Origin: Ignavibacteria bacterium
GTDB taxonomy: Bacteria; Bacteroidota; Ignavibacteria; Tepidaquicellales; Tepidaquicellaceae
Assembly (NCBI GenBank): GCA_019187405.1
Contig: JABAQZ010000011.1
Coordinates: 1 to 64,000 of the forward strand
DNA length: 64,000 nucleotides
Reading direction: 5' to 3'
Below the pieces are notes generated by a model that was given only the letters and a program-made list of their open reading frames with translations, searched no databases and had not been told where the DNA came from. Shown one piece after another: positions 1 through 64,000 of this stretch (position 1 is the stretch's first letter; each line of letters opens with the position of its first letter). The position numbers and the translations under genes are program-made.

Positions 1-127
1 CTTCGCTTCGCTCAGAATGACCAAAGAAGGATTCTTCGCTTCGCTCAGAATGACCAAAGAAGGATTCTTCGCTTCGCTCAGAATTAACAAATTGGATTCT
101 TCGCTTCGCTCAGAATGACCAAAGAAG
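1..127. repeat. Tandem array of a ~33-bp repeat, cut by the window edge
   Basis: Four copies of a unit of about 33 bp stand head to tail: a partial copy at 1-30, then 31-63, 64-95 and 96-127. Copies 1, 2 and 4 are nearly identical; copy 3 has several changes after the core. Each full unit holds the core ATTCTTCGCTTCGCTCAGAAT, whose outer five bases (ATTCT and AGAAT) are inverted repeats and could close a small hairpin. There are no unique spacers, so this is not a CRISPR array. It is non-coding, lies just downstream of the VOC gene, and probably continues upstream of the window. Confidence 0.85.
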
Positions 128-157
128 TGTGTTGAGCAACTTCAGATTGTAATTTAC

Positions 158-529
158 TCAAACATGCTGGTCAATAAGAATTACGTTGCCGTCGGGATCT
201 TTTAGCATAATGCTTCCGGGACCTTTTGTAGTTTCATCAGCTTCACTGTCGAGTTTTATATCTTTGCTTTTAAGATGCTTTTGAATTTCTCTGACATCGT
301 CAAATGAGTCAAGCTTATTTGCATTTTCGTCCCAACCGGGATTAAATGTGAGCATGTGACCTTCAAACATACCTTTAAAAAGTCCTATAAGGGAGTTTTC
401 ATTTTTCATTATCAGATAATTCATATTTGTATCTCCGGCAAAGATTTTGAAGCCGAGATTTTCATAAAATTGTTTTGAAGCATTTAAGTCTTTAACTGCC
501 AGACTAATCGAGAACGCGCCAAGTTTCAT
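158..529 (-). CDS. VOC-fold (glyoxalase/bleomycin-resistance-like) protein
   Basis: This 123-residue protein has the size and pattern of a single vicinal-oxygen-chelate subunit: an opening strand with the family phrase AVKDLNASKQFYENLGF, and a closing metal-site region with DPDGNVILIDQH. Members are small cytosolic metalloenzymes or binding proteins that usually act as dimers. The substrate cannot be read from sequence, and glyoxalase I activity should not be assumed. A Shine-Dalgarno-like GAAAGGA lies just upstream of the ATG on the minus strand. The gene stands alone, with 223 bp separating it from the next minus-strand terminator and gene. Confidence 0.85.
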   Translation of the reverse strand: MKLGAFSISLAVKDLNASKQFYENLGFKIFAGDTNMNYLIMKNENSLIGLFKGMFEGHMLTFNPGWDENANKLDSFDDVREIQKHLKSKDIKLDSEADETTKGPGSIMLKDPDGNVILIDQHV

Positions 530-692
530 TTTAAAATCCTTTCAGTTTAATATTTGTAATTTTAAAATAAATAATTCCGCTTAACTTAAAAAGAAAATAA
601 ATTCGAGTAACGGAAAAAATTAAATTGCATACTTGAAATACTATAAGAAGCAACTGATGTAAAGAATCATTTTAAAGTTAGTGTCTGAAAGT

Positions 693-726
693 AAAAAAAA
701 AGCCGGCGTATTTATCACCGGCTTTG
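693..726 (-). terminator. Rho-independent terminator after the repeat protein gene
   Basis: An inverted repeat AGCCGG (701-706) and CCGGCT (718-723) encloses an 11-nt loop. Read on the minus strand, the hairpin is followed by a run of nine T (complement of the A-run 693-701). It lies 27 bp beyond the stop codon of the 753-4388 gene and fits its transcript end. Confidence 0.85.
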
Positions 727-752
727 TATTTTCTGATTTTAGAAAAAATATC

Positions 753-3700
753 TTAAGGCAGGGCAACAGAAACGAAGTTAGCGGCATTATTATCGACAAT
801 TGATGCATCGCTGCCGTCAACGACTCTATCGCCATCTATATCAGAGACTATATAACCTGTTTCGAAAATTGAGGCAGCATTGTCCACTAAGTTTCCGTCG
901 CTGCCGTCAATAATGCCGTCCTGAAAAACGTCGCCACTGTATATAGCATATCTCACTGGCGCAGCATCTACTTGTATTTGATTGTTGCCGAATGCATTAG
1001 CTGCAGATGACATAAAATCATAGTTAAGTGTATTACCTGCGATGTAAGACTCGCCGCCATACTTGCTCCATGTCTCAAGAGCATTTCTGTGTTTTATCTG
1101 AATGTAATAAGTTCCGCTTACTGCATTTGAAAAAACGCATGCAGCCTTAAGCAAAGCAGAATCAAGTAAAGTTAAGCAGGAGTCTGCAATTGAATAGGGC
1201 GGTGAAGTTTGTCTCAGATATATTCTTACGGTGTCTTCCATATTGAGTCTGTTTGTTGAAGGATTATAGTATCCTTGTATAGCAAAATTGATGATGCCGT
1301 TAACGCCGCTTGAATCGGCACTCCATCTTGAAAAAGATGATAATCCGGAAATTGTAATTTCATTTAGAGAAGTATTTACCGTTCCGCCCATGTTAATCCA
1401 GTTAACCCCGGCATTTGTAGATTTAATTAATTTTAGGGTTGATTCCGGTCTGAGATTTAATTCAGATTCGTCAAACTTAAATTTTAAAGTTGCATTAAGT
1501 CCAGAGTTATTTGTTGGAGTAATATCAAAATAACGCTTAATGCTGCCTCCGGTCTGAACTGCGTGACCTCTTCTGATTTCGGTACTTCCGAGATTTGATG
1601 TTGATGTAAGTATTGCTCCGAAACCGGCAACGTTCAATGATGATGGTGCATTGATGGATCTTGTTGTCGTTAGATAACCTGCGGTTCCTTTGACAACATT
1701 ACCGGGTGATTCCAAAAGTGTACCCGTTGAGGAAACAGTAAGAACTTTTCCGTTAAGATCAAGTGTCCCAAGCTGAATAATCAGCGAATCGTTTACTGTA
1801 ACATTTCCTGCCAGATTTGTACCGGCAGAATTATTGCTTCGTAATTTACTGTAAGTAATTCCCGCTGTAGAAATAGTTTGCAATACATTGCTGTTGAATT
1901 CGACAGTTGAATTGGTTGTAGTGAATGTACCTGAATTTACAATCGGGTTTGATGCTTTTAATTTCAGCCAGCTGTTAGTAATATTAAAAATTCCAGCTGT
2001 ATTAATGGTAATGCTTTGCATCTGATGAGTACCTGTAAGAGTTACGTTTGCCTTTGCTGTAAAATCAGCATGAGTTAGAAAACTTCCTGTTCCGGAAAAA
2101 GCGGTAGTAGAATCAAAAGAGAATGAGCCGCTTGTATTTACTACTCCGTTATTAACAAAAACCGGACATTTGACAATTATAGATCCTCCCGTACTTGAAG
2201 CTGTAAGTGTGCCGTTATTTGTTGTGTTTCCGTAAATCAATAATGCCCTCCCGGAAATGTTACCGCCATTAATGGTTGCTCCTGCATCAATTGTTAAATT
2301 GCCGTAAAGACTTCCGTAGTAAGGCGTTATCTGATCATACGCGTATGTAGTTCCGGTATTGACGTTTAGATTAGCATTGAAAGCAGAGCCGCCGCGTAGA
2401 TTTAAGGAAACAGTATTCTGAGTTTTCACTGTTCCGGGTGAAGTAACAGATGTGCCTGATTGAACTTCAAACGTTCCTGAAGTAATAGTTAATGTTTTTC
2501 CGTTAGGATTTAAAACTCCTCCTGAATACAATCTAATATATGAAGGAGAGTAGGTAATATTATTCAGAAGAGTAACATTACCGGAAATGTAAGTATTTGT
2601 TGGATTAAATATACCGCTTCCTGAAATTGAAGTTGTGCTGTCCATATAAGCTGATCCGGCAGCTGTTAAGGTCCCGTTATTCACAAGAGTAGGACCGTTA
2701 ATGCTGTAAGAACCTGAGGAGTGTGAAGCAGTGATAGTTCCGTTATTGACAACATTGCCATACATAAAAAGATGTCTTCCGGAAGCATTGCCGCAATTAA
2801 GGGTTGCTCCGGCATCAACCGTCAAATTACCGTAAAGACTTCCGTCGTAAGGCGATATCTGATCATACGCGTATGTAGTTCCGGTATTGACGTTTAGATT
2901 AGCATTGAAAGCAGAGCCGCCGCGTAGATTTAAGGAAACAGTATTCTGAGTTTTCACTGTTCCGGGTGAAGTAACAGTTGTGCCTGATTGAACTTCAAAT
3001 GTTCCTGAAGTAATTGTTAATGTTTTTCCGTTAGGATTTAAAACTCCTCCTGAATACAATCCAATGTATGTAGGAGTATAAGTAATATTATTCAGAAGAG
3101 TAACATTACCTGAAATGTAAGTATTTGCCGGATTGAATATACCGCTTCCTGAAATTGAAGTTGTGCTGTCCATGTAAGCAGAGCCGATTCCGGTAACGGT
3201 CCCGTTATTCACAAGAGTAGGACCGTTAATGCTGTAGGAACCTCCTGTGCTTGATGCTGTGATAGTTCCGTTAATGATTACATCGCCATACATAGAGAGT
3301 TGCCTTCCGTAAATGTTTCCTGTATTAAGTGTAGCTCCTGCATCAACCACCAAATCTCCATACAGACTTCCTTCATAAGGCGATGAATGGTCATACGCGT
3401 ATGTAGTTCCGGTATTGACGTTTAGAATAGCATTCAAAGCAGAGCCGCCGCGAAGATTTAAGGAAACAGTATTCTGAGTTTTCACTGTTCCGGGTGAAGT
3501 AACAGTTGTACCTGATTGTACTTCAAACGTTCCTGAGGTAATTGTTAATGTTTTTCCGTTAGGATTTAAAACTCCTCCTGAATACAATACAATATATGAA
3601 GGAGAGTAGGTAATATTATTCAGAAGAGTAACATTACCTGAAATGTAAGTATTTGCTGGATTGAATATACCGCTTCCTGAAATCGAAGTTGTGCTGTCCA

Positions 3701-4388
3701 TATAAGCTGATCCGTCAGTTGTTAAGGTCCCGTTATTCACAAGAGTAGGACCGTTAATACTGTAAGATCCTCCGGAGCTTGATGCAGTGATAGTTCCGTT
3801 ATTGACTACATCGCCATACATAAAAAGATGTCTTCCGGAAGCATCGCCGCAATTAAGGGTTGCTCCGGCATCAACCGTCAAATTACCGTAAAGACTTCCG
3901 TCATAAGGCGATGTCTGATCATACGCGTATGTAGTTCCGGTATTGACGTTTAGATTAGCATTGAAAGCAGAGCCGCCACGTAGATTTAAGGAAACAGTAT
4001 TCTGAGTTTTCACTGTTCCAGGACCGTTGAGAATGCTTCCCAATGACATAGTTATATCCGTTCCGGAGCCGTCAGGGATAGTCAGAATAATGCCTAAATT
4101 TATTTTCAAGACGCCGCCGGAATCAATGACCATCTGATTTGCAGTAGTGCTCACGGTAACGGTTACGGTATTTGGATTTCTGATTGTAATGGTACCACTT
4201 GTATCATTTGGTATGCTTGTAGCGGCAAACCATGTTCCGCCTCCGTTTGTTGACATTACCCAGGTGGTAGTTGAATTCCAGTTGCCAGAAGCGATGCTAC
4301 TGAACAGTTCATTTGCCGAGTAAACATTTTGAGTGCATGTGAAAAGAGCAATAAAAATAATAGTAATTGAAAAAGGGAAAATTTTCAT
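753..4388 (-). CDS. Secreted tandem-repeat protein with C-terminal dockerin-like module
   Basis: This is a predicted exported protein of 1211 residues, probably a surface or extracellular structural protein; no enzyme motif was recognised. The chosen ATG at 4388 has AAGGAG seven bases upstream and opens with the signal peptide MKIFPFSITIIFIALF; an ATG 14 codons earlier is less likely. After about 120 residues come three nearly identical 176-residue repeats and a diverged fourth, rich in Gly, Asn, Thr and Ser and likely to form a beta-helix or beta-sandwich stack. A domain with the phrase SIKRYFDITP follows. The last ~170 residues contain an IKHRN.ETWSK block and two dockerin-like calcium loops (DGIIDGSD, DGDRVVDGSD), ending in FVSVALP. 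The same tail ends the 6509-14722 protein. No NYPNPFNP-type T9SS tail is present, so the export route is uncertain. Confidence 0.85.
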   Translation of the reverse strand: MKIFPFSITIIFIALFTCTQNVYSANELFSSIASGNWNSTTTWVMSTNGGGTWFAATSIPNDTSGTITIRNPNTVTVTVSTTANQMVIDSGGVLKINLGIILTIPDGSGTDITMSLGSILNGPGTVKTQNTVSLNLRGGSAFNANLNVNTGTTYAYDQTSPYDGSLYGNLTVDAGATLNCGDASGRHLFMYGDVVNNGTITASSSGGSYSINGPTLVNNGTLTTDGSAYMDSTTSISGSGIFNPANTYISGNVTLLNNITYSPSYIVLYSGGVLNPNGKTLTITSGTFEVQSGTTVTSPGTVKTQNTVSLNLRGGSALNAILNVNTGTTYAYDHSSPYEGSLYGDLVVDAGATLNTGNIYGRQLSMYGDVIINGTITASSTGGSYSINGPTLVNNGTVTGIGSAYMDSTTSISGSGIFNPANTYISGNVTLLNNITYTPTYIGLYSGGVLNPNGKTLTITSGTFEVQSGTTVTSPGTVKTQNTVSLNLRGGSAFNANLNVNTGTTYAYDQISPYDGSLYGNLTVDAGATLNCGNASGRHLFMYGNVVNNGTITASHSSGSYSINGPTLVNNGTLTAAGSAYMDSTTSISGSGIFNPTNTYISGNVTLLNNITYSPSYIRLYSGGVLNPNGKTLTITSGTFEVQSGTSVTSPGTVKTQNTVSLNLRGGSAFNANLNVNTGTTYAYDQITPYYGSLYGNLTIDAGATINGGNISGRALLIYGNTTNNGTLTASSTGGSIIVKCPVFVNNGVVNTSGSFSFDSTTAFSGTGSFLTHADFTAKANVTLTGTHQMQSITINTAGIFNITNSWLKLKASNPIVNSGTFTTTNSTVEFNSNVLQTISTAGITYSKLRSNNSAGTNLAGNVTVNDSLIIQLGTLDLNGKVLTVSSTGTLLESPGNVVKGTAGYLTTTRSINAPSSLNVAGFGAILTSTSNLGSTEIRRGHAVQTGGSIKRYFDITPTNNSGLNATLKFKFDESELNLRPESTLKLIKSTNAGVNWINMGGTVNTSLNEITISGLSSFSRWSADSSGVNGIINFAIQGYYNPSTNRLNMEDTVRIYLRQTSPPYSIADSCLTLLDSALLKAACVFSNAVSGTYYIQIKHRNALETWSKYGGESYIAGNTLNYDFMSSAANAFGNNQIQVDAAPVRYAIYSGDVFQDGIIDGSDGNLVDNAASIFETGYIVSDIDGDRVVDGSDASIVDNNAANFVSVALP
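1990..4019 (-). repeat. 528-bp in-frame tandem repeats (three close copies plus one diverged)
   Basis: The landmark encoding GTVKTQN recurs at exactly 528-bp intervals: units begin (minus strand) at 4019, 3491, 2963 and 2435. The first three units are highly similar at DNA level, including silent positions, and keep register without indels. The fourth resembles the others for its first ~150 bp and then diverges; its lower limit here is approximate. This points to recent duplication or ongoing gene conversion inside the gene. Confidence 0.9.
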
Positions 4389-4777
4389 TAAAAATCTCCT
4401 TAAATAATAGTTAGTTAAATACCTCTTCATACAATATTTGTTTTGAACTTTCTAAATATCAATCTAAGTTCGTATGGCGATACGAGAGATGACAATTAGA
4501 TTTGTATGAGAGAGGTATTAAATAATTTTTAATTTGGGAAATTCATCTCTTATCGCCATGTGGCAAAATTATGTTTACAGATTAACTGATTCAAGGAAAA
4601 ATATTTCAAGTTTTAGCAGGTATGAATAAGTTGAATCTGCTGTAAATGTTTGATATTTTGACAAATTTCAAACAAAGGGCTTTGTTTAAGAATTTATTTT
4701 CACCTTTTTAAATCAGATATTTTATTATCGGAATTTCAATTTTACATTAAATTATTCGCAAAGTACACTGATAGATA
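4389..4777. promoter_or_regulatory. Divergent intergenic region with an imperfect inverted repeat
   Basis: This 389-bp non-coding stretch lies between the divergent genes at 753-4388 and 4778-6214 and must hold their 5' signals. Visible in it are the minus-strand Shine-Dalgarno (complement of CTCCT at 4396-4400) and an imperfect inverted repeat. The left arm, 4474-4497, carries ATGGCGATA and AGAGATGA; the right arm, 4540-4558, carries TCATCTCT and TATCGCCAT. The left arm also contains a small hairpin, CGTAT/ATACG (4471-4484). No convincing promoter consensus was recognised and no ORF or RNA gene was seen. Confidence 0.5.
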
Positions 4778-6214
4778 TTGGAGAATTCAAAGTTAGTCAG
4801 ACTTTTAAAATCTTTAAATCAATATGAGATAAGACAATTCAGGGACTTTTTATGCTCGCCTGTATTTAACAAAAAGAAAATTCTAATCAGATTATTTGAC
4901 GAGCTTAAGAAGTATTATCCTGATTTTAAATCAGATAAACTAAGTGACGAGAAATTGTATGCGAGTGTTTATCCCGATAAAAAATATGATTACTTCAAGC
5001 TTAAAAATTCCATTTCCGATCTTTTCATACTGGGCAAAGAGTATCTTGAATTTTCAGGTTTTAGAAAAGATGAGGATGCCAAAGAAAGATATCTTCTCAA
5101 AGAACTTCGGTTCAGAAGTTTATTAAACATCTTTCAGCAGGTTCATAAATCAGCTCTTCAAAGAAATGAAAAAAAACTTGAAAAAGACGAGCAATACCTT
5201 CAGCATAAACTTTCGCTTACTGTCGAAGAACTAAACTATTTGACGCCTCAAATGCCTAATATGCATTTGCAGTATCAGCAGAAAATGCTGGACTTGTTCC
5301 TCGAATATTCCTTAATTAAGATTTTCAAAGTTTATAATGTGATGATGCATGAAGAGAAGCAGAATAATTTCAAATATGACAAATACTTGTTTGATGAACT
5401 TATGACTTTTACAGATAAATCAAAATTTGATAACCCGACTCTCAGAGTTTATCATCAGATAATATCTCTCGAAAGTAACCGTAACGATGAAAATTTTTAT
5501 AAACTGAAAGGAATCGGAGAAAAATATAAAAATTCATTGAGCGTATATGATACATACATGGTTTTTCTTCATCTTAACGGTTACTGTGCAAATGAATTTA
5601 ACGTCAACTCACGTACTGATCTTGCCACGATACATTTCGAGATTATTAAGGATAAAAACGAAACAGATTATACTACGCTTGGCAGTCTGCTTTATCCTGA
5701 TTTTATAAACGAAATTAAAATTGCTCTTCGTGCTGATGAGATTAAGTGGGCGGAAGATTATATAGAAAAGAACAAATCAAGATTAAGCAGCGAGAAAGAA
5801 AACACAATTTACTTCTGTAATGCAGTGCTTAATTTAAAGAAGGGAAATCCCGAAAAAGCTCTTGAGCTGCTTTCAAAAACAAATTTTCCAAACTTCATAA
5901 TAAAAGTTCAGGTAAAACTTCTTCAGCTTCAGATCTTATATGAATTGGAATACTTTGAGCAGGTATTTTCGTCAATAGATAATTTCAGGCATTATATTAA
6001 AAGAGAAAGCACAATTAAAGAAGACTTTAAAGAGACATTTTATGAATTTGTTAATATATTAAACGCGCTTATTAAACTGAAAACATTGAATTCTGAAAAT
6101 GGCAAAGATTATGAGCTTAACAAAATTAATTCTGATATTGAAAATATGAGATCAAATCAGTTTGGTTTAAAACTGTGGCTTAAGGATATGGTGAAATCAG
6201 ATTATAAATTTTAA
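4778..6214 (+). CDS. Conserved-looking helical protein of unknown function
   Basis: I do not recognise a characterised family for this 478-residue protein. It looks cytosolic: there is no signal peptide or membrane segment, and it is rich in Lys, Glu and Leu with long stretches compatible with alpha-helical (TPR-like) repeats. The N-terminal third is rich in aromatic and basic residues (NQYEIRQFRDFLCSPVFNKK). The frame opens with TTG at 4778 (TTG GAG AAT TCA), and no strong ribosome binding site precedes it, so the start is uncertain. It stands alone between two large secreted-protein genes that share a C-terminal module. Whether it serves them is unknown. Confidence 0.75.
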   Translation: MENSKLVRLLKSLNQYEIRQFRDFLCSPVFNKKKILIRLFDELKKYYPDFKSDKLSDEKLYASVYPDKKYDYFKLKNSISDLFILGKEYLEFSGFRKDEDAKERYLLKELRFRSLLNIFQQVHKSALQRNEKKLEKDEQYLQHKLSLTVEELNYLTPQMPNMHLQYQQKMLDLFLEYSLIKIFKVYNVMMHEEKQNNFKYDKYLFDELMTFTDKSKFDNPTLRVYHQIISLESNRNDENFYKLKGIGEKYKNSLSVYDTYMVFLHLNGYCANEFNVNSRTDLATIHFEIIKDKNETDYTTLGSLLYPDFINEIKIALRADEIKWAEDYIEKNKSRLSSEKENTIYFCNAVLNLKKGNPEKALELLSKTNFPNFIIKVQVKLLQLQILYELEYFEQVFSSIDNFRHYIKRESTIKEDFKETFYEFVNILNALIKLKTLNSENGKDYELNKINSDIENMRSNQFGLKLWLKDMVKSDYKF

Positions 6215-6249
6215 AAAAAATGATGTAATTCTGAAATATACTTTATTGG

Positions 6250-6359
6250 AATGAATGTAAATCCTTTCATCCAAACAGATATAAATTTAAAAGATTATGC
6301 TATTTATGTTTTAAAAATATTTACTTTCTAAATCTGCGAAAGGATTTTTTACATTCATT
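6250..6359. repeat. Long imperfect inverted repeat (possible MITE-like element)
   Basis: The left arm 6250-6268 contains AATGAATGTAA followed by ATCCTTTC. The right arm 6338-6359 is its reverse complement with a three-base bulge (GAAAGGAT, T-run, TTACATTCATT). The arms enclose about 70 bp of AT-rich DNA. The whole 110-bp unit lies in the 294-bp gap upstream of the 2737-aa protein gene. It has no adjacent T-run as a terminator would, and no transposase or clear target duplication was seen, so its nature is unresolved. Confidence 0.5.
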
Positions 6360-6508
6360 GAATTCAATTTTCAACTTGAGTAATTTCTCAAAATTTAATT
6401 TTATTCTTTATCATGGTAATTTATGTAATAAATCCGGTTCAAGTATATTTTTTTTTAAATAAATGTAAAACCTTCTAACTAATTATCTTTTCTACCCCAA
6501 AACAAAGT

Positions 6509-9500
6509 ATGAATAAAACAATCGGTCTGACAGTTGTTTCCTTAATTTTGATATTCCAGCTTAATGTTTATAAACACACAAACCGTAGTTTAAAAAACGA
6601 ATCTGACTATCGTGACTTTTTCAATGCTGAAGAGATAGAAGACATGAACAAACACATCAACTCATTTAAATTGAGTAACGGCATTTTACCGGGAGTTGTG
6701 GATGTTGAGCAAGCCGGAATAACTAATATTGCAAAAAACCTTCAGCGAGAAGTATCAGCTTTATTCATTAATAATAAAATTAACGATGAGGATGAACATA
6801 GTTTAATATCCGCGGCAGGAAATAAATCCGACTTGCGAAAACCTTTTTACTCTGACAATTCCAAGTATACGCCTCTTGCGGGAGATTATACGATTGGAAT
6901 GTCTATGTTTAATAGAGTAACCGGAAAAAAAATTACATTTGAGCGAAAGGTGAAAAAAGTTTTTAAAGAAGTTTATGAATTCGAGGGAGAGACTAATGGC
7001 AGCGATAAATCTGAATTAAATGATCCGATTTCTTTTTCATCATCAGCAGTAAAAAAAATATTGAAGGAAGTTGATGAAGTATTTTATATTCCCACTGAAA
7101 ATGGTTTGAAGTATGAAGGAAAGCTTTTTGCATCGAGAGAGGAATATCCCGGAATGCAGTCTGAAGCGGGTTCGGGAGTATATGCAACAATCACGGCGGC
7201 AATCACTGATTTAAACGCAAGAGGAATCAACGGACCGGTAAGATTTTTGCTTTTGGATGCAAGTTACTCAAGCGCTACTGAATCATACCCAATCATAATC
7301 AATTCGATTGACGGAAGCTCTGACACAAATACTGTTACGATAAGACCGCAAACCGGAGTAACGTCGGTAATATCGGGAAATGTTTCAGGAGCGATGATTA
7401 AATTTAACGGAGCTGACAATGTAATCATTGACGGTTCGAATTCAGGCGGAAGCGACAGAAGTCTGACAATAATAGATTCGAGCTCGACGGGAATCGGAAT
7501 CTGGATAGCAAGTGATTCAACAAATGACGGAGCTATGTTTAATACAATTAAAAATTGTAAGATAATCGGTTTGTCGCATGTTACCACATTTGCCGGAATT
7601 TTTTCCGGAAGCGGAATATCATTTGGAGGAGAAGCTGAATCACCGAATTCAAATCTTACTATTCATAACAACGAAATAACAAAAGTTCAGAATGCCATTT
7701 ATCTCAGGGGAAATTCCGTAAATGCTGATACGGCAATGACAATTTCCGATAATACATTAGGTACAGCATCTGCCAATCTTGGATTCAGGGGAGTTTACAT
7801 TGGAAATTCGGAAAACTTTAACATTCACGGCAATGTGATTTCAAATGTCATTTCTTATCCATCATCAACGGAAACAATGCACGGCATTCAAATCGGGGAA
7901 AACATAAGCGGCGGCAATATTTTTAAAAATAAAATTTCAACTATTAAGCAAATAAACACATCAGCCGGATGGGGAGCAGCGGGAATACTGCTTGGGGCGT
8001 TTACTTCTTTGGCTAATGTTACTGTATATAACAATTTCATATCCGATGTAAAAGGATTCGGGTATCCGGATGTAAATTCTTATGATAATGGATACGGAAT
8101 TATGGTTGAAAGCGGCGGAGGCTATAACATTTATTTCAATACGGTATCCATGAATACAAATCAGACAAACACAAACGGAATTACTGCAGCATTAAATGTT
8201 TCGAGCGCCGTGTCTACATCAAATTCGGTCAATGTCAGAAACAATATTTTCTCAAATACTCAGACTATCGGATCAAACAGATACTGTGTATATTCCGGAG
8301 CTTCGGCGTCAGTTTATTCGGATATAAATTACAATGATTATTACTATGCTTCCAATCCGAATCTCGGATATCTCGGCGGAAACAGAGCAAATCTTATTAC
8401 CTGGCAGACAGCTACCGGTGATGATTTAAACAGCATTTCAGGAAATCCAAGAATTTTCAGCAGTACAGATCTGCATATCGATACTGCTGTTTATTCACCT
8501 TGCAGGGCAGGAGCAATTGTAATTTCGGGAATTACTGATGACATTGACGGCAACAGCAGAAACGTTTCAAAGCCGGACATCGGTGCAGATGAAATTAATG
8601 TTCAGCCATTGGCGGGAGATTATACTATTGGTGCAGTGTTGTTTAACAGTATTACGGGAAGAAAAATTACGTTTGAAAAAACTGTAATTAAAGTTGTTAA
8701 AGAATCTTATGAAAATGCGGATGAAACTGATGGAAGAGATAAATCAAACTTTCAGAATTCGGAGTCAGTATTAAAACCAAACATGAAAAAAGCAGCGAAG
8801 GAAGTTGATGAGATTATTTGTGTTCCTATGGAAAATGGGTCGAGGTATGAAGGTCCGCTCTTTGTTTCGAAAGAAGATTTTTTAAATATGCAAGCCGATG
8901 CTGGAGCGGGGGTTTATGCTACGATAACAGCAGCAGTTACAGATCTGAATTACAAAGGAGTAAGTGCTCCGGTTAGATTTCTGCTTTTAGATGCAAATTA
9001 TACGAGCGCAACCGAGACATATCCTTTAACAATCAATCCGATATCCGGAAGCTCGGCAATAAATACCGTTACTATCAGGCCTGCAACCGGAATTACATCA
9101 TTGATCACGGGAAATAATTCAGCGTCAATATTTAAAATAAACGGCGCGGATTATTTTATTATTGACGGATCGAATAGCGGAGGCAGTGACAGAAGTCTTA
9201 CAATAATAGATTCAAATTCTGCCGGTTCAGGTATATGGCTTGCAAGCGCTTCTGCAAATGACGGAGCGAATTTTAATACAATTAAAAATTGTAAAATTAA
9301 TGGACAGTCGCAGTTTACTTCATTTGCGGGAATTGTATCGGGCAGCGGTACCATAATAGGTAATGAATCTGCATATCCAAATTCAAATCTTTCGATTGTA
9401 AATAATGAAATCACCAAATTCCGTAACGCAATTTATCTGATAGGAAATTCATCATTGAATGATTCATTGATGACAGTTTCAGGCAATACATTAGGTTCTA

Positions 9501-12500
9501 TATCCGAAAATCTTGGCATGAGAGGAATACTTATCGGGAATTCAAAAAATTTTAATATTAACGGTAATATTATTTCAGGCATAATTTCTTCATCCTCTTC
9601 AATTGATTTAATTTCAGGAATCCAAACATCATTAAACATTAACGGTGGACGAATATATAATAATAAAATCAGCGGCATTAATCAGACAAATACCGGCGGT
9701 TATGCTGCCGCAGGTATATTGCTTAAAACTCTTAATTCAGCTTCCGATGTTTCGGTTTATAATAATTTCATTTCTGATATAATTGGATACGGAGATGCAA
9801 ATCCGGATGAAAACGGAAACGGAATCAGAGTGGATTCAGGTGGCGGATATAATATTTATTTCAATACTGTTTCGTTAAAAACAGAACAGTCAAATCCGGC
9901 AAGTGTTTCAGCTGCTTTGTATATATCGGGAAACGTAACAATATCAGGCGCATTAAATATTAAAAATAATATTTTTTCAAACACACAAACAATCGGAACA
10001 GAAAGATACTGTGTTTATTCAGGCGGAACAGCTTCAGTGTATTCCGGTATAGATAACAATGATTATTATTTCGCATCAAATCCAAATCTCGGATATCTCG
10101 GAGGAAATCATTCTACTCTTTCAGGCTGGAAAACTGCAACAGGAAAAGATTCATCGAGCATTTCAGGTAATCCCATGTTTGCCGACAGTGCAGATCTGCA
10201 TATTGATTTGCATTCGGCATCTCCTTGCAATTCAGCGGGTGTACCTGTATCAGGAATTTCGGATGACATTGATGGCAATGCAAGAGACAGCTTATTTCCT
10301 GACATCGGAGCAGATGAGTATAATCCGGGAATGCTTGCGGGAAATTATCTCGTGGGTGTCTCAATGTTTAACAGTGTGACAGGAAAAAGTATTACTTTTA
10401 ACCGGATCGTCCGAAAAGTAACGAAAGAGGTTTATGAAAGTTATGAAGAAAAAAACGGAAAAAGTAAATCTAATATTTTGGATGCCAATTCCATTTCAGG
10501 TTTTCCAATTAAAAAAGTTTTGAAAGAAACTGATGAGATAACATTCGTTCCGATGCTAAACGGTAAAGTATATGATGGTTCTCTTTTTGTTTCCAAAGAA
10601 AATTTTCCGGATATGTTTGCTGATTCCATTAGAGGAATTTATGCAACGATTTCTGCAGCTGTTGCAGATCTAAATTCAAGGGGAGTGAGCGGTGCAGTCA
10701 GATTTTTACTGATTGATACACTTTACACAAGTGCAAGCGAAACTTATCCTCTTACCATTAATCAAATTGCCGGAAGCAGTTTGATAAATACGATAACATT
10801 CAGACCTTATGACGGTATCAGTTCAAAAATTACGGGTAACAATGCTGACGGGATCTTTAAGTTAAACGATGCTGACTTTATAATAATTGACGGTTCGAAT
10901 TCCGGAGGCAGTGACAGAAGCTTGACATTAATTGATTCAAATTCCTCCGGAGCAGGAATATGGATCAGTGGAGCATCCGGAGGAAACGGCACAGCATCAA
11001 ACACAATTAGAAACTGCAGGATAAAAGGATTATCGCAGTTTACTACATTTGCGGGAATCTTTTCGGGCAGCGGAATTTCTTTTGAGAGTGAGACAGGATC
11101 AATGAATACAAACTTGTCAGTGATTAATAATGAAATAACAAATGTGCAGAATGCAATTTACATAAGAGGCAGTTCAGTTTCATTGGACAGCGCTGCCGTA
11201 ATTTCCGGAAATGAACTTGGAAAAGATTCGGGCAATCTTGGATACAGAGGAATCTTTATCGGTAATTCGCGGATGTTCAGGATTTATAATAATGTAATTA
11301 CCGGAGTAATATCATCACCATCTTCGTCGGCAATCATGCAAGGTATTCAGGTTGGAAATAATATTGACGGAGGGAATATTTACAACAATAAAATTTCTAA
11401 AATTAAGCAAACGAATTCTCCGATAGGCTGGGGCGCTGCAGGAATACTTCTGGGGGCTTCTTCTGCTGCATCGAATATTTTAGTTTACAATAATTTTATC
11501 TCGGATGTTACGGGTTACGGATTTGGAGACGTGAATTCTTATGATAATGGTTACGGAATTATGATTGAAAAAGGAGGAGGTTACAGTCTATTTTATAATA
11601 CTGTTTCAATGAATACCGATCAAATCAATCCCAATGGAATTCCTTCGGCATTGAACATTTCTTCTGACATTCAAACAATGAGCTCCATTGCAATATTGAA
11701 CAACATTTTTTCCAATACACAAACAATCGGGGCAAACAGGTACTGCATTTATTCCGGAGCTTCAGCATCGGTATATTCTGATATTAATTACAATGATTAT
11801 CATCATTCAACGAGTCCGAATCTCGGTTACTTGGGAGGTAACAGGGCATCTCTTTCAAACTGGCGGATTGCATCTGGCAAAGACACCAACAGCATTTCTG
11901 CAGATCCATTGTTTGCCGGTATCAATGATCTGCATATTGATTCTACAGATATATCTCCATGCAATGATTCCGGAGTTTTCGTACCCGGAATTAATTTTGA
12001 CATAGATGGAAATATCAGAGATTCAATTAATCCCGATATTGGCGCTGATGAGTTTAATTTATTTCATAAAGATGCGGGAGTTACAAATATAATTTATCCT
12101 TTTGAAGGAATTAATGCTCTTACTTCGGATACAGTTGTTCCGGTTATTACAATAAAAAATTTCGGAAACATAAATCTTTACACTCCATTTAACATAACAT
12201 GCATTATAAATCCCGGAGGATATATAAGTACGATTTCAGACACATTATCAGCCGGGCTCGAGAGGAATGTAACTTTTACAGCAGGATTTATACCGTCTCC
12301 GAATACGACATACACAATTACAGTTTTTACAAGTCTTGAAGGTGACAGAGATAATTCAAATGACACGCTTGAGCAAACTTCTTCATTTATTAACGTAAAG
12401 CCTAAAATATTCTCTTTCTATCCTGAAAGCGGAGCTGTTGGAACTAAAGTTGTAATAAAAGGCAAAGGATTCAGCAATGTAGTTTCAAATAATGTTGTGC

Positions 12501-14722
12501 TTTTTGGTGCAGTAAGAGCAGAAATTATATCAGCTGATGAAGACAGCATTTCAGTTTCAGTACCGGCGGGGGCAAACTATGAATTTTTAAGCGTAACAAA
12601 TCTTGACAGTAATCTTACCGGTTATTCTACTAAGCCGTTTATAGTTACATTTTCAGGAGGATGCAAACCGGACTTTGCTCCGGTTACCGGATTTTCTACT
12701 GGGGCAGCTCCAAATGTTGCAAAGATTGGCGATATAGATTCTGACGGCAAATCCGATCTTGTATCGCTTAACAAATCGGGAAACAGTATTTCAGTATTGC
12801 GGAATATTTCGGATACAAGCGGAATTAATTTTGAACCAAAAATAGATTTCAGTACCGGAGGAACTCTTCCTGATGCAATGAGCCTTGCTGACATTGATGG
12901 AGACGGCAGACTCGATATTATTACCGGCGATACTTTTTTATCAGTGTTCATAAATACTTCTGACACAGGCAATATCAGTTTTGCAATAAGAAAAGATTTT
13001 TCAGCTTCCGCAAGTATTGTTAACATTGAAATAAACGATTTTAACGAAGACGGAAAACCTGACATTGCATATACAACGACGGATTCTTTAGAAGTTCTAA
13101 AAAACATATCCGACTCAGTTAATATAAACTTTGCTGCTGCCAGCGAAAGTTATGTTGTTAGCGGTAACAGTCTCATTGAATCCGGAGATATTGACGGAGA
13201 TGGGAAGCATGATATCATAGCTTACAATGGAATTAATTCCGTAGTTCTCAGAAATAATTCTTCAAATAATAATTTAAGTTTTACTGAAAATTTAGTTTCT
13301 TTTTCAGGAAATACGTTAACAACTTTTCAAATTGGTTTAAGTGATATAGATGCTGACGGAAAACATGATTTGGTATTCTGTTCTGAAATTAGCAGCTTAC
13401 TGTATGTTTACAAGAATACTTCTGCAATAGGCGTAATAAGTTTTGACGTTCCATATAATTTTAATTTTTCTGATAATACCGGCTCTTTAACTATTGGAGA
13501 TTATGACGGAGACGGCAAGCCGGATGTTGCTGCGGGAAGCGATTCATTGCTGCATTTGATAATAAATAACTCAATACCTGGTAACATCAGTTTCTTCAAT
13601 CATAAAGCTTATCCTTCACTTTCCAAAGTAAATTTGTATAACGGTGATCTAAGCGAAGACGGTAAACCTGAAATTGTTTCGGCAAACGAAGCAGGTAATG
13701 CCATTGATGTTTTTAAAAATCTGTCAGCCTCTGCTCAATTGAGCGCTGCTGTTTATGGAAACGGCGCTCTTGTAATAAACGGGTCTGTAACTCCTGACAC
13801 GGCAAATCACACAGATTTTGGATTTGTATCTTCTGACACTTCGGCTGTAAGAACTTACATTCTTCATAACTTAAGTTCGGACAGTCTTATGATTTCAAAC
13901 ATCCTTATGACTGGGGGTGATTCAGCAATGTTTTTTCCGGATACGTTAAATACTATATTAAAGATTGCTGCGGGAGATTCTGCAGCTTTTGACGTAACAT
14001 TTATACCTTCATCGGCTGGAGTGAAATCTTCCGTAGTGAAAATAATAACAAGCATTAATTCGGGAACAGAATGTTTTATCGCTCAAGATTATACTTTTGC
14101 GGTTCGGGGAACAGGTACTACTCACGGGATTATAAACATTTCGTTAATTCAGGAGGGATTTTATAATACTGCCGTTGACAGGCTTAGATTAAAAGATACA
14201 GTAAAAGCTTATTTGCATTCAAGCATTTCACCTTATGAAGCAATAGATTCTGCAGTTGGACTTATTGATACTTTGACATTTACAGACTCATTTATATTTC
14301 CAAATGCCGGAAATGGAATTTATTATATAAAGATTAAACACAGAAATACAATAGAGACATGGAGTAAATCAGGCGGCGAGGTATTTACAGAAGGAACAAC
14401 AATGAATTATGATTTTACCATTACTGCATCACAGGCATTGGGAAATAATCAGAAACAAGTTGCATCATTTATAGATGCACCGGTTCCGGAGAAAAATATT
14501 TTAAAAGAATCTTCAGTCATAAGGTTTGGTATATACTCGGGTGACGTAAATCAGGATGGCGTAATTGATGCATCGGATTTATCATTGATCGATAACGATG
14601 CGGTTAATTTTTTGACGGGATATTATTCATCAGATGTAAATGGTGATGACAATGTTGACGGCAATGATTTGTCAATAACGGATAATAATGCATCTGATTT
14701 TATTAATGCAGTAGTTCCATGA
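6509..14722 (+). CDS. Giant secreted modular protein (beta-helix units, TIG, VCBS, dockerin-like tail)
   Basis: This predicted exported protein has 2737 residues. A hydrophobic stretch (residues ~5-20) could be a signal sequence, but no clear cleavage site is visible. Three units of about 575 residues start near residues 121, 701 and 1275 with LAG[DN]Y.[IV]G. Each has a [IV]IIDGSNSGGSDRSLT[IL]IDS block and N/G-rich parallel beta-helix-like repeats, and closes with DIDGN.R....PDIGADE. Then follow a CARDB-like segment (~1855-1960), an IPT/TIG domain (~1965-2050), FG-GAP/VCBS repeats with DxDxDG loops (~2055-2410) and an anchor-type Ig domain (~2412-2535). The final module has IKHRN.IETWSK and two dockerin-like calcium loops, ending INAVVP, and is shared with the 753-4388 protein. 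The likely role is surface adhesion or carbohydrate contact; no catalytic residues were identified. Confidence 0.85.
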   Translation: MNKTIGLTVVSLILIFQLNVYKHTNRSLKNESDYRDFFNAEEIEDMNKHINSFKLSNGILPGVVDVEQAGITNIAKNLQREVSALFINNKINDEDEHSLISAAGNKSDLRKPFYSDNSKYTPLAGDYTIGMSMFNRVTGKKITFERKVKKVFKEVYEFEGETNGSDKSELNDPISFSSSAVKKILKEVDEVFYIPTENGLKYEGKLFASREEYPGMQSEAGSGVYATITAAITDLNARGINGPVRFLLLDASYSSATESYPIIINSIDGSSDTNTVTIRPQTGVTSVISGNVSGAMIKFNGADNVIIDGSNSGGSDRSLTIIDSSSTGIGIWIASDSTNDGAMFNTIKNCKIIGLSHVTTFAGIFSGSGISFGGEAESPNSNLTIHNNEITKVQNAIYLRGNSVNADTAMTISDNTLGTASANLGFRGVYIGNSENFNIHGNVISNVISYPSSTETMHGIQIGENISGGNIFKNKISTIKQINTSAGWGAAGILLGAFTSLANVTVYNNFISDVKGFGYPDVNSYDNGYGIMVESGGGYNIYFNTVSMNTNQTNTNGITAALNVSSAVSTSNSVNVRNNIFSNTQTIGSNRYCVYSGASASVYSDINYNDYYYASNPNLGYLGGNRANLITWQTATGDDLNSISGNPRIFSSTDLHIDTAVYSPCRAGAIVISGITDDIDGNSRNVSKPDIGADEINVQPLAGDYTIGAVLFNSITGRKITFEKTVIKVVKESYENADETDGRDKSNFQNSESVLKPNMKKAAKEVDEIICVPMENGSRYEGPLFVSKEDFLNMQADAGAGVYATITAAVTDLNYKGVSAPVRFLLLDANYTSATETYPLTINPISGSSAINTVTIRPATGITSLITGNNSASIFKINGADYFIIDGSNSGGSDRSLTIIDSNSAGSGIWLASASANDGANFNTIKNCKINGQSQFTSFAGIVSGSGTIIGNESAYPNSNLSIVNNEITKFRNAIYLIGNSSLNDSLMTVSGNTLGSISENLGMRGILIGNSKNFNINGNIISGIISSSSSIDLISGIQTSLNINGGRIYNNKISGINQTNTGGYAAAGILLKTLNSASDVSVYNNFISDIIGYGDANPDENGNGIRVDSGGGYNIYFNTVSLKTEQSNPASVSAALYISGNVTISGALNIKNNIFSNTQTIGTERYCVYSGGTASVYSGIDNNDYYFASNPNLGYLGGNHSTLSGWKTATGKDSSSISGNPMFADSADLHIDLHSASPCNSAGVPVSGISDDIDGNARDSLFPDIGADEYNPGMLAGNYLVGVSMFNSVTGKSITFNRIVRKVTKEVYESYEEKNGKSKSNILDANSISGFPIKKVLKETDEITFVPMLNGKVYDGSLFVSKENFPDMFADSIRGIYATISAAVADLNSRGVSGAVRFLLIDTLYTSASETYPLTINQIAGSSLINTITFRPYDGISSKITGNNADGIFKLNDADFIIIDGSNSGGSDRSLTLIDSNSSGAGIWISGASGGNGTASNTIRNCRIKGLSQFTTFAGIFSGSGISFESETGSMNTNLSVINNEITNVQNAIYIRGSSVSLDSAAVISGNELGKDSGNLGYRGIFIGNSRMFRIYNNVITGVISSPSSSAIMQGIQVGNNIDGGNIYNNKISKIKQTNSPIGWGAAGILLGASSAASNILVYNNFISDVTGYGFGDVNSYDNGYGIMIEKGGGYSLFYNTVSMNTDQINPNGIPSALNISSDIQTMSSIAILNNIFSNTQTIGANRYCIYSGASASVYSDINYNDYHHSTSPNLGYLGGNRASLSNWRIASGKDTNSISADPLFAGINDLHIDSTDISPCNDSGVFVPGINFDIDGNIRDSINPDIGADEFNLFHKDAGVTNIIYPFEGINALTSDTVVPVITIKNFGNINLYTPFNITCIINPGGYISTISDTLSAGLERNVTFTAGFIPSPNTTYTITVFTSLEGDRDNSNDTLEQTSSFINVKPKIFSFYPESGAVGTKVVIKGKGFSNVVSNNVVLFGAVRAEIISADEDSISVSVPAGANYEFLSVTNLDSNLTGYSTKPFIVTFSGGCKPDFAPVTGFSTGAAPNVAKIGDIDSDGKSDLVSLNKSGNSISVLRNISDTSGINFEPKIDFSTGGTLPDAMSLADIDGDGRLDIITGDTFLSVFINTSDTGNISFAIRKDFSASASIVNIEINDFNEDGKPDIAYTTTDSLEVLKNISDSVNINFAAASESYVVSGNSLIESGDIDGDGKHDIIAYNGINSVVLRNNSSNNNLSFTENLVSFSGNTLTTFQIGLSDIDADGKHDLVFCSEISSLLYVYKNTSAIGVISFDVPYNFNFSDNTGSLTIGDYDGDGKPDVAAGSDSLLHLIINNSIPGNISFFNHKAYPSLSKVNLYNGDLSEDGKPEIVSANEAGNAIDVFKNLSASAQLSAAVYGNGALVINGSVTPDTANHTDFGFVSSDTSAVRTYILHNLSSDSLMISNILMTGGDSAMFFPDTLNTILKIAAGDSAAFDVTFIPSSAGVKSSVVKIITSINSGTECFIAQDYTFAVRGTGTTHGIINISLIQEGFYNTAVDRLRLKDTVKAYLHSSISPYEAIDSAVGLIDTLTFTDSFIFPNAGNGIYYIKIKHRNTIETWSKSGGEVFTEGTTMNYDFTITASQALGNNQKQVASFIDAPVPEKNILKESSVIRFGIYSGDVNQDGVIDASDLSLIDNDAVNFLTGYYSSDVNGDDNVDGNDLSITDNNASDFINAVVP

Positions 14723-14765
14723 TTAATAAGCAATAATAAATATCTTTCGTAGAAGGTGTTTTTGG

Positions 14766-14981
14766 GTGATAGGCATGGCTGATGAAGTAGAGAAATTTAT
14801 ACGACATAAGCTGTATTATATTTATAATAATCCGGTATCTGGAAAATTGAAATTAGCTGAGTTTCATCTGGATTATAAAAATTCGAATGCAAGGATTTAT
14901 GCTTGTCCCGATGTGGCGCGGATTTGGGTGAGAAATCAAATGGCAGTTATTTTTACTTTGCCGAAATTGTTTCAGCAATAA
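14766..14981 (+). pseudogene. C-terminal fragment of a REP-associated tyrosine (Y1) transposase
   Basis: The 71-residue frame (GTG start, likely not a true start) contains FIRHKLYYIYNNPVSGKL followed by NSNARIY. This resembles the C-terminal KL.YIHNNPV...SSA.. region of IS200-like/REP-associated transposases. The upstream catalytic part with the HUH motif and the tyrosine is absent from the 44 bp between this frame and the preceding gene. It is therefore read as a decayed remnant at the start of the accessory island. A chance match is possible because the fragment is short. Confidence 0.55.
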
Positions 14982-15098
14982 TTCTGAGTAAGATGTCTTA
15001 GTAATTTTGGAGATAAGGAAATGGGGGAGACATAATGGGACGGGAATTAATCAGAAAATTTAAGAAATGTTGATTAAATTTATGATAAATTAAAACCA

Positions 15099-15299
15099 AT
15101 GAAAAAGCGTGAAAATAAATATTCCGATAAGGGGTTTAGGCATGAAGATTTTGTAGTACATATACTTGCAAAGCCGGATTCTTCGCATATTTACTTTCCT
15201 GTTGTTATAAAAGATCCAAATTACAATAAAGAGTTAAACGAAAAGTATTTAAAGTATAAAGAATCTGAAGTTGTTTATGATAAAGATTTTATTTCTTAA
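15099..15299 (+). CDS. Small hypothetical protein (66 aa)
   Basis: This is a short, charged, soluble frame starting MKKRENKYSDKGFRHEDFVV, with no signal peptide or membrane segment. No family was recognised. It is the first of three small same-strand frames that precede the type III restriction-modification genes, and gaps of about 60-120 bp separate them. The evidence that it is a real gene is an ATG start, compact codon-like composition and position. A short direct repeat follows its stop at 15322-15352. Confidence 0.45.
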   Translation: MKKRENKYSDKGFRHEDFVVHILAKPDSSHIYFPVVIKDPNYNKELNEKYLKYKESEVVYDKDFIS

Positions 15300-15321
15300 A
15301 CAATTTGTTTCGAGTTAATTG

Positions 15322-15352
15322 TCCTACGTCTCCGAAATACAATCCCCTTCTT
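15322..15352. repeat. Short direct repeat, copy 1 (partner at 16001-16030)
   Basis: The stretch contains GAAATACAATCCCCTTCTT after TCCTACGTCTCC. A closely matching stretch (TCCTCGTCTGT, then GAAATACAATCCCTTCTT) sits at 16001-16030. Each copy lies 20-25 bp after the stop of a small orphan ORF (15299 and 15980), so the pair brackets the second and third small genes. Confidence 0.6.
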
Positions 15353-15416
15353 TTTTACATTGAAGGAGATTTTCCGGAATTATTAATTTTGTTCGAACAA
15401 TTTTGGAATAATCAAT

Positions 15417-15668
15417 ATGGTTTATAGTAAATCAATAGAATTAGTTATAAAAGATAATCCGGAGATTAGACCTTTCATAGATAGCTATGTTAAGGAATTT
15501 CCTGATGATAAAAAGTTCTTAACATTGTTTCTACCTTCGTTTGATATTTCATTAGATAGGTTAATACATCTCTTAAAGGAAAGAAAATTCGGACAACGCA
15601 TAGTTACTGTTTATAATGGTGATCGTACTGATTATACTGAACTTGTTTATGATCAGAACAGGATTTAA
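15417..15668 (+). CDS. Small hypothetical protein (83 aa)
   Basis: This 83-residue soluble protein of unrecognised family starts at ATG 15417. It contains LPSFDISLDRLIHLLKERKF and a charged C-terminus. There is no signal peptide or helix-turn-helix that I can identify with confidence. It is followed after 60 bp by another 83-aa frame on the same strand. A toxin-antitoxin or defence accessory role is conceivable from context, but nothing in the sequence shows it. Confidence 0.5.
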   Translation: MVYSKSIELVIKDNPEIRPFIDSYVKEFPDDKKFLTLFLPSFDISLDRLIHLLKERKFGQRIVTVYNGDRTDYTELVYDQNRI

Positions 15669-15728
15669 AGTTATGGATATTACAAAAGATGAATCAATAT
15701 CGAGATCTAAAATAAACATGGAGGAGCT

Positions 15729-15980
15729 ATGAAAAAATTAACATATAAAGAGATTGAGCAGGAATATGATTTGTTAAATATAACAGAAAAAGAAAAAAAG
15801 GATGCTAAAGATATTTTAGAAGCAGGGATAAGAATGAAAGGCAATATCTCTTTAAGAGATTATTTGTTAAACAAAGCTAATAAAAATACAAAGGTCTGGT
15901 ATTATAGACTGAGGATCATTGAACGGTTCGGAGGTATATTACCTCTTGAACGTTTGATAGAAGTTTATAATATAGAATAA
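15729..15980 (+). CDS. Small hypothetical protein (83 aa)
   Basis: The frame opens with ATG and has a good ribosome binding site, GGAGGAG, within ten bases upstream, which supports real expression. The protein is Lys/Glu-rich and probably helical (KEIEQEYDLLNITEKEKKDA). Its C-terminal part, NKANKNTKVWYYRLRIIERF, is basic and could contact nucleic acid, but this is only a guess. No family was recognised. A short direct repeat at 16001-16030 follows its stop, and the mod gene starts 180 bp downstream. Confidence 0.6.
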   Translation: MKKLTYKEIEQEYDLLNITEKEKKDAKDILEAGIRMKGNISLRDYLLNKANKNTKVWYYRLRIIERFGGILPLERLIEVYNIE

Positions 15981-16000
15981 AAACTTAATCATTAATTTTT

Positions 16001-16030
16001 TCCTCGTCTGTGAAATACAATCCCTTCTTA
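16001..16030. repeat. Short direct repeat, copy 2 (partner at 15322-15352)
   Basis: This copy has TCCTCGTCTG followed by TGAAATACAATCCCTTCTT and matches 15322-15352 with a few differences. It lies just after the third small ORF and before the 5' region of the mod gene. Confidence 0.6.
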
Positions 16031-16159
16031 GATCAACTTTAATTTTAGATGTAAGTGAATTTCAAATACATTTACTAATTTTTATATTTACTCGGTTTGT
16101 ATGTTAATTCTGCTAATTCTTAAAAAAGACATCAGCAATAATTAATTAAAATTACTTTT

Positions 16160-18049
16160 ATGAAGCTATATCATTTGTTAAATGAACAACTTAAGAAAGT
16201 GCCGGAATTTGTTTCCGATACGGGCGAACTAAAGAAATGGGTAGTAATTAACAAAGCGCAGAATTTTGATGAAACCTTGATTGGTCTGCTGCTTGAAAAT
16301 AAAGAGCTTAAATCCAAATTTTTTCTGGAGGTAAAGAAAGCTTTGGTTTTTAATCAGCCGTTGTTCATTCAGTTCCTTGAACAAAAAAATTATTTGAATG
16401 ACAGTTACACTGCTTACAAGAAGAAAATCGGACTGAATATTGACGGAAAATATCTGAATCAACGAAACGAAGTTACGCTTGTCTGGCCGTACAAAGACTG
16501 CGTGCTCGAAGGCGGACAAAGCAAGGAAGAGGATAAGCGCGATGAAATCTTTTTTAATGAAACACTTGCACAAGATGAAATCACGCAATTATTCGAACCG
16601 AAAGTTCTCACCAATGTAAAGAAATACACGGCTGAAGGCGAAAAGCCGTTTGATAAATTCAACAGAAATGAAGAAGGAACAATCACGGATAATCTCATCA
16701 TCAAAGGAAATAATCTTCTGGCTCTGCATTCACTGAAAGAAGAGTTTGCAGGGAAAGTGAAGTTGATTTATATTGACCCGCCTTATAATACGGGAAATGA
16801 TTCATTTAAGTATAATGACAGTTTTAATCATTCAACATGGCTGACGTTTATGAAGAATAGACTTGAGATTGCTAGAGAACTATTAAAAGAAAATGGTATT
16901 ATTTTTGTGCAATGTGATGATAACGAACAAGCCTATTTAAAAGTAATAATGGATGACATTTTTAAAAGAGAAAATTTTATATCGAACATTGTATGGAGAG
17001 GGAGAGGAGGGAGACAGGATAGTAAATTTATTGCACAGATTCATGAAATGATTATCGTTTTTGCTAAATCAAAAGAATTTTTGAAAATTAATAGACAAAG
17101 AGTTCAGGATAATTCTGCTTATCTGTTTTTTGATAAGGAGAAAAATAAAAAATACAAAATACAATTGATTCGTAAATGGGGTAGTAATAGCCGAAAAGAG
17201 GATAGACCAAACTTATTTTACGAAATAGAATTTGAAGGTAAGAAAATAAAGCCTGTTTTACCAAATGGAGCAGATGGACGTTGGAGGTGGAGTAAGGATA
17301 AGCTACTAAAAGCTATTGAACAAAATTTGGTAATTAAATTAGAAAAGAATGGTAGAGTTGAGTTGTATGAAAAAATTTATGAGAGAGATGGGGAAAAAGA
17401 AGTTGTATATAATTCATGGTTTGAAGAAACTTTTTCAGGTCAAGGTACTAAACAATTAGAGAATCTTTTTTCCAAAAAAGTTTTTGATTATCCCAAACCA
17501 GAACAACTTTTAAAAAAAATAATAGAAATAGGAACTTGTGAAAAAGATATTATACTTGATTATCATTTGGGAAGTGGCACTACGACTACAACTTCTCATA
17601 AATTAAATAGACAGTACATTGGAATCGAACAAATGGAGTATGTAAAAAATATTGTCGTTGAACGATTAAAAAAAGTAATTAAAGGTGAGGAAGGCGGAAT
17701 AAGTGAATCCGTCAATTGGGAAGGTGGCGGTGAATTCATCTACTTCGAACTAAAAAAATACAACGAAGCATTCATAGAGAAGATCAAAAAAGCAAAGAAT
17801 ACGAAAGAGTTATTAGAGATTTGGGATGAAATGAAAGACAGGTCATTTCTGAATTACAATGTTGACATAAAGAGGCAGGAAGAAAATATTGAAGAATTTA
17901 AATCACTTACATTGAAAGAACAAAAGAAACTTCTTGTTGAATTGCTCGACAAGAATCAGCTTTATGTAAATTTGTCTTCAATGGATGATAAAGATTTTAA
18001 AGTTACGGATAAAGAAAAGAAAGTGACAAAAGATTTTTATAAACTATAA
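16160..18049 (+). CDS. mod: Type III restriction-modification system, DNA methyltransferase (Mod) subunit
   Basis: This is an N6-adenine (beta-class amino) DNA methyltransferase of 629 residues that both recognises the target site and modifies it. Catalytic motif IV is DPPY at residues 206-209 (IYIDPPYNTG) and comes before the AdoMet motif I, DYHLGSGTT at 467-475, the order expected of type III Mod proteins. Between them lies a variable segment (~270-430), presumably containing the target recognition domain. The partner res gene follows at 19408, separated by a Bro-N gene and its broken copies. The last ~35 bp of mod (KKVTKDFYKL) are echoed in degenerate form at 18187-18229 and 18541-18566, showing that the 3' end took part in local duplications. 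Key motifs are intact, so activity is plausible. Confidence 0.9.
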   Translation: MKLYHLLNEQLKKVPEFVSDTGELKKWVVINKAQNFDETLIGLLLENKELKSKFFLEVKKALVFNQPLFIQFLEQKNYLNDSYTAYKKKIGLNIDGKYLNQRNEVTLVWPYKDCVLEGGQSKEEDKRDEIFFNETLAQDEITQLFEPKVLTNVKKYTAEGEKPFDKFNRNEEGTITDNLIIKGNNLLALHSLKEEFAGKVKLIYIDPPYNTGNDSFKYNDSFNHSTWLTFMKNRLEIARELLKENGIIFVQCDDNEQAYLKVIMDDIFKRENFISNIVWRGRGGRQDSKFIAQIHEMIIVFAKSKEFLKINRQRVQDNSAYLFFDKEKNKKYKIQLIRKWGSNSRKEDRPNLFYEIEFEGKKIKPVLPNGADGRWRWSKDKLLKAIEQNLVIKLEKNGRVELYEKIYERDGEKEVVYNSWFEETFSGQGTKQLENLFSKKVFDYPKPEQLLKKIIEIGTCEKDIILDYHLGSGTTTTTSHKLNRQYIGIEQMEYVKNIVVERLKKVIKGEEGGISESVNWEGGGEFIYFELKKYNEAFIEKIKKAKNTKELLEIWDEMKDRSFLNYNVDIKRQEENIEEFKSLTLKEQKKLLVELLDKNQLYVNLSSMDDKDFKVTDKEKKVTKDFYKL

Positions 18050-18070
18050 TAGTTATTGATTTAATATAAT

Positions 18071-18184
18071 CAGTTGTCCGAAAAAATCGGACAACTGAAA
18101 ATCAGACTTTTGAAAGAAGGAAATGAAACGGTTGCAAATTGTAACCGATTGAAATTGAAATCATACAAAACCGGAGTTGCATAA
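18071..18184 (+). pseudogene. Bro-N gene remnant carrying two palindromic cassettes
   Basis: The stop-free frame from 18071 to a TAA at 18182-18184 reads QLSEKIGQLK, then KEGNETVANCNRLKLK and SYKTGVA. These correspond to the middle of the intact Bro-N protein at 18575-19411 (LSEKIGQLKM...KSYKTDVA). There is no start codon and the N- and C-terminal parts are missing. The fragment contains palindromes at 18071-18097 and 18129-18147 and lies 21 bp after mod. Confidence 0.7.
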
Positions 18185-18238
18185 CCAAAGAAAGTGACGA
18201 AAGTGAAAAGTATTTTTATAAACTTAAATAATGATAAT

Positions 18239-18493
18239 ATGGATAACAAAACTGCAGTTAAGGTATTCGAATCAAGACAGATACGAACCATTTGGAATGA
18301 AGCTGAAGAGAAATGGTATTTTTCCGTAATAGATGTAATCGAAGCATTAACCGAAAGTTCAAATGCCAGAAAATACCGGAGTGTTCTTAAAACAAGGTTA
18401 AAGAAAGAAGGAAGTCAGTTGGCTACAAATTGTAGTCAACTGAAATTGAAGTTTTCCGAAGATATTTGTATAAAGCAAACAGGAATAAAATGA
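18239..18493 (+). pseudogene. Truncated Bro-N domain gene copy
   Basis: The 84-residue product starts MDNKTAVKVFESRQIRTIW and matches residues 1-70 of the intact gene at 18575 (KWYFSV.DVIE.LT; KEGS.L) before diverging straight after the palindrome at 18416-18442 and stopping. A further LSEKIGQ-type cassette lies just beyond the stop at 18494-18516. I read it as a degraded duplicate, although a free Bro-N fragment acting as a regulator cannot be excluded. Its start is the ATG at 18239, which aligns with the start of the intact copy; a GTG further upstream in frame is not needed. Confidence 0.65.
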
Positions 18494-18574
18494 ACTGTCC
18501 GAAAAAATCGGACAGTCGAATAAGATTCAGCGACCAATGACGATAAAATTTAACAAACTTAAATAGAGATAAGC

Positions 18575-19411
18575 ATGGACAAGAAGACGGCAATAAAGAT
18601 GTTTGAATCAAAGCAAGTACGAACTATATGGGATGAAACTGAAGAGAAGTGGTATTTTTCGGTTACTGATGTGATAGAAGTGTTGACCGGTACAGACCGA
18701 CCAAGAAAGTATTGGAATGATTTGAAAAACAAGCTAAGGAAAGAAGGAAGTGAGTTGTCCGAAAAAATCGGACAACTGAAAATGGAAGCTTCAGATGGAA
18801 AATCATACAAAACTGACGTAGCCGAAACCGAGCAGTTGTTTCGATTGATCCAGATAATTCCTTCTCCCAAAGCAGAGCCATTCAAATTATGGATTGCGAA
18901 AGTTGCAAGAGAGCGTATAGATGAAATCTCCGATCCGGAAATCGGAATTGACAGATTAATGGAAACTTATCTGAAGAAAGGTTACAGCAAAGAATGGATT
19001 AATCAGAGACTTAAGAGCATTGAAGTCAGAAAAGAATTAACCGATGAATGGGAAAAAAGAGGAGTAAAGAAAGGACAGGAGTTTGCGATACTAACAGATG
19101 AGATTACTAAAGCTTGGAGCGGATTTACGGTAACACAGTACAAAAAACATAAAGAGCTGAAGAAAGAGGGCTTAAGAGACAACATGACAAATCTCGAACT
19201 TGTTTTGAATATGCTCGCAGAAGCAACCACGACAGAAATCAGCAAAGAAAAAAAGCCCTCAACATTTTTTCAAAGTAAGAATATTGCAAAGCAAGGCGGA
19301 ACTATTGCAGGAAATACAAGACGGGAAATAGAAGCAAAGACCGGGAAAAAAGTTGTAAGCAAATTATCCGCAAAGACACTGCTTGAAAACAAAATTAAAA
19401 AGTTACAATGA
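18575..19411 (+). CDS. Bro-N domain protein, DinD/phage-antirepressor-like
   Basis: This 278-residue protein has an N-terminal Bro-N domain (~1-110; EEKWYFSVTDVIEVLT) and a C-terminal half recalling DinD-type proteins (RKELTDEWEKRGVKKGQEFAILTDEI, with a later LELVLNMLAEA.TTEIS). Bro-N proteins bind DNA or act as regulators in phages and mobile islands; the biochemical role of this subgroup is unknown. A palindrome (18753-18777) is read in frame as LSEKIGQL near residues 61-68. The gene sits between mod and res and overlaps res by four bases (ATGA at 19408), so translation is probably coupled. Two broken copies of its N-terminal part lie upstream. Confidence 0.8.
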   Translation: MDKKTAIKMFESKQVRTIWDETEEKWYFSVTDVIEVLTGTDRPRKYWNDLKNKLRKEGSELSEKIGQLKMEASDGKSYKTDVAETEQLFRLIQIIPSPKAEPFKLWIAKVARERIDEISDPEIGIDRLMETYLKKGYSKEWINQRLKSIEVRKELTDEWEKRGVKKGQEFAILTDEITKAWSGFTVTQYKKHKELKKEGLRDNMTNLELVLNMLAEATTTEISKEKKPSTFFQSKNIAKQGGTIAGNTRREIEAKTGKKVVSKLSAKTLLENKIKKLQ

Positions 19412-21972
19412 TGACTTACTTGTATGAAGAATTAGACAATGCGGCAAAACATAATACAGCAATTTCAAATACTCATATTCCGCATATCGAGGATAACCTT
19501 TCGCCAAGACTTCCAATACGTGATTATCAGATAAAAGCTTTTTCGAGGTTTGATTACTTTTTGAAAGCTGATTTTGATGGAAAGCAGAACAAGCCATATC
19601 ATTTACTCTATAATATGGCGACAGGAAGCGGCAAAACGCTTGTGATGGCAGGACTGGTTCTTTATTTATTCGAAAAGGGTTACAGAAATTTTTTGTTTTT
19701 TGTAAATTCGAAAAACATTATCAAAAAAACAAAAGAGAATTTTCTAAATCCGAAATCGTTTAAATATCTTTTTAATAACGAGATATCAATAAACGGGAAA
19801 AAGCTTTTCATAAAGGAAATTGACACATTTGACACTGCAGACGATAAAAATATTAACTTAAAATTTACGACCATACAGCAGCTCCATACCGATCTTGAGC
19901 TGACAATAAAAGAGAACAGCGTTAGCTACGAAGATTTCAAAGACAAGAAAATTGTGTTGATAGCCGATGAAGCGCATCACTTCAGCGCATCTACCAAGAA
20001 GCAGGAATTGGAAGAAAAAGCAAAGTGGGAAGGAACAGTTGTAAAAATTCTTAATCAGAATATTGAAAACATTTTGTTGGAGTTTACTGCAACATTAGAT
20101 TATTCCAATCAGGATATTTCAAACAAATATCAGGATAAAGTTATTTATAAGTATGATCTTGCGCAGTTTAGAAATGATAAATTTTCAAAAGAAATAAGTC
20201 TCATCCGGACAAATTACAAAGAAGAAGAAAGAATATTGCAGGCGTTGATATTGAATCAATACAGGCAGGAACTTGCGGCTGACAACAATGTTAATCTGAA
20301 GCCGGTAATTTTGTTTAAGGCAAAGAGAACGATAAAGGAATCAGAAAAGAATAAAGAAAAATTCCATAAACTTATCGATAACCTAACGTACAGTAACATT
20401 GACAATATCCGAACATCATCCGGGATTCCGATAATTGGAAAAGCATTCGATTATTTCAAAGAGAAGAAAATTAATTCAGCTTTAATTGCCAATCGAATCA
20501 AGGAAAATTTTAAGTTCGAAAACTGTATCAGTGCAAACAGCGATGACGAAGCTGAAATGAATCAGATTCTTCTCAATACACTTGAAGATGAGAATAATCC
20601 GATAAGGGCTGTATTTGCAGTGATGAAATTAAATGAAGGCTGGGATGTATTGAATTTATTTGATATTGTGAGATTGTATGAAAGCCGGGACAGTAAAGGA
20701 AGTAAAGCCGGAAAGACAACAATTTCGGAGGCGCAGTTAATAGGAAGAGGCGCGAGATACTTTCCGTTTAAAATAAAAGAAGGCGATGATAAATTTACCC
20801 GAAAGTATGACGGCGATATAGAAAATAATTTGAAAGTAATTGAAGAGCTGTATTACCACACAAAAGAAGACAGCAAATATATTTCGGAGTTAAAGAAAGC
20901 ATTGATTGAATCGGGAATTTATGAAGATGAAGATAATATGGAGATCAAGCAATTGACTCTTAAGCCCGATTTCAAGAAATCAGATTTTTACAAGAATGGG
21001 AAAGTGGTATTCAATAAAAAGATTGAAAAAAATTATGCTAAAGTAAAATCTTTTTCGGATTTAGGAGTTGTAAAAAGCAATTTCTCATATAACATTTCTT
21101 CGGGCATTGGCATCGAAACAGCAATTTTTAAAAATGAAAAAGCTTCAGTTGAAACAACTTCAAGTGGTCAAAGAGATGTTAAACTTTCTGAAATCCCAAA
21201 TAATGTAATTCAATTTGCATTAAGTAAGAATCCTTTTTTTAATTTTTCAAACCTAAAGAAATTCTTTCCGAATCTTAAGTCTCAATCAGAATTTATTTCA
21301 TCTGAAAATTATTTGAGGTCATTGGAAATAACATTTAAAGGTGACCAGTCGCAATTAATTAGAATTAGCAACTTGGACTTTTTGCTTGCAGTTATTGCGT
21401 TATTAGAAAAAATCGAGAAAGAAATAAAATCGAATCTTAGCGAATATGAAGGTTCGGAATTTTTTAATGAAGGAATTAAAAAAATCTTTAATGACAAGCA
21501 AATCAAAGTAAGGAAAAACAGCGTGAGGGCAGATGGGCAAGAAGACGTGGTTTCAGACAAACAATGGTATGTGTATAATGCAAATTATGGAACAGCAGAG
21601 GAAAAGAAATTTGTAGAATTATTTTCAAGATTAGTCACAGACTTTAAAAAGATTTTTGATACAATTTATCTAATTCGAAATGAACGCGAGATAAAAATTG
21701 TTGACAAATCAGGAAGAGCGTTTGAACCGGACTTTATTTTGTTTTGCCATAGTAAGAGAAAAGAAAAAATTGTGTATCAGGTTTTCATTGAACCGAAAGG
21801 AGAACATTTAGAGGCAAAAGACAAATGGAAGGAAGAATTTCTTTTAGAATTAAGAGAGAATAAGAAAACTATACATATAAAATCTAATGAGTATATAATT
21901 ACAGCTGTTCCATTTTATTCTAATCGAAAAGAGAATTTTTTTAAAAATGATTTTAGAAATACATTTCAATAA
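19408..21972 (+). CDS. res: Type III restriction-modification system, restriction (Res) subunit
   Basis: This 854-residue SF2 helicase-nuclease acts with Mod to translocate on DNA and cleave unmodified sites. Visible motifs are Walker A ATGSGKT (71-77), the DEAH box D187-EAH190 (VLIADEAHHFSA), the arginine-finger motif VI QLIGRGAR (443-450), and a C-terminal PD-(D/E)xK nuclease with D775 (FEPDF) and E795-P-K797 (FIEPKG). All core residues are present and the length is normal or slightly short for Res. Its ATG overlaps the stop of the Bro-N gene, so both are likely translated from one mRNA. The frame is intact despite the rearranged DNA upstream. Confidence 0.92.
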   Translation: MMTYLYEELDNAAKHNTAISNTHIPHIEDNLSPRLPIRDYQIKAFSRFDYFLKADFDGKQNKPYHLLYNMATGSGKTLVMAGLVLYLFEKGYRNFLFFVNSKNIIKKTKENFLNPKSFKYLFNNEISINGKKLFIKEIDTFDTADDKNINLKFTTIQQLHTDLELTIKENSVSYEDFKDKKIVLIADEAHHFSASTKKQELEEKAKWEGTVVKILNQNIENILLEFTATLDYSNQDISNKYQDKVIYKYDLAQFRNDKFSKEISLIRTNYKEEERILQALILNQYRQELAADNNVNLKPVILFKAKRTIKESEKNKEKFHKLIDNLTYSNIDNIRTSSGIPIIGKAFDYFKEKKINSALIANRIKENFKFENCISANSDDEAEMNQILLNTLEDENNPIRAVFAVMKLNEGWDVLNLFDIVRLYESRDSKGSKAGKTTISEAQLIGRGARYFPFKIKEGDDKFTRKYDGDIENNLKVIEELYYHTKEDSKYISELKKALIESGIYEDEDNMEIKQLTLKPDFKKSDFYKNGKVVFNKKIEKNYAKVKSFSDLGVVKSNFSYNISSGIGIETAIFKNEKASVETTSSGQRDVKLSEIPNNVIQFALSKNPFFNFSNLKKFFPNLKSQSEFISSENYLRSLEITFKGDQSQLIRISNLDFLLAVIALLEKIEKEIKSNLSEYEGSEFFNEGIKKIFNDKQIKVRKNSVRADGQEDVVSDKQWYVYNANYGTAEEKKFVELFSRLVTDFKKIFDTIYLIRNEREIKIVDKSGRAFEPDFILFCHSKRKEKIVYQVFIEPKGEHLEAKDKWKEEFLLELRENKKTIHIKSNEYIITAVPFYSNRKENFFKNDFRNTFQ

Positions 21973-22093
21973 GCTTAAATATTATGCTGTATAGTTGCTT
22001 TGTTGTCAAAAACAAAAATAGTTAATGTAAGAATAAAAGAGCTTTATCAAATTTGGCTCTTAAGAAAGTTGAATTGCAAACAATTCTATCGAC

Positions 22094-22192
22094 TCTCCAA
22101 ATCTGCCCGATTAGGAGCACATGTACATTTAGAATATCTTTTTTCACCACCACGCTTCCAATCTCCTGATTAGGAGCGCAGATACAATTAGA
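22094..22192. repeat. Diverged direct repeat pair with GATTAGGAG core
   Basis: Copy 1 (22094-22133) and copy 2 (22156-22192) align as CTCCA/TTCCA, AATCT, CC[CT]GATTAGGAGC.CA, then ATACA/GTACA and TTAGA. In copy 2 the core is a short palindrome, CTCCT-GATT-AGGAG. The start-to-start distance is 62 bp. Small palindromes of this kind can be REP-like elements, which would fit the transposase fragment at 14766, but two copies are too few to decide. Confidence 0.5.
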
Positions 22193-22303
22193 TTTTTATT
22201 TAATCAACACAGTTGTCGTAATAGTCAAATTGACTAATCAGCTACGGCTTAAATCAGTAGTTGATTTCTGATTTTTCAGATACGAAGGTAAAAAGTTAAG
22301 GAA

Positions 22304-22341
22304 TAAAAAAAGCAGCTGAATTTATTCAACTGCTTTTTTAA
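22304..22341 (-). terminator. Hairpin terminator after the minus-strand T9SS/nuo cluster
   Basis: The arms AGCAGCTGAA (22311-22320) and TTCAACTGCT (22325-22334) pair with one G-T position. An A-run on the plus strand side (22305-22311) gives a T-run on the minus strand, and a T-run also follows on the plus strand, so the element may work in both directions. It lies about 30 bp beyond the stop of the 22373-23308 gene. Confidence 0.8.
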
Positions 22342-22372
22342 AAAATAATGTTTGCTTTTAAAATTAACCCGA

Positions 22373-23308
22373 CTATTTTACGAGTTGCATCTTCTTGGTT
22401 TCGGTATAGAACTCCGTTTCGAGTCTGTAATAATAAGTTCCGCTTGCCAATCCGCTGCCGTTAAATGTTGCTGTATAAGATCCGGCAGGTTTTGTACCTT
22501 CGAAAATTGTCATTACTTTCTGACCGAGAGAATTAAATACTGTAAGATTTACATTTGATGCTTTTGCGAGATCAAAATTAATTTTTGTCGCAGGATTAAA
22601 CGGATTAGGATAGTTCTGATTCAAAGCAAATTTTGTCGGGACGTTTGTTCCATTTTGTGTAACGCCGACAGAGCTTCTGTTGCCAACAAGAATATCATCG
22701 ATATTGCACCATAAGCCGTCAACATCTGTATTCATGTAATATCTAAATGCAATGTAAACCTTTTGACCGGCAAATGCGCTTAAGTTAAATTTATATTCTG
22801 TCCAGACATTTTGAGAATCCAGACTTCTGATTGTTCCGAGTCTTTGAATCGAAAAAACCGGGTCTTGTTCGGAGCATACATGCACCTGCATTGTGTCAAT
22901 GTAATTTGTGAGATTCGGAATATCTCCGGGTGTTCCGAGAAGCATCCAGAATATTAGGCTATCTCCCGTTTGAATTCTAATGCTGTCGGTAAACAACCAG
23001 TCATCGGCAACAGGAGAACCTGCTCTCCATGGAATGCTGACACCTCTTGTACCGTTGTGAGCTCTTGAATGAATTATGGTATTCACTCCCGGAAATAAAA
23101 CGCCGGAATCTCTTGCTGACCAAACTGCAAACGGGTAACCGGGATTTGTACCATCTGCATCGAGTTTAAACCATCCTGTCGGAAGACTATCTGTATTAAA
23201 ACCACTGGTTTCGAAACCCTCATTTATCAATATCCTTTGGGCTTTTGTCTCCGATGAATAAAAAACAATAAAAAATACAACCGTTAAAAAGTAAATTAAA
23301 TTTTTCAT
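22373..23308 (-). CDS. Secreted protein with adhesin-type domain and T9SS type A sorting domain
   Basis: This 311-residue T9SS cargo protein has a signal peptide (MKNLIYFLTVVFFIVFYSS, cleavage near KAQ), a cleaved-adhesin/choice-of-anchor-J-like domain (~25-210; LINEGFETSGF, DDWLFTDSI), and a canonical sorting domain (~225-311; LNQNYPNPFNPATKINFDLA ... GLASGTYYYRLE ... KKMQLVK). The sorting domain should direct export through T9SS and removal by a PorU-type sortase. A cargo enzyme activity is not visible. It is the last gene of a minus-strand group after nuoA and nuoB, but its role is unrelated to theirs. It ends shortly before a hairpin terminator. Confidence 0.9.
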   Translation of the reverse strand: MKNLIYFLTVVFFIVFYSSETKAQRILINEGFETSGFNTDSLPTGWFKLDADGTNPGYPFAVWSARDSGVLFPGVNTIIHSRAHNGTRGVSIPWRAGSPVADDWLFTDSIRIQTGDSLIFWMLLGTPGDIPNLTNYIDTMQVHVCSEQDPVFSIQRLGTIRSLDSQNVWTEYKFNLSAFAGQKVYIAFRYYMNTDVDGLWCNIDDILVGNRSSVGVTQNGTNVPTKFALNQNYPNPFNPATKINFDLAKASNVNLTVFNSLGQKVMTIFEGTKPAGSYTATFNGSGLASGTYYYRLETEFYTETKKMQLVK

Positions 23309-23346
23309 GATTTCTCCTTTTAAATTATTTATTGAATGAAATGAAT

Positions 23347-23835
23347 TTAGTTTATTGAAAAACTTCCGTCCTGACCCGTTTGAATTTTCTCCTGAAGTTT
23401 TATCAATGCTTTCAGAAGGTTATCCGGTCTTGGAGGGCATCCGGCAACATATACGTCAACAGGAAGGAAAAGATCGATTCCCTGAACAACAGAATATGTT
23501 CTGTAAATTCCACCGCTTGAAGTGCAAGCGCCCATTGCAATTACCCACTTTGGATCAGGCATCTGGTCATAAATTTTTCGGACAACGTGCGCCATTTTAT
23601 AAGTTGTCGTACCGGCAACAATCATCACATCTGATTGTCTTGGCGAGAATCTGAAAACTTCGCTTCCAAATCTCGATATGTCAAATCTCGGACCGGCAGC
23701 AGCCATCATTTCAATGGCACAGCAGGAAATGCCCATCGGCATAGGCCATAACGCATTTTTCCTCGACCATTTTATTAATTCATCAATCTTAGATGTTACA
23801 AATCCGTCCTTAGATAATTTTTCTTCTAATCCCAT
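23347..23835 (-). CDS. nuoB: NADH-quinone oxidoreductase subunit B
   Basis: This is the peripheral-arm subunit of respiratory complex I that carries the N2 [4Fe-4S] cluster, which passes electrons to quinone. The four expected cysteines are present: the tandem pair C38-C39 (GISCCAIEM), C104 (GACTSSGG) and C133 (AGCPPRP). Its length of 162 residues is normal. An AAGGAG-type site precedes the ATG. The first ten bases overlap the end of nuoA, so the two are translationally coupled. The nuoCD and later subunits do not follow; a T9SS cargo gene does. Confidence 0.96.
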
Positions 23836-24194
23836 TTTAAAGCTCCTTTCTTAATTACGTAAAGATAACCTACGAGTAAAATGATAATGAAAACAATAAC
23901 GCTTATGAATGAGTAAACCATTTTTACAGGCTCAAAATTCAAAAATGCAGCAGCCCATGGATACAAAAACACAACTTCAATGTCAAATAAAATAAACAAA
24001 ACTGCCACCATGTAAAACTTTATCGAAAATCTTTCATGTGCAGTTCCCACAGGATCGATACCGCTTTCGTATGTTGAAAGTTTCTCTTTATTAGGTCTGC
24101 TTGGACCAAACAATGAAGAAAACTTCACCATTACTATGCCAAAGCCCACTGCAAATACAAAAATAATAAATATTGGTATATATGAATCAATCAT
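23826..24194 (-). CDS. nuoA: NADH-quinone oxidoreductase subunit A
   Basis: This small membrane subunit of complex I has 122 residues and three transmembrane segments (~5-28, ~63-85, ~92-115). The family loop between TM1 and TM2 is present ([27 protein letters not shown]), as is the phrase [13 protein letters not shown] in TM2. It helps form the quinone and proton-channel junction of the membrane arm. It overlaps nuoB by ten bases. The upstream neighbour on the same strand is an acyl-CoA ligase, 105 bp away across an AT-rich gap. Confidence 0.95.
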
Positions 24195-24299
24195 GGCTCA
24201 ATATAAATTATTTAATTTTAAATTTTAATGAATTTTAAAATAAAAAAGAATTGATTTACATTTTTTATCGAAGTATTTATTATAATAAATGAACAGTAA

Positions 24300-26078
24300 T
24301 TATAACTTTAAATACATCTTTTCAATTTCATCGGAATATTTCTCCTCAACAAATTTACGTTTAACTTTTAAAGTAGGCGTCAGCTCACCCGATTCAATGC
24401 TGAAAGGCTTTGGCAGTAGTGTAAATCTTCTTACCCTTTCAAAATGCGCCAGCGACGACTGTTTAATGTCAATGTCTCTCTGAATCAACTGATGAAGTTT
24501 TGGATCGGTCAACAATTCCTCATAAGTTTTGAAATTAATGTTTTGTTTCCTGGAATATTCAATCAGTTCATTTTCAAAGGGAACAATCAATGCGGTAACA
24601 AACATTCTTTCATTACCTATAGCGACAACAGTTTCCACAAAGTCAAGCGAACAAAGCAAGTCTTCTATTAGAACCGGCGCTATATATTTCCCGCCGGACG
24701 TTTTAAAAAGTGATTTTTTTCTGTCGGTAATTTTTAGATAACCTTCATCATCAATTATTCCTATATCTCCTGTATATAACCATCCATCTTTAATTGATTC
24801 ACCGGTTGCCTTTTCATCTTTATAATAACCCTGCATTACAAGATCACCTTTTACGAGTATTTCATTATCGTCGGATAGTCTTATTTCGACTCCGTCAATC
24901 GCTTTTCCTACCGTTCCATATTTATTCATCTCTGGAGGATTTACCGAGATGACAGGCGAAGTTTCAGTTAGACCGTAACCTTCTAATGTAGTAAGTCCTG
25001 TGTTTTCAAAAAACCGGCCAATGTGACTGTTAAGCGCTCCTCCTCCGGAAACAAAAAATCTGATCTCACCTCCGGTTTTTTCTCTGATTTTTTTATAAAC
25101 AAGACGATCAAATAGCTTCCATTTGAAAGAAGATTTATCGGTGCTGTTATTTGCCAGATTTATTGCTTGGTTAAACAATATTTTTTTGAATGGATTTTTT
25201 ATTGTGTCACTGCTTTTCATAAGCCTGTTATAGATTTTATCAAGAAGCCTGGGAACAGTGATTACGATAGTCGGTTTCACTTCAGGCAATTGAGCCGAAA
25301 TAGTCTCAATGTTTTGTGCATAATAAACTTCCGCTCCGCTGAATAATGCAAGATAGTAACCCGCAGTTCTCTCATAAATATGAGAATACGGCAGATATGA
25401 AAGAAATCTGTCTTTATCTGAAATCGGAAGTACTTTCTTACATGCTTTTACATTTGAATAAATATTTTTGTGCGAAAGCATAACTCCTTTTGGATTGCCG
25501 GTTGTTCCTGACGTGTAAATTATTGTTAACAAATCATTTTCTTTCACAGACTCCGAAAGTTTAATTAACTCGGATAGAATTTCATTTTCATCTGAATTAG
25601 TTTTATTTTTCAGAATATCTCCAAAAAGGGATATACTTTTATAGTAATCTTCATCTTTACTTATATTGTTAAAAACCGAAACTATCCGTAATGAAGGCAA
25701 GTCTTTTTTCATCTTCAATATTTTTTCTGCAAGAAAGGAGTTTGATACAAAACAGATTTTTGATTCTGAATTCTCAAGTATGTAACGAATCTGATTTTCA
25801 GATGTGGATGTATAAAGCGGAACTGAAACAGCTTTGTAAAACATGCATGCAAAATCAACTGTCACCCATTCTGTTCGGTTTTCGGATAAGATAGATACTT
25901 TGTCACCCGGATATATGTCATTTGAAATAAAATATTTCATAAGACAAATTAAATTCTTTGCCAGATCAGAATAGCTGAATGGAATATATTCCTCGTCTTC
26001 TTTGGTGAAGAAAGCATTTTTGTTAAAGCCATAATCATTGATCAGCTCTAAAAAATAATCCGTGAGAGTATTGTTCAT
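24300..26078 (-). CDS. Long-chain acyl-CoA synthetase (AMP-forming)
   Basis: This ANL-superfamily ligase of 592 residues activates fatty acids to acyl-CoA through an acyl-adenylate. Motifs include the P-loop-like IIYTSGTTGNPKGVMLSHKN (~190-210), the adenylate motif GYGLTETSPV (~370), GWLYTGDIG with D (~440), and the hinge/lysine region DRKKSLFKTSGGKYIAP (~455). The long insertion and overall length are typical of FAA1/FadD15-type membrane-associated long-chain ligases. It is a peripheral cytosolic enzyme. It stands upstream of nuoA on the same strand and is divergent from the outer-membrane protein gene at 26324. Confidence 0.93.
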   Translation of the reverse strand: MNNTLTDYFLELINDYGFNKNAFFTKEDEEYIPFSYSDLAKNLICLMKYFISNDIYPGDKVSILSENRTEWVTVDFACMFYKAVSVPLYTSTSENQIRYILENSESKICFVSNSFLAEKILKMKKDLPSLRIVSVFNNISKDEDYYKSISLFGDILKNKTNSDENEILSELIKLSESVKENDLLTIIYTSGTTGNPKGVMLSHKNIYSNVKACKKVLPISDKDRFLSYLPYSHIYERTAGYYLALFSGAEVYYAQNIETISAQLPEVKPTIVITVPRLLDKIYNRLMKSSDTIKNPFKKILFNQAINLANNSTDKSSFKWKLFDRLVYKKIREKTGGEIRFFVSGGGALNSHIGRFFENTGLTTLEGYGLTETSPVISVNPPEMNKYGTVGKAIDGVEIRLSDDNEILVKGDLVMQGYYKDEKATGESIKDGWLYTGDIGIIDDEGYLKITDRKKSLFKTSGGKYIAPVLIEDLLCSLDFVETVVAIGNERMFVTALIVPFENELIEYSRKQNINFKTYEELLTDPKLHQLIQRDIDIKQSSLAHFERVRRFTLLPKPFSIESGELTPTLKVKRKFVEEKYSDEIEKMYLKL

Positions 26079-26323
26079 ATATTTTATTATTACTTACAAT
26101 ATTTTTTACTGAATGTTCAATTTCAATGTTAATATCAATTCAATCATGTTAAGTGGAATGTAAAGATAAACAGTTTAGATAATCTGACTTTAAAGCCAAA
26201 TTAATTGAAAATTATCTTATAAACTTTAAAAATTGACTAAATTTACTTGATTATTTTATGCCAAAATACTAATTTGAATTCAATTAAAAACCGAAAAATA
26301 TTCAAATCTTGAAAGGAAAATTA

Positions 26324-27088
26324 ATGAGAAAATTATTATTGCTTTTTATAATTACAGTAACATTTTTGATGTCTTTACCAGATTTAAATGCTCAGACTGT
26401 GAGATATACTTATCCGAGACCCAGATGGGTTGTTGGTATAGGTCCGGTATGGAATCTTGCTACAAATGATGCTTACGGCAGAGCAAATTATGAATCGCAG
26501 GATCAGATTTTAAAAGATAATTACGGAATGAGATGGGGATGGGGAGGTTACATTTATGGTAAATACAGTCCCGGGAAAACGAGAGTTGACAGAATTTTTC
26601 TTGGATTTGATTATAAAGGAATGACAAATGCAGATTTTTCAGATGAGAATAAAACTTCGTATGATATTACAACTATTGATGCTGGTTATGAATACTTGTT
26701 CTATGGAACATACGGATTTAGAAGTTATTACGGCGGAGGTCTGACTTTAAATTTCATTTCGGGTGAATATACTCCGAAGACTGAAACAGCTACCAATTTC
26801 AGCAAGTCATTTGAATCATCGCTCAGAGTTGGACTTGAAATTAAAGCAGGACTGGAATTTGTCCTAAAAAATAAGCATAGAAATCTCGGTATTAATTTCG
26901 GTGGAAGATATAATCTGATGAATTTATTTAATGACGACAACAGCGTAAATACAACGGGATCAAAAACCGACTTAAGCCTTAATGACGGAAACGATACTGG
27001 CGGTCCAGGATTTAAGAGATACATTGGAATGTTTTCGATTGATGTTGGGTTAAACATTTATCCTGACGTAAAAAGAATCAGAAGATAA
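26324..27088 (+). CDS. Outer-membrane beta-barrel protein, unknown role
   Basis: This 254-residue exported protein has the signal peptide MRKLLLLFIITVTFLMSLP, with cleavage near LNAQ. Alternating hydrophobic/aromatic strands rich in Gly and Tyr follow (GWGGYIYGKYSP, FRSYYGGGLTLNFI), fitting a small outer-membrane barrel. The start is set at the ATG 26324, preceded by GAAAGGA at 26311-26317; an in-frame TTG five codons earlier would overlap that site. It is the first gene of the plus-strand block. No specific function is recognised. Confidence 0.8.
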   Translation: MRKLLLLFIITVTFLMSLPDLNAQTVRYTYPRPRWVVGIGPVWNLATNDAYGRANYESQDQILKDNYGMRWGWGGYIYGKYSPGKTRVDRIFLGFDYKGMTNADFSDENKTSYDITTIDAGYEYLFYGTYGFRSYYGGGLTLNFISGEYTPKTETATNFSKSFESSLRVGLEIKAGLEFVLKNKHRNLGINFGGRYNLMNLFNDDNSVNTTGSKTDLSLNDGNDTGGPGFKRYIGMFSIDVGLNIYPDVKRIRR

Positions 27089-27124
27089 TTTTATAATAAA
27101 ATTCACATCCTAAATATCGGCGGA

Positions 27125-27140
27125 AATCTACTCGTAGATT
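27125..27140. other. Short palindrome between two plus-strand genes
   Basis: AATCTAC and GTAGATT are separated by only TC, giving a 16-bp near-perfect palindrome in the 96-bp gap after the barrel protein gene. No T-run follows directly, so it is not a classical terminator; an operator or a terminator with weak tail are both possible. Confidence 0.4.
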
Positions 27141-27184
27141 AACTTAATTTATTTATCATTATAACATTCAGAAAATTTTTTTCA

Positions 27185-27976
27185 ATGATTACAATTGCTG
27201 TTTATGCAGCGATTGTAATTGTTGTTTATTCATGTGAAAAGGATTCGGATACAGTGATTGATCCGTCTATTTCTGCTCCTTTGATTTCAGGACAGTTTCA
27301 GTCGCTTGATACCGTAGAAACGACTTCTTCCTCGCCTTTGATTTCATTTTATACATCTGTAATTGCCGACAGAAACGGCGGCGAACAGATTACTTCAGTA
27401 TCCATGATTATAAATGATCCGCTTAATAACGAACTGGCAAGTATAAATCTGACAGATAATGGAACACTGCCTGATACAATTGCCGGCGACGGAAAATACA
27501 GCGCTATTGTGAGTTTAAGTAATATAAATTGTCTGCTTGTTGGAAATTATTCTCTTGAATATATTGCATTAAATAATTCCGGATTATACAGCAATCTCAT
27601 TACGTCAGATATCTATGTTAAAAATTCATTTAACGCCCCTCCTGTTATTTCCGGAACAAATTTACCTGATAGTATCGTAAGACCGCTTCCTGGTGATTCA
27701 CTGCTGCTTACAATTTCAGTGACTGTCAGCGATCCAGACGGATTGTGCGATCTGAAAGATGTTTCCTTTGTTACCGTTCGTCCTAATGGCGTGATTCTTC
27801 CTGCTATCCCGATGTTTTATAATGGCAACGGAGAGTTTTTATTTTCAAACTATGTACTGCCGAGTTCAGATCCATCTTCCTTCGGATATTTCAAATATAC
27901 TTTTACTCCAAAGGACAGATCAAATGTTTCCGGGGCTTCTGTAACCGATAGTATTAAATTTGTGATGCCGGGATGA
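27185..27976 (+). CDS. Putative lipoprotein with Ig-like repeats
   Basis: This is a 263-residue exported protein. The N-terminus MITIAVYAAIVIVVYSCEK has a hydrophobic core and a lipobox-like VYSC with Cys17, suggesting a lipid anchor, although the N-region has no positive charge. In-frame codons upstream would add Arg-Lys but offer no standard start codon. The remainder is beta-rich with two similar segments (SLDTVETTSSSPLISFYTSV and LPGDSLLLTISVTVSDPDG), like bacterial Ig/cadherin-type folds. Its stop overlaps the start of the next gene by four bases, so the pair is probably coupled. Partner and function are unknown. Confidence 0.75.
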   Translation: MITIAVYAAIVIVVYSCEKDSDTVIDPSISAPLISGQFQSLDTVETTSSSPLISFYTSVIADRNGGEQITSVSMIINDPLNNELASINLTDNGTLPDTIAGDGKYSAIVSLSNINCLLVGNYSLEYIALNNSGLYSNLITSDIYVKNSFNAPPVISGTNLPDSIVRPLPGDSLLLTISVTVSDPDGLCDLKDVSFVTVRPNGVILPAIPMFYNGNGEFLFSNYVLPSSDPSSFGYFKYTFTPKDRSNVSGASVTDSIKFVMPG

Positions 27977-29601
27977 TAAGATTAGTTTTTTTAATATTGC
28001 TCATTGCGGAAATTTGCTACTCGCAAACTGCGCTTGTTGTTGAAGATTTCAAACTTAAGGATTATAATTCATTTTCTATTTACAAAAACAGAAATGATAA
28101 CGGAAACAAGTTAAACGTACTTGTAAATCCTCTTAAGTCTGAATATCCGGTTAGTAATTTTATCACCGATATTATTTTAAACGGAGATACCGTGTGGTTT
28201 GGAACCGGCAGCGGAATCATGAGGACAACGGATGATTTTAATACTTTTGAATATTATTATGGTCTTGAACCTTTTGGAACCGACGACATTGCTGGCTTTA
28301 ATCTGAACAAAAATGTACTTGCAGCTTCAACGGCAGTCAGCCAGGAAATCAGCGGTGAATCAGTGCCTACAGGTACAGGCATAAAAATATCAACAGATTA
28401 CGGTTTAAACTGGAATTCTTTTCCGCAACCAATAGACGCTCAAAGCGATTCTGTAATACATTACGGAACAAATACTTTATATGCTCTGCCGGTCGTTGTG
28501 CGTCAACAGAATTTGTCTTATGACATTGCGATTACGAGGACTCACAATGATATTCTGAATTACACAATATGGATTTGCTCATTTGCAGGCGGACTTAGAA
28601 AAAGTACTGACTATGGAAACACGTGGACAAGAGTCTTGCTGCCGCCGGATAATCTTGACAGCATCAACATTAATGTTACGGGATATACTTTTGCTCTGAA
28701 TCCGAGAGATAATTTAAACCACAGGGTATTTACGATAACTGCAGTAAACGACTCTACTCTTTATGTGGGAACGGCTGATGGCATAAACATCTCCACCGAC
28801 TGGGGAGTAAATTGGAGAAAATATAATTTTCAGAATACAGATCCTTCCGGTCTTGGCAACGGCATATCGGGAAATTTTGTCGTAAATCTCGATGTGCAGA
28901 GATTTAACGGAAAGACAATTGTCTGGGGAGCTACGAGACAGGCGGAAGATTTAAATGAGTATGATGCGCTCAGCTATACTACAAATGCCGGAGCTAACTG
29001 GTTCAGCACTCTTCCTGATTTAAAACCTAATGGAATGTCATTTAAAGATTCGATCGTTTACGGATTTACGGATCAGGGTTTATGGAGAACAGAATTTGGT
29101 AATTTTAACTGGACTAAGCCGGGAATTATTTATGACGAGCGGACAAAAGATCAGCTTAGGACAAATCAGTTTTATTCCGGAAATCATATTGGCGACACTC
29201 TTTATTTTGGAAGTGCAGACGGAATGCTGAGAACAGAGGAATTGGGAGTTCCATGGATTGGGAAATGGAAAATTTTCAGATCGGTAACTGCCATTGATTT
29301 ATCTTCAGATCTGAAAACTTATGCAGCTCCGAATCCATTTTCTCCTGATGACGAAGTTACCAGAATTTTTTATAAGTCCGGAAAATCAAGCGCAAAGATT
29401 ACGATTAAGATTTTTGATTTCGGAATGAATCCCGTAAGAACTCTTATACAAAACGCAACGAGAACGGGAGCTGATGAATTGTTCACTTCTTGGGACGGCA
29501 GAAATGATTCCGGAGGAAGAATTGCTAACGGAGTTTATTTTTACAGAGTTGAAATAGATGACGATGATCCTGAATGGGGTAAAATTATATTACTTCAATA
29601 A
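27973..29601 (+). CDS. Secreted BNR/propeller protein with FlgD-like T9SS tail
   Basis: This 542-residue exported protein has a short signal peptide (MIRLVFLILLIAEICYSQ). The body has several Asp-box/BNR-like repeats (STDYGLNWNSF, STDYGNTWTRV, STDWGVNWRKY, TTNAGANWFS) typical of beta-propellers. The C-terminal ~85 residues form a FlgD-Ig-like sorting domain (APNPFSPDDE ... TSWDGRNDSGGRIANGVYFY). It is probably exported by T9SS and surface-exposed. It is coupled to the lipoprotein gene by an ATGA overlap and is followed by two PorV/PorQ-family genes. Confidence 0.85.
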   Translation: MIRLVFLILLIAEICYSQTALVVEDFKLKDYNSFSIYKNRNDNGNKLNVLVNPLKSEYPVSNFITDIILNGDTVWFGTGSGIMRTTDDFNTFEYYYGLEPFGTDDIAGFNLNKNVLAASTAVSQEISGESVPTGTGIKISTDYGLNWNSFPQPIDAQSDSVIHYGTNTLYALPVVVRQQNLSYDIAITRTHNDILNYTIWICSFAGGLRKSTDYGNTWTRVLLPPDNLDSININVTGYTFALNPRDNLNHRVFTITAVNDSTLYVGTADGINISTDWGVNWRKYNFQNTDPSGLGNGISGNFVVNLDVQRFNGKTIVWGATRQAEDLNEYDALSYTTNAGANWFSTLPDLKPNGMSFKDSIVYGFTDQGLWRTEFGNFNWTKPGIIYDERTKDQLRTNQFYSGNHIGDTLYFGSADGMLRTEELGVPWIGKWKIFRSVTAIDLSSDLKTYAAPNPFSPDDEVTRIFYKSGKSSAKITIKIFDFGMNPVRTLIQNATRTGADELFTSWDGRNDSGGRIANGVYFYRVEIDDDDPEWGKIILLQ

Positions 29602-29627
29602 CAATTATATTTAAAACATTATCATTC

Positions 29628-30650
29628 TTGATTAGGAAATTATTTTTAATATTGTCGATTTTAATGTTAAGCTCTCAATGCCTGCATGCACAGCTTGGCA
29701 GTTATGCCGGAGCTTTTTCAAGAATGGGATTCAGCGCAAGAGGACTTGCTATGAGTAATTCAGGTGTATCGGATATTTTTGGAGATATAAGCGGAATTTA
29801 TAATCCTGCTCTTTCGACATTTCAGGAAGACGGTAAAGTTGATCTCGGATATACTTTCCTTAATTTAGATAGGAGACTCAACTTTTTAGGTTTTACTAAA
29901 AAATTCAAACTGCCAAAACAGGAAAAGGGAGGCGCTGGAATTACGCTTGCTTGGATAAATGCGGGAGTTTCAGACATTGACGGCAGAGATAATGATACGA
30001 GGCAGATAGGTATGTTTTCGACTTTCGAAAACGAATTTTATTTTGGAACAGGGTTTAAGCTCAGCGATATGATTTCCATCGGAGTTGGATTTAAATTGTA
30101 TTATGCCAAACTTTTTGAAGAAGTTACGACAACTTCTTTTGCATTGGACTTCGGAGGAATATATAAGGCAAACGAAAATCTTGCAATCGGAATTACGCTA
30201 AAAGACATCGGGGCAAAATATGAATGGCAGACTTCGCAGCTTTACGGAAGTAACGGCAATACTACTGAAGATAAATTTCCTGTATTGCTTGATATAGGAG
30301 CTGCATATAATTTAAAAAAGCATAACATGATTGTCTCTCTGGCTTTACAGCAGTATTTTACAAAAACAGAAAGCGATTTTGAGAATTCGACAGGTGAAAA
30401 CTCCAATAATACCATCGTTAAATTCGGAGTAGAAAAACTTATCATTGGTCAGTTTAAACTCAGAGCGGGTATTGACAGGATGGATTTATCTTCTGATGAT
30501 TTTTTTGGAAATATAAAACCATCTGCAGGATTCGGGATAAGTAAAAATTTTTCCAAATCAATAAATCTCGGAGTCGATTATTCTTTTCAATTAGAGCCAT
30601 ATACTCATAATCCCATACAGAATATCGGGATAGTTTTTAAATTCAAATAA
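29628..30650 (+). CDS. PorV/PorQ-family outer-membrane protein (first of two)
   Basis: This predicted outer-membrane barrel of 340 residues has a signal peptide (LFLILSILMLSSQCLHAQ). It opens its mature part with RMGFSARGLAMSNSGVSDIFGD and IYNPA, the hallmark start of the PorV/PorQ (UPF0164-type) group, and then alternates barrel strands (LAIGITLKDIGAKYEW). In T9SS, PorV shuttles cargo to the sortase and PorQ anchors PorZ; which role applies here cannot be told. The frame begins with TTG at 29628 and no strong ribosome binding site was seen. The next gene starts two bases after its stop, so they form a pair. Confidence 0.8.
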   Translation: MIRKLFLILSILMLSSQCLHAQLGSYAGAFSRMGFSARGLAMSNSGVSDIFGDISGIYNPALSTFQEDGKVDLGYTFLNLDRRLNFLGFTKKFKLPKQEKGGAGITLAWINAGVSDIDGRDNDTRQIGMFSTFENEFYFGTGFKLSDMISIGVGFKLYYAKLFEEVTTTSFALDFGGIYKANENLAIGITLKDIGAKYEWQTSQLYGSNGNTTEDKFPVLLDIGAAYNLKKHNMIVSLALQQYFTKTESDFENSTGENSNNTIVKFGVEKLIIGQFKLRAGIDRMDLSSDDFFGNIKPSAGFGISKNFSKSINLGVDYSFQLEPYTHNPIQNIGIVFKFK

Positions 30651-30652
30651 TT

Positions 30653-31561
30653 ATGAAGATAAAGTTTTTATTAACGGGAGTTATATCAGTTTTTATTTTC
30701 GGCACAAATGCATTTTCACAGAATGACGGTGCGGCTAGTACCGGACTTGCATTTTTAAAATTCGGCGCTGGAGCAAGATCAATTGCAATGGGAGAAGCAT
30801 TCTCGTCAGTTTCGGATGATGCAACTGCATTTATATATAATCCTGCGAGATTAAACAAAGGTAACTTAAATAACATTGTTTTCATGCATAATCAGTCTGT
30901 TCAGGATCTAAATACTGATTATGTTGCAGCAAAATTTTCAATCAGCAAAAAAGTTTCACTTGGAGTTGGTTTTTTTACCTCTTCTATAAATGACATTGAA
31001 ATCAGAAATATTCCGGGCGCTCCTATCGATAAATTCGATTCGAGAAATCTCTCAACCGGCATTTCATTTGGATATTCGCTTAATCCGGAATTATCGCTTG
31101 GGTTAACCGGAAAATTTCTTTATGAAAAAATATACGTTGACGAAGCTTCAGGTCTGGCATTCGATTTTGGAGTTGATTATTCAAAGAAGAATTACAGTAT
31201 AGCTTTTGTGGTTCTCAATCTTGGTTCCGTGAATGAACTAAAGAATCAGAGTACTAAACTTCCTGCTTCCGTAAGATTGGGAGGTAGTTATAATTTTAGC
31301 AAGGATAAATTTAAATTTCTCTTAAGTTTAGACGGTTTCAAAGTATTAAACGGCGGAAAATTCCATATTCATTCAGGCGGTGAAGCAGGGTATAAAGATT
31401 TCTTATTCTTAAGACTTGGTTATCAGACTGATTATGATAACAAAGGATTTACGACCGGGATCGGGTTTAAATATAAATCTCTTAGTCTGGATTATGCATT
31501 TGTTCCTTATACTAATGATTTTGGAACAGGCAATACGATTTCTTTGGGATTAAATTTCTGA
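30653..31561 (+). CDS. PorV/PorQ-family outer-membrane protein (second of two)
   Basis: This 302-residue exported barrel has a signal peptide ending near NAFSQ and the family signature LAFLKFGAGARSIAMGEAF followed by SDDATAFIYNPA. It is shorter than its neighbour and closer to the family consensus. It is likely an outer-membrane FadL-like barrel of the T9SS-associated PorV/PorQ group. It follows the first copy with a two-base gap and precedes the glycan locus by 16 bp, so the secretion and glycan genes may share a transcript. Confidence 0.85.
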   Translation: MKIKFLLTGVISVFIFGTNAFSQNDGAASTGLAFLKFGAGARSIAMGEAFSSVSDDATAFIYNPARLNKGNLNNIVFMHNQSVQDLNTDYVAAKFSISKKVSLGVGFFTSSINDIEIRNIPGAPIDKFDSRNLSTGISFGYSLNPELSLGLTGKFLYEKIYVDEASGLAFDFGVDYSKKNYSIAFVVLNLGSVNELKNQSTKLPASVRLGGSYNFSKDKFKFLLSLDGFKVLNGGKFHIHSGGEAGYKDFLFLRLGYQTDYDNKGFTTGIGFKYKSLSLDYAFVPYTNDFGTGNTISLGLNF

Positions 31562-31577
31562 GTCAATTCCGGTTTTT

Positions 31578-33257
31578 ATGTTCTCATTGTATTCAAAATT
31601 TGATGAATATATTTCAAACGAGAAAAATTTTATAAAAATAATTTTTTTTCTCGTTGTTTTTTTATGTGCAGTAAAAGTACCTCTTCTTATTACAACAGAC
31701 ATACAGCCTTGGGATGAGGGCATGTATGCAACGAGAGTTTTGTCAATTTATGTAAACGGTGATATAATTGACCAGAGCCAGCATTCGGTGGGGAAGTTTT
31801 ATTCGGGGTCTCATCCTCCGCTGCTAATATGGCTTGGTTATTTTTCGACTCGGATATTCGGAATAAACTCCACTTCATTAAAAATAATCCCATTTATATT
31901 CAGTCTTTTGAGCATTGTCTTAATCATGCTAATCTCCAAAAGATTTTTTAATACGAGAGTGGCATTTTATGCAGCGCTTATTTTTTGCAGTAACATAATA
32001 TTCAATGTATTTTCCAAAAGATTTCAGTTTGATTATCCGTTCACATTTTTCTTCCTGTTTTCATTTTACCTCATAGTTTTGTACAATGACACGCATAAGA
32101 TTAAGTATTTAATTCTTTGCGGTATTTCGTTTGGATTATGTCTGATGATAAAAATTCTCGTCGGGTTTTATATTCCGTTTACTATTTTGCTGTCGATGAT
32201 AGTAATGAAAGAGAGGATAAGAATCACAATAAAGGATATATTGCTCCTTTCGGTAATCGGAATAATAATAGCGCTTCCGTGGCATATTTATATGCTGAAC
32301 AAATACGGTTCTGATTTTACTGACTTTTTTTTGAAGTTTCATATTTATGACAGGGCAATAAAAGGAGTTGAGTTTAATATAAAACGATCCGGTCCGCTTT
32401 ATCATGTGAATTATCTAATGACAATTATACCATACAGCGTTGTCGTTTTTATAGCTTTGATAAAAGATCTCCGGCATTTTCGTGAATTATCAGCCGGAAA
32501 GATTTTTCTGTGGCTTTGGTTTCTCAGCGGAATGATAATACTTGCGTTGTTTAAAACCAAACTGGAAGTTTATATCCTCATTCCTCTAACGCCCGGCTGC
32601 ATTCTGATGGCTGCTTTTGCAGATGAAATTAATAAAGAACCATTATTTATTAAGATTGTAACACTGATTTTATTGGTGTTTAATTTTATCTGGTTTGCCA
32701 CAGAAGCAATAAGACCTCAAATTAAAGATTACCTTACGGGATCATACGGGATACTCATTGTCATATCATTGATTGCATTTACAATAATTCTTTATTTTAC
32801 ATTTAGAAAAGCGGCAGGAGTTATAGATGTAAAGAAACTCATTCTTACATACATATTTATTTTTTTTGTTTCTTTAAACCTCTATTATCTTTATAATGTA
32901 CCATTCTGGGAAAATAATTTTCACATTACGGATGTAAAGAAACATATTGAAAACAGCGGCAGAAAAAAGCTGGCATACGTTGCAACGAATTACAGGGCAA
33001 ATCCACAATTCAGTTTTTACTTCAAAGGTCTGGATCTCGGTTGGAAGAATGATGATTATGAATTTTTGTTTCTCGATAATAAAAACGGCGTAGATTCCGT
33101 AAAAAACGTTCTTGCTAAGCTGCCTGAAAAAGAATATGAGATAATTGTAGAAAAGGAGGGAATTAACAGGGCTGTTTACAAAGATTCAAAATTGTTTATA
33201 CCAAAAGACTTTCAGCTGAAAGTTGTTTCTCCCGGATATGAATTATATGAAAACTGA
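31578..33257 (+). CDS. GT-C glycosyltransferase, ArnT/PMT (family 39)-like membrane protein
   Basis: This polytopic inner-membrane protein of 559 residues has many hydrophobic segments in the first ~430 residues. The first periplasmic loop contains DIQPWDEGMYATRV, the acidic metal/catalytic loop expected of GT-C enzymes that use polyprenyl-phosphate sugars. A short soluble C-terminal domain follows (~445-559). It likely adds a sugar to a lipid or glycan on the periplasmic side; donor and acceptor are unknown. Three bases after its start the surface-glycan block continues without a break, ending two bases before the next gene. Confidence 0.85.
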   Translation: MFSLYSKFDEYISNEKNFIKIIFFLVVFLCAVKVPLLITTDIQPWDEGMYATRVLSIYVNGDIIDQSQHSVGKFYSGSHPPLLIWLGYFSTRIFGINSTSLKIIPFIFSLLSIVLIMLISKRFFNTRVAFYAALIFCSNIIFNVFSKRFQFDYPFTFFFLFSFYLIVLYNDTHKIKYLILCGISFGLCLMIKILVGFYIPFTILLSMIVMKERIRITIKDILLLSVIGIIIALPWHIYMLNKYGSDFTDFFLKFHIYDRAIKGVEFNIKRSGPLYHVNYLMTIIPYSVVVFIALIKDLRHFRELSAGKIFLWLWFLSGMIILALFKTKLEVYILIPLTPGCILMAAFADEINKEPLFIKIVTLILLVFNFIWFATEAIRPQIKDYLTGSYGILIVISLIAFTIILYFTFRKAAGVIDVKKLILTYIFIFFVSLNLYYLYNVPFWENNFHITDVKKHIENSGRKKLAYVATNYRANPQFSFYFKGLDLGWKNDDYEFLFLDNKNGVDSVKNVLAKLPEKEYEIIVEKEGINRAVYKDSKLFIPKDFQLKVVSPGYELYEN

Positions 33258-33259
33258 TT

Positions 33260-34237
33260 ATGGTAGAAGTTCTGAAAACGGATATTGAAAGTGATCTCGA
33301 ATGGAAAGAGTTTTTAAGGAATCAGTATAATCTTTTCTTTGATTTCAAATTTAATTCATATAATAATGAGTTCGACAAAAAGATTAAATGGCATCATTTG
33401 AAATTCAAGGATAAAGAGTCTAAAAAGATTTTAGCAATTATGATAGGATGTGAGAAAACAGTGAATAACGATTTGACATTTGTTTCTTGCGATGGCGTCA
33501 GCTTCGGAGGTTTTTTGTGGAAGAAGAAAACCAATCTTCTGAATTTTCTAGAGATTACCGAAAGTTTTATAAATTATCTGAAAGAATACGGATTTAAAAA
33601 ATGCATATTGAAAAATCCGCCGTTTATGTATAACAAGAATCCAAATGAAGAAACCGAATATGCATTGATAAAAAACGGATTTAAAGTAACCTCTGTTTCG
33701 GTCTCTAACATAATAGACCTCGAGGATTTTGAATTCCGAAAAATATCCGAGCCCAAAAAACGCTCTATCAGGAAGACTCTGAAAAAAATTCAACTGAATG
33801 AAATTAAAAATGATCTTGATGTCAACGAATTCAGAAAATATTATAACATTCTATATAAGAACCGGCAGTTAAAAGGCGTAAGACCGACTCATTCGCTTGA
33901 AGAACTTCATTATCTGAAAAGAAATCTGAAGGAAGATATAATAATTTTCTCGGCATCTCTCGAGGAAAAAATAGTAGCTGTTTGCATTTTATTCTCAATT
34001 AATAAAGAAATGATATTAAATTTTTATCTTGCCGATGATGAAATTTACAAGATGGAAAGAGTATCCGAGTTTATTTTGTACAAATCAATTGAGTGGGCAA
34101 AAACAGAGGGATACAAGTATTATGACACCGGTACTTCAGATGCAAACGGAAAACTAATAGAAGGTTTGTTTGCCTTCAAAAAAAATTTCCTTGCAAACGG
34201 CTTTTTGAGAAAAACATTTGAAATCGAATTAAATTGA
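33260..34237 (+). CDS. FemAB/GNAT-like acyltransferase
   Basis: This soluble 325-residue protein has a doubled GNAT-like arrangement. Its closing motif, YYDTGTSDANGKLIEGLFAF followed by KKNFLA, resembles the Y.DFG.S....G...FK..FG segment of FemAB-type and GNAT_6 transferases. Such enzymes transfer amino-acyl or acyl groups to cell-wall or sugar acceptors. Its position inside a glycan locus suggests acylation of a glycan or nucleotide sugar; peptidoglycan is less likely. It is tightly packed between the GT-C gene and the epimerase gene (2- and 4-base gaps). Confidence 0.75.
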   Translation: MVEVLKTDIESDLEWKEFLRNQYNLFFDFKFNSYNNEFDKKIKWHHLKFKDKESKKILAIMIGCEKTVNNDLTFVSCDGVSFGGFLWKKKTNLLNFLEITESFINYLKEYGFKKCILKNPPFMYNKNPNEETEYALIKNGFKVTSVSVSNIIDLEDFEFRKISEPKKRSIRKTLKKIQLNEIKNDLDVNEFRKYYNILYKNRQLKGVRPTHSLEELHYLKRNLKEDIIIFSASLEEKIVAVCILFSINKEMILNFYLADDEIYKMERVSEFILYKSIEWAKTEGYKYYDTGTSDANGKLIEGLFAFKKNFLANGFLRKTFEIELN

Positions 34238-34241
34238 TTTA

Positions 34242-35207
34242 ATGAATATAAAAAATAAAAAAATATTACTAACAGGAGGAGCGGGTTTTATCGGAAGCAC
34301 ACTTGCCGAAAAGCTTGCCGGTAAAAACGAACTGCTGATTTACGATAATTTTTCCAGAGATTCGCTAAAGCACAAAAAGTTAATAGGAGGAAGTACAAAA
34401 ATTGTTAAAGATGACGTTCTGAATTTTAACTCTCTTAAAAAAGCCTGCGAGGAATTCAAACCACAGATTGTAATTCACCTTGCGGCAGTTGCCGGCATCG
34501 ATACTGTGATACTGAATCCTGTGAAGACACTTGAAGTAAATATCAACGGAACAATAAACCTCCTGAAAGCGCTTGGAAAATATTCAAACAGACTTGAAAG
34601 ATTTATTGATTTTTCCACAAGCGAAGTACTTGGCGCTTATGCTTACAAGTCAAGCGAAAAATCAACCACGAATTTTGCTCCTGTCGGAGAGGCAAGGTGG
34701 ACTTATTCTATAAGCAAAGTAACCGGTGAACATCTTGTTCACAGCTATTTCAAGCAGTATGGGTATCCATGCGTTACAGTCAGACCATTTAATATATACG
34801 GACCGGGACAAGTCGGAGAAGGAGCAATTCAGATTTTCATTAAAAATGCAGTTAAAGGAAAAAACATTGAGGTCCATGGCGACGGTGATCAGATTAGATC
34901 ATGGTGTTACATTGATGACATGATCAAAGGCATCGAACTTTGCATAACAAATAAGAAAGCAGTTGGCGAAGTGTTTAATATTGGAAATCCTAAAGGAACA
35001 ATAACCATCTCATCGCTTGCAGAGAAAATAGTTTCACTTACTAAAACGAAATCCAGAATTGTTTATGTGCCAAAAAACTATGTTGATGTCGAGCTCAGAA
35101 TACCAAGCATTGAAAAGGCTCAAAGTATTCTCGGATTTAAGCCGAATGTAAATCTCGATGAAGGAATAATAAGAACATACAACTGGTATAAAAAAATAAA
35201 ATTCTGA
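34242..35207 (+). CDS. NAD-dependent sugar-nucleotide epimerase/dehydratase
   Basis: This extended short-chain dehydrogenase of 321 residues has the Rossmann motif TGGAGFIG at 11-18, a Ser/Thr region FSTSEVLG (~124-131), and the catalytic Y155-x-x-x-K159 (YSISK). It should convert a nucleotide sugar such as a UDP- or GDP-hexose by 4-epimerisation, dehydration or decarboxylation; the exact reaction cannot be set. The phrase RPFNIYGPGQVGEGAIQIF is typical of GalE/RmlB-like proteins. It overlaps no neighbour but is only one base from the amidohydrolase gene. Confidence 0.88.
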   Translation: MNIKNKKILLTGGAGFIGSTLAEKLAGKNELLIYDNFSRDSLKHKKLIGGSTKIVKDDVLNFNSLKKACEEFKPQIVIHLAAVAGIDTVILNPVKTLEVNINGTINLLKALGKYSNRLERFIDFSTSEVLGAYAYKSSEKSTTNFAPVGEARWTYSISKVTGEHLVHSYFKQYGYPCVTVRPFNIYGPGQVGEGAIQIFIKNAVKGKNIEVHGDGDQIRSWCYIDDMIKGIELCITNKKAVGEVFNIGNPKGTITISSLAEKIVSLTKTKSRIVYVPKNYVDVELRIPSIEKAQSILGFKPNVNLDEGIIRTYNWYKKIKF

Positions 35208-35208
35208 A

Positions 35209-35946
35209 ATGATAATCGATGCGCACATACACATTGGTAAATGGAGCGGGATTTTTTTTAATTATGAATCAAATGTTGAAGATGCCGTAAAAGTAATGAA
35301 GAAAGCAGGAGTGGAAGCGGCTGTCTGCATGCCGGCTGATAATACTTCAAACGATGAACTGTTTAATGAAATTAAGAAATTTCCTGACTTTAAATTTTAT
35401 TTTAATGCATGGATAAATCCTGACGATAAATCCCTTGATAATTTTTTAAAAGAAAATCTTAAACACATCTCATTGCTTAAGATACACCCTTCAATACAAA
35501 AAAGAAGGATAACAGATATATCATTCGAAAAATATCTCCGGATTGCAGAAGAAAACAATAAGCCGGTGATAGTTCATTGTGGAAGGTGGCAGGAAATTGC
35601 CGGTTATAGTTTTGCTCTCGAAGCAGCCGAAAAATACCGAAAACTAAATCTGATATTAGCTCACATGGGAGGCGACCAGCCTTCGATAATATTGAATTGT
35701 GCAGGAGAGATTAAAAAGCGTAAGCTTAACAATGTTTATCTTGGAACTGAATCGGTAAGAGAGTTTTATTTTGTGAACGAAGCAGTGAAAATGATTAGTC
35801 CTGAAAAAATAATTTTCGGCAGCGATTATAATCTTGGACTTCCCGAAATGTATATTCCTGTAATTGATTCTTTGAAAATAAATTCCTCAGAAAAGGAATT
35901 AATATTTTCCGGAAACATTCTTCGTCTAATGAGCGAACTTAATTAA
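35209..35946 (+). CDS. Amidohydrolase-family metal-dependent hydrolase
   Basis: This TIM-barrel hydrolase of 245 residues carries metal-site residues at the usual places: H6-x-H8 (DAHIHIG), K91/H93 (KIHPS), H123 (VIVHCG), H152 (LAHMGG) and D206 (FGSDYN). This is the amidohydrolase-2 pattern, cytosolic, with hydrolase, decarboxylase or lyase members. The substrate is unknown. Its place one base after the epimerase gene suggests action on a sugar or glycan precursor, which is not otherwise supported. Confidence 0.85.
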   Translation: MIIDAHIHIGKWSGIFFNYESNVEDAVKVMKKAGVEAAVCMPADNTSNDELFNEIKKFPDFKFYFNAWINPDDKSLDNFLKENLKHISLLKIHPSIQKRRITDISFEKYLRIAEENNKPVIVHCGRWQEIAGYSFALEAAEKYRKLNLILAHMGGDQPSIILNCAGEIKKRKLNNVYLGTESVREFYFVNEAVKMISPEKIIFGSDYNLGLPEMYIPVIDSLKINSSEKELIFSGNILRLMSELN

Positions 35947-36004
35947 GTTAAACTTTACTTTAATCAATATGAGATAAAATAGTGATTGGCAGGGGAATGA
36001 ACAA

Positions 36005-37069
36005 TTGGCTTTGAAAATATTACATATCGCACCACAGAATTTTGCAGGCATGCCTATAGACTTCGTAAAAATGCACAGAGCATCGGGCTTTGAATCCAAT
36101 CTAATTACATTATACAGGAATGCAGTGAATTTTGAAGAAGATATTTGCCTTAACTTCAAACTTCCGGAAAATAAATTATCAAAGAAATGGCGTGATTCAA
36201 AAATTGATTTGAGCAAACCGGGAGAGCAAATTTACAGTAGTCCGAAAAATTATTTTGAAAAAATATTTTTCAAATTCAGGGATTACAAAAACAAAAGTAC
36301 CATATACGATGCCGTTGATAAATATAAGCTCTTTGACTATGATGTTTATCATTTTGACGGCGGAATGGATTTGTTCAGGGATTGCAGATTTGCAAAGGAA
36401 TTGAAAAGAGCGGGGAAAAAAATTGTATGCTGTTATTTTGGGAGTGATCTTAGAGTACGGGGTATGTTTAGAGAACTCGATGAAATCAGCGATCTAAACC
36501 TGACCGTCGAATTTGATCATTTAAAGATTCATAAAAATATCAATTATATTTTTTTCCCGTTCGATACTGATTCTGTTAAAGCAGCTCAGAAAAAAAACGG
36601 TATGTTAAAAATTGTTCATTCTCCTACAAACAGAAAATACAAAGGCACCGAGAAGATAATTAAAGTTATCGAGAAATTAAAAAGGGAGAGAGAATTTGAA
36701 TTTATTCTGCTTGAAAATATGGAGAGGAGCAGGGTGCTGGAAATAAAGAGTCAATGCGATATTGCTATTGATCAGGTAGGAGGCGAATCTGGAGGAACGG
36801 GATACGGAAAAAATTCAATTGAAACATTGACAATGGGAATACCGACTGTTTCGGAATTTACCGAAGATTATTTAAAATTTATACCTGACAGTCCTTTTAT
36901 AAATTCAAATGAAGATAATTTATCTGATAACCTTAAATTACTGATAGATAATGAAGACCTAAGAAGAGATTTGATAAAAAAGGGTAAAGCATGGGTAAAA
37001 CTTCATCACTCTTATTCTGCCGTGAATGATAAACTAATGGAATTATACAGAATGCATAAAATATTTTGA
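36005..37069 (+). CDS. Glycosyltransferase (GT-B fold, GT4-like)
   Basis: This 354-residue soluble or peripheral protein has a GT-B arrangement. The N-terminal lobe begins LKILHIAPQNFAGMPIDFVK. The C-terminal lobe has HSPTNRKYKGTEKIIKVIEK and the nucleotide-sugar region IDQVGGESGGTGYGKNSIET followed by an E, where GT4 enzymes have their E-x7-E motif. It starts with TTG at 36005, preceded by AGGGGA about ten bases upstream. It lies in the plus-strand glycan block, 58 bp after the hydrolase and 16 bp before the flippase. The sugar specificity is unknown. Confidence 0.75.
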   Translation: MALKILHIAPQNFAGMPIDFVKMHRASGFESNLITLYRNAVNFEEDICLNFKLPENKLSKKWRDSKIDLSKPGEQIYSSPKNYFEKIFFKFRDYKNKSTIYDAVDKYKLFDYDVYHFDGGMDLFRDCRFAKELKRAGKKIVCCYFGSDLRVRGMFRELDEISDLNLTVEFDHLKIHKNINYIFFPFDTDSVKAAQKKNGMLKIVHSPTNRKYKGTEKIIKVIEKLKREREFEFILLENMERSRVLEIKSQCDIAIDQVGGESGGTGYGKNSIETLTMGIPTVSEFTEDYLKFIPDSPFINSNEDNLSDNLKLLIDNEDLRRDLIKKGKAWVKLHHSYSAVNDKLMELYRMHKIF

Positions 37070-37085
37070 ATAACGGGAAAAGAGA

Positions 37086-38564
37086 ATGCAGAATGTGTCT
37101 CATGTAAAAGAGCTTTTTGCTCACACTATCGTTTACGGTCTGGGGATAATTCTTAATAAATCCCTGAATTTTATTTTACTCCCGGTATATACCAAATACT
37201 TCACGCCTGAAGAGGTGGGATTGTTTACGCTTGTTTATTCGCTGATGCTGTTTACCGGAATTATTTATACTTTCGGACTTGAAACATCATTCATAAGATT
37301 TTTTATTGACTCTGAAAATGAATCAGAGAAGAATGAATATTATTCATCATCAATTGCATCGTTATTTATCACATCAATAATTTTTTCTATATTTATATAC
37401 ATTTATTCAGAAAGTATTTCCGGATTTTTTCATTTTGATAATCCCGCCGGGAGTACAATAATGATTAAGCTCGCCTCCATTTACATGATAATTGATACAG
37501 TATGCAGGTTTCCTTTGTTGCTATTCAGAGCTAAGTTAGATACGCGCAATTTTTCTCTGCTTAATCTTATTACTTTTATTTCAAATCTGGCAAGCAACAT
37601 TGTGCTGATCGTTATTCTTAAGCAAGGCGTTGAATCCATTTTTTACTGCATGATATTTTCGTCGGCGATAACGCTTTTAGCCGGATTGTTAATGACAAGA
37701 AGATATTTAACTTTACGAATTTCCGTAATTAAAATTAAAACTCTTTTTAATTACGGTTACAAATTTATTTTCACGGGAATTTTTCTGATATTAATTGAAA
37801 TGTCGGATAGATTTTTTCTGAAATATTTTTTCAGCGAAGGCATTGTAGGCATATACTCGGCTAATTACAGATTGGCTTCCGTAATGGGGCTTGCAATATC
37901 TGCATTCAGATTTTCATGGACGCCATATTTTTTTAATCTTAAAAATAATCCGGAAAATAAGAAAATCATTTCTTCGGTTTTTACTTATTTTATGTTTGCC
38001 GGATTAATGCTTTTTCTTTTGATTTCACTTACGGCGGATCAGCTTGTGAGAATTGATATTTTAGGATTCAGTCTGCTTGACGGAAAATTCAGAAGCGGTA
38101 CCGGCATTCTTCCGTTAGTTTTGCTTTCTTATTTATTTTCGGGTATTTATTCCGTATTTAATGCAGCTCCGTTTCTAAATGACAAGACTTCACAAATACT
38201 AATTATGGCTTTATCTGGATTTATCATAAACACTCTATTCAATTTATTGTTAATACCTGATCATGGTATTTACGGAGCTGCTGCGGCAACGCTCATTACT
38301 TATGCAGTAATGACTTTGATTGTGTTTTATTATTCTCAGAAGATTTATAAAATTGAATATCAGTGGATAAAAATTGCCGTTATGTCATTGATTGCATTAC
38401 TAATATTCATTACCGGATATTTCATAATAGACAGAATAATGCTGCCGGATATGTTTAAAATTTTAATAAACATATTGCTTGTGATTTTATCCTTTTCGAT
38501 AATGAATTTATTTAAAATAATTGATCTTAAAAAAGTATCAATTCTTTGGAGAAAAACTCATTAG
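37086..38564 (+). CDS. Polysaccharide flippase (Wzx-like, MOP superfamily)
   Basis: This inner-membrane protein of 492 residues has about twelve to fourteen transmembrane segments and the family opening (FAHTIVYGLGIILNKSLNFI, LLPVYTKYFTPEEVG). It should move lipid-linked glycan units from the cytoplasmic to the periplasmic face. It is the last gene of the plus-strand block and converges with the minus-strand block 29 bp away. The same locus also encodes an ABC-type exporter, so two export routes coexist. Confidence 0.88.
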   Translation: MQNVSHVKELFAHTIVYGLGIILNKSLNFILLPVYTKYFTPEEVGLFTLVYSLMLFTGIIYTFGLETSFIRFFIDSENESEKNEYYSSSIASLFITSIIFSIFIYIYSESISGFFHFDNPAGSTIMIKLASIYMIIDTVCRFPLLLFRAKLDTRNFSLLNLITFISNLASNIVLIVILKQGVESIFYCMIFSSAITLLAGLLMTRRYLTLRISVIKIKTLFNYGYKFIFTGIFLILIEMSDRFFLKYFFSEGIVGIYSANYRLASVMGLAISAFRFSWTPYFFNLKNNPENKKIISSVFTYFMFAGLMLFLLISLTADQLVRIDILGFSLLDGKFRSGTGILPLVLLSYLFSGIYSVFNAAPFLNDKTSQILIMALSGFIINTLFNLLLIPDHGIYGAAAATLITYAVMTLIVFYYSQKIYKIEYQWIKIAVMSLIALLIFITGYFIIDRIMLPDMFKILINILLVILSFSIMNLFKIIDLKKVSILWRKTH

Positions 38565-38593
38565 AAGATAAAGGAAAATCTGACTATGAATGC

Positions 38594-39664
38594 TTAAAGA
38601 CAGGCGGAAATAATACCGGAAATTTTTTTAATGACGTCTTCCTGAATCATGTTATAAACCGGAAGGCATAACACCCGTCTGGATTTATTTTCTGAAACAG
38701 GGCAGCTGTTACCTTTAATGTAAGGAAGTTCGTTCAGTGATGGAAAAAAATATCTTCTTGGACAAATATGATTTTTTTCAAGAGTATGTTTTGCTTTAAG
38801 CATGGCATTTTCATTTTCAAACAGCACGGGAAAATAAGAATAATTATACTCAACTTCGTCAGGAATATCAGGAAAAACCAACGGACATTCTTTGAGCAAT
38901 TCTCTGTAATGCATATTGACTGATTTCCTTTCATTTATAAAATCATTAACATGCTTTAAGTTGCACAATCCCATAGCCGCATTCAGCTCTGAAGTTCTTC
39001 CGTTAATGCCAATTGAAAGGTAATCGTCATCGAGATGACCGAATGCTCTAAACAAATAAACTTTATCGGAAAGATTTTTATCAGCGGTGATAACTGCACC
39101 TCCTTCGATTGTATGAAAAAGTTTGGTAGCATGGAAGCTAACGGTGGAAATGTCTCCATGATTAAATATAGATTCACCATTTAATTTAACGCCGAAGCAG
39201 TGTGCGCCGTCATAAATCACCTTCAGATTATGTTTATCGGCGATTGATTTTATTTTGTCAACATCACAAGGTAAGCCGTAAACATGTGTTGCAAGTATTG
39301 CAGAAGTATTTTCCGTGATAAGATTTTCAATGTTATCAGGGTCAAGATTAAATGAATTACTTTCGATATCGCAGAAAACCGGATTGCAGTTTTCCCAGAT
39401 TATCGATGTAGTAGTAGCAACATAAGAATAAGGAGTTGTAATTATCTCGCCTTCAAGCTCCAATGCTTTAATGGCGAACTGTATTGCAATAGTTCCATTA
39501 GATACAAGATGCAAGTTGTTTACACCCAGAAAATCAATCAGCCTGTTTTCGAGTTCACTTACAAAAGGACCTTGATTAGTAACCCATCCTGAATTCCAGA
39601 TTTTATCGAGATACTCTTTGAATTCATCTATAGGAGGGAGGTATGTGCGAGTTACATTTATCAA
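38594..39664 (-). CDS. DegT/DnrJ/EryC1/StrS-family PLP aminotransferase
   Basis: This fold-type I, PLP-dependent enzyme of 356 residues should transaminate a keto-sugar nucleotide. Key points are DGAH (152-155), the PLP aspartate region, and the Schiff-base lysine K181 within SFHATKLFHTIEGGA. It is likely to be a sugar aminotransferase (for example dTDP- or UDP-keto sugar); substrate identity cannot be set. It is the most downstream gene of the minus-strand glycan operon and shares only the general DegT fold with the second aminotransferase at 60223. Confidence 0.9.
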   Translation of the reverse strand: MINVTRTYLPPIDEFKEYLDKIWNSGWVTNQGPFVSELENRLIDFLGVNNLHLVSNGTIAIQFAIKALELEGEIITTPYSYVATTTSIIWENCNPVFCDIESNSFNLDPDNIENLITENTSAILATHVYGLPCDVDKIKSIADKHNLKVIYDGAHCFGVKLNGESIFNHGDISTVSFHATKLFHTIEGGAVITADKNLSDKVYLFRAFGHLDDDYLSIGINGRTSELNAAMGLCNLKHVNDFINERKSVNMHYRELLKECPLVFPDIPDEVEYNYSYFPVLFENENAMLKAKHTLEKNHICPRRYFFPSLNELPYIKGNSCPVSENKSRRVLCLPVYNMIQEDVIKKISGIISACL

Positions 39665-39676
39665 CAGGAAGATTAT

Positions 39677-40666
39677 TTATGATTTATTTTTATAAAATTT
39701 TCTTTGATAAAAATCATAAACAATTCTTGGAGGATAATCGAATATACTATCGAAATGTCTTCTGAGAAATTTTAAGCGTCTTATAAAGGGAATTCTGAAA
39801 ATAAATTTCCGGAAGAAATTAATTTTCCAGATTGCATATTTCTCATCTCTTGGAAGTAAACCGAGATCTGTAACATCTTCAACTTCAAAAAGATAAGAAT
39901 CGATTTTTTCGAGCGAGAGCTGATCTTTTGTCCTGAATCGGAATCCAGCAAACACTGTATCACAGCAGTATAACTTTGCAAACCGGAAAAATCTCAACCA
40001 AAGTTCATAATCTCCAGCAAGCTTCAGGCTTGTATTAATTTTGCTGCCTGCTTTATTCCATAATGATCTTTTCCAGAAAACAGATTCTTGCTGAATCCAT
40101 TTGTAATCACCGGTATAATAATCAAACTTAGACCATTTTCTCATATCTTTAACGTCAACAATTGTTCCCTCGTCATTATAAAACGAAGCTCTGCCGAGTA
40201 TCCATTCGACATCTTCATTTGAAGAAAAGATTGTTGCCGCGGCAAAAAAAGCATTCGGATGATACTTGTCGTCAGAATTAATATATGCCATTATATCTCC
40301 TGTAGAAACTTTAAAACCTTTCTGAATGGCATCATACATTCCATTATCCGGTTCGCTCACCCAGTAGGATATCCATTTTTCATATTTTCTGATTATGTCG
40401 ACAGTTCCGTCTTTACTTCCGCCGTCTATAATAATGTACTCAAGATTAGGGTAATCTTGTCCAATAACCGAAAGAATTGTATCTTCAATATAATCTTCCA
40501 TATTAAACGAGACGGTTACAATGGAAATCTTAGGCCATGGTTTTTTATCAGGGGTAAGAGCGGGAATTTTTTTAGGAGTAATTCTTTCATTCATTTTCAA
40601 GCCGTTTTTACTCACGGTTTCAATGTTTGATTTAATGTCAAATTTCTGTTCCGTATTTTTCATCAT
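39677..40666 (-). CDS. Family 2 glycosyltransferase
   Basis: This 329-residue GT-A enzyme has an N-terminal extension of about 45 residues before the catalytic core. The core shows KISIVTVSFNMEDYIEDTIL, IIIDGGSKDGT and the metal-binding DxD-like YINSDDKYHP. Later comes a W-rich acceptor region (WIQQESVFWKRSLW). It probably builds a lipid-linked glycan on the cytosolic face. It is separated by 12 bases from the aminotransferase and nine from the ABC ATPase, so it is part of the same operon. Confidence 0.9.
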   Translation of the reverse strand: MMKNTEQKFDIKSNIETVSKNGLKMNERITPKKIPALTPDKKPWPKISIVTVSFNMEDYIEDTILSVIGQDYPNLEYIIIDGGSKDGTVDIIRKYEKWISYWVSEPDNGMYDAIQKGFKVSTGDIMAYINSDDKYHPNAFFAAATIFSSNEDVEWILGRASFYNDEGTIVDVKDMRKWSKFDYYTGDYKWIQQESVFWKRSLWNKAGSKINTSLKLAGDYELWLRFFRFAKLYCCDTVFAGFRFRTKDQLSLEKIDSYLFEVEDVTDLGLLPRDEKYAIWKINFFRKFIFRIPFIRRLKFLRRHFDSIFDYPPRIVYDFYQRKFYKNKS

Positions 40667-40675
40667 TTCAAATCT

Positions 40676-41968
40676 TTATACTTCTATTTCTTCTTCACAA
40701 TGAATTTCCCAATCAAGATGCGGCTTAAGCAGACCGTCTATTTTACCGGATTTTCCGTGATCATACATAAGATCACTTGTAATTTCAAAAGTAAGAAGAT
40801 CTCTGTGTTCATAAAGCACTTTTGTTCCTCCCGTAATAACAAAAAATCTTGTAATAGAAAACTTTCCGTTATTCAGCAGATTTGCGGGAATTCTGCAAAC
40901 TGATTTGATATAACCTTGCTTCACGTTGTATTTATAATTTGTAAGCGCCGTGCTTCCTATAAAAACAAGATTTTCATATTCATCCATTAGATGAAATGTA
41001 ATGTCAATATTTAAATCTTCCGATAAAAGATTATACAGTACAAATTCAAACTCAAACGCATCGCCGGCTCTTATCACAGGAAGATTTGAAATTGGGCGTA
41101 CTTCGGCTTTTAGGAGTTTTATAGAATCAGAACCTGGAGCTTTATCCATCGACCATGTTTGTGATGTAAGATCTTTAGTTACGTTTCCAAGATATTGGGA
41201 TATAATTTCATTTGTCGGACCGTAATTTGAAATTCGTCCGTGATCAAGAAGAATCGTATTTTTACATAAAGATTGAACAGGAAGCATGTTATGCGTAACG
41301 AGTATGATTGCCGTACCGCTGTTTGCGACTTCAATCATTTTTGACAGACTTTTTTTTCTGAATTCGGCATCACCAATTGACAATACTTCATCAATAATCA
41401 TGAGCTCGGTATTAATATTGGCAGCTACAGCGAAAGCAAGTCTGATGCGCATTCCCGAAGAATACTTTTTTATTTGAGTGTCAATAAACTTTTCAACTCC
41501 GGAAAAATTTACTATCTCGTCAAACTTTTTATCTATCTCCTTTTTGCTCATGCCGAGAATCGTTCCGTTGAGATATATGTTTTCTCTTCCGGTTAATTCG
41601 CTGTTGAATCCCGTGCCTACTTCAAGCAGACTTGAAGATCGTCCAAAAACTTCGGCATACCCGGAGGTAGGATTTGTAATTCTTGAAATAATTTTCAGCA
41701 AGGTGCTTTTGCCGGCGCCGTTGTCTCCAATTATACCGAGAGTTTCTCCTTGCTTTAATTCGAACGATATATTTTTCAATGCCCAGAATAAATCTTCGGA
41801 GTCGCCTATGTGTTTATAGGTGTTGAGTCTTTTTAAGTTGTTATAATTTTTTTTGGGAGATCTAAACCATGAAAGAATTTCGGCTCCGAGCGTTTCTCTG
41901 CGTGATTCCTGCAAACCTATCAGGAATGCTTTGCTAACATCGACTACTCTAACAGCTAATTCAGCCAT
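40676..41968 (-). CDS. wzt: ABC O-polysaccharide exporter, ATP-binding subunit (Wzt-like)
   Basis: This ATPase of 430 residues has Walker A GDNGAGKST (81-89), signature YSSGM (169-173) and Walker B LMIIDE (189-194). A C-terminal domain of about 170 residues (~260-430) matches the Wzt C-terminal region that in related systems binds the terminal sugar cap of the O-polysaccharide. It should pair with the permease at 41998 to export a complete polyprenyl-linked polysaccharide. The gene overlaps nothing and lies 29 bp from the permease gene. Confidence 0.92.
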   Translation of the reverse strand: MAELAVRVVDVSKAFLIGLQESRRETLGAEILSWFRSPKKNYNNLKRLNTYKHIGDSEDLFWALKNISFELKQGETLGIIGDNGAGKSTLLKIISRITNPTSGYAEVFGRSSSLLEVGTGFNSELTGRENIYLNGTILGMSKKEIDKKFDEIVNFSGVEKFIDTQIKKYSSGMRIRLAFAVAANINTELMIIDEVLSIGDAEFRKKSLSKMIEVANSGTAIILVTHNMLPVQSLCKNTILLDHGRISNYGPTNEIISQYLGNVTKDLTSQTWSMDKAPGSDSIKLLKAEVRPISNLPVIRAGDAFEFEFVLYNLLSEDLNIDITFHLMDEYENLVFIGSTALTNYKYNVKQGYIKSVCRIPANLLNNGKFSITRFFVITGGTKVLYEHRDLLTFEITSDLMYDHGKSGKIDGLLKPHLDWEIHCEEEIEV

Positions 41969-41997
41969 TTGACATAATAAAAAGTTGTAAATAAATT

Positions 41998-42843
41998 TTA
42001 TGCAACATCCGCAAAAATTCTTTCTGTTCTTTTAAAATAAAATGCACCTGTGAAAAACAATATTACGGCGCTCAAAAATCCGATGGATATTAAATCCCAT
42101 GGCATTGGATTAATTCCCAGTAACGAAGATCTGAAACCTTCTATCACTCCGGCCATTGGATACAATCCGTATAGAAGATACACAGTGTAACCTGCTTTTT
42201 CAGCAATCAATGATGCAGGGAAAACAACTGGCGCAGCATACATTAAAAGTGTCGTTACATATCCCATGGCAAACTTTACGTCTCTGTATTGAATGGCAAG
42301 AGATGAAAGCCACATTCCAATTCCCATTGATGTAAGTATCATCAGCAGTATGAGCATTGGCAGAAAAATCAGATTCCATGAAGGATATATGCCGTAAAAT
42401 ATCATCATGCCGATAAGTATTAAAAATGCAATTGAAAAATCTGCAATCTTTGATAATACGGGAGTAAGCGGAATCAATATTCTCGGAAAGTAAATTTTTG
42501 TAAAAATATTTGTCGATGATACAAGACTTAAACTTGCTCCGGATAAAGACTGGGAGAAATAGTTAAACGGAAGTATTCCGGAAAAAGAAAATATTGGATA
42601 AGGGATTCCGTCGCTTGGCACATTTGCAAGCTTGCCGAATATAATTGAAAACACTACCATCTGAAAAAGAGGATTAAGTATTGCCCATAAAATACCGAGA
42701 ATAGTCTGTTTGTATAAAACGGTGATATCTCTTAACACAAAAAAATAAAGGAGATCTTTGTAATATATCAATTCCTTTAAATCAAGAAATCCTCTGGATC
42801 TTTTTGATTCAATAACAAATTTAGGTATGACGTTTTCTTTCAT
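41998..42843 (-). CDS. wzm: ABC-2 type polysaccharide export permease (Wzm-like)
   Basis: This integral membrane protein of 281 residues has six hydrophobic segments and the ABC-2 family features (ILGILWAILNPLFQMVVFSI near the start, QYRDVKFAMGYVTTLLMYAA mid-protein). It is the membrane half of a Wzm/Wzt exporter and is encoded next to its ATPase. The C25 peptidase gene precedes it in transcription order with a five-base gap, so exporter and peptidase are probably co-transcribed. Confidence 0.92.
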   Translation of the reverse strand: MKENVIPKFVIESKRSRGFLDLKELIYYKDLLYFFVLRDITVLYKQTILGILWAILNPLFQMVVFSIIFGKLANVPSDGIPYPIFSFSGILPFNYFSQSLSGASLSLVSSTNIFTKIYFPRILIPLTPVLSKIADFSIAFLILIGMMIFYGIYPSWNLIFLPMLILLMILTSMGIGMWLSSLAIQYRDVKFAMGYVTTLLMYAAPVVFPASLIAEKAGYTVYLLYGLYPMAGVIEGFRSSLLGINPMPWDLISIGFLSAVILFFTGAFYFKRTERIFADVA

Positions 42844-42848
42844 TAAAG

Positions 42849-45800
42849 TTATTTTAATACTACAAGTTTCTGAATACTCGTTTCAATCTGCGAGTCGCCC
42901 TGAATAATAAATTTATAGAGATAGGTTCCGTTTGCAATGTAATCTCCGTCTGCATCCTTGCCGTCCCAATTGATCTGATTATAACCGATGACAGCAGGAT
43001 AATTGATTTCTTTTATCAATCTGCCGGCAACCGTATAAATTTTAACTTTACAGGAAGAAGGATTAATTTCACCGGACAAATTAAACATGAAACTAGTTTC
43101 TGTTTTCATCGGATTCGGATAATTTGCAATATCATTTATTCTTAAATCACTATCTACTATGACAAGATTTGTAATCGAGTCGGCAAAATTTCCCGATATG
43201 TCGGTTGCAACAAAACGGAACTGATGCTCGCCCGATTCTAAAACCGGTCGGAAGTTTACAGTCGCCTGCAAAAATCTGTCATCCGGGAAGTTAATGTCAA
43301 TAATGGGATTTTTAACTCCATTAATATAATATGGAACATAAACAAACCGGAAGCTCTGATAATCATAAGTATAAATTTTTATATTCGATGTGTCATTTAT
43401 AACCATTCTGCTGTCATCAAAAAATTCAAGCTTGACATTTGGCTTTGACTGAATGAAATCTCCGTTGTTTATTTTTATACCGTCATAAGTAACATCCATA
43501 ACCGGAGTTACAGTATCTCCCTGCACAACGAATTTTGATATGGCGGTATTATTATAAGTGAATAACTCATTCTTTCCTTCGCCTTGATAAATTTCAAAAT
43601 ACAAATCAATAGTATCGCTTTCAATTTTCGGATCTCTTAAACCCGTTGTTGAAAAAGTTATTTCGGCAATTCTCATGCTATCAATTTGAAACAATGATTT
43701 TATTGTATCACTCTTCAAAATTTGAAACTTACCTTGCCTTCTAATGTACCAGTTATAATAATATTGAGGAATATCAAGATAACCGACATTGTAATAATTT
43801 ATTTTAAAATGTACGCTGTCGCCTTCCTGAACTGCTGAATCTGTTCCGATAAAGGAGTTGTTGTCCGGAATGATTTCAGCCGGCGGTACGTAATTCATTT
43901 TGAATGATTTGTATATGGGCGATTGAAGACCGCTTACAGTATCGATTGAAAGTTTAGCCGTAAGTTTGATATTCGGATAAACTGACGTATTCAGGGTATC
44001 CAGATTGACTCCAGTATTGGACGTGAGATTACTATATAATAGTATTCCGGTATTTTCAATATTAATTCCGTAAACATCATAATTAATAAAGCTTTGAGGA
44101 TTTAAAATCTGATCCCATGAAAAATTTTTCCATGAATCGGCTGGTCCAAATATCTGCGTAATCTCTCCGGAAGTTTTGAGAAAGACAGGATTGATTTCAC
44201 AATCTGACGGCACTTGTCCGAATTCAGGAGTCCATCTGTGAAATACTTCGCACACCTCCGATGTATCTGCGCCTAAGAAACCAAAAAAACTCCAGGTATC
44301 AAAGAAATCAAAATCAACTGAATCTACATACCTGCTTCCAAATTCCGCCAGTCTTGCCATGGCATCAGGTCTTAAGCTGTCAGCACCTGCGACATACGAA
44401 GCAATGTATGCCATTATATAATGAGAGCTGTCGAATGTATTTAAAAAAGAAAGCACGGAATCGGAAGATACCGCCGAATTCATCCGGAAATTTTTAATAT
44501 CTTCCGCTTTACCTGTTAACTTTTTGACTTTGGCAATATTCAATCCTGTATTTGCTCCGTCATCACTGTAATAGTTGATGGAGTTAATCGTGAAAAATGA
44601 CGCTTCGTTTGCATTACTTCCGTAAGACCTTATGTATAAATTGCCTGTGAATTTTTCAAGTTCAAAACCATCAGAGGTATATTGTATGTTTGTCAGATAT
44701 GCTTCCTGAAACTGTCCCGGTCTGGCAGTATAAATTGTATAAGCAGAATCAGATCGAGTATCGTTATCGGAAACTGAAGGGTTGTAAATTAATTTCTGAA
44801 TGTCAGACCAGCCCGAACTGTCAGAGTTAATCAATGCATTTGTCCGTAAATAATATACTGAGTTTAAATCAGATACCGGCAGGTTAACATTGAAATCCGA
44901 TTTTACTCCCGAAATATTATTGTTGATGAATGTCTGCAAAACAGGGGAATTGAAATATTTGTTTGTATCTACCTGCAATATTACTTTTACTTCGTTATTC
45001 TCCGTTTCAATGTTTGGATTCAATCCGGAAAACCTAAACGACAAATCTTTTAGTAAAGCATTGTTTAAAGGTTTAATCTGAACGTAAGAAAGATTTCTAA
45101 GAGTTATATCAAATGTTACAGAATCATTATTAGTAAACTTCTGCGTATATGAATGATATGGATCCAATACAACCGACATTCTGTAATTTCCGATTGAATC
45201 AACACTGAAATAATGCTCAAGTGTATCGAGATAACGGAATGCGGATATCAAAGTATCCTTCCTGTTATAAAATTGTCCGCCCTTTGTCAGGTTGTATCGT
45301 ATCCTTAAAGTGTCGGCATAAAGTCCTAGATTCTTTGGATAAATTGTCAGCTTAATATTTTCTCCGACAGCAGGAAATGGGTTTGACAGCACATAATCAT
45401 TTTGATTAATATCAAATTCCGGATTGTCGGGAATAAGTAATTTCGTTGCAGGGTCGCCGAGCAAGTTGTAACAGTTAATCGTATTCCTCGTGGAGAAACT
45501 ATTAGAATCTCTTGCCAGTCCAAGAGAAGAGAATTGAAGAAGTTCTCCTGTATATCTAGAGCTGTCTTTTGCAAAGTGTTTAAGCAAACTGTCGTTAAAC
45601 TGATCCCCGATTCCGAAAAAACTCCAGCCGGTAGTTCCAACAAAAGATATGGCACATTTATTTGGAAGGAGAATGAAATTTTCCCCAAAGCTTCTGAAAT
45701 AAGGCTCTGCATTACGCCCTGTAAAGCAAGTAAAACTTAACACCATAGGAAGTCTGTTCTGATTATTAAGCGTATTTGGATCTTCTAAACCGATTTCCCA

Positions 45801-47726
45801 GTCTTGTGCAGCAGCATGTCCGATAAAGTTGACAAGTATTGCTCCTTTGTCAAATTCTTTTTTAATTGAGTCTTTATAATTATAAGTTATATATCCGGAA
45901 GAATCATTTCTGTAAATTTTCGAAACCGATCCTGATACAGGCGGAGGAGTTATGTAACGATTGATTAGATTATTGGATTTTGCCTGAAAATTAATCTGTT
46001 GATTTCTGTCAGGACCGCCCGTGATAAATAAAAATCTTTTCCACCATTTATCAGGTTGCTGTAAATCATAAGTTATGAGTTTATCAACTACATTTTGTGC
46101 TTCGGTTACCGTATATACCGGCAGTCTGCCTGCAGGGACCATCTGCGAATATGTATATGTCCCTATGTTAAAGTTAACTAAATATCCATCAGACGGCGGA
46201 TTTCCGTAAGTCGGAATAAAATTTTGATAATAAACCGATGAAGAATTGTTCTTCTTGGGATCAAGCGAAGCTCTGCCAAATAAACATACAAATTGAAGCT
46301 TCGGAAGTTTCCAATTTTCATAAATATGCTTGATGAAATACTTCACTGCAACGGGATCTTCCATTCCGTAATTAAATACATCATATATATCCTGAATTTC
46401 AGCAATGAATACATCGAAATCATTGAATGTTTCTCTGTGACTTTTAAGCTGATTTACCTGCGATTCAAACAACTTGTGATATACTATCAGATACTCGGCA
46501 ATATTGCTTGACGAAACAATATCTTTAACTTGTCTGCTTACAATCCTGAATGGCTTTTGAGTTATAACATTATTTATAACTTCAAATTCTCCGTTACCTT
46601 TGCCCGTAAAAGTAAGAATGCTTCCGGAAGATGAAATGCCTTCTACTTTGATGTTGTTTTTTACATCATACAAATTTAGCTGCTGTGCGGAATTATATCC
46701 CGGAATGCTCAGCTTCTTTGAAGCTGTATCTGATCCAGGCAGAGAGATTGAAATTCTGTTGTTTCTCATTGTGAAATCTCTGGGATACGCCATTTCAAAG
46801 AAATCAAAGTTTACAACGGGATAAAACTGGTTATAACCAAGAGGTCTGTATTGAAAAGTTATATAATTGTATGAATTATTATTTAGTAAACCTGATGAAA
46901 ATGTAATTGTAGTATCGAATCTTCTGAAATTATCTCTTCTTAATGTATCAATAAAAGTATCATTGATATAAACTTCGATTCTATGCTCGTTTAATATAAA
47001 ATTGTTGAAAGAGCGAGGATATACAAATAGTTTTAAAGAGCAAAGCTGTGTTGTCGATCCCAGGTCGTCAATATACAGACTATCTTTCAGAAAAGAGTTT
47101 TCGGATGTATTTGATTCCAGCGTCCGCCAGTACCATGATTCTCCGGCGACAATTTCATTGCTGAAATATCTGTAATCACCGTTGGGATTTGTAGTTTCGC
47201 CGAGATCATATATTCTGTCTTTTTCAAAATGAACCTTCTTTAAAAATGAAGTTTCCGGATAACTGACGGATGAAATGAATGAAGATTTTTGCATTCTTAA
47301 TCCGTTATCTCCTCCCCAATCTATCCAGTAAACTGAAGTATCCGAAAATAAATTATACTGTTCATTGGTATAATAAAGTATATTGTTTGAAAAGGCATCT
47401 CTGTGAGGCGTAGAACCTCCGCGGTTTCTTTTACCATAAAAATCAAAATAGTCATTGTCGTCAAACACACCGTCATCTTCTCCCTGGAAAAATATTGGCT
47501 GCTGCTGACCTTTGTATAGCAATTTTACGGTACGCGGATTTATCGAAGCTGTATTAATACCGGCATTTGTAAAATCTGTTTTGTTTATTCTGTAAATGCC
47601 GTCAGAGTTTACATACAGTTTTAAATAAATCTTGTTTGGTGTTATCCAGTTATAATTTGTTGTTTGTGAGAAAACCTGGAAGGTAACGCAATGAAAAATC
47701 AGAGCAAAAAATGTAATTCGTTTCAT
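42849..47726 (-). CDS. C25 (gingipain/PorU-type) peptidase with FlgD-like C-terminal domain; putative T9SS sortase-like protein
   Basis: This large exported protein of 1625 residues has a signal peptide (MKRITFFALIFHCVTFQVFS). A C25 peptidase domain lies at ~450-790. The predicted catalytic pair is H637 (VNFIGHAAAQDW) and C667 (LSFTCFTGRNAEP). Long Ig/CARDB-like regions follow, and the last ~95 residues (NYPNPMKTETSFMFNLSG ... GRLIKEI, WDGKDADGDYIANGTYLYKF) form a FlgD-like T9SS tail. PorU-type members remove cargo C-terminal domains and attach A-LPS. This one is longer than classical PorU and resembles the group annotated PorU2, whose exact role is less clear. It is placed five bases from the Wzm gene in a glycan export operon. 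Confidence 0.85.
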   Translation of the reverse strand: MKRITFFALIFHCVTFQVFSQTTNYNWITPNKIYLKLYVNSDGIYRINKTDFTNAGINTASINPRTVKLLYKGQQQPIFFQGEDDGVFDDNDYFDFYGKRNRGGSTPHRDAFSNNILYYTNEQYNLFSDTSVYWIDWGGDNGLRMQKSSFISSVSYPETSFLKKVHFEKDRIYDLGETTNPNGDYRYFSNEIVAGESWYWRTLESNTSENSFLKDSLYIDDLGSTTQLCSLKLFVYPRSFNNFILNEHRIEVYINDTFIDTLRRDNFRRFDTTITFSSGLLNNNSYNYITFQYRPLGYNQFYPVVNFDFFEMAYPRDFTMRNNRISISLPGSDTASKKLSIPGYNSAQQLNLYDVKNNIKVEGISSSGSILTFTGKGNGEFEVINNVITQKPFRIVSRQVKDIVSSSNIAEYLIVYHKLFESQVNQLKSHRETFNDFDVFIAEIQDIYDVFNYGMEDPVAVKYFIKHIYENWKLPKLQFVCLFGRASLDPKKNNSSSVYYQNFIPTYGNPPSDGYLVNFNIGTYTYSQMVPAGRLPVYTVTEAQNVVDKLITYDLQQPDKWWKRFLFITGGPDRNQQINFQAKSNNLINRYITPPPVSGSVSKIYRNDSSGYITYNYKDSIKKEFDKGAILVNFIGHAAAQDWEIGLEDPNTLNNQNRLPMVLSFTCFTGRNAEPYFRSFGENFILLPNKCAISFVGTTGWSFFGIGDQFNDSLLKHFAKDSSRYTGELLQFSSLGLARDSNSFSTRNTINCYNLLGDPATKLLIPDNPEFDINQNDYVLSNPFPAVGENIKLTIYPKNLGLYADTLRIRYNLTKGGQFYNRKDTLISAFRYLDTLEHYFSVDSIGNYRMSVVLDPYHSYTQKFTNNDSVTFDITLRNLSYVQIKPLNNALLKDLSFRFSGLNPNIETENNEVKVILQVDTNKYFNSPVLQTFINNNISGVKSDFNVNLPVSDLNSVYYLRTNALINSDSSGWSDIQKLIYNPSVSDNDTRSDSAYTIYTARPGQFQEAYLTNIQYTSDGFELEKFTGNLYIRSYGSNANEASFFTINSINYYSDDGANTGLNIAKVKKLTGKAEDIKNFRMNSAVSSDSVLSFLNTFDSSHYIMAYIASYVAGADSLRPDAMARLAEFGSRYVDSVDFDFFDTWSFFGFLGADTSEVCEVFHRWTPEFGQVPSDCEINPVFLKTSGEITQIFGPADSWKNFSWDQILNPQSFINYDVYGINIENTGILLYSNLTSNTGVNLDTLNTSVYPNIKLTAKLSIDTVSGLQSPIYKSFKMNYVPPAEIIPDNNSFIGTDSAVQEGDSVHFKINYYNVGYLDIPQYYYNWYIRRQGKFQILKSDTIKSLFQIDSMRIAEITFSTTGLRDPKIESDTIDLYFEIYQGEGKNELFTYNNTAISKFVVQGDTVTPVMDVTYDGIKINNGDFIQSKPNVKLEFFDDSRMVINDTSNIKIYTYDYQSFRFVYVPYYINGVKNPIIDINFPDDRFLQATVNFRPVLESGEHQFRFVATDISGNFADSITNLVIVDSDLRINDIANYPNPMKTETSFMFNLSGEINPSSCKVKIYTVAGRLIKEINYPAVIGYNQINWDGKDADGDYIANGTYLYKFIIQGDSQIETSIQKLVVLK

Positions 47727-47848
47727 TATACTAAAAATTATATATAAAAAATCTATATACTAATTATGAATAATTTGCTCCTTATTTTCTTTGTTTGAAA
47801 AGTTTAAAATTTGGATACAATATAATATTTTTATCCAATAATGTCAGT

Positions 47849-48604
47849 TTATTTCTTAAAATTTAATTTTTCTCTGATAACTCTGTAAAGAAATAAATTG
47901 TTTCCAATTATGTATTTATTGAAATTTTTTGAGGGGTTTGACATAAATCTGAAGAACCACTCGAATCCAGCTTTTCTTGCAAGCAACGGACCTCTGATTT
48001 TTTTACCTGCAAAAACTTTTATTCCTTCTCCGACTGCCAAAACCACGGATGATTTTAATTTCTTGCTGTTCTCATTAATCCAGATCTCTTGCTTTGGAGC
48101 GCTTAATCCGATAATTAGTATATCTGCATTTGATTTATTAATTTTGTCGAGTACTTCTTCCGAATTGAAATTATATCCTTCGTTAAATCCTTTTATCATC
48201 AGTTTGGGATGTTTAATGCTGATTTGTGAGAGTGTTAGCTCGTCATGTCCGAAAAAAAAATAACTCCAACTCTTTTTTACAGATTCATTAATAAGATGTT
48301 CGTAAAAATCCGAACCGGTTATTCTTTGCTTCAAACCTCTCGATCCAAACATAATCTTTGAAGCAAGGAAAATTCCGATCCCGTCCGGATGTATTAGATC
48401 AAAACTCGAATAAAGTTTTTTCATTTTTTCATTACCGTATATTTGATTAAGTGTGTGGGCATTTGCATAAGCAATATGCATCTTCCGCATGTTATTTATG
48501 GAATTATCAAATATCTGTAAGAAATCTGAATAATTTATATTTGCAACCTCAATTCCGAAAATTTTTATCTTCTCAAGTGAAGGCTGTCCGGTAATTGAAT
48601 TCAT
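47849..48604 (-). CDS. WecG/TagA/CpsF-family glycosyltransferase (first copy)
   Basis: This GT26-type enzyme of 251 residues has the family phrases IAYANAHTLNQIYGNEKM, LIHPDGIGIFLASK, FFGHDELT and GLSAPKQEIWI. Members transfer N-acetylmannosaminuronate, ManNAc or related sugars onto undecaprenyl-PP-GlcNAc. It shares a four-base overlap with the upstream glycosyltransferase gene. A second member lies at 61338 in the same operon, and the two are clearly different proteins. The 122-bp AT-rich gap after it is the largest in the operon and may hold an internal promoter for the peptidase gene. Confidence 0.9.
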   Translation of the reverse strand: MNSITGQPSLEKIKIFGIEVANINYSDFLQIFDNSINNMRKMHIAYANAHTLNQIYGNEKMKKLYSSFDLIHPDGIGIFLASKIMFGSRGLKQRITGSDFYEHLINESVKKSWSYFFFGHDELTLSQISIKHPKLMIKGFNEGYNFNSEEVLDKINKSNADILIIGLSAPKQEIWINENSKKLKSSVVLAVGEGIKVFAGKKIRGPLLARKAGFEWFFRFMSNPSKNFNKYIIGNNLFLYRVIREKLNFKK

Positions 48605-49668
48605 TTCTTAATTAAATTTTCGTATAAAGTTATTATCCTGGGTATAATTTTTTTTTCTGTATAATTTTTTAATACCTCATTATGAAGATTACCGGCACAT
48701 TTTAATCTCAATTCATCGTTAATCATGAAATTCAAAATTGCATTCGACAAATCTTCCGCATTTCCTTTTCTGAATAACAATCCGTTTTTATTATGTTGAA
48801 TCAGCTCTGATATACCATCTGTATCAGCTCCGATAAACGGCTTTCCGTATAATCCCGACTGAAGCATAAATCCCGGAAAAGGATCTCTCCGCGATGGCAA
48901 AACACAGATATCCGATTTAATGAAATACGGACTTAGATCCCTGCATGATTTTACAAATTCTACATCAAGTTTATTTTCCACTGTATAGTTTTTCAACGCA
49001 GTTTCCAGATTGCCTTCTCCGACGAGGGTTAACCGGAATTTGTCTCTGCCTGAGATTTTAAGAGCCCTAAGCAGAGTCAACTGATCTTTTTCTTTGTGAA
49101 GTCTGCCGACACACAGCAAATTGATTTTAACAGCACGGTTAAACTTTTTTTTATTAGAATGCGATGTAAGCCCTTTTACTTCCTCGCTGTCCGTGAAATT
49201 AGGTATCAACTCAATTTTCTTCTCATCAATACTATATTTTTCTGTAAGCATTTTTTTTACGGCTTTACTGACGGCAATAATTTTATCTGATTTAAATTCT
49301 ACATAATATTTTCCTTCAACAAGACTTAACGCTGTTGCTGCAGTTTTAATTTTACCTTTGAAAAAAGCCGAAGCAGAATTAGCTAATAATTCGTAATACC
49401 TGTGATGAGTATGAATGATATCGATTTTATTTTCTTCTGCAATATTCCGTAAATTCTTTAATGATTTTATGAATCCGGTTTTTCGGCAGAGAGATTTATC
49501 TTTGTAAACTTTAATCCGGTTTTCTACCGCTCTTTCAATTGAATCTCCGCCGTTTGTAAGAAGGAATAAATTTAATCCCGCTTTACCGGAATACTTGATA
49601 AGCAAACTTACGTAATAAGACCTTCCGTCTCCATAATTAAAATCAGGCGTCATGTGAAGTATGTTCAA
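48601..49668 (-). CDS. Glycosyltransferase family 4
   Basis: This GT-B transferase of about 355 residues has a glycine-rich N-terminal lobe (MTPDFNYGDGRSYYVSLL), HTHHRYYE, and the C-terminal nucleotide-sugar motif SRRDPFPGFMLQSGLYGKPF. I place the start at the TTG at 49668, seven bases after the stop of the upstream gene, because this gives a family-like NILHMTPDF opening. An ATG at 49725 would overlap the upstream gene by 50 bases and add residues unlike the family. The sugar is unknown. It shares a four-base overlap with the TagA-like gene. Confidence 0.85.
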   Translation of the reverse strand: MNILHMTPDFNYGDGRSYYVSLLIKYSGKAGLNLFLLTNGGDSIERAVENRIKVYKDKSLCRKTGFIKSLKNLRNIAEENKIDIIHTHHRYYELLANSASAFFKGKIKTAATALSLVEGKYYVEFKSDKIIAVSKAVKKMLTEKYSIDEKKIELIPNFTDSEEVKGLTSHSNKKKFNRAVKINLLCVGRLHKEKDQLTLLRALKISGRDKFRLTLVGEGNLETALKNYTVENKLDVEFVKSCRDLSPYFIKSDICVLPSRRDPFPGFMLQSGLYGKPFIGADTDGISELIQHNKNGLLFRKGNAEDLSNAILNFMINDELRLKCAGNLHNEVLKNYTEKKIIPRIITLYENLIKK

Positions 49669-49675
49669 AATATTA

Positions 49676-51217
49676 TTACTTGAGTTTAAATAAATACCAG
49701 TATCCTTTGTCCGAATTAACAGCATGCGAATAGAAATAATCTGATTTTAAAATCAGATCTTCGATTGGAAATCTGAAATGATAACCGCCGAAATTAATAT
49801 TCTGATAACAGAAATCGTTAAGATATCCCGATTCTTCTTTCATTAAATGATTTCCTTTTTCGGTTGAATAAGTAGCATAATATTTAATGTCTTTCATTCT
49901 CAGGTATTCTTCTAATCTGCCCTTAGATTTATAATCCCAATACTCAAAATTGTTAATTAGTCCGTCTCCGTTTATTAGATTTCTTTCAGAAAAATATCCT
50001 GTAATTCCGCTTAAATCAATCATAAATATTCTGTCATTTACATTCGTAGATTTTTTAATATCCAGTGCAAAGTAATACATGCTGTCCCATTTGTAATTTT
50101 CTATTCTCGTTCTAACAAAATAAAAAACAAAAACCGATGTAAAAATTATTAATGCATAAGGGAAGAGCCGCGGTAACTGGAAGAGCAATCTCACTGAAAG
50201 CAGCGCGCATACAAATGCAGGATAAGCAACATACCATTCTTTTAATGCATGAAAATTTACTGCCAGATTGGAAAGCAAGAATGTCAGTGATGAAATGCAT
50301 AATCCCCAAAGAAAAAAATCGGATTTTAAAAATTTCTTTTTGAATTTATTTAAGGTTATAAGAAACAGAAAAAGCAAAACAGTCGAAAAAGCAAAGAATG
50401 TTTTTACAAACTGATTTGTAAATGTACCCGGCGCAAAAAGATCTCGTATGTTTGAAATCAAAATAATTTCAGGATATGAATTTTTGATTGCAGCCGATAT
50501 AGTCGATATATGTCCAAAGAAAATGTAATTAGAAAAAAAATACAGACTTGAGGCAATTATTAACATAATTACTCCATATAAAACAAATTTACTCCGGCTT
50601 TCATTTTGACAAGTCAGATAATCTGCTGCAATTATTACCGGAATGGCGTTAAAAAGAAAATCAATTCTCGTTAAAAACAGCAGGACAAGGAGAATTGTTT
50701 TTACAAAAACATAATTCATATCTGAAGTTAACTCTTTGCTTTTAACAAACAGATATATTGTAATCAGCAGGCAAAGCAGATGTGTTTCCATTCCGAAGTC
50801 ACGGATTGCAACAAATGTAAGAAACAGCGGCACGGCAAGAATAAATGATTTTTTGTAATTGAGAGGATTTACAATTCTGAAATATTTGTACAAAAAATAT
50901 ACCGTTAATAAATTAATTGATGATATCAGGAGTACCGTAAATCTGTAATAAAGCTCCGGACTGAATTTTGTAAAAATATTAAGAATGAAAAAATAGAATG
51001 ATAAAATCAAAAACCAAAGCGGATGATATCCGTTTGTAAGATTTATCGTGTCAAAAGAAGAACCGAATCCCGCCGAAAAGTTGTAAGCGGTTTTGATATA
51101 AAAAAATGAATCGTCATTAGCAAAGTTTAGCAGAAATTCTACAGACGGCAGGAAAGAAGATCCAAAAATTATAAGAATTCCAATTGTTAATATAAAATAT
51201 CTATTGCTGCGTTTCAT
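49676..51217 (-). CDS. GT-C-like polytopic membrane glycosyltransferase
   Basis: This inner-membrane protein of 513 residues has about ten to twelve transmembrane segments. The first external loop contains DDSFFYIKTAYNFSAGFG and NLTNGYHPLW. The acidic pair DD fits a GT-C catalytic loop. The C-terminal soluble part (~390-513) has a NGDGLINNFEYWDY phrase. It shares the same loop pattern and C-terminal NxDGLxNxFxY phrase with the 53801 protein, so the two are paralogues. It probably uses a polyprenyl-phosphate sugar in the periplasm. Its start overlaps the end of the next upstream gene by 17 bases. Confidence 0.78.
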   Translation of the reverse strand: MKRSNRYFILTIGILIIFGSSFLPSVEFLLNFANDDSFFYIKTAYNFSAGFGSSFDTINLTNGYHPLWFLILSFYFFILNIFTKFSPELYYRFTVLLISSINLLTVYFLYKYFRIVNPLNYKKSFILAVPLFLTFVAIRDFGMETHLLCLLITIYLFVKSKELTSDMNYVFVKTILLVLLFLTRIDFLFNAIPVIIAADYLTCQNESRSKFVLYGVIMLIIASSLYFFSNYIFFGHISTISAAIKNSYPEIILISNIRDLFAPGTFTNQFVKTFFAFSTVLLFLFLITLNKFKKKFLKSDFFLWGLCISSLTFLLSNLAVNFHALKEWYVAYPAFVCALLSVRLLFQLPRLFPYALIIFTSVFVFYFVRTRIENYKWDSMYYFALDIKKSTNVNDRIFMIDLSGITGYFSERNLINGDGLINNFEYWDYKSKGRLEEYLRMKDIKYYATYSTEKGNHLMKEESGYLNDFCYQNINFGGYHFRFPIEDLILKSDYFYSHAVNSDKGYWYLFKLK

Positions 51218-52853
51218 TGCTTTCGTATAATTTTATTTTATCCCCGTCGTAAATGAAAACCTTTGCTTTATCTTTAAGAATTTTTATGTGAGCAGTTTTT
51301 GGTTTGCCAAATAAATTAAAATCCGAAAATATCAATTCAGTGTTTTCGTCTTTGAATGTATTTGCAACAATATCGAGTTTCATTAGATATTGGGAATTTC
51401 CTTTTGTTTCAATTATAAATTCATCTTCTGTCTTGTCTCTGACGATAAGTCCGGCATTAAGAGAGCTTTTATCCAGCGCACCCGAATGAATAAAATCAAC
51501 CAGACTCCTGTCATTTACGATAAAATTTTTATTTTTATAAAAATTATATGCACCGGTAATGTAATCATCCATGTAAACAGTTTTATATCTTGACGGCAGT
51601 CCTATTATGTAATTTGGTTCTTGACTGTTTAATCCGGCAGCTATCAGCCGGTTTACACTTTCTCTCAATACTTTGTATCCGAAATTCCAATCCTTAATAT
51701 TTACAATGTTTAATCCGAGAAATAACATGCAAATAATCACAGCCGCCAATACAGAAATTCTTATATTGTATTCTGACAATAGAATAAAAGCCGAAATTAT
51801 GATAAAGATAAACGGAATCATTATTAACTGCGGTCTGAAATAACCCGCTGTCATATTAGGAATTATTATGATTAGAAAAATTGACGCCAATGAAATCAAA
51901 CTGCTTCTTTTTTTAATTTTCAGCAGTTTGAAAAATAAATAAATAAAAAACATTCCTGAAACAAGGACAAGTAAAATAACAACGGCGTCTTTTTCCGAAA
52001 AACCATTCAACAGCGAAAGATAATCAAGAGGTATTATCAGAGAAATTAAAGCTTTAATTATTATCAGCAAATAATTTACCGGATCTGGATTCATGTATAT
52101 GTTAAACACTCCCGATGCTTTTCCTCTTAATAAAAACAGTCTGTATGTAAAATAGAAAATCAGCATCAATATCTGCGTAATCAAAATCATTTTTAATCCG
52201 GAATCTTTTTTGCAAACAAGTTTTAAGATTATCAGACACAGTAAAGGAAGAACGACTGAAGTTTCTTTTGTAAATAAAGCAAGTAAGAAAAACAACAGGG
52301 GTAAAATAAGATACATAAATTGTCTCTTAATGGAATACTCAAGTGACAATCTCAATGCTGAAATTACAAATATGCCGCAAAGAATATCTACCTTTCCGGT
52401 AGTCCAAAATATACTCAGATTGTTATTTGGAAATACAATAATAAATACAAAAGTCATTAAAGCGGAAAAATAATTACCGCTGACTCTAAATACAAACCCG
52501 GCCGAAAGAGCTGCAAGTATAAAAAACAAGATCAGGTTTTCAGCGCGAAAAAAAACAAAATTATCATATACAGGATTAAACAATCCGTTTAGATAGATGC
52601 TTAGTTCCATTGAAAGAAACCACAGCGGTCTGAAATGATAAATGCTGTAGTCTTGGATACCGGAAGAAAATTTTTCGGTAGTACTGGAATTTACAGAAGA
52701 AATAAAATTGAGATAATCGTCTGACATTAAGCCGATTTCAAAATATCCCGAGATGTATAGGAATATCGCATAAAGAATAAAAGTTAAAATGCAGCTAAGA
52801 TAAAAATTTCTTTTAAAAAAATTGAGAAAAGATTTATTGTTGTTATCCTGCAA
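51201..52853 (-). CDS. Polytopic membrane protein, probable GT-C glycosyltransferase
   Basis: This 550-residue inner-membrane protein has many hydrophobic segments. The first loop contains LMSDDYLNFISS and later YHFRPLW, the acidic pair and aromatic/basic pattern of GT-C enzymes, but I recognise no named family. The C-terminal ~150 residues are soluble and end in a beta-rich domain. It overlaps the upstream GT2 gene by 11 bases and the downstream GT-C gene by 17, an unusually tight packing that indicates co-translation. The substrate is unknown. Confidence 0.7.
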   Translation of the reverse strand: MQDNNNKSFLNFFKRNFYLSCILTFILYAIFLYISGYFEIGLMSDDYLNFISSVNSSTTEKFSSGIQDYSIYHFRPLWFLSMELSIYLNGLFNPVYDNFVFFRAENLILFFILAALSAGFVFRVSGNYFSALMTFVFIIVFPNNNLSIFWTTGKVDILCGIFVISALRLSLEYSIKRQFMYLILPLLFFLLALFTKETSVVLPLLCLIILKLVCKKDSGLKMILITQILMLIFYFTYRLFLLRGKASGVFNIYMNPDPVNYLLIIIKALISLIIPLDYLSLLNGFSEKDAVVILLVLVSGMFFIYLFFKLLKIKKRSSLISLASIFLIIIIPNMTAGYFRPQLIMIPFIFIIISAFILLSEYNIRISVLAAVIICMLFLGLNIVNIKDWNFGYKVLRESVNRLIAAGLNSQEPNYIIGLPSRYKTVYMDDYITGAYNFYKNKNFIVNDRSLVDFIHSGALDKSSLNAGLIVRDKTEDEFIIETKGNSQYLMKLDIVANTFKDENTELIFSDFNLFGKPKTAHIKILKDKAKVFIYDGDKIKLYESNETQQ

Positions 52854-53796
52854 GAGATTTTAATTCTGTTTTATATTTTTTCTTGTTAATGATCTTTGAC
52901 TTAATTCTGTGCCTGATACGCGAATATGCAATGTTCATAAATGCTTTTTCCGGAAGATATGTATTTAAGAATGCAATAAGCTTTTTGTAAGAAAAATTTT
53001 CTCCCGGGTATTTCCTCGCCTTTTTTTTATTGCCGTAAAAATATTCTATCCAGAAAAGTAAATTATTCCAGTATTCTTTGTCTTTAGGATCACTGCACTG
53101 ATCATAATTTCTTAAAGCATTATTTAACAATAAATCATGAATCATAATTTTATCCTGTGTTGCCGTTAAAGAATTTTTCCGAAGTCGCGTATAAACCAGA
53201 TATTCAGGCAATACATAAAAAGTAAGCTTTCTCTTTAGTCTGAACCAAAGTTCAAAATCCTCATAGCACTTAAAAGATTCATTGTATCCACCGTGGGATA
53301 ATATTTTATTTTTTCTGAAGATGACAGCAGAATGATTTATAGGATTATGCAGGTTTAGAAATTTTTTAATTTCATTATCATATTCGGGAGGATCGATAAA
53401 GAAAAGTATGTTATTAACTCTGTTGAAATAAACCGAACGGCTCGAGATTACATCAAGCTCAGGATTTTTTTCAAAAGCATCTAACTGCAAGCGAAGTCTA
53501 TTTTGTGTGTTTAAATCATCAGCATCTATCCTGGCTATAAATTCTCCATTGGCGACAGACACTCCATAATTCAAAGCTCCGGCTAATCCCTTATGGGGAA
53601 TTTTTTTAAAAACAATTCTTGAATCTTTAAATGAATTAAGTATCTCTTCGGGATTATCTTCAGAGCCGTCATCTATTATCAGAAATTCAAATTCCTTATA
53701 GCCCTGATTCAATATACTTTTGACCGAAGCTTTTAAAAATCCGGAATCATTATAAACCGGCATCAGTACAGTAATCTTCGGATTAGATTTGCTCAA
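52843..53796 (-). CDS. Family 2 glycosyltransferase
   Basis: This GT-A enzyme of 317 residues has the core motifs KITVLMPVYNDSGFLKASVK, FEFLIIDDGSED, ARIDADD (DxD, metal site) and NHSAVIFRK, then a short basic C-terminus rich in Lys and Arg that may bind the membrane. It adds a sugar to a growing lipid-linked glycan on the cytosolic face. It lies four bases after the 53801 gene and overlaps the 51201 gene by 11 bases. Confidence 0.92.
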   Translation of the reverse strand: MSKSNPKITVLMPVYNDSGFLKASVKSILNQGYKEFEFLIIDDGSEDNPEEILNSFKDSRIVFKKIPHKGLAGALNYGVSVANGEFIARIDADDLNTQNRLRLQLDAFEKNPELDVISSRSVYFNRVNNILFFIDPPEYDNEIKKFLNLHNPINHSAVIFRKNKILSHGGYNESFKCYEDFELWFRLKRKLTFYVLPEYLVYTRLRKNSLTATQDKIMIHDLLLNNALRNYDQCSDPKDKEYWNNLLFWIEYFYGNKKKARKYPGENFSYKKLIAFLNTYLPEKAFMNIAYSRIRHRIKSKIINKKKYKTELKSLAG

Positions 53797-53800
53797 CTCG

Positions 53801-55378
53801 TTAGTTTAATTTCCAAATAATGAATGAAACTCTGTTATTCCCATCGAAATAAGGCTCTGATCTGTAAATCTCATTTTTTTTATATACTACAACCGGATCG
53901 CTTTGAACGGAATATCTGTGACTCGTGTAAGTTAATTCAAGACTGTCATAATTACCTTCTGTAACATCGGGGCGGTTCCATAAGGCATGCTGAACCAGGT
54001 AATTAACTTTGTTTTCTTTCAGATATTCATTAAGCCGCTTACTTCTTAAAACTTCTTGATACTTAAAATCATTTACTAATCCGTCTAAATTTATTACTTC
54101 TCTTTCGCCGAAGAAACCGAAATGTCCCGCATCTTTCATAGCAAAAACTGCTTTCTTATCTGTATTATCTTTAATCCAAAGTGATGCTTTATAAGATTCC
54201 AGATTCCAATTGTTTCTAAGATATTCATCCTGCCTGTCAAAATTATTTATTATTTTACTTCCCCAGTAAAATAATATGATTATCAGAAAAGAAAAATAAA
54301 TAATGTTTCCAAAACCAAATCTTTTTAATCTCTGAAGATAATAAAGCGGAAACGCGATAACCAAGGAAAAAAATACTGCAAACGGAATGAAGTACCAATA
54401 AAATATTACCCAGTTAACAAAAAATAAGAGAAATATAAAATGAAGAATGCATGAAACTGAAAATATAAAAATTAATTCCGAAAAATCTTTTCCGGTTATA
54501 TTTTCTCGATTTCTGAAAAAGTAAACGTATGAAATAAAAAATAAAAAAGCAGACAATACAAAATATGTTTCCCTGTATCGAAAAAGTTCGATTAACTTGT
54601 CTGATAATGATGTATCCGGAATACCGGTTTTTAAAAATCCGCTTATGGGGATTATGTTTCCGAAAACAATCAGATTATTTATTAAATAGGGGAGAAGAAT
54701 TGCCGAAACGATAATTATCAGCACTAAAATTTTTTTAATGTAAATAGTTTTTGCATTATTGTTCGAAATTGAATTTATAAAAAAATAAATCATCAATGTT
54801 ATAACAAAAAGAATCATATCGAGTCTTGTAAGAATTAGCAGTCCGCAAATTGCCGAAATCAGTATATCATTCTTCAGATTAAAATTTATCAAATAACCAG
54901 TATTACAAATACTTTTAAACAGAAAGGATAACACAAGTACAGATAGAGCTGATTCCATTCCGTTTAAGCATAGAGGAAATACAAACAGTAAAAATACTGC
55001 GCCGCTTCCAAGGGCTGTCCGTGCGTTAAAAAAACGGGAGACTAATTTAAAAATTACAAAAGCAGATAAAGAAATTAATATGAGCTGTATAAACAGAATT
55101 AACCTAAAAATATTTTCTGGAGACGATTTATAAACCGCAGCAATAAATATTACAAAATATTGCCAGAGCGGCTGAAAGCCGTTTGTCTGATTTATTCCAT
55201 CAAAGGATATTCCGAATCCATTTGAATAATTTAACGCTATCTTGGCATAATATGATGCATCATCAGGAATATGAAATATCAATTCCCCCGCATCGGAATA
55301 GAAAATAAAAATTGTAAAAAAGCAAAAGAAGGCGGCAAGCAGCAGTAAATAAATTACCGTATATATTTTTTTATTCAT
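53801..55378 (-). CDS. GT-C-like polytopic membrane glycosyltransferase (paralogue)
   Basis: This 525-residue inner-membrane protein has about ten to twelve transmembrane segments. The first loop contains DDASYYAKIALNYSNGFG and NQTNGFQPLW, matching the loop of the 49676 protein in spacing and identity at many positions. The soluble C-terminus has VINLDGLVNDFKYQEV, again parallel to that paralogue. It probably transfers a sugar from a polyprenyl-phosphate donor in the periplasm. It is packed eight bases from the GT4 gene at 55387. Confidence 0.78.
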   Translation of the reverse strand: MNKKIYTVIYLLLLAAFFCFFTIFIFYSDAGELIFHIPDDASYYAKIALNYSNGFGISFDGINQTNGFQPLWQYFVIFIAAVYKSSPENIFRLILFIQLILISLSAFVIFKLVSRFFNARTALGSGAVFLLFVFPLCLNGMESALSVLVLSFLFKSICNTGYLINFNLKNDILISAICGLLILTRLDMILFVITLMIYFFINSISNNNAKTIYIKKILVLIIIVSAILLPYLINNLIVFGNIIPISGFLKTGIPDTSLSDKLIELFRYRETYFVLSAFLFFISYVYFFRNRENITGKDFSELIFIFSVSCILHFIFLLFFVNWVIFYWYFIPFAVFFSLVIAFPLYYLQRLKRFGFGNIIYFSFLIIILFYWGSKIINNFDRQDEYLRNNWNLESYKASLWIKDNTDKKAVFAMKDAGHFGFFGEREVINLDGLVNDFKYQEVLRSKRLNEYLKENKVNYLVQHALWNRPDVTEGNYDSLELTYTSHRYSVQSDPVVVYKKNEIYRSEPYFDGNNRVSFIIWKLN

Positions 55379-55386
55379 GAAAATGT

Positions 55387-56451
55387 TTATCGGAATAAAA
55401 CTTTATTATAAAATTCAAAATGTCGCTGCGCCATCACATCAGAAGAAAAATTATTTCTGACTTTCTTTTGAAATTCTTCGGACAATTTCCGGCAAATGTC
55501 ATTATTCAAAAATGCAAATTCAAGTTTTGATTTTAAATCATCCGGATCATTCAATTTAAATATCAATGCGTCGTGATTATTTTTTATGATGCTTTCGCTG
55601 CCGATAAAATCCGAGCTTATTACCAGACATCCTGATTTTCCGGCTTCAAGCATTGTCATTGGAAATCCTTCCGAGACGGAAACAGTCGGCATTACAAAAA
55701 TACCCGCAGAGTCGAATTCACTTTCCATACTTTTTTTTATACCGGTAAAATAAACGGGATTTCCAAGCTTAGCATTCAAATTCTTTAATTCATTTTCAAA
55801 ATCTCCTTCGCCTGAAATAACAAACTCCTTTCCGGATTTTAAAGTATCATTCAAATCAGCAGCTGCTTTGATTAACAGATCAACGCCTTTTTCTTTTACC
55901 AGTCTTGAAGCACAGATTACTTTATTGAAATTTTTTTCGATTTTATTTCCGTTCGATTCAATGTCAATTCCATTATAAATTAATGCAATATTTTCTGCTG
56001 ATTCAATTTTGTTGTCTTTTAAAAAATCGGTAATATGATTATTTACGCCAATGTAATAATCAGAAACATAAAGTTTAAATAAACCCTTGCGCTGTATTAA
56101 GCCGTGTATTGTCTGAACTGTCTTTATCCCGGAAAGTTTCGATGTTAATGCTGCTGCATTGGCAATGTAATGATTGTGAGAATGTATGATTTGTATTTTT
56201 CTACTTCTCGAAAATTGATAAATGTATCTGCTTGTATTGATAAAATTTGAAACTGATCTGTTATAGAAATTTAATTTTTCATAAACTTTAATGTTCACAT
56301 CGAGAGAAGTAAATTTATCAATTGCATCACCTCCGGAACATATTATAAAAAAACTTATTCCTTTGTTTTTAAGATTTTTAACAAGATAATATAAATGAGT
56401 TGTAACACCGTCCGTATAATCGAGTTTATTTGTCAAAAGAAGAATATTCAT
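55387..56451 (-). CDS. Glycosyltransferase family 4
   Basis: This GT-B enzyme of 354 residues has the opening MNILLLTNKLDYTDGVTTHL, an acceptor-lobe HSHNHY, the hinge VICASRLVKEKGVDLLIKAA, and the donor-site motif PTVSVSEGFPMTMLEAGKSG with the E-x7-E pair. It is cytosolic or peripheral and adds a hexose or aminosugar to a lipid-linked glycan. It overlaps the preceding GT4 gene (56448) by four bases. Confidence 0.92.
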   Translation of the reverse strand: MNILLLTNKLDYTDGVTTHLYYLVKNLKNKGISFFIICSGGDAIDKFTSLDVNIKVYEKLNFYNRSVSNFINTSRYIYQFSRSRKIQIIHSHNHYIANAAALTSKLSGIKTVQTIHGLIQRKGLFKLYVSDYYIGVNNHITDFLKDNKIESAENIALIYNGIDIESNGNKIEKNFNKVICASRLVKEKGVDLLIKAAADLNDTLKSGKEFVISGEGDFENELKNLNAKLGNPVYFTGIKKSMESEFDSAGIFVMPTVSVSEGFPMTMLEAGKSGCLVISSDFIGSESIIKNNHDALIFKLNDPDDLKSKLEFAFLNNDICRKLSEEFQKKVRNNFSSDVMAQRHFEFYNKVLFR

Positions 56452-57539
56452 GCATACAAATCATGATATTTATTGAAAACAGAATCCCATGTAAACCTTG
56501 ACGAAAATGATACGGAGTTATCACGAATATATTTCAATATTTGCCTGTCCGAATTCAGCACAGATAAAATCTCTTTAATTTTAAATTTATCACCATACTT
56601 AAAAAGAAAACCGTTTTCACCATTAGTTATATATTCTGAAATTCCCGATTCTTCGGAAATCAGCGCTGTAAGCCCCGCGGCAACAGCTTCGGCTGCAGCT
56701 ATTGAAAATTGTTCATAGAATGATGCGCAGACAAAAATGTCTTTATCTTTGTAAAATTCTGTAAGCTCGTCTGTCGTCATTTTTTTTACGGGAAAGATTT
56801 TCAAGTTATCAATTCTGACAGTATCGAAATCAATATTATCGGAAATTACATACAGCTCAGCATTGATTTCAGATTCAGCAAGACTTTGCAGCAAGAATGT
56901 CAATCCTTTTTCTTTACGTTTAAGATTCCCTTGAAATACAATCTTAAGTTTGTCTGAATAGTTGATTATCTTCTGACATACGGGATTTAAAAAACATTCA
57001 TCAATACCGTTTGGGATGATAACAATTTTGTTTGAGTCTAATTTGTAATATTCTTTGGCTTTATTAATTGACCTTTCGGATAAAAATACCAAATAGTCGG
57101 ATTTAGTCATAAAAATTTTTTCACATAGCTTGTTTTTTGCTTTAAGTACAAATCCCGCTTTATTATTTAATTTATCTTCAAAAGTAATTATCCCATGTAC
57201 ATTATAAATAATATTTACATTAAAAAAGAGTTTGTAAAAGAAAGCAGTCAGTATAAATCTTTCAAACGTAACGATGTGTATATTAACAGGTCTTTGTTTT
57301 AAAAGATAAATCAGAAATCTGAAGATTCCAAGTCTCAGAATTTCAGAATTTGTCTTTGTTGCAGCAACTTCAAACCCGAAAAGTTTTTTAAAAATCGAAT
57401 ATTTATTACCGTCAAAAAAATATTCAATGAAAGCGCATTCGCCGATTTTTGAATATTCATGAAAAATTCTTTTGGCTGCCTTTTCCGGACCGTTTAGTAT
57501 TTCACTTTTATTGTATCTTCCGGCAAAAACTGTTTTCAA
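56448..57539 (-). CDS. Glycosyltransferase family 4
   Basis: This GT-B enzyme of 363 residues has NVHGIITFEDK in the acceptor lobe, IVFQGNLKRKEKGLTFLLQS at the hinge, and the donor-site phrase CASFYEQFSIAAAEAVAAGL with the E-x7-E spacing. The N-terminus GRYNKSEILNGPEKAAKRIF is typical of GT4 proteins. It is nine bases from the methyltransferase gene upstream and coupled by a four-base overlap to the next GT4 gene. Confidence 0.9.
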   Translation of the reverse strand: MKTVFAGRYNKSEILNGPEKAAKRIFHEYSKIGECAFIEYFFDGNKYSIFKKLFGFEVAATKTNSEILRLGIFRFLIYLLKQRPVNIHIVTFERFILTAFFYKLFFNVNIIYNVHGIITFEDKLNNKAGFVLKAKNKLCEKIFMTKSDYLVFLSERSINKAKEYYKLDSNKIVIIPNGIDECFLNPVCQKIINYSDKLKIVFQGNLKRKEKGLTFLLQSLAESEINAELYVISDNIDFDTVRIDNLKIFPVKKMTTDELTEFYKDKDIFVCASFYEQFSIAAAEAVAAGLTALISEESGISEYITNGENGFLFKYGDKFKIKEILSVLNSDRQILKYIRDNSVSFSSRFTWDSVFNKYHDLYA

Positions 57540-57548
57540 CTTTCGGAT

Positions 57549-58220
57549 TTATTTTTTCTTTTTACTTTTTTCATAAAGTTTTATCAAGCCCTTTAGCTTA
57601 AGTTTTTTTCCAATGAAATTTTTCTTCGCAAAATGCTTGCCGTATGCTTGAGTGAGATCAATTTTCTTATCCGATAAAAGTATTACGGCAAAAGTACGAA
57701 GTTCGATATCTTCAAATTCCGAAATGAGAGAGAATTTATGTTTGCTGAAATCCTCGATACTCCAGGAGCTTCTGTGCCTTTCGAATTCATTTCCGTTTAT
57801 AGCATCCTGTTCCCAGTCTTTTCCAATCGGGATATTTATTAAAGTATGTTTTGATTTTTTTAAGCAAAGATCGATCAGTTCCAGCCCTTCTTCTTTCACA
57901 AAATGCTCTACCACATCTCCGAGATTTATTAAATCATAATGCTTATCCATACTTCTTAAGTAATCAAGAGCATTGCAGATATGTATGTTATCGTAAAAAA
58001 ATTTGTGATAATCTTTTATGTAATCAGGAAAGATCTCCAAACCATCTATGGTTCTTTTCCAGTTGCATTCAAAATTATTATCTCCCCAGACTTCAAGAAA
58101 CTCCCGGAATAAAATACCCCATCTTCCGAAACCGACTCCGATATCGAGGATGGTTTGAGGGTTTAAAAGTTTAACAAGCTGAATGTTGTATGAAATGTTC
58201 TGCCAGTTGGATGTGCTCAA
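57549..58220 (-). CDS. Class I SAM-dependent methyltransferase
   Basis: This soluble 223-residue methyltransferase has the AdoMet motif I ILDIGVGFGRWG (~39-50) and the later DLINLGDVVEHF (~115-126). It is not of a type I can assign to a named reaction. In a glycan operon it may O-methylate a sugar or glycan end. The ~25 C-terminal residues are very Lys-rich (KLKLKGLIKLYEKSKKKK). A 51-bp gap separates it from the acetyltransferase gene upstream. Confidence 0.82.
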   Translation of the reverse strand: MSTSNWQNISYNIQLVKLLNPQTILDIGVGFGRWGILFREFLEVWGDNNFECNWKRTIDGLEIFPDYIKDYHKFFYDNIHICNALDYLRSMDKHYDLINLGDVVEHFVKEEGLELIDLCLKKSKHTLINIPIGKDWEQDAINGNEFERHRSSWSIEDFSKHKFSLISEFEDIELRTFAVILLSDKKIDLTQAYGKHFAKKNFIGKKLKLKGLIKLYEKSKKKK

Positions 58221-58271
58221 ATTTTTAATGAAATAATTGCCGAAGCAAAGTTAGCAGGAAACTCTGTTCCC

Positions 58272-58739
58272 TTAAATTTTTTTAATGACTTTCGCGGGAT
58301 TACCGGCAACAACGCAATTAGGAGGAACATCTTTAGTAACGACTGAACCGGCTCCTACAATTGCATTTTCACCGATTGTAATACCGCATAAGATTGTAGC
58401 CGATGAACCAACGGATGCTCCTTTTTTAACATGTGTTACAATTACCTGCCAGTCACTTTCAGTCTGGAGTTCGCCTGTATCCGAAGTTGCTCTCGGATAC
58501 TTATCATTAATAAACGTTACATTGTGTCCTATAAAAACATTATCACTGATATGGACACCTTCACATATAAAAGTGTGTGAAGATATTTTACAGTTTTTGC
58601 CGATGCTTGAATTCTTCTGGATTTCAACAAATGTTCCCACTTTGGAATTGTCTCCAACTGAACATCCGTATAGATTTACAAAATCAAAAATTTTTACATC
58701 TTTACCGAGTTTTACATTTACGATATTTTTTTTATCCAT
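58272..58739 (-). CDS. Hexapeptide-repeat N-acetyltransferase (WbpD/QdtC-like)
   Basis: This left-handed beta-helix acyltransferase of 155 residues has many imperfect hexapeptide turns (IGKNCKISSHTFICEGVHIS, VGSSATILCGITIGENAIVG) and the closing phrase VAGNPAKVIKKI. An insertion around VTFINDKYPRA is like that in WbpD/FdtC/QdtC enzymes that N-acetylate a 3-amino sugar nucleotide. The DegT aminotransferase at 60223 is a natural partner that would make the amino sugar. The enzyme is cytosolic and usually trimeric. It lies three bases from the sugar transferase gene. Confidence 0.88.
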   Translation of the reverse strand: MDKKNIVNVKLGKDVKIFDFVNLYGCSVGDNSKVGTFVEIQKNSSIGKNCKISSHTFICEGVHISDNVFIGHNVTFINDKYPRATSDTGELQTESDWQVIVTHVKKGASVGSSATILCGITIGENAIVGAGSVVTKDVPPNCVVAGNPAKVIKKI

Positions 58740-58742
58740 ATT

Positions 58743-60179
58743 TTATTCAGCTCCTCTGCCGAAAATCATAACGGGAAAAGTTTTAAAGATCAGCTGAAGA
58801 TCCAGCCATGGAGTCATGTTATTAATGTAATAAAGATCCAGCACAACGGAATCTTTGAAAGAAACCGAACTTCTTCCGGAAACCTGCCAAACGCCTGTAC
58901 ATCCGGGTAAAACGGAATGCCTTCGTTTCTGCCACTCGTCATAAGCAAGATACTCATACTCAAGGCAGGGCCGCGGTCCTACGAGACTCATGTCACCTTT
59001 AATCACGTTAAACAGCTGTGGCAGCTCGTCCATTGATGTTTTTCTGAGGAATTTTCCGACAGGCGTTACGTTTTTTGAATTTATTATCTTCATGGAATTA
59101 CCGTTTACATATTTGTCATGCTTCATAAACTCTTTCATATTCATCTCTCTTGTAATATCATTGTCGCTGTTTTTATACATGGATCTAAACTTATAAAAAA
59201 CAAACGGCTCACCATCTTTGCCGATTCTCAATTGCTTAAAAAAAACTTCTCCGGGAGACGAAAGCTTAACAATCAAAGAAATAACAATAAAAACGGGAGA
59301 TAACAATATAATCCCAATAAAGGCTGCAACATAGTCGAAGATTCTTTTATACAAATAATTCAAGTTCTTGTTGATTTTTGGCGAAATATCGACAACCGGA
59401 ATTCCGGAATAGTTTTCAGTTACAATTTTTTCCGGGACAATGTTAAACAGCTCCGAAGTCAGTTTCACAGTCTTTTCAAGCTTGTTGCAATTATCAATCA
59501 GGTCCAAAAGTTTTTCGTATCCGATATTATCAATTGCAATAATTATTTCGTCGATGTTTAAGATTTTTATCTGCTCGCTCAAATCATCAATTTTTCCAAC
59601 GCACAGAATACCCTTAAATATATCCGTGCCTGCAGGAATATCGTCATCAAGAAATCCTTTAATTTTCATGCCGTAATAATTTTCGAAGATCAGCTTTTCA
59701 GCAAGAAGTTTGCCGGATTTTCCTCCTCCGATTATTATGACGTTGCTGTTGCTTAGTATTTTGGTAAAATTCAGATAAAATGGTTTCAGTATAAGCAGTC
59801 TGATCGATGAAACACTTGTCAAAGCAATTATGAAAAAGCAAATTACAAAAACACGGGAAGACAGTATCAGATTGAATTTTATTACAAATGAAAACAAAAT
59901 CAAAATTACGGTGCCATAGAGAAATGACTTTAACAAAGCCGTAAGATGAGGCGCCCGGGTAAGGAATATATTTATTTTATAAAGATTGTTATTCTGAAAT
60001 ATGAAAATGAAAATCGACGAATAAACAAAGAATGTAAGATATGTCAGGATTTCATTTTCATTTACATAAACATTTTTGTTTAAAATGTCTGCTGTGATAT
60101 AGTGCGATAAAATAAAGGAAATAAATATAGATATGAAATCTGAAATCGCAAATATATATTTATATCTCGGATATTTCAT
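58743..60179 (-). CDS. Polyprenyl-phosphate sugar-1-phosphate transferase (WbaP/WcaJ-like)
   Basis: This 478-residue enzyme starts glycan assembly by moving a sugar-1-phosphate to undecaprenyl phosphate. The N-terminal part has about four hydrophobic segments, then a Rossmann-like domain (IIGGGKSGKLLAEKL, ~150-165), and the catalytic domain (~270-478) with KRIFDYVAAFIG, KFRSMY, RKTSMDELPQLFNVIKGDMS and VGPRP. This is the long polyisoprenyl-phosphate transferase type found in exopolysaccharide and O-antigen loci. It sits between the acetyltransferase gene (three bases away) and the aminotransferase gene. Confidence 0.93.
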   Translation of the reverse strand: MKYPRYKYIFAISDFISIFISFILSHYITADILNKNVYVNENEILTYLTFFVYSSIFIFIFQNNNLYKINIFLTRAPHLTALLKSFLYGTVILILFSFVIKFNLILSSRVFVICFFIIALTSVSSIRLLILKPFYLNFTKILSNSNVIIIGGGKSGKLLAEKLIFENYYGMKIKGFLDDDIPAGTDIFKGILCVGKIDDLSEQIKILNIDEIIIAIDNIGYEKLLDLIDNCNKLEKTVKLTSELFNIVPEKIVTENYSGIPVVDISPKINKNLNYLYKRIFDYVAAFIGIILLSPVFIVISLIVKLSSPGEVFFKQLRIGKDGEPFVFYKFRSMYKNSDNDITREMNMKEFMKHDKYVNGNSMKIINSKNVTPVGKFLRKTSMDELPQLFNVIKGDMSLVGPRPCLEYEYLAYDEWQKRRHSVLPGCTGVWQVSGRSSVSFKDSVVLDLYYINNMTPWLDLQLIFKTFPVMIFGRGAE

Positions 60180-60222
60180 AATTATTCCGTTAATATTTTT
60201 TGTAAAAAAAAGTATTAACTAA

Positions 60223-61326
60223 TCATTCAAAAAATTTTTTTATTTTTTCGCAAATATATTCAATCTGATTATCCGTCAACTCGGGAAAGATTGGAAGAGA
60301 AAGACATTTATCTGCCAGATCTTCAGTAACGGGAAAATCACCTTTCTTATAACCGAGATTAGCAAAACATTTTTGAAGATGAAGCGGAACAGGATAATGA
60401 AGTCCTGTGGCAATGGAATTCTCTTTCAGATATTCCTGAAGACCGTCTCTCTTGGAAGTTTTTATGACAAACAAATGATAAACATGTTTTGCGTAATCCA
60501 TTTCTTTTGGAAGTTCAATGTCTCCGGTATTACTAAGCAGCTCTCTGTATTTATCTGCGGCTTCTCTTCTTTTATCTGTCCAAGACTGAAGGCGCTTTAG
60601 CTTTATGCCAAGCACTGCGCCCTGAATGCCTTCCATTCGGTAATTGTGTCCGTAAGTTTCGTGATGATACTTTTGTTTACAGCCGTGATCTCTCATCATT
60701 CTGATTTTTTCGGCAATTTCTTGATCATTTGTCGTAACTGCGCCTCCTTCTCCTAAAGCTCCTAAATTCTTTCCCGGATAAAAACTGAAAGAAGCAGATA
60801 CACCATGACTTCCGATTTTTTTACCTTTGTATTCTGCAAGATGTGATTGAGCCGCATCTTCAAGAAGATAAATGCCATGTCTGTCTGAAATTTCCTTTAG
60901 TCTGTCCAGATCTGCCGACTGTCCGTATAGATGAACTGCAACAATTGCTTTTGTTTTCGGCGAGATTTTCTTTTCGACATCATGCAGGTCAAGATTGTAA
61001 CTGTCTTTTTCACAATCTGCAAATACCGGTTTTGCCCCGCAAAGAACTGCACCCCATGCGGTAGCAATAAATGTGTTTGCAGGAATAATTACTTCGTCGC
61101 CTGCTTTTATTCCCAATGACCAAAGCGCAAGATGATTTCCGTCTGTGCCTGAACTCAATCCGATGCAATATCGGGAATTATGAACTGCTGCAAAATCATT
61201 TTCAAAATCAGAAACGCTTTTGCCCAGAATAAATGAAGAAGCGTCAATTATGTGTTCGATTGATTTTAAAATCTCTTCCCTGACGGTATCATTCTGCTTT
61301 TTAAGATCAATAAATGGAATATTCAA
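60223..61326 (-). CDS. DegT-family sugar aminotransferase (WbpE/QdtB-like)
   Basis: This PLP enzyme of 367 residues has GTDG (60-63), EDAAQSHLAEYKGKKIG (~156-172) and the Schiff-base lysine K186 in SFSFYPGKNLGALGEGGA. The residues around the active site, the RMEGIQGAVL phrase and the HLFVIKT motif match the 3-keto-sugar aminotransferase group (WbpE, QdtB, FdtB, DesV). With the acetyltransferase at 58272 it would form a 3-acetamido sugar. The oxidoreductase or isomerase that supplies the keto substrate was not found in this window. Confidence 0.92.
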   Translation of the reverse strand: MNIPFIDLKKQNDTVREEILKSIEHIIDASSFILGKSVSDFENDFAAVHNSRYCIGLSSGTDGNHLALWSLGIKAGDEVIIPANTFIATAWGAVLCGAKPVFADCEKDSYNLDLHDVEKKISPKTKAIVAVHLYGQSADLDRLKEISDRHGIYLLEDAAQSHLAEYKGKKIGSHGVSASFSFYPGKNLGALGEGGAVTTNDQEIAEKIRMMRDHGCKQKYHHETYGHNYRMEGIQGAVLGIKLKRLQSWTDKRREAADKYRELLSNTGDIELPKEMDYAKHVYHLFVIKTSKRDGLQEYLKENSIATGLHYPVPLHLQKCFANLGYKKGDFPVTEDLADKCLSLPIFPELTDNQIEYICEKIKKFFE

Positions 61327-61337
61327 TTAGTTTAAAT

Positions 61338-62087
61338 TTAATTTGATTTTTTAAAAAATTCTCCGAAAGAATAAAAAATAAAATAAGGCAATGTTGTTAA
61401 ATATCTATTAAACATTTTTTCCGGTTGCTGCTTAAGTCTGTACAGCCATTCAAGTCCGGAATTCTGCATAAACAATGGCGCTCTGCTGATTTCCCCGGTA
61501 TAGAATCTGAATGCGGCTCCGACTCCTGACATTATACCTTTATGTAGTTTAACGTAATTATTTTTCATCCAGATTTCTTGCTTTCCTCCGCCAAAACTCA
61601 CCCAAATAAAATCCGATCGGGAATCATTCAGCCTCTTAATAATATCTTCATTGTATTCTTCAGTCCATTGTCCGAATTGCGGACTGTAAAATCCGGACAC
61701 ATTAATTTTATATTCCGATTTTGCTTTCTTCATAACTTCTGTTAATGTTTCGTCAGTATCACCAAGAAAAAAATGGCTCAAGTTTTTTCCCGATGTTGCC
61801 TTAAAAACATTCTCCATAAAATCAGGTCCGGCAACTCTTTCAATTTCCTTAATGCCTTTTAGCTTTGCAAATGCCGATAACGGCTTACCGTCAGGTAATG
61901 ATAACAAAGAATTGTTTATTGCATTTTTAAGCTCGGGATTTTTTCTGTGAGCATTGACAAGATTTCCTACATCAGTCACGCAAATATATCCGGTATTATT
62001 TTTATTAAGCATATCTAAAGTATATTCTACCGCGCTCTTCATGCTGCAGATACTTATTTTAATCCCTTTGAACCGGAAACTATGCAA
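61338..62087 (-). CDS. WecG/TagA/CpsF-family glycosyltransferase (second copy)
   Basis: This 249-residue GT26-type enzyme has YICVTDVGNLVNAHRKNPEL, SLPDGKPLSAFAKLKG, FFLGDTDETL, and FGGGKQEIWM followed by a final AGLEWLYRLK-like stretch (NSGLEWLYRLKQQPE). It should transfer an N-acetylmannosamine-type or related sugar to a polyprenyl-PP acceptor. The frame opens with TTG at 62087; an internal ATG 15 codons later is possible but would cut the conserved start strand. It lies seven bases after the GT4 gene. Confidence 0.88.
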   Translation of the reverse strand: MHSFRFKGIKISICSMKSAVEYTLDMLNKNNTGYICVTDVGNLVNAHRKNPELKNAINNSLLSLPDGKPLSAFAKLKGIKEIERVAGPDFMENVFKATSGKNLSHFFLGDTDETLTEVMKKAKSEYKINVSGFYSPQFGQWTEEYNEDIIKRLNDSRSDFIWVSFGGGKQEIWMKNNYVKLHKGIMSGVGAAFRFYTGEISRAPLFMQNSGLEWLYRLKQQPEKMFNRYLTTLPYFIFYSFGEFFKKSN

Positions 62088-62094
62088 ATATAAT

Positions 62095-63231
62095 TTAGTT
62101 TAGGACTTTATAAAATGTATTAATTATATTTTGTAGATTTTTTTCAAGAGTAAATTCATTTTCATATTTTCGCTTTGCCGCCGTTCCCATTCTCATTCTC
62201 TGTTCTTTATCATCAGCAAGGCGAATTATAAAATCTGCCGCCTGCTCCGGAGCTTTCTTTTCCGTCAGAAATCCCGTCTCACCGTGTATTACCATTTCTG
62301 AGATAGCCCCGATATCTTTTGTTGATATCACAGGTATTCCGTAAGCCATAGCCTCGATAATAACGAGCGGACAGCCTTCATAAGGATAAAAAGTGGGAAA
62401 AATAAAAATGTCTGTCTCACGGAAAAGTTTATCTTTTTCATTTCCGGTAACCACGCCATTGAAAACTATGTTATTCCTGATTTTATGCTTATCTATTAAT
62501 TCAAGCGCTTTGGATTTGGTCTGCCGCTCATTGTCCGTCCACATGCCGGCAATCTGAAAACTTGCGTCTTTATATTTTGCAATAACTTTGACTGCTGCTT
62601 TTATTACATCGAGAATTCCTTTAGTCTCAAAAAGATTTCCCATAAATGTTATCACAGGATATCTGAATTCATTTTCATTTTTAACTGAAGTATCACTTGA
62701 TATTTCAAAATCCATGCCGTTTGGGAAAGATGTTACATTTTTGACAAACCCTTCGAATACTCTTTTAAGATTTTCGCTGTAAACAATTGCCGTATCAACT
62801 TTGCTCAATGTATATCTTATGAATTTTTTTACAATACCCTGAGAATTATTGTAAAATACATTTCTAAAATAACTGCCTTCATGTAAATGAATGAGAATTT
62901 TTGCATTTGAAAAGTATGATGATATCAAAATAAACAAACCGTCTCTTAAATAAGGTAGAAAATTAGATGAAACCGGAATGTAAACAATATCAGGTTCAAT
63001 TTTTTTTAAAAGCTTTTTCAGATTAAATATTGAAGTTAAGGCAGTCTTAACGTTTGTATAATCGAGTTTTGACAGATTGTTTATATCCCGATGATCCGAA
63101 ATATCCAGGTGACTAACTGAAAATTCATTTTTAATCCGTGAATTTATCAGACTATGAAAGTACATGTTTGATCCGTGATATGGAGGAGGTAAACTTCCTA
63201 TCATAATGATTTTCTTCTTTTCGGATTTCAT
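62095..63231 (-). CDS. Glycosyltransferase family 4 (first gene of the minus-strand operon)
   Basis: This GT-B transferase of 378 residues has the opening IIMIGSLPPPYHGSNMYFHS, LIHLHEGSYF in the acceptor lobe, VITFMGNLFETKGILDVIKA at the hinge, and the donor-site phrase FPTFYPYEGCPLVIIEAMAY with E-x7-E spacing. It is the most upstream gene of the minus-strand glycan operon and is divergent from the 63424 gene across a 192-bp AT-rich gap that must hold both promoters; no convincing consensus was recognised there. Confidence 0.92.
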   Translation of the reverse strand: MKSEKKKIIMIGSLPPPYHGSNMYFHSLINSRIKNEFSVSHLDISDHRDINNLSKLDYTNVKTALTSIFNLKKLLKKIEPDIVYIPVSSNFLPYLRDGLFILISSYFSNAKILIHLHEGSYFRNVFYNNSQGIVKKFIRYTLSKVDTAIVYSENLKRVFEGFVKNVTSFPNGMDFEISSDTSVKNENEFRYPVITFMGNLFETKGILDVIKAAVKVIAKYKDASFQIAGMWTDNERQTKSKALELIDKHKIRNNIVFNGVVTGNEKDKLFRETDIFIFPTFYPYEGCPLVIIEAMAYGIPVISTKDIGAISEMVIHGETGFLTEKKAPEQAADFIIRLADDKEQRMRMGTAAKRKYENEFTLEKNLQNIINTFYKVLN

Positions 63232-63423
63232 TAATCTTTGTGATGCTTCATATTATCTGAATCAATTTACATAAATTTTTAATTTTTATAAAATCTGTTT
63301 GCAATTCTTATTCCAAACAATGACTTTACAAAATGAAATTTAATATTTCGTTAAAGCAGTATTTAAGACATATATATTGATTTTGAATTACATATTAAAC
63401 ATATTTTCAAAAATCTTTTAAAG

Positions 63424-64000
63424 ATGAAATATATAATAATAATTTCAGTTCATTTTGTCTTACTGATGTTTCAGTTTACCGCTTCGGCACAGTCGCCGCA
63501 GGTAATATCAATGTCTCCTCAGAGACAGAAAATTAATGCTCCGAGAAATGCACAAATAGTTGTAACGTTTAATACAGCATTAAATCCAGCGTCAGTAAAC
63601 AACTCCACATTCAGAGTTTTTGCAAAATTATCAGGACCTGTTTTAGGGACAATAGAATTAATGAACGGAAATACTCAAATCCGCTTTACTCCGGCTAATT
63701 CATTTTTAGCCGGTGAATGGATAACCGTTTCATTGTCAAAAGGAATTCAAAGCAGTACTAATGTAAACATGCAGAAAGGATTTGTATGGAATTTCTGGAC
63801 AAAATCGGAAACCGGAACTTTGCAGCAGACCAGAATTTCCACCATCCCTGTAAGAAGACAAGGTGAAGGTCTTATTCAATGCTATGGCGCGCTTGGCATG
63901 GATCTAAACAATGACAGAAAAACAGATCTTGCAGTCGTAAATGAAGTTTCGAAAGATTTCAGAATTTTTTTAAACAACGGAACAAACTTTGATACAATGT
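63424..64000 (+). CDS. Secreted protein with Ig-like and VCBS/FG-GAP domains (partial, cut at window end)
   Basis: The frame from ATG 63424 is open to the end of the window (192 codons). It has a signal peptide (MKYIIIISVHFVLLMFQFTA, cleavage near SAQ), then a bacterial Ig-like domain of the Big_5/SbsA type (MSPQRQKINAPRNAQIVVTF, LAGEWITVSLSKGI), and then the start of a VCBS/FG-GAP-type repeat region with D-x-N-x-D-x-x-x-D (MDLNNDRKTDLAVVN). It is likely a large surface or secreted protein and a further T9SS cargo candidate; its C-terminus lies outside the window. Confidence 0.82.
   Translation, partial: MKYIIIISVHFVLLMFQFTASAQSPQVISMSPQRQKINAPRNAQIVVTFNTALNPASVNNSTFRVFAKLSGPVLGTIELMNGNTQIRFTPANSFLAGEWITVSLSKGIQSSTNVNMQKGFVWNFWTKSETGTLQQTRISTIPVRRQGEGLIQCYGALGMDLNNDRKTDLAVVNEVSKDFRIFLNNGTNFDTM

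Follow-up and report, generated by a model that had tools for sequence, protein, structure and literature searches.

Two large secreted proteins encoded in a stretch of 64,000 nucleotides (the window) from a member of the Ignavibacteria have otherwise unrelated sequences but share a C-terminal ending, which raises the question of what this ending does. We favor, with a probability of about three in four, the view that it is an X-module-dockerin (X-Doc), by which secreted proteins dock to cohesin-like domains of partners that carry type A tails of the type IX secretion system (T9SS) and are thus displayed on the cell surface indirectly.

The common ending of two window proteins

The first protein, P0001, consists of 1225 amino acid residues if translated from the ATG at position 4430 or of 1211 residues if translated from a later in-frame ATG (MKIFPFS...), which is the better signal peptide start. 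Its body (window positions 753 to 4430) is built of several near-identical tandem repeats of ~180 residues and has no match to any Pfam family above the cut-off. The gene looks monocistronic at its 3' end. The body of the second protein, P0002, includes three repeated β-helix-type units, IPT/TIG and FG-GAP repeats, and a choice-of-anchor-D-like domain. Both are likely to be large, adhesin-like repeat proteins. No cohesin-like genes are found next to either one. Farther along the window, a 629-residue protein encoded at position 16160 has the DPPYNTG DNA-methyltransferase motif; judging by this motif, its gene and the next two (positions 16160 to 21972, plus strand) may form a type III restriction-modification cluster.

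The preliminary description of this DNA had pointed to the common ending, and the similarity is real: the last ~180 residues of P0001 and the last ~198 residues of P0002 are 46% identical over ~190 positions (184 bits; E = 3e-64), and both genes are found at the positions it gave (Table 1). The IKHRNxxETWSK block, the two D-x-x-x-D-x-x-x-D-x-x-D loops, and the final xxP right before the stop codon are all there. Both proteins also lack a recognized T9SS or FlgD tail, as claimed, with zero matches to Por_Secre_tail, CHU_C, and FlgD. Searches of the two proteins against Pfam and NCBIfam show no match to the module above the cut-offs, and the models of T9SS C-terminal domains (TIGR04183, TIGR04131, and type C) have no above-cut-off match in these proteins or in 90 modules.

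Table 1. Features of the two genes and their shared module, by window position
Feature	Positions	Strand	Remarks
P0001 gene	753..4430	-	Secreted repeat protein; X-dockerin module at its C terminus
P0001 X-dockerin module, 181 aa	756..1298	-	Ends with the last residue ahead of the stop; AlphaFold2 pLDDT 97.9; Foldseek top 10 are X-dockerins without exception
P0001 X-module-like β-sandwich with HRNxxETWS motif	954..1298	-	Module residues 1-115, boundary approximate
P0001 dockerin calcium loop 1, DVFQDGIIDGSD	897..932	-	Module residues 123-134
P0001 dockerin calcium loop 2, DIDGDRVVDGSD	807..842	-	Module residues 153-164
Terminator-like stem-loop 3' of P0001	699..725	-	Consensus match alone; total found does not exceed chance expectation
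P0002 gene, 2737 aa	6509..14722	+	Secreted, module at the end
P0002 X-dockerin module, 198 aa	14126..14719	+	Linker insert separates its halves
P0002 dockerin calcium loop 1, DVNQDGVIDASD	14543..14578	+	
P0002 dockerin calcium loop 2, DVNGDDNVDGND	14633..14668	+	

The structure of the module was modeled with AlphaFold2 from an alignment of 90 sequences, and similar folds were sought in the PDB with Foldseek. The model (pLDDT 97.9; pTM 0.91) shows a β-sandwich followed by two loop-helix units, with the helices after the loops at residues 132 to 143 and 162 to 173, the arrangement of a duplicated F-hand. All of the top ten PDB matches are type II X-module-dockerins of Clostridium thermocellum (E values from 3e-4 to 5e-3; probability 1.00), and the alignments span both halves of the module, as for an X-module and dockerin that form a single unit; the next matches are transthyretins, which cover the sandwich alone. 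A sequence profile search of the PDB returns nearly exclusively dockerins. The Pfam Dockerin_1 profile matches 63 of the 90 module members at E ≤ 0.1 (the best at 2.6e-10); in the window, the Pfam dockerin profile gives P0002 a below-cut-off E value of 0.2 and has no match in P0001. In both calcium loops, positions 1 and 12 are Asp in 90 of 90 members, position 5 is Asp or Asn in 89 to 90, and position 9 is Asp or Glu in 86 to 88, in agreement with the dockerin pattern D-x-[ND]-x-D-G-x-x-D-x-x-D (PF00404; types I and II). Because of the fold matches of the model, the dockerin matches of the PDB profile search, and the near-invariant calcium ligands, the module is identified, on its predicted fold, as an X-Doc: a β-sandwich rigidly fused to a two-loop calcium dockerin. 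The earlier labels “dockerin-like” and “surface-docking” are thus supported and can be sharpened.

Placement of the module and exchange with T9SS tails

Searched with a profile made from two sequences, the genome (3.78 Mb) yields ~96 intact genes for module proteins, each with a single module, at E values down to 1e-119, which excludes a chance origin of the common ending. The module is C-terminal in most of these: 81 of the 96 copies stop within 3 residues of its final proline and another 3 within 9 residues, 9 extend for a further 26 to 98 residues that lack a T9SS motif, and in 3 a type A tail follows. A crude rule assigns signal peptides to 78 of 93 untruncated frames, and inspection finds them in nearly all the remaining ones. 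The module is similarly placed in 79 related loci, mostly from Ignavibacteria but also from Flavobacterium and Chitinophaga. The sampled module proteins include peptidases (two subtilases of family S8, M1, M14, M12B-like, and M23) as well as a GH9 cellulase, glucose/sorbosone dehydrogenase-like, arylsulfotransferase-like, and LamG lectin-like proteins, and repeat proteins.

Several individual loci deserve mention. A canonical NPFNP type A tail immediately follows the module in G000:C17:25895-26749, C26:9434-10267, and C26:37085-37882. Charged extensions of ~26 to 98 residues, often starting with PGAEP or PGGEP, are seen in G000:C32 (22758-23291 and 25984-26517) and in loci L047, L092, and L098. 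A 44-kb contig (G000:C27:1-44495) carries eight module genes, three of which are tandem paralogues of ~1,280 residues. Decayed copies, remnants with in-frame stops, are found at G000:C1:238022-238252 and C18:6260-6436.

The preliminary description proposed to check whether the module is always C-terminal on signal-peptide proteins and mutually exclusive with T9SS tails. The first holds for the 81 copies but not for four class-conserved proteins of ~2,040 residues (loci L263 to L266), which consist of a cohesin-like domain, the dockerin, a second cohesin-like domain, and a type A-like tail; the second is nearly, but not strictly, true, given the three tail-preceding copies. An internal location had been named beforehand as a refuting observation. 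Such copies disfavor a strict C-terminal sorting signal and favor a docking module.

For 33 of 243 module proteins there is a homologue whose body can be aligned as far as the tail boundary but whose ending is a type A T9SS domain, in a sample consisting of the sequence that surrounds module genes. The most similar pair with good coverage shares 68% identity across 572 of 580 body residues; the three remaining homologue tails, scored as “other,” resemble type A variants by eye. Since homologues swap one ending for the other, the module and the type A tail, as judged from these alignments, fill one and the same functional position.

Type A tails number at least 150 in the genome itself, which also encodes SprA and seven PorV-family proteins that score over the cut-off and could be specialized T9SS carriers; no type B tail in it exceeds the cut-off. 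Two PorV-family outer membrane proteins are encoded by adjacent genes in the window (29628 to 30650 and 30653 to 31561, plus strand). A broader module profile, which includes an HRNHLxxMS subfamily, finds the module in 53 of 395 Bacteroidota genomes. SprA is present in all 53 versus 303 of 395 overall (hypergeometric P = 2e-7), an association that is weaker than its number because nearly all the listed SprA-negative genomes belong to one family.

The strict C-terminal position of most copies, the exchange with type A tails, the universal presence of SprA in module genomes, and a set of PorV-family paralogues large enough for specialized carriers could all mean that the module is a new T9SS C-terminal sorting domain, read by the translocon or by a PorV-type carrier, and that the cohesin-like neighbors described below are unrelated cargo. 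We consider this unlikely. The module has a dockerin fold and not the seven-stranded Ig-like fold of T9SS tails (PMC10202324), it matches none of the NCBIfam T9SS models above the cut-offs, it occurs internally ahead of type A tails and, in nine proteins, ahead of further residues, and this explanation leaves the conserved cohesin-like partners unaccounted for.

Probable cohesin-like partners

According to the preliminary description, no cohesin partner could be recognized. This is true within the window but not elsewhere in the genome, where cohesin-like proteins with type A tails often adjoin module genes. They were found solely through the gene neighborhoods of module genes. In Ignavibacteria, this genome among them, many module genes are immediately followed by a gene for a protein of 280 to 410 residues, composed of an N-terminal domain of ~140 residues and a type A tail. 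Cohesin-like domains of this genome include those at G000:C17:40589-41023 and C25:33436-33882, and examples of adjacent pairs are those at L142 (556 and 292 residues), L172 (577 and 331), L056 (576 and 303), and, in Flavobacterium buctense, L107. Class relatives that have few module genes encode a protein of ~440 residues, F1, just downstream of the module gene in 12 of 12 loci. An initial F1 profile was dropped since it matched many open reading frames of this genome through common FN3-like and type A regions; its replacement covers the N-terminal domain alone.

The N-terminal domain was modeled from 11 sequences (pLDDT 86.8; pTM 0.81). Of the 16 PDB structures that match it best, 14 are cohesins (probability 0.99 to 1.00; moderate TM scores of ~0.45 to 0.52), as expected for a cohesin fold, and a single PDB entry, 4u3s, tops both fold searches, with its chain A (cohesin) matching this domain and its chain B (X-Doc) matching the module. 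Homology between the two main variants of the domain is supported by hhalign (E = 3e-6; probability 88). One neighbor of a module gene (L258:4056-4877), which has a Por_Secre_tail, is recognized by the Pfam Cohesin model (PF00963) at 33.8 bits versus a cut-off of 24.1. The main family does not reach the gathering score of that model, most such domains are unrecognized by Pfam and NCBIfam, and the genome itself yields a single sub-threshold Pfam Cohesin match, which contains a stop. Comparison of the cohesin-like profiles with the one Pfam-positive cohesin by hhalign gives no match. The main family of neighbor domains is therefore termed cohesin-like on the strength of its predicted fold.

A cohesin-like profile of 31 sequences matches 40 of the 395 Bacteroidota genomes, and 38 of the 40 also carry the module, where ~5 would be expected from its overall frequency of 53 in 395 (Fisher P = 3e-38, subject, like all the co-occurrence and pairing counts, to phylogenetic nonindependence). 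Adjacency in the genome itself (12 of 16; P = 1.7e-8) was set aside as ascertainment biased, many of the seeds having been taken from loci retrieved around module genes; reliance is therefore placed on genomes that gave the profile no sequence. By comparison of coordinates, 20 of 25 such genomes have a match no more than ~1 kb away from a module gene, and direct adjacency was seen in all 11 loci that were reread (L267 to L277), one of which comes from a genome, G294, that had supplied another profile sequence. The profile finds no match in 15 of the 53 module genomes, but since just 8 or 9 candidates were scored per genome, absences in the phylum searches are not firm, and two of these 15 (G243 and G353) have cohesin-like neighbors by eye or by Pfam.

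Both domains can also be found in a single protein. In addition to the ~2,040-residue proteins, contig C30 of this genome encodes proteins of 471 and 439 residues with an N-terminal cohesin-like domain and a C-terminal module, which resemble adaptor scaffoldins. The combination of several tandem cohesins with a carbohydrate-binding module, typical of a cellulosome scaffoldin, is absent from the proteins found, which carry one or two cohesin-like domains. A locus conserved across the class (L207 to L218) encodes a module protein of ~700 residues and its paralogue, the cohesin-like F1, sometimes a WD40 protein, an outer membrane protein with an OmpA domain, a response regulator, and a protein of ~740 residues, which may be a sensor kinase.

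The genome encodes ~16 to 19 cohesin-like proteins versus ~96 dockerins, which speaks against the docking view. Cohesin-like neighbors are missing from the majority of the 96 module genes, and copies without an adjoining cohesin gene retain their calcium loops. The last two observations would fit a calcium-stabilized capping or adhesion domain that has no dedicated partner and whose neighbors are simply coregulated surface proteins. However, the pairing is kept in distant genera, the pairs are fused within single proteins, and the X-Doc match extends beyond the calcium loops to both halves of the module, which makes this explanation even less likely than direct sorting.

Proposed docking mechanism and related systems

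In the favored docking mechanism, some 96 Sec-exported hydrolases, lectin-like proteins, and repeat proteins would each carry one X-Doc, nearly always at the C terminus. The receptor would be the cohesin-like domain near the N terminus of a partner that ends in a type A tail, is carried through SprA, and is fixed to the cell surface, and the dockerin proteins would be displayed through that cohesin in place of a T9SS tail of their own. Tail swapping would then mean that attachment to the surface has become indirect instead of direct. We infer that the binding between module and cohesin is calcium dependent and that cohesins and dockerins form specific pairs; the surface location of the dockerin proteins and their route through the outer membrane would likewise follow from this scheme. 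They would most likely cross that membrane as folded passengers on the cohesin partner; otherwise, the T9SS would have to recognize the module directly.

T9SS substrates exit SprA through its lateral opening while bound to a carrier (PMC10994853), which makes co-export with a cohesin plausible. We tentatively suggest that dockerin-tailed proteins without an outer membrane signal of their own might fold in the periplasm, bind a type A-tailed cohesin, and pass through SprA together with it, although we hold this doubtful. If so, the T9SS secretome would be much larger, by a plug-and-socket passenger mechanism, than the count of C-terminal domains suggests, and the prediction of T9SS cargo from these domains alone would overlook a large class of proteins.

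Bacterial groups that were believed to lack cellulosome-type docking seem to have a version of their own: for this lineage, ~96 X-dockerins and T9SS-tagged cohesin-like partners contradict the picture of docking-free bacteria. Indirect attachment would reveal an otherwise hidden fraction of the surface proteome, explain secreted proteins that have no T9SS tail, and supply testable receptor-ligand pairs. The literature searched, which included few subscription papers, showed no report of this module, of an expansion to ~96 copies, or of pairing with T9SS-tagged cohesins. Judging by its title, a 2009 article by Peer et al. (FEMS Microbiol Lett) reportedly deals with noncellulosomal cohesin and dockerin modules in all three domains of life.

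The pairing of cohesins with X-dockerins is already known from clostridial cellulosomes. In the type II system of C. thermocellum (CipA XDoc; PDB entries 2B59, 4U3S, and 5G5D), the C-terminal unit likewise combines a rigid X-module with a two-loop calcium dockerin, the cohesin is likewise located on a cell-anchoring protein, and the best fold matches of both partners come from the same complexes. Here, however, sequence identity is 10 to 16%, the cell has a Gram-negative outer membrane, the cohesin would be delivered by the T9SS instead of an S-layer anchor, and each of the ~96 dockerin proteins, mainly peptidase and adhesin cargo, has its own X-module. The X-dockerin and cohesin folds and the single GH9 cellulase would suit an ordinary enzyme-carrying cellulosome gained from Clostridia by gene transfer, but this is very improbable, given just 11 to 14% identity to clostridial X-Doc, a family widespread in Bacteroidota with its own HRN motif, cargo dominated by peptidases and adhesin-like proteins, and single cohesins on T9SS cargo, with no tandem-cohesin scaffoldin among the proteins found.

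The type A, B, and C C-terminal domains of the T9SS (PMC10202324) are, like the module, found at the C termini of Sec-exported proteins in T9SS-positive hosts, and type A domains swap with it; the module differs in its fold, the lack of a sequence match, its sometimes internal location, and its cohesin-like partner. Docking has also been described in another member of the FCB group, “Candidatus Stygibacter” (Cloacimonadota), in which enzymes bear dockerins and a scaffoldin with tandem cohesins has a C-terminal domain of the T9SS type (PMC8542988). There, as here, dockerins are found on secreted peptidases and glycosidases and the cohesin protein ends in a type IX domain. “Candidatus Stygibacter,” however, has few enzymes, recognizable domains, and one tandem-cohesin scaffoldin of 3,755 residues (PMC8542988), whereas the genome analyzed here combines ~96 X-dockerins with many paired single-cohesin partners, mostly unrecognized by Pfam.
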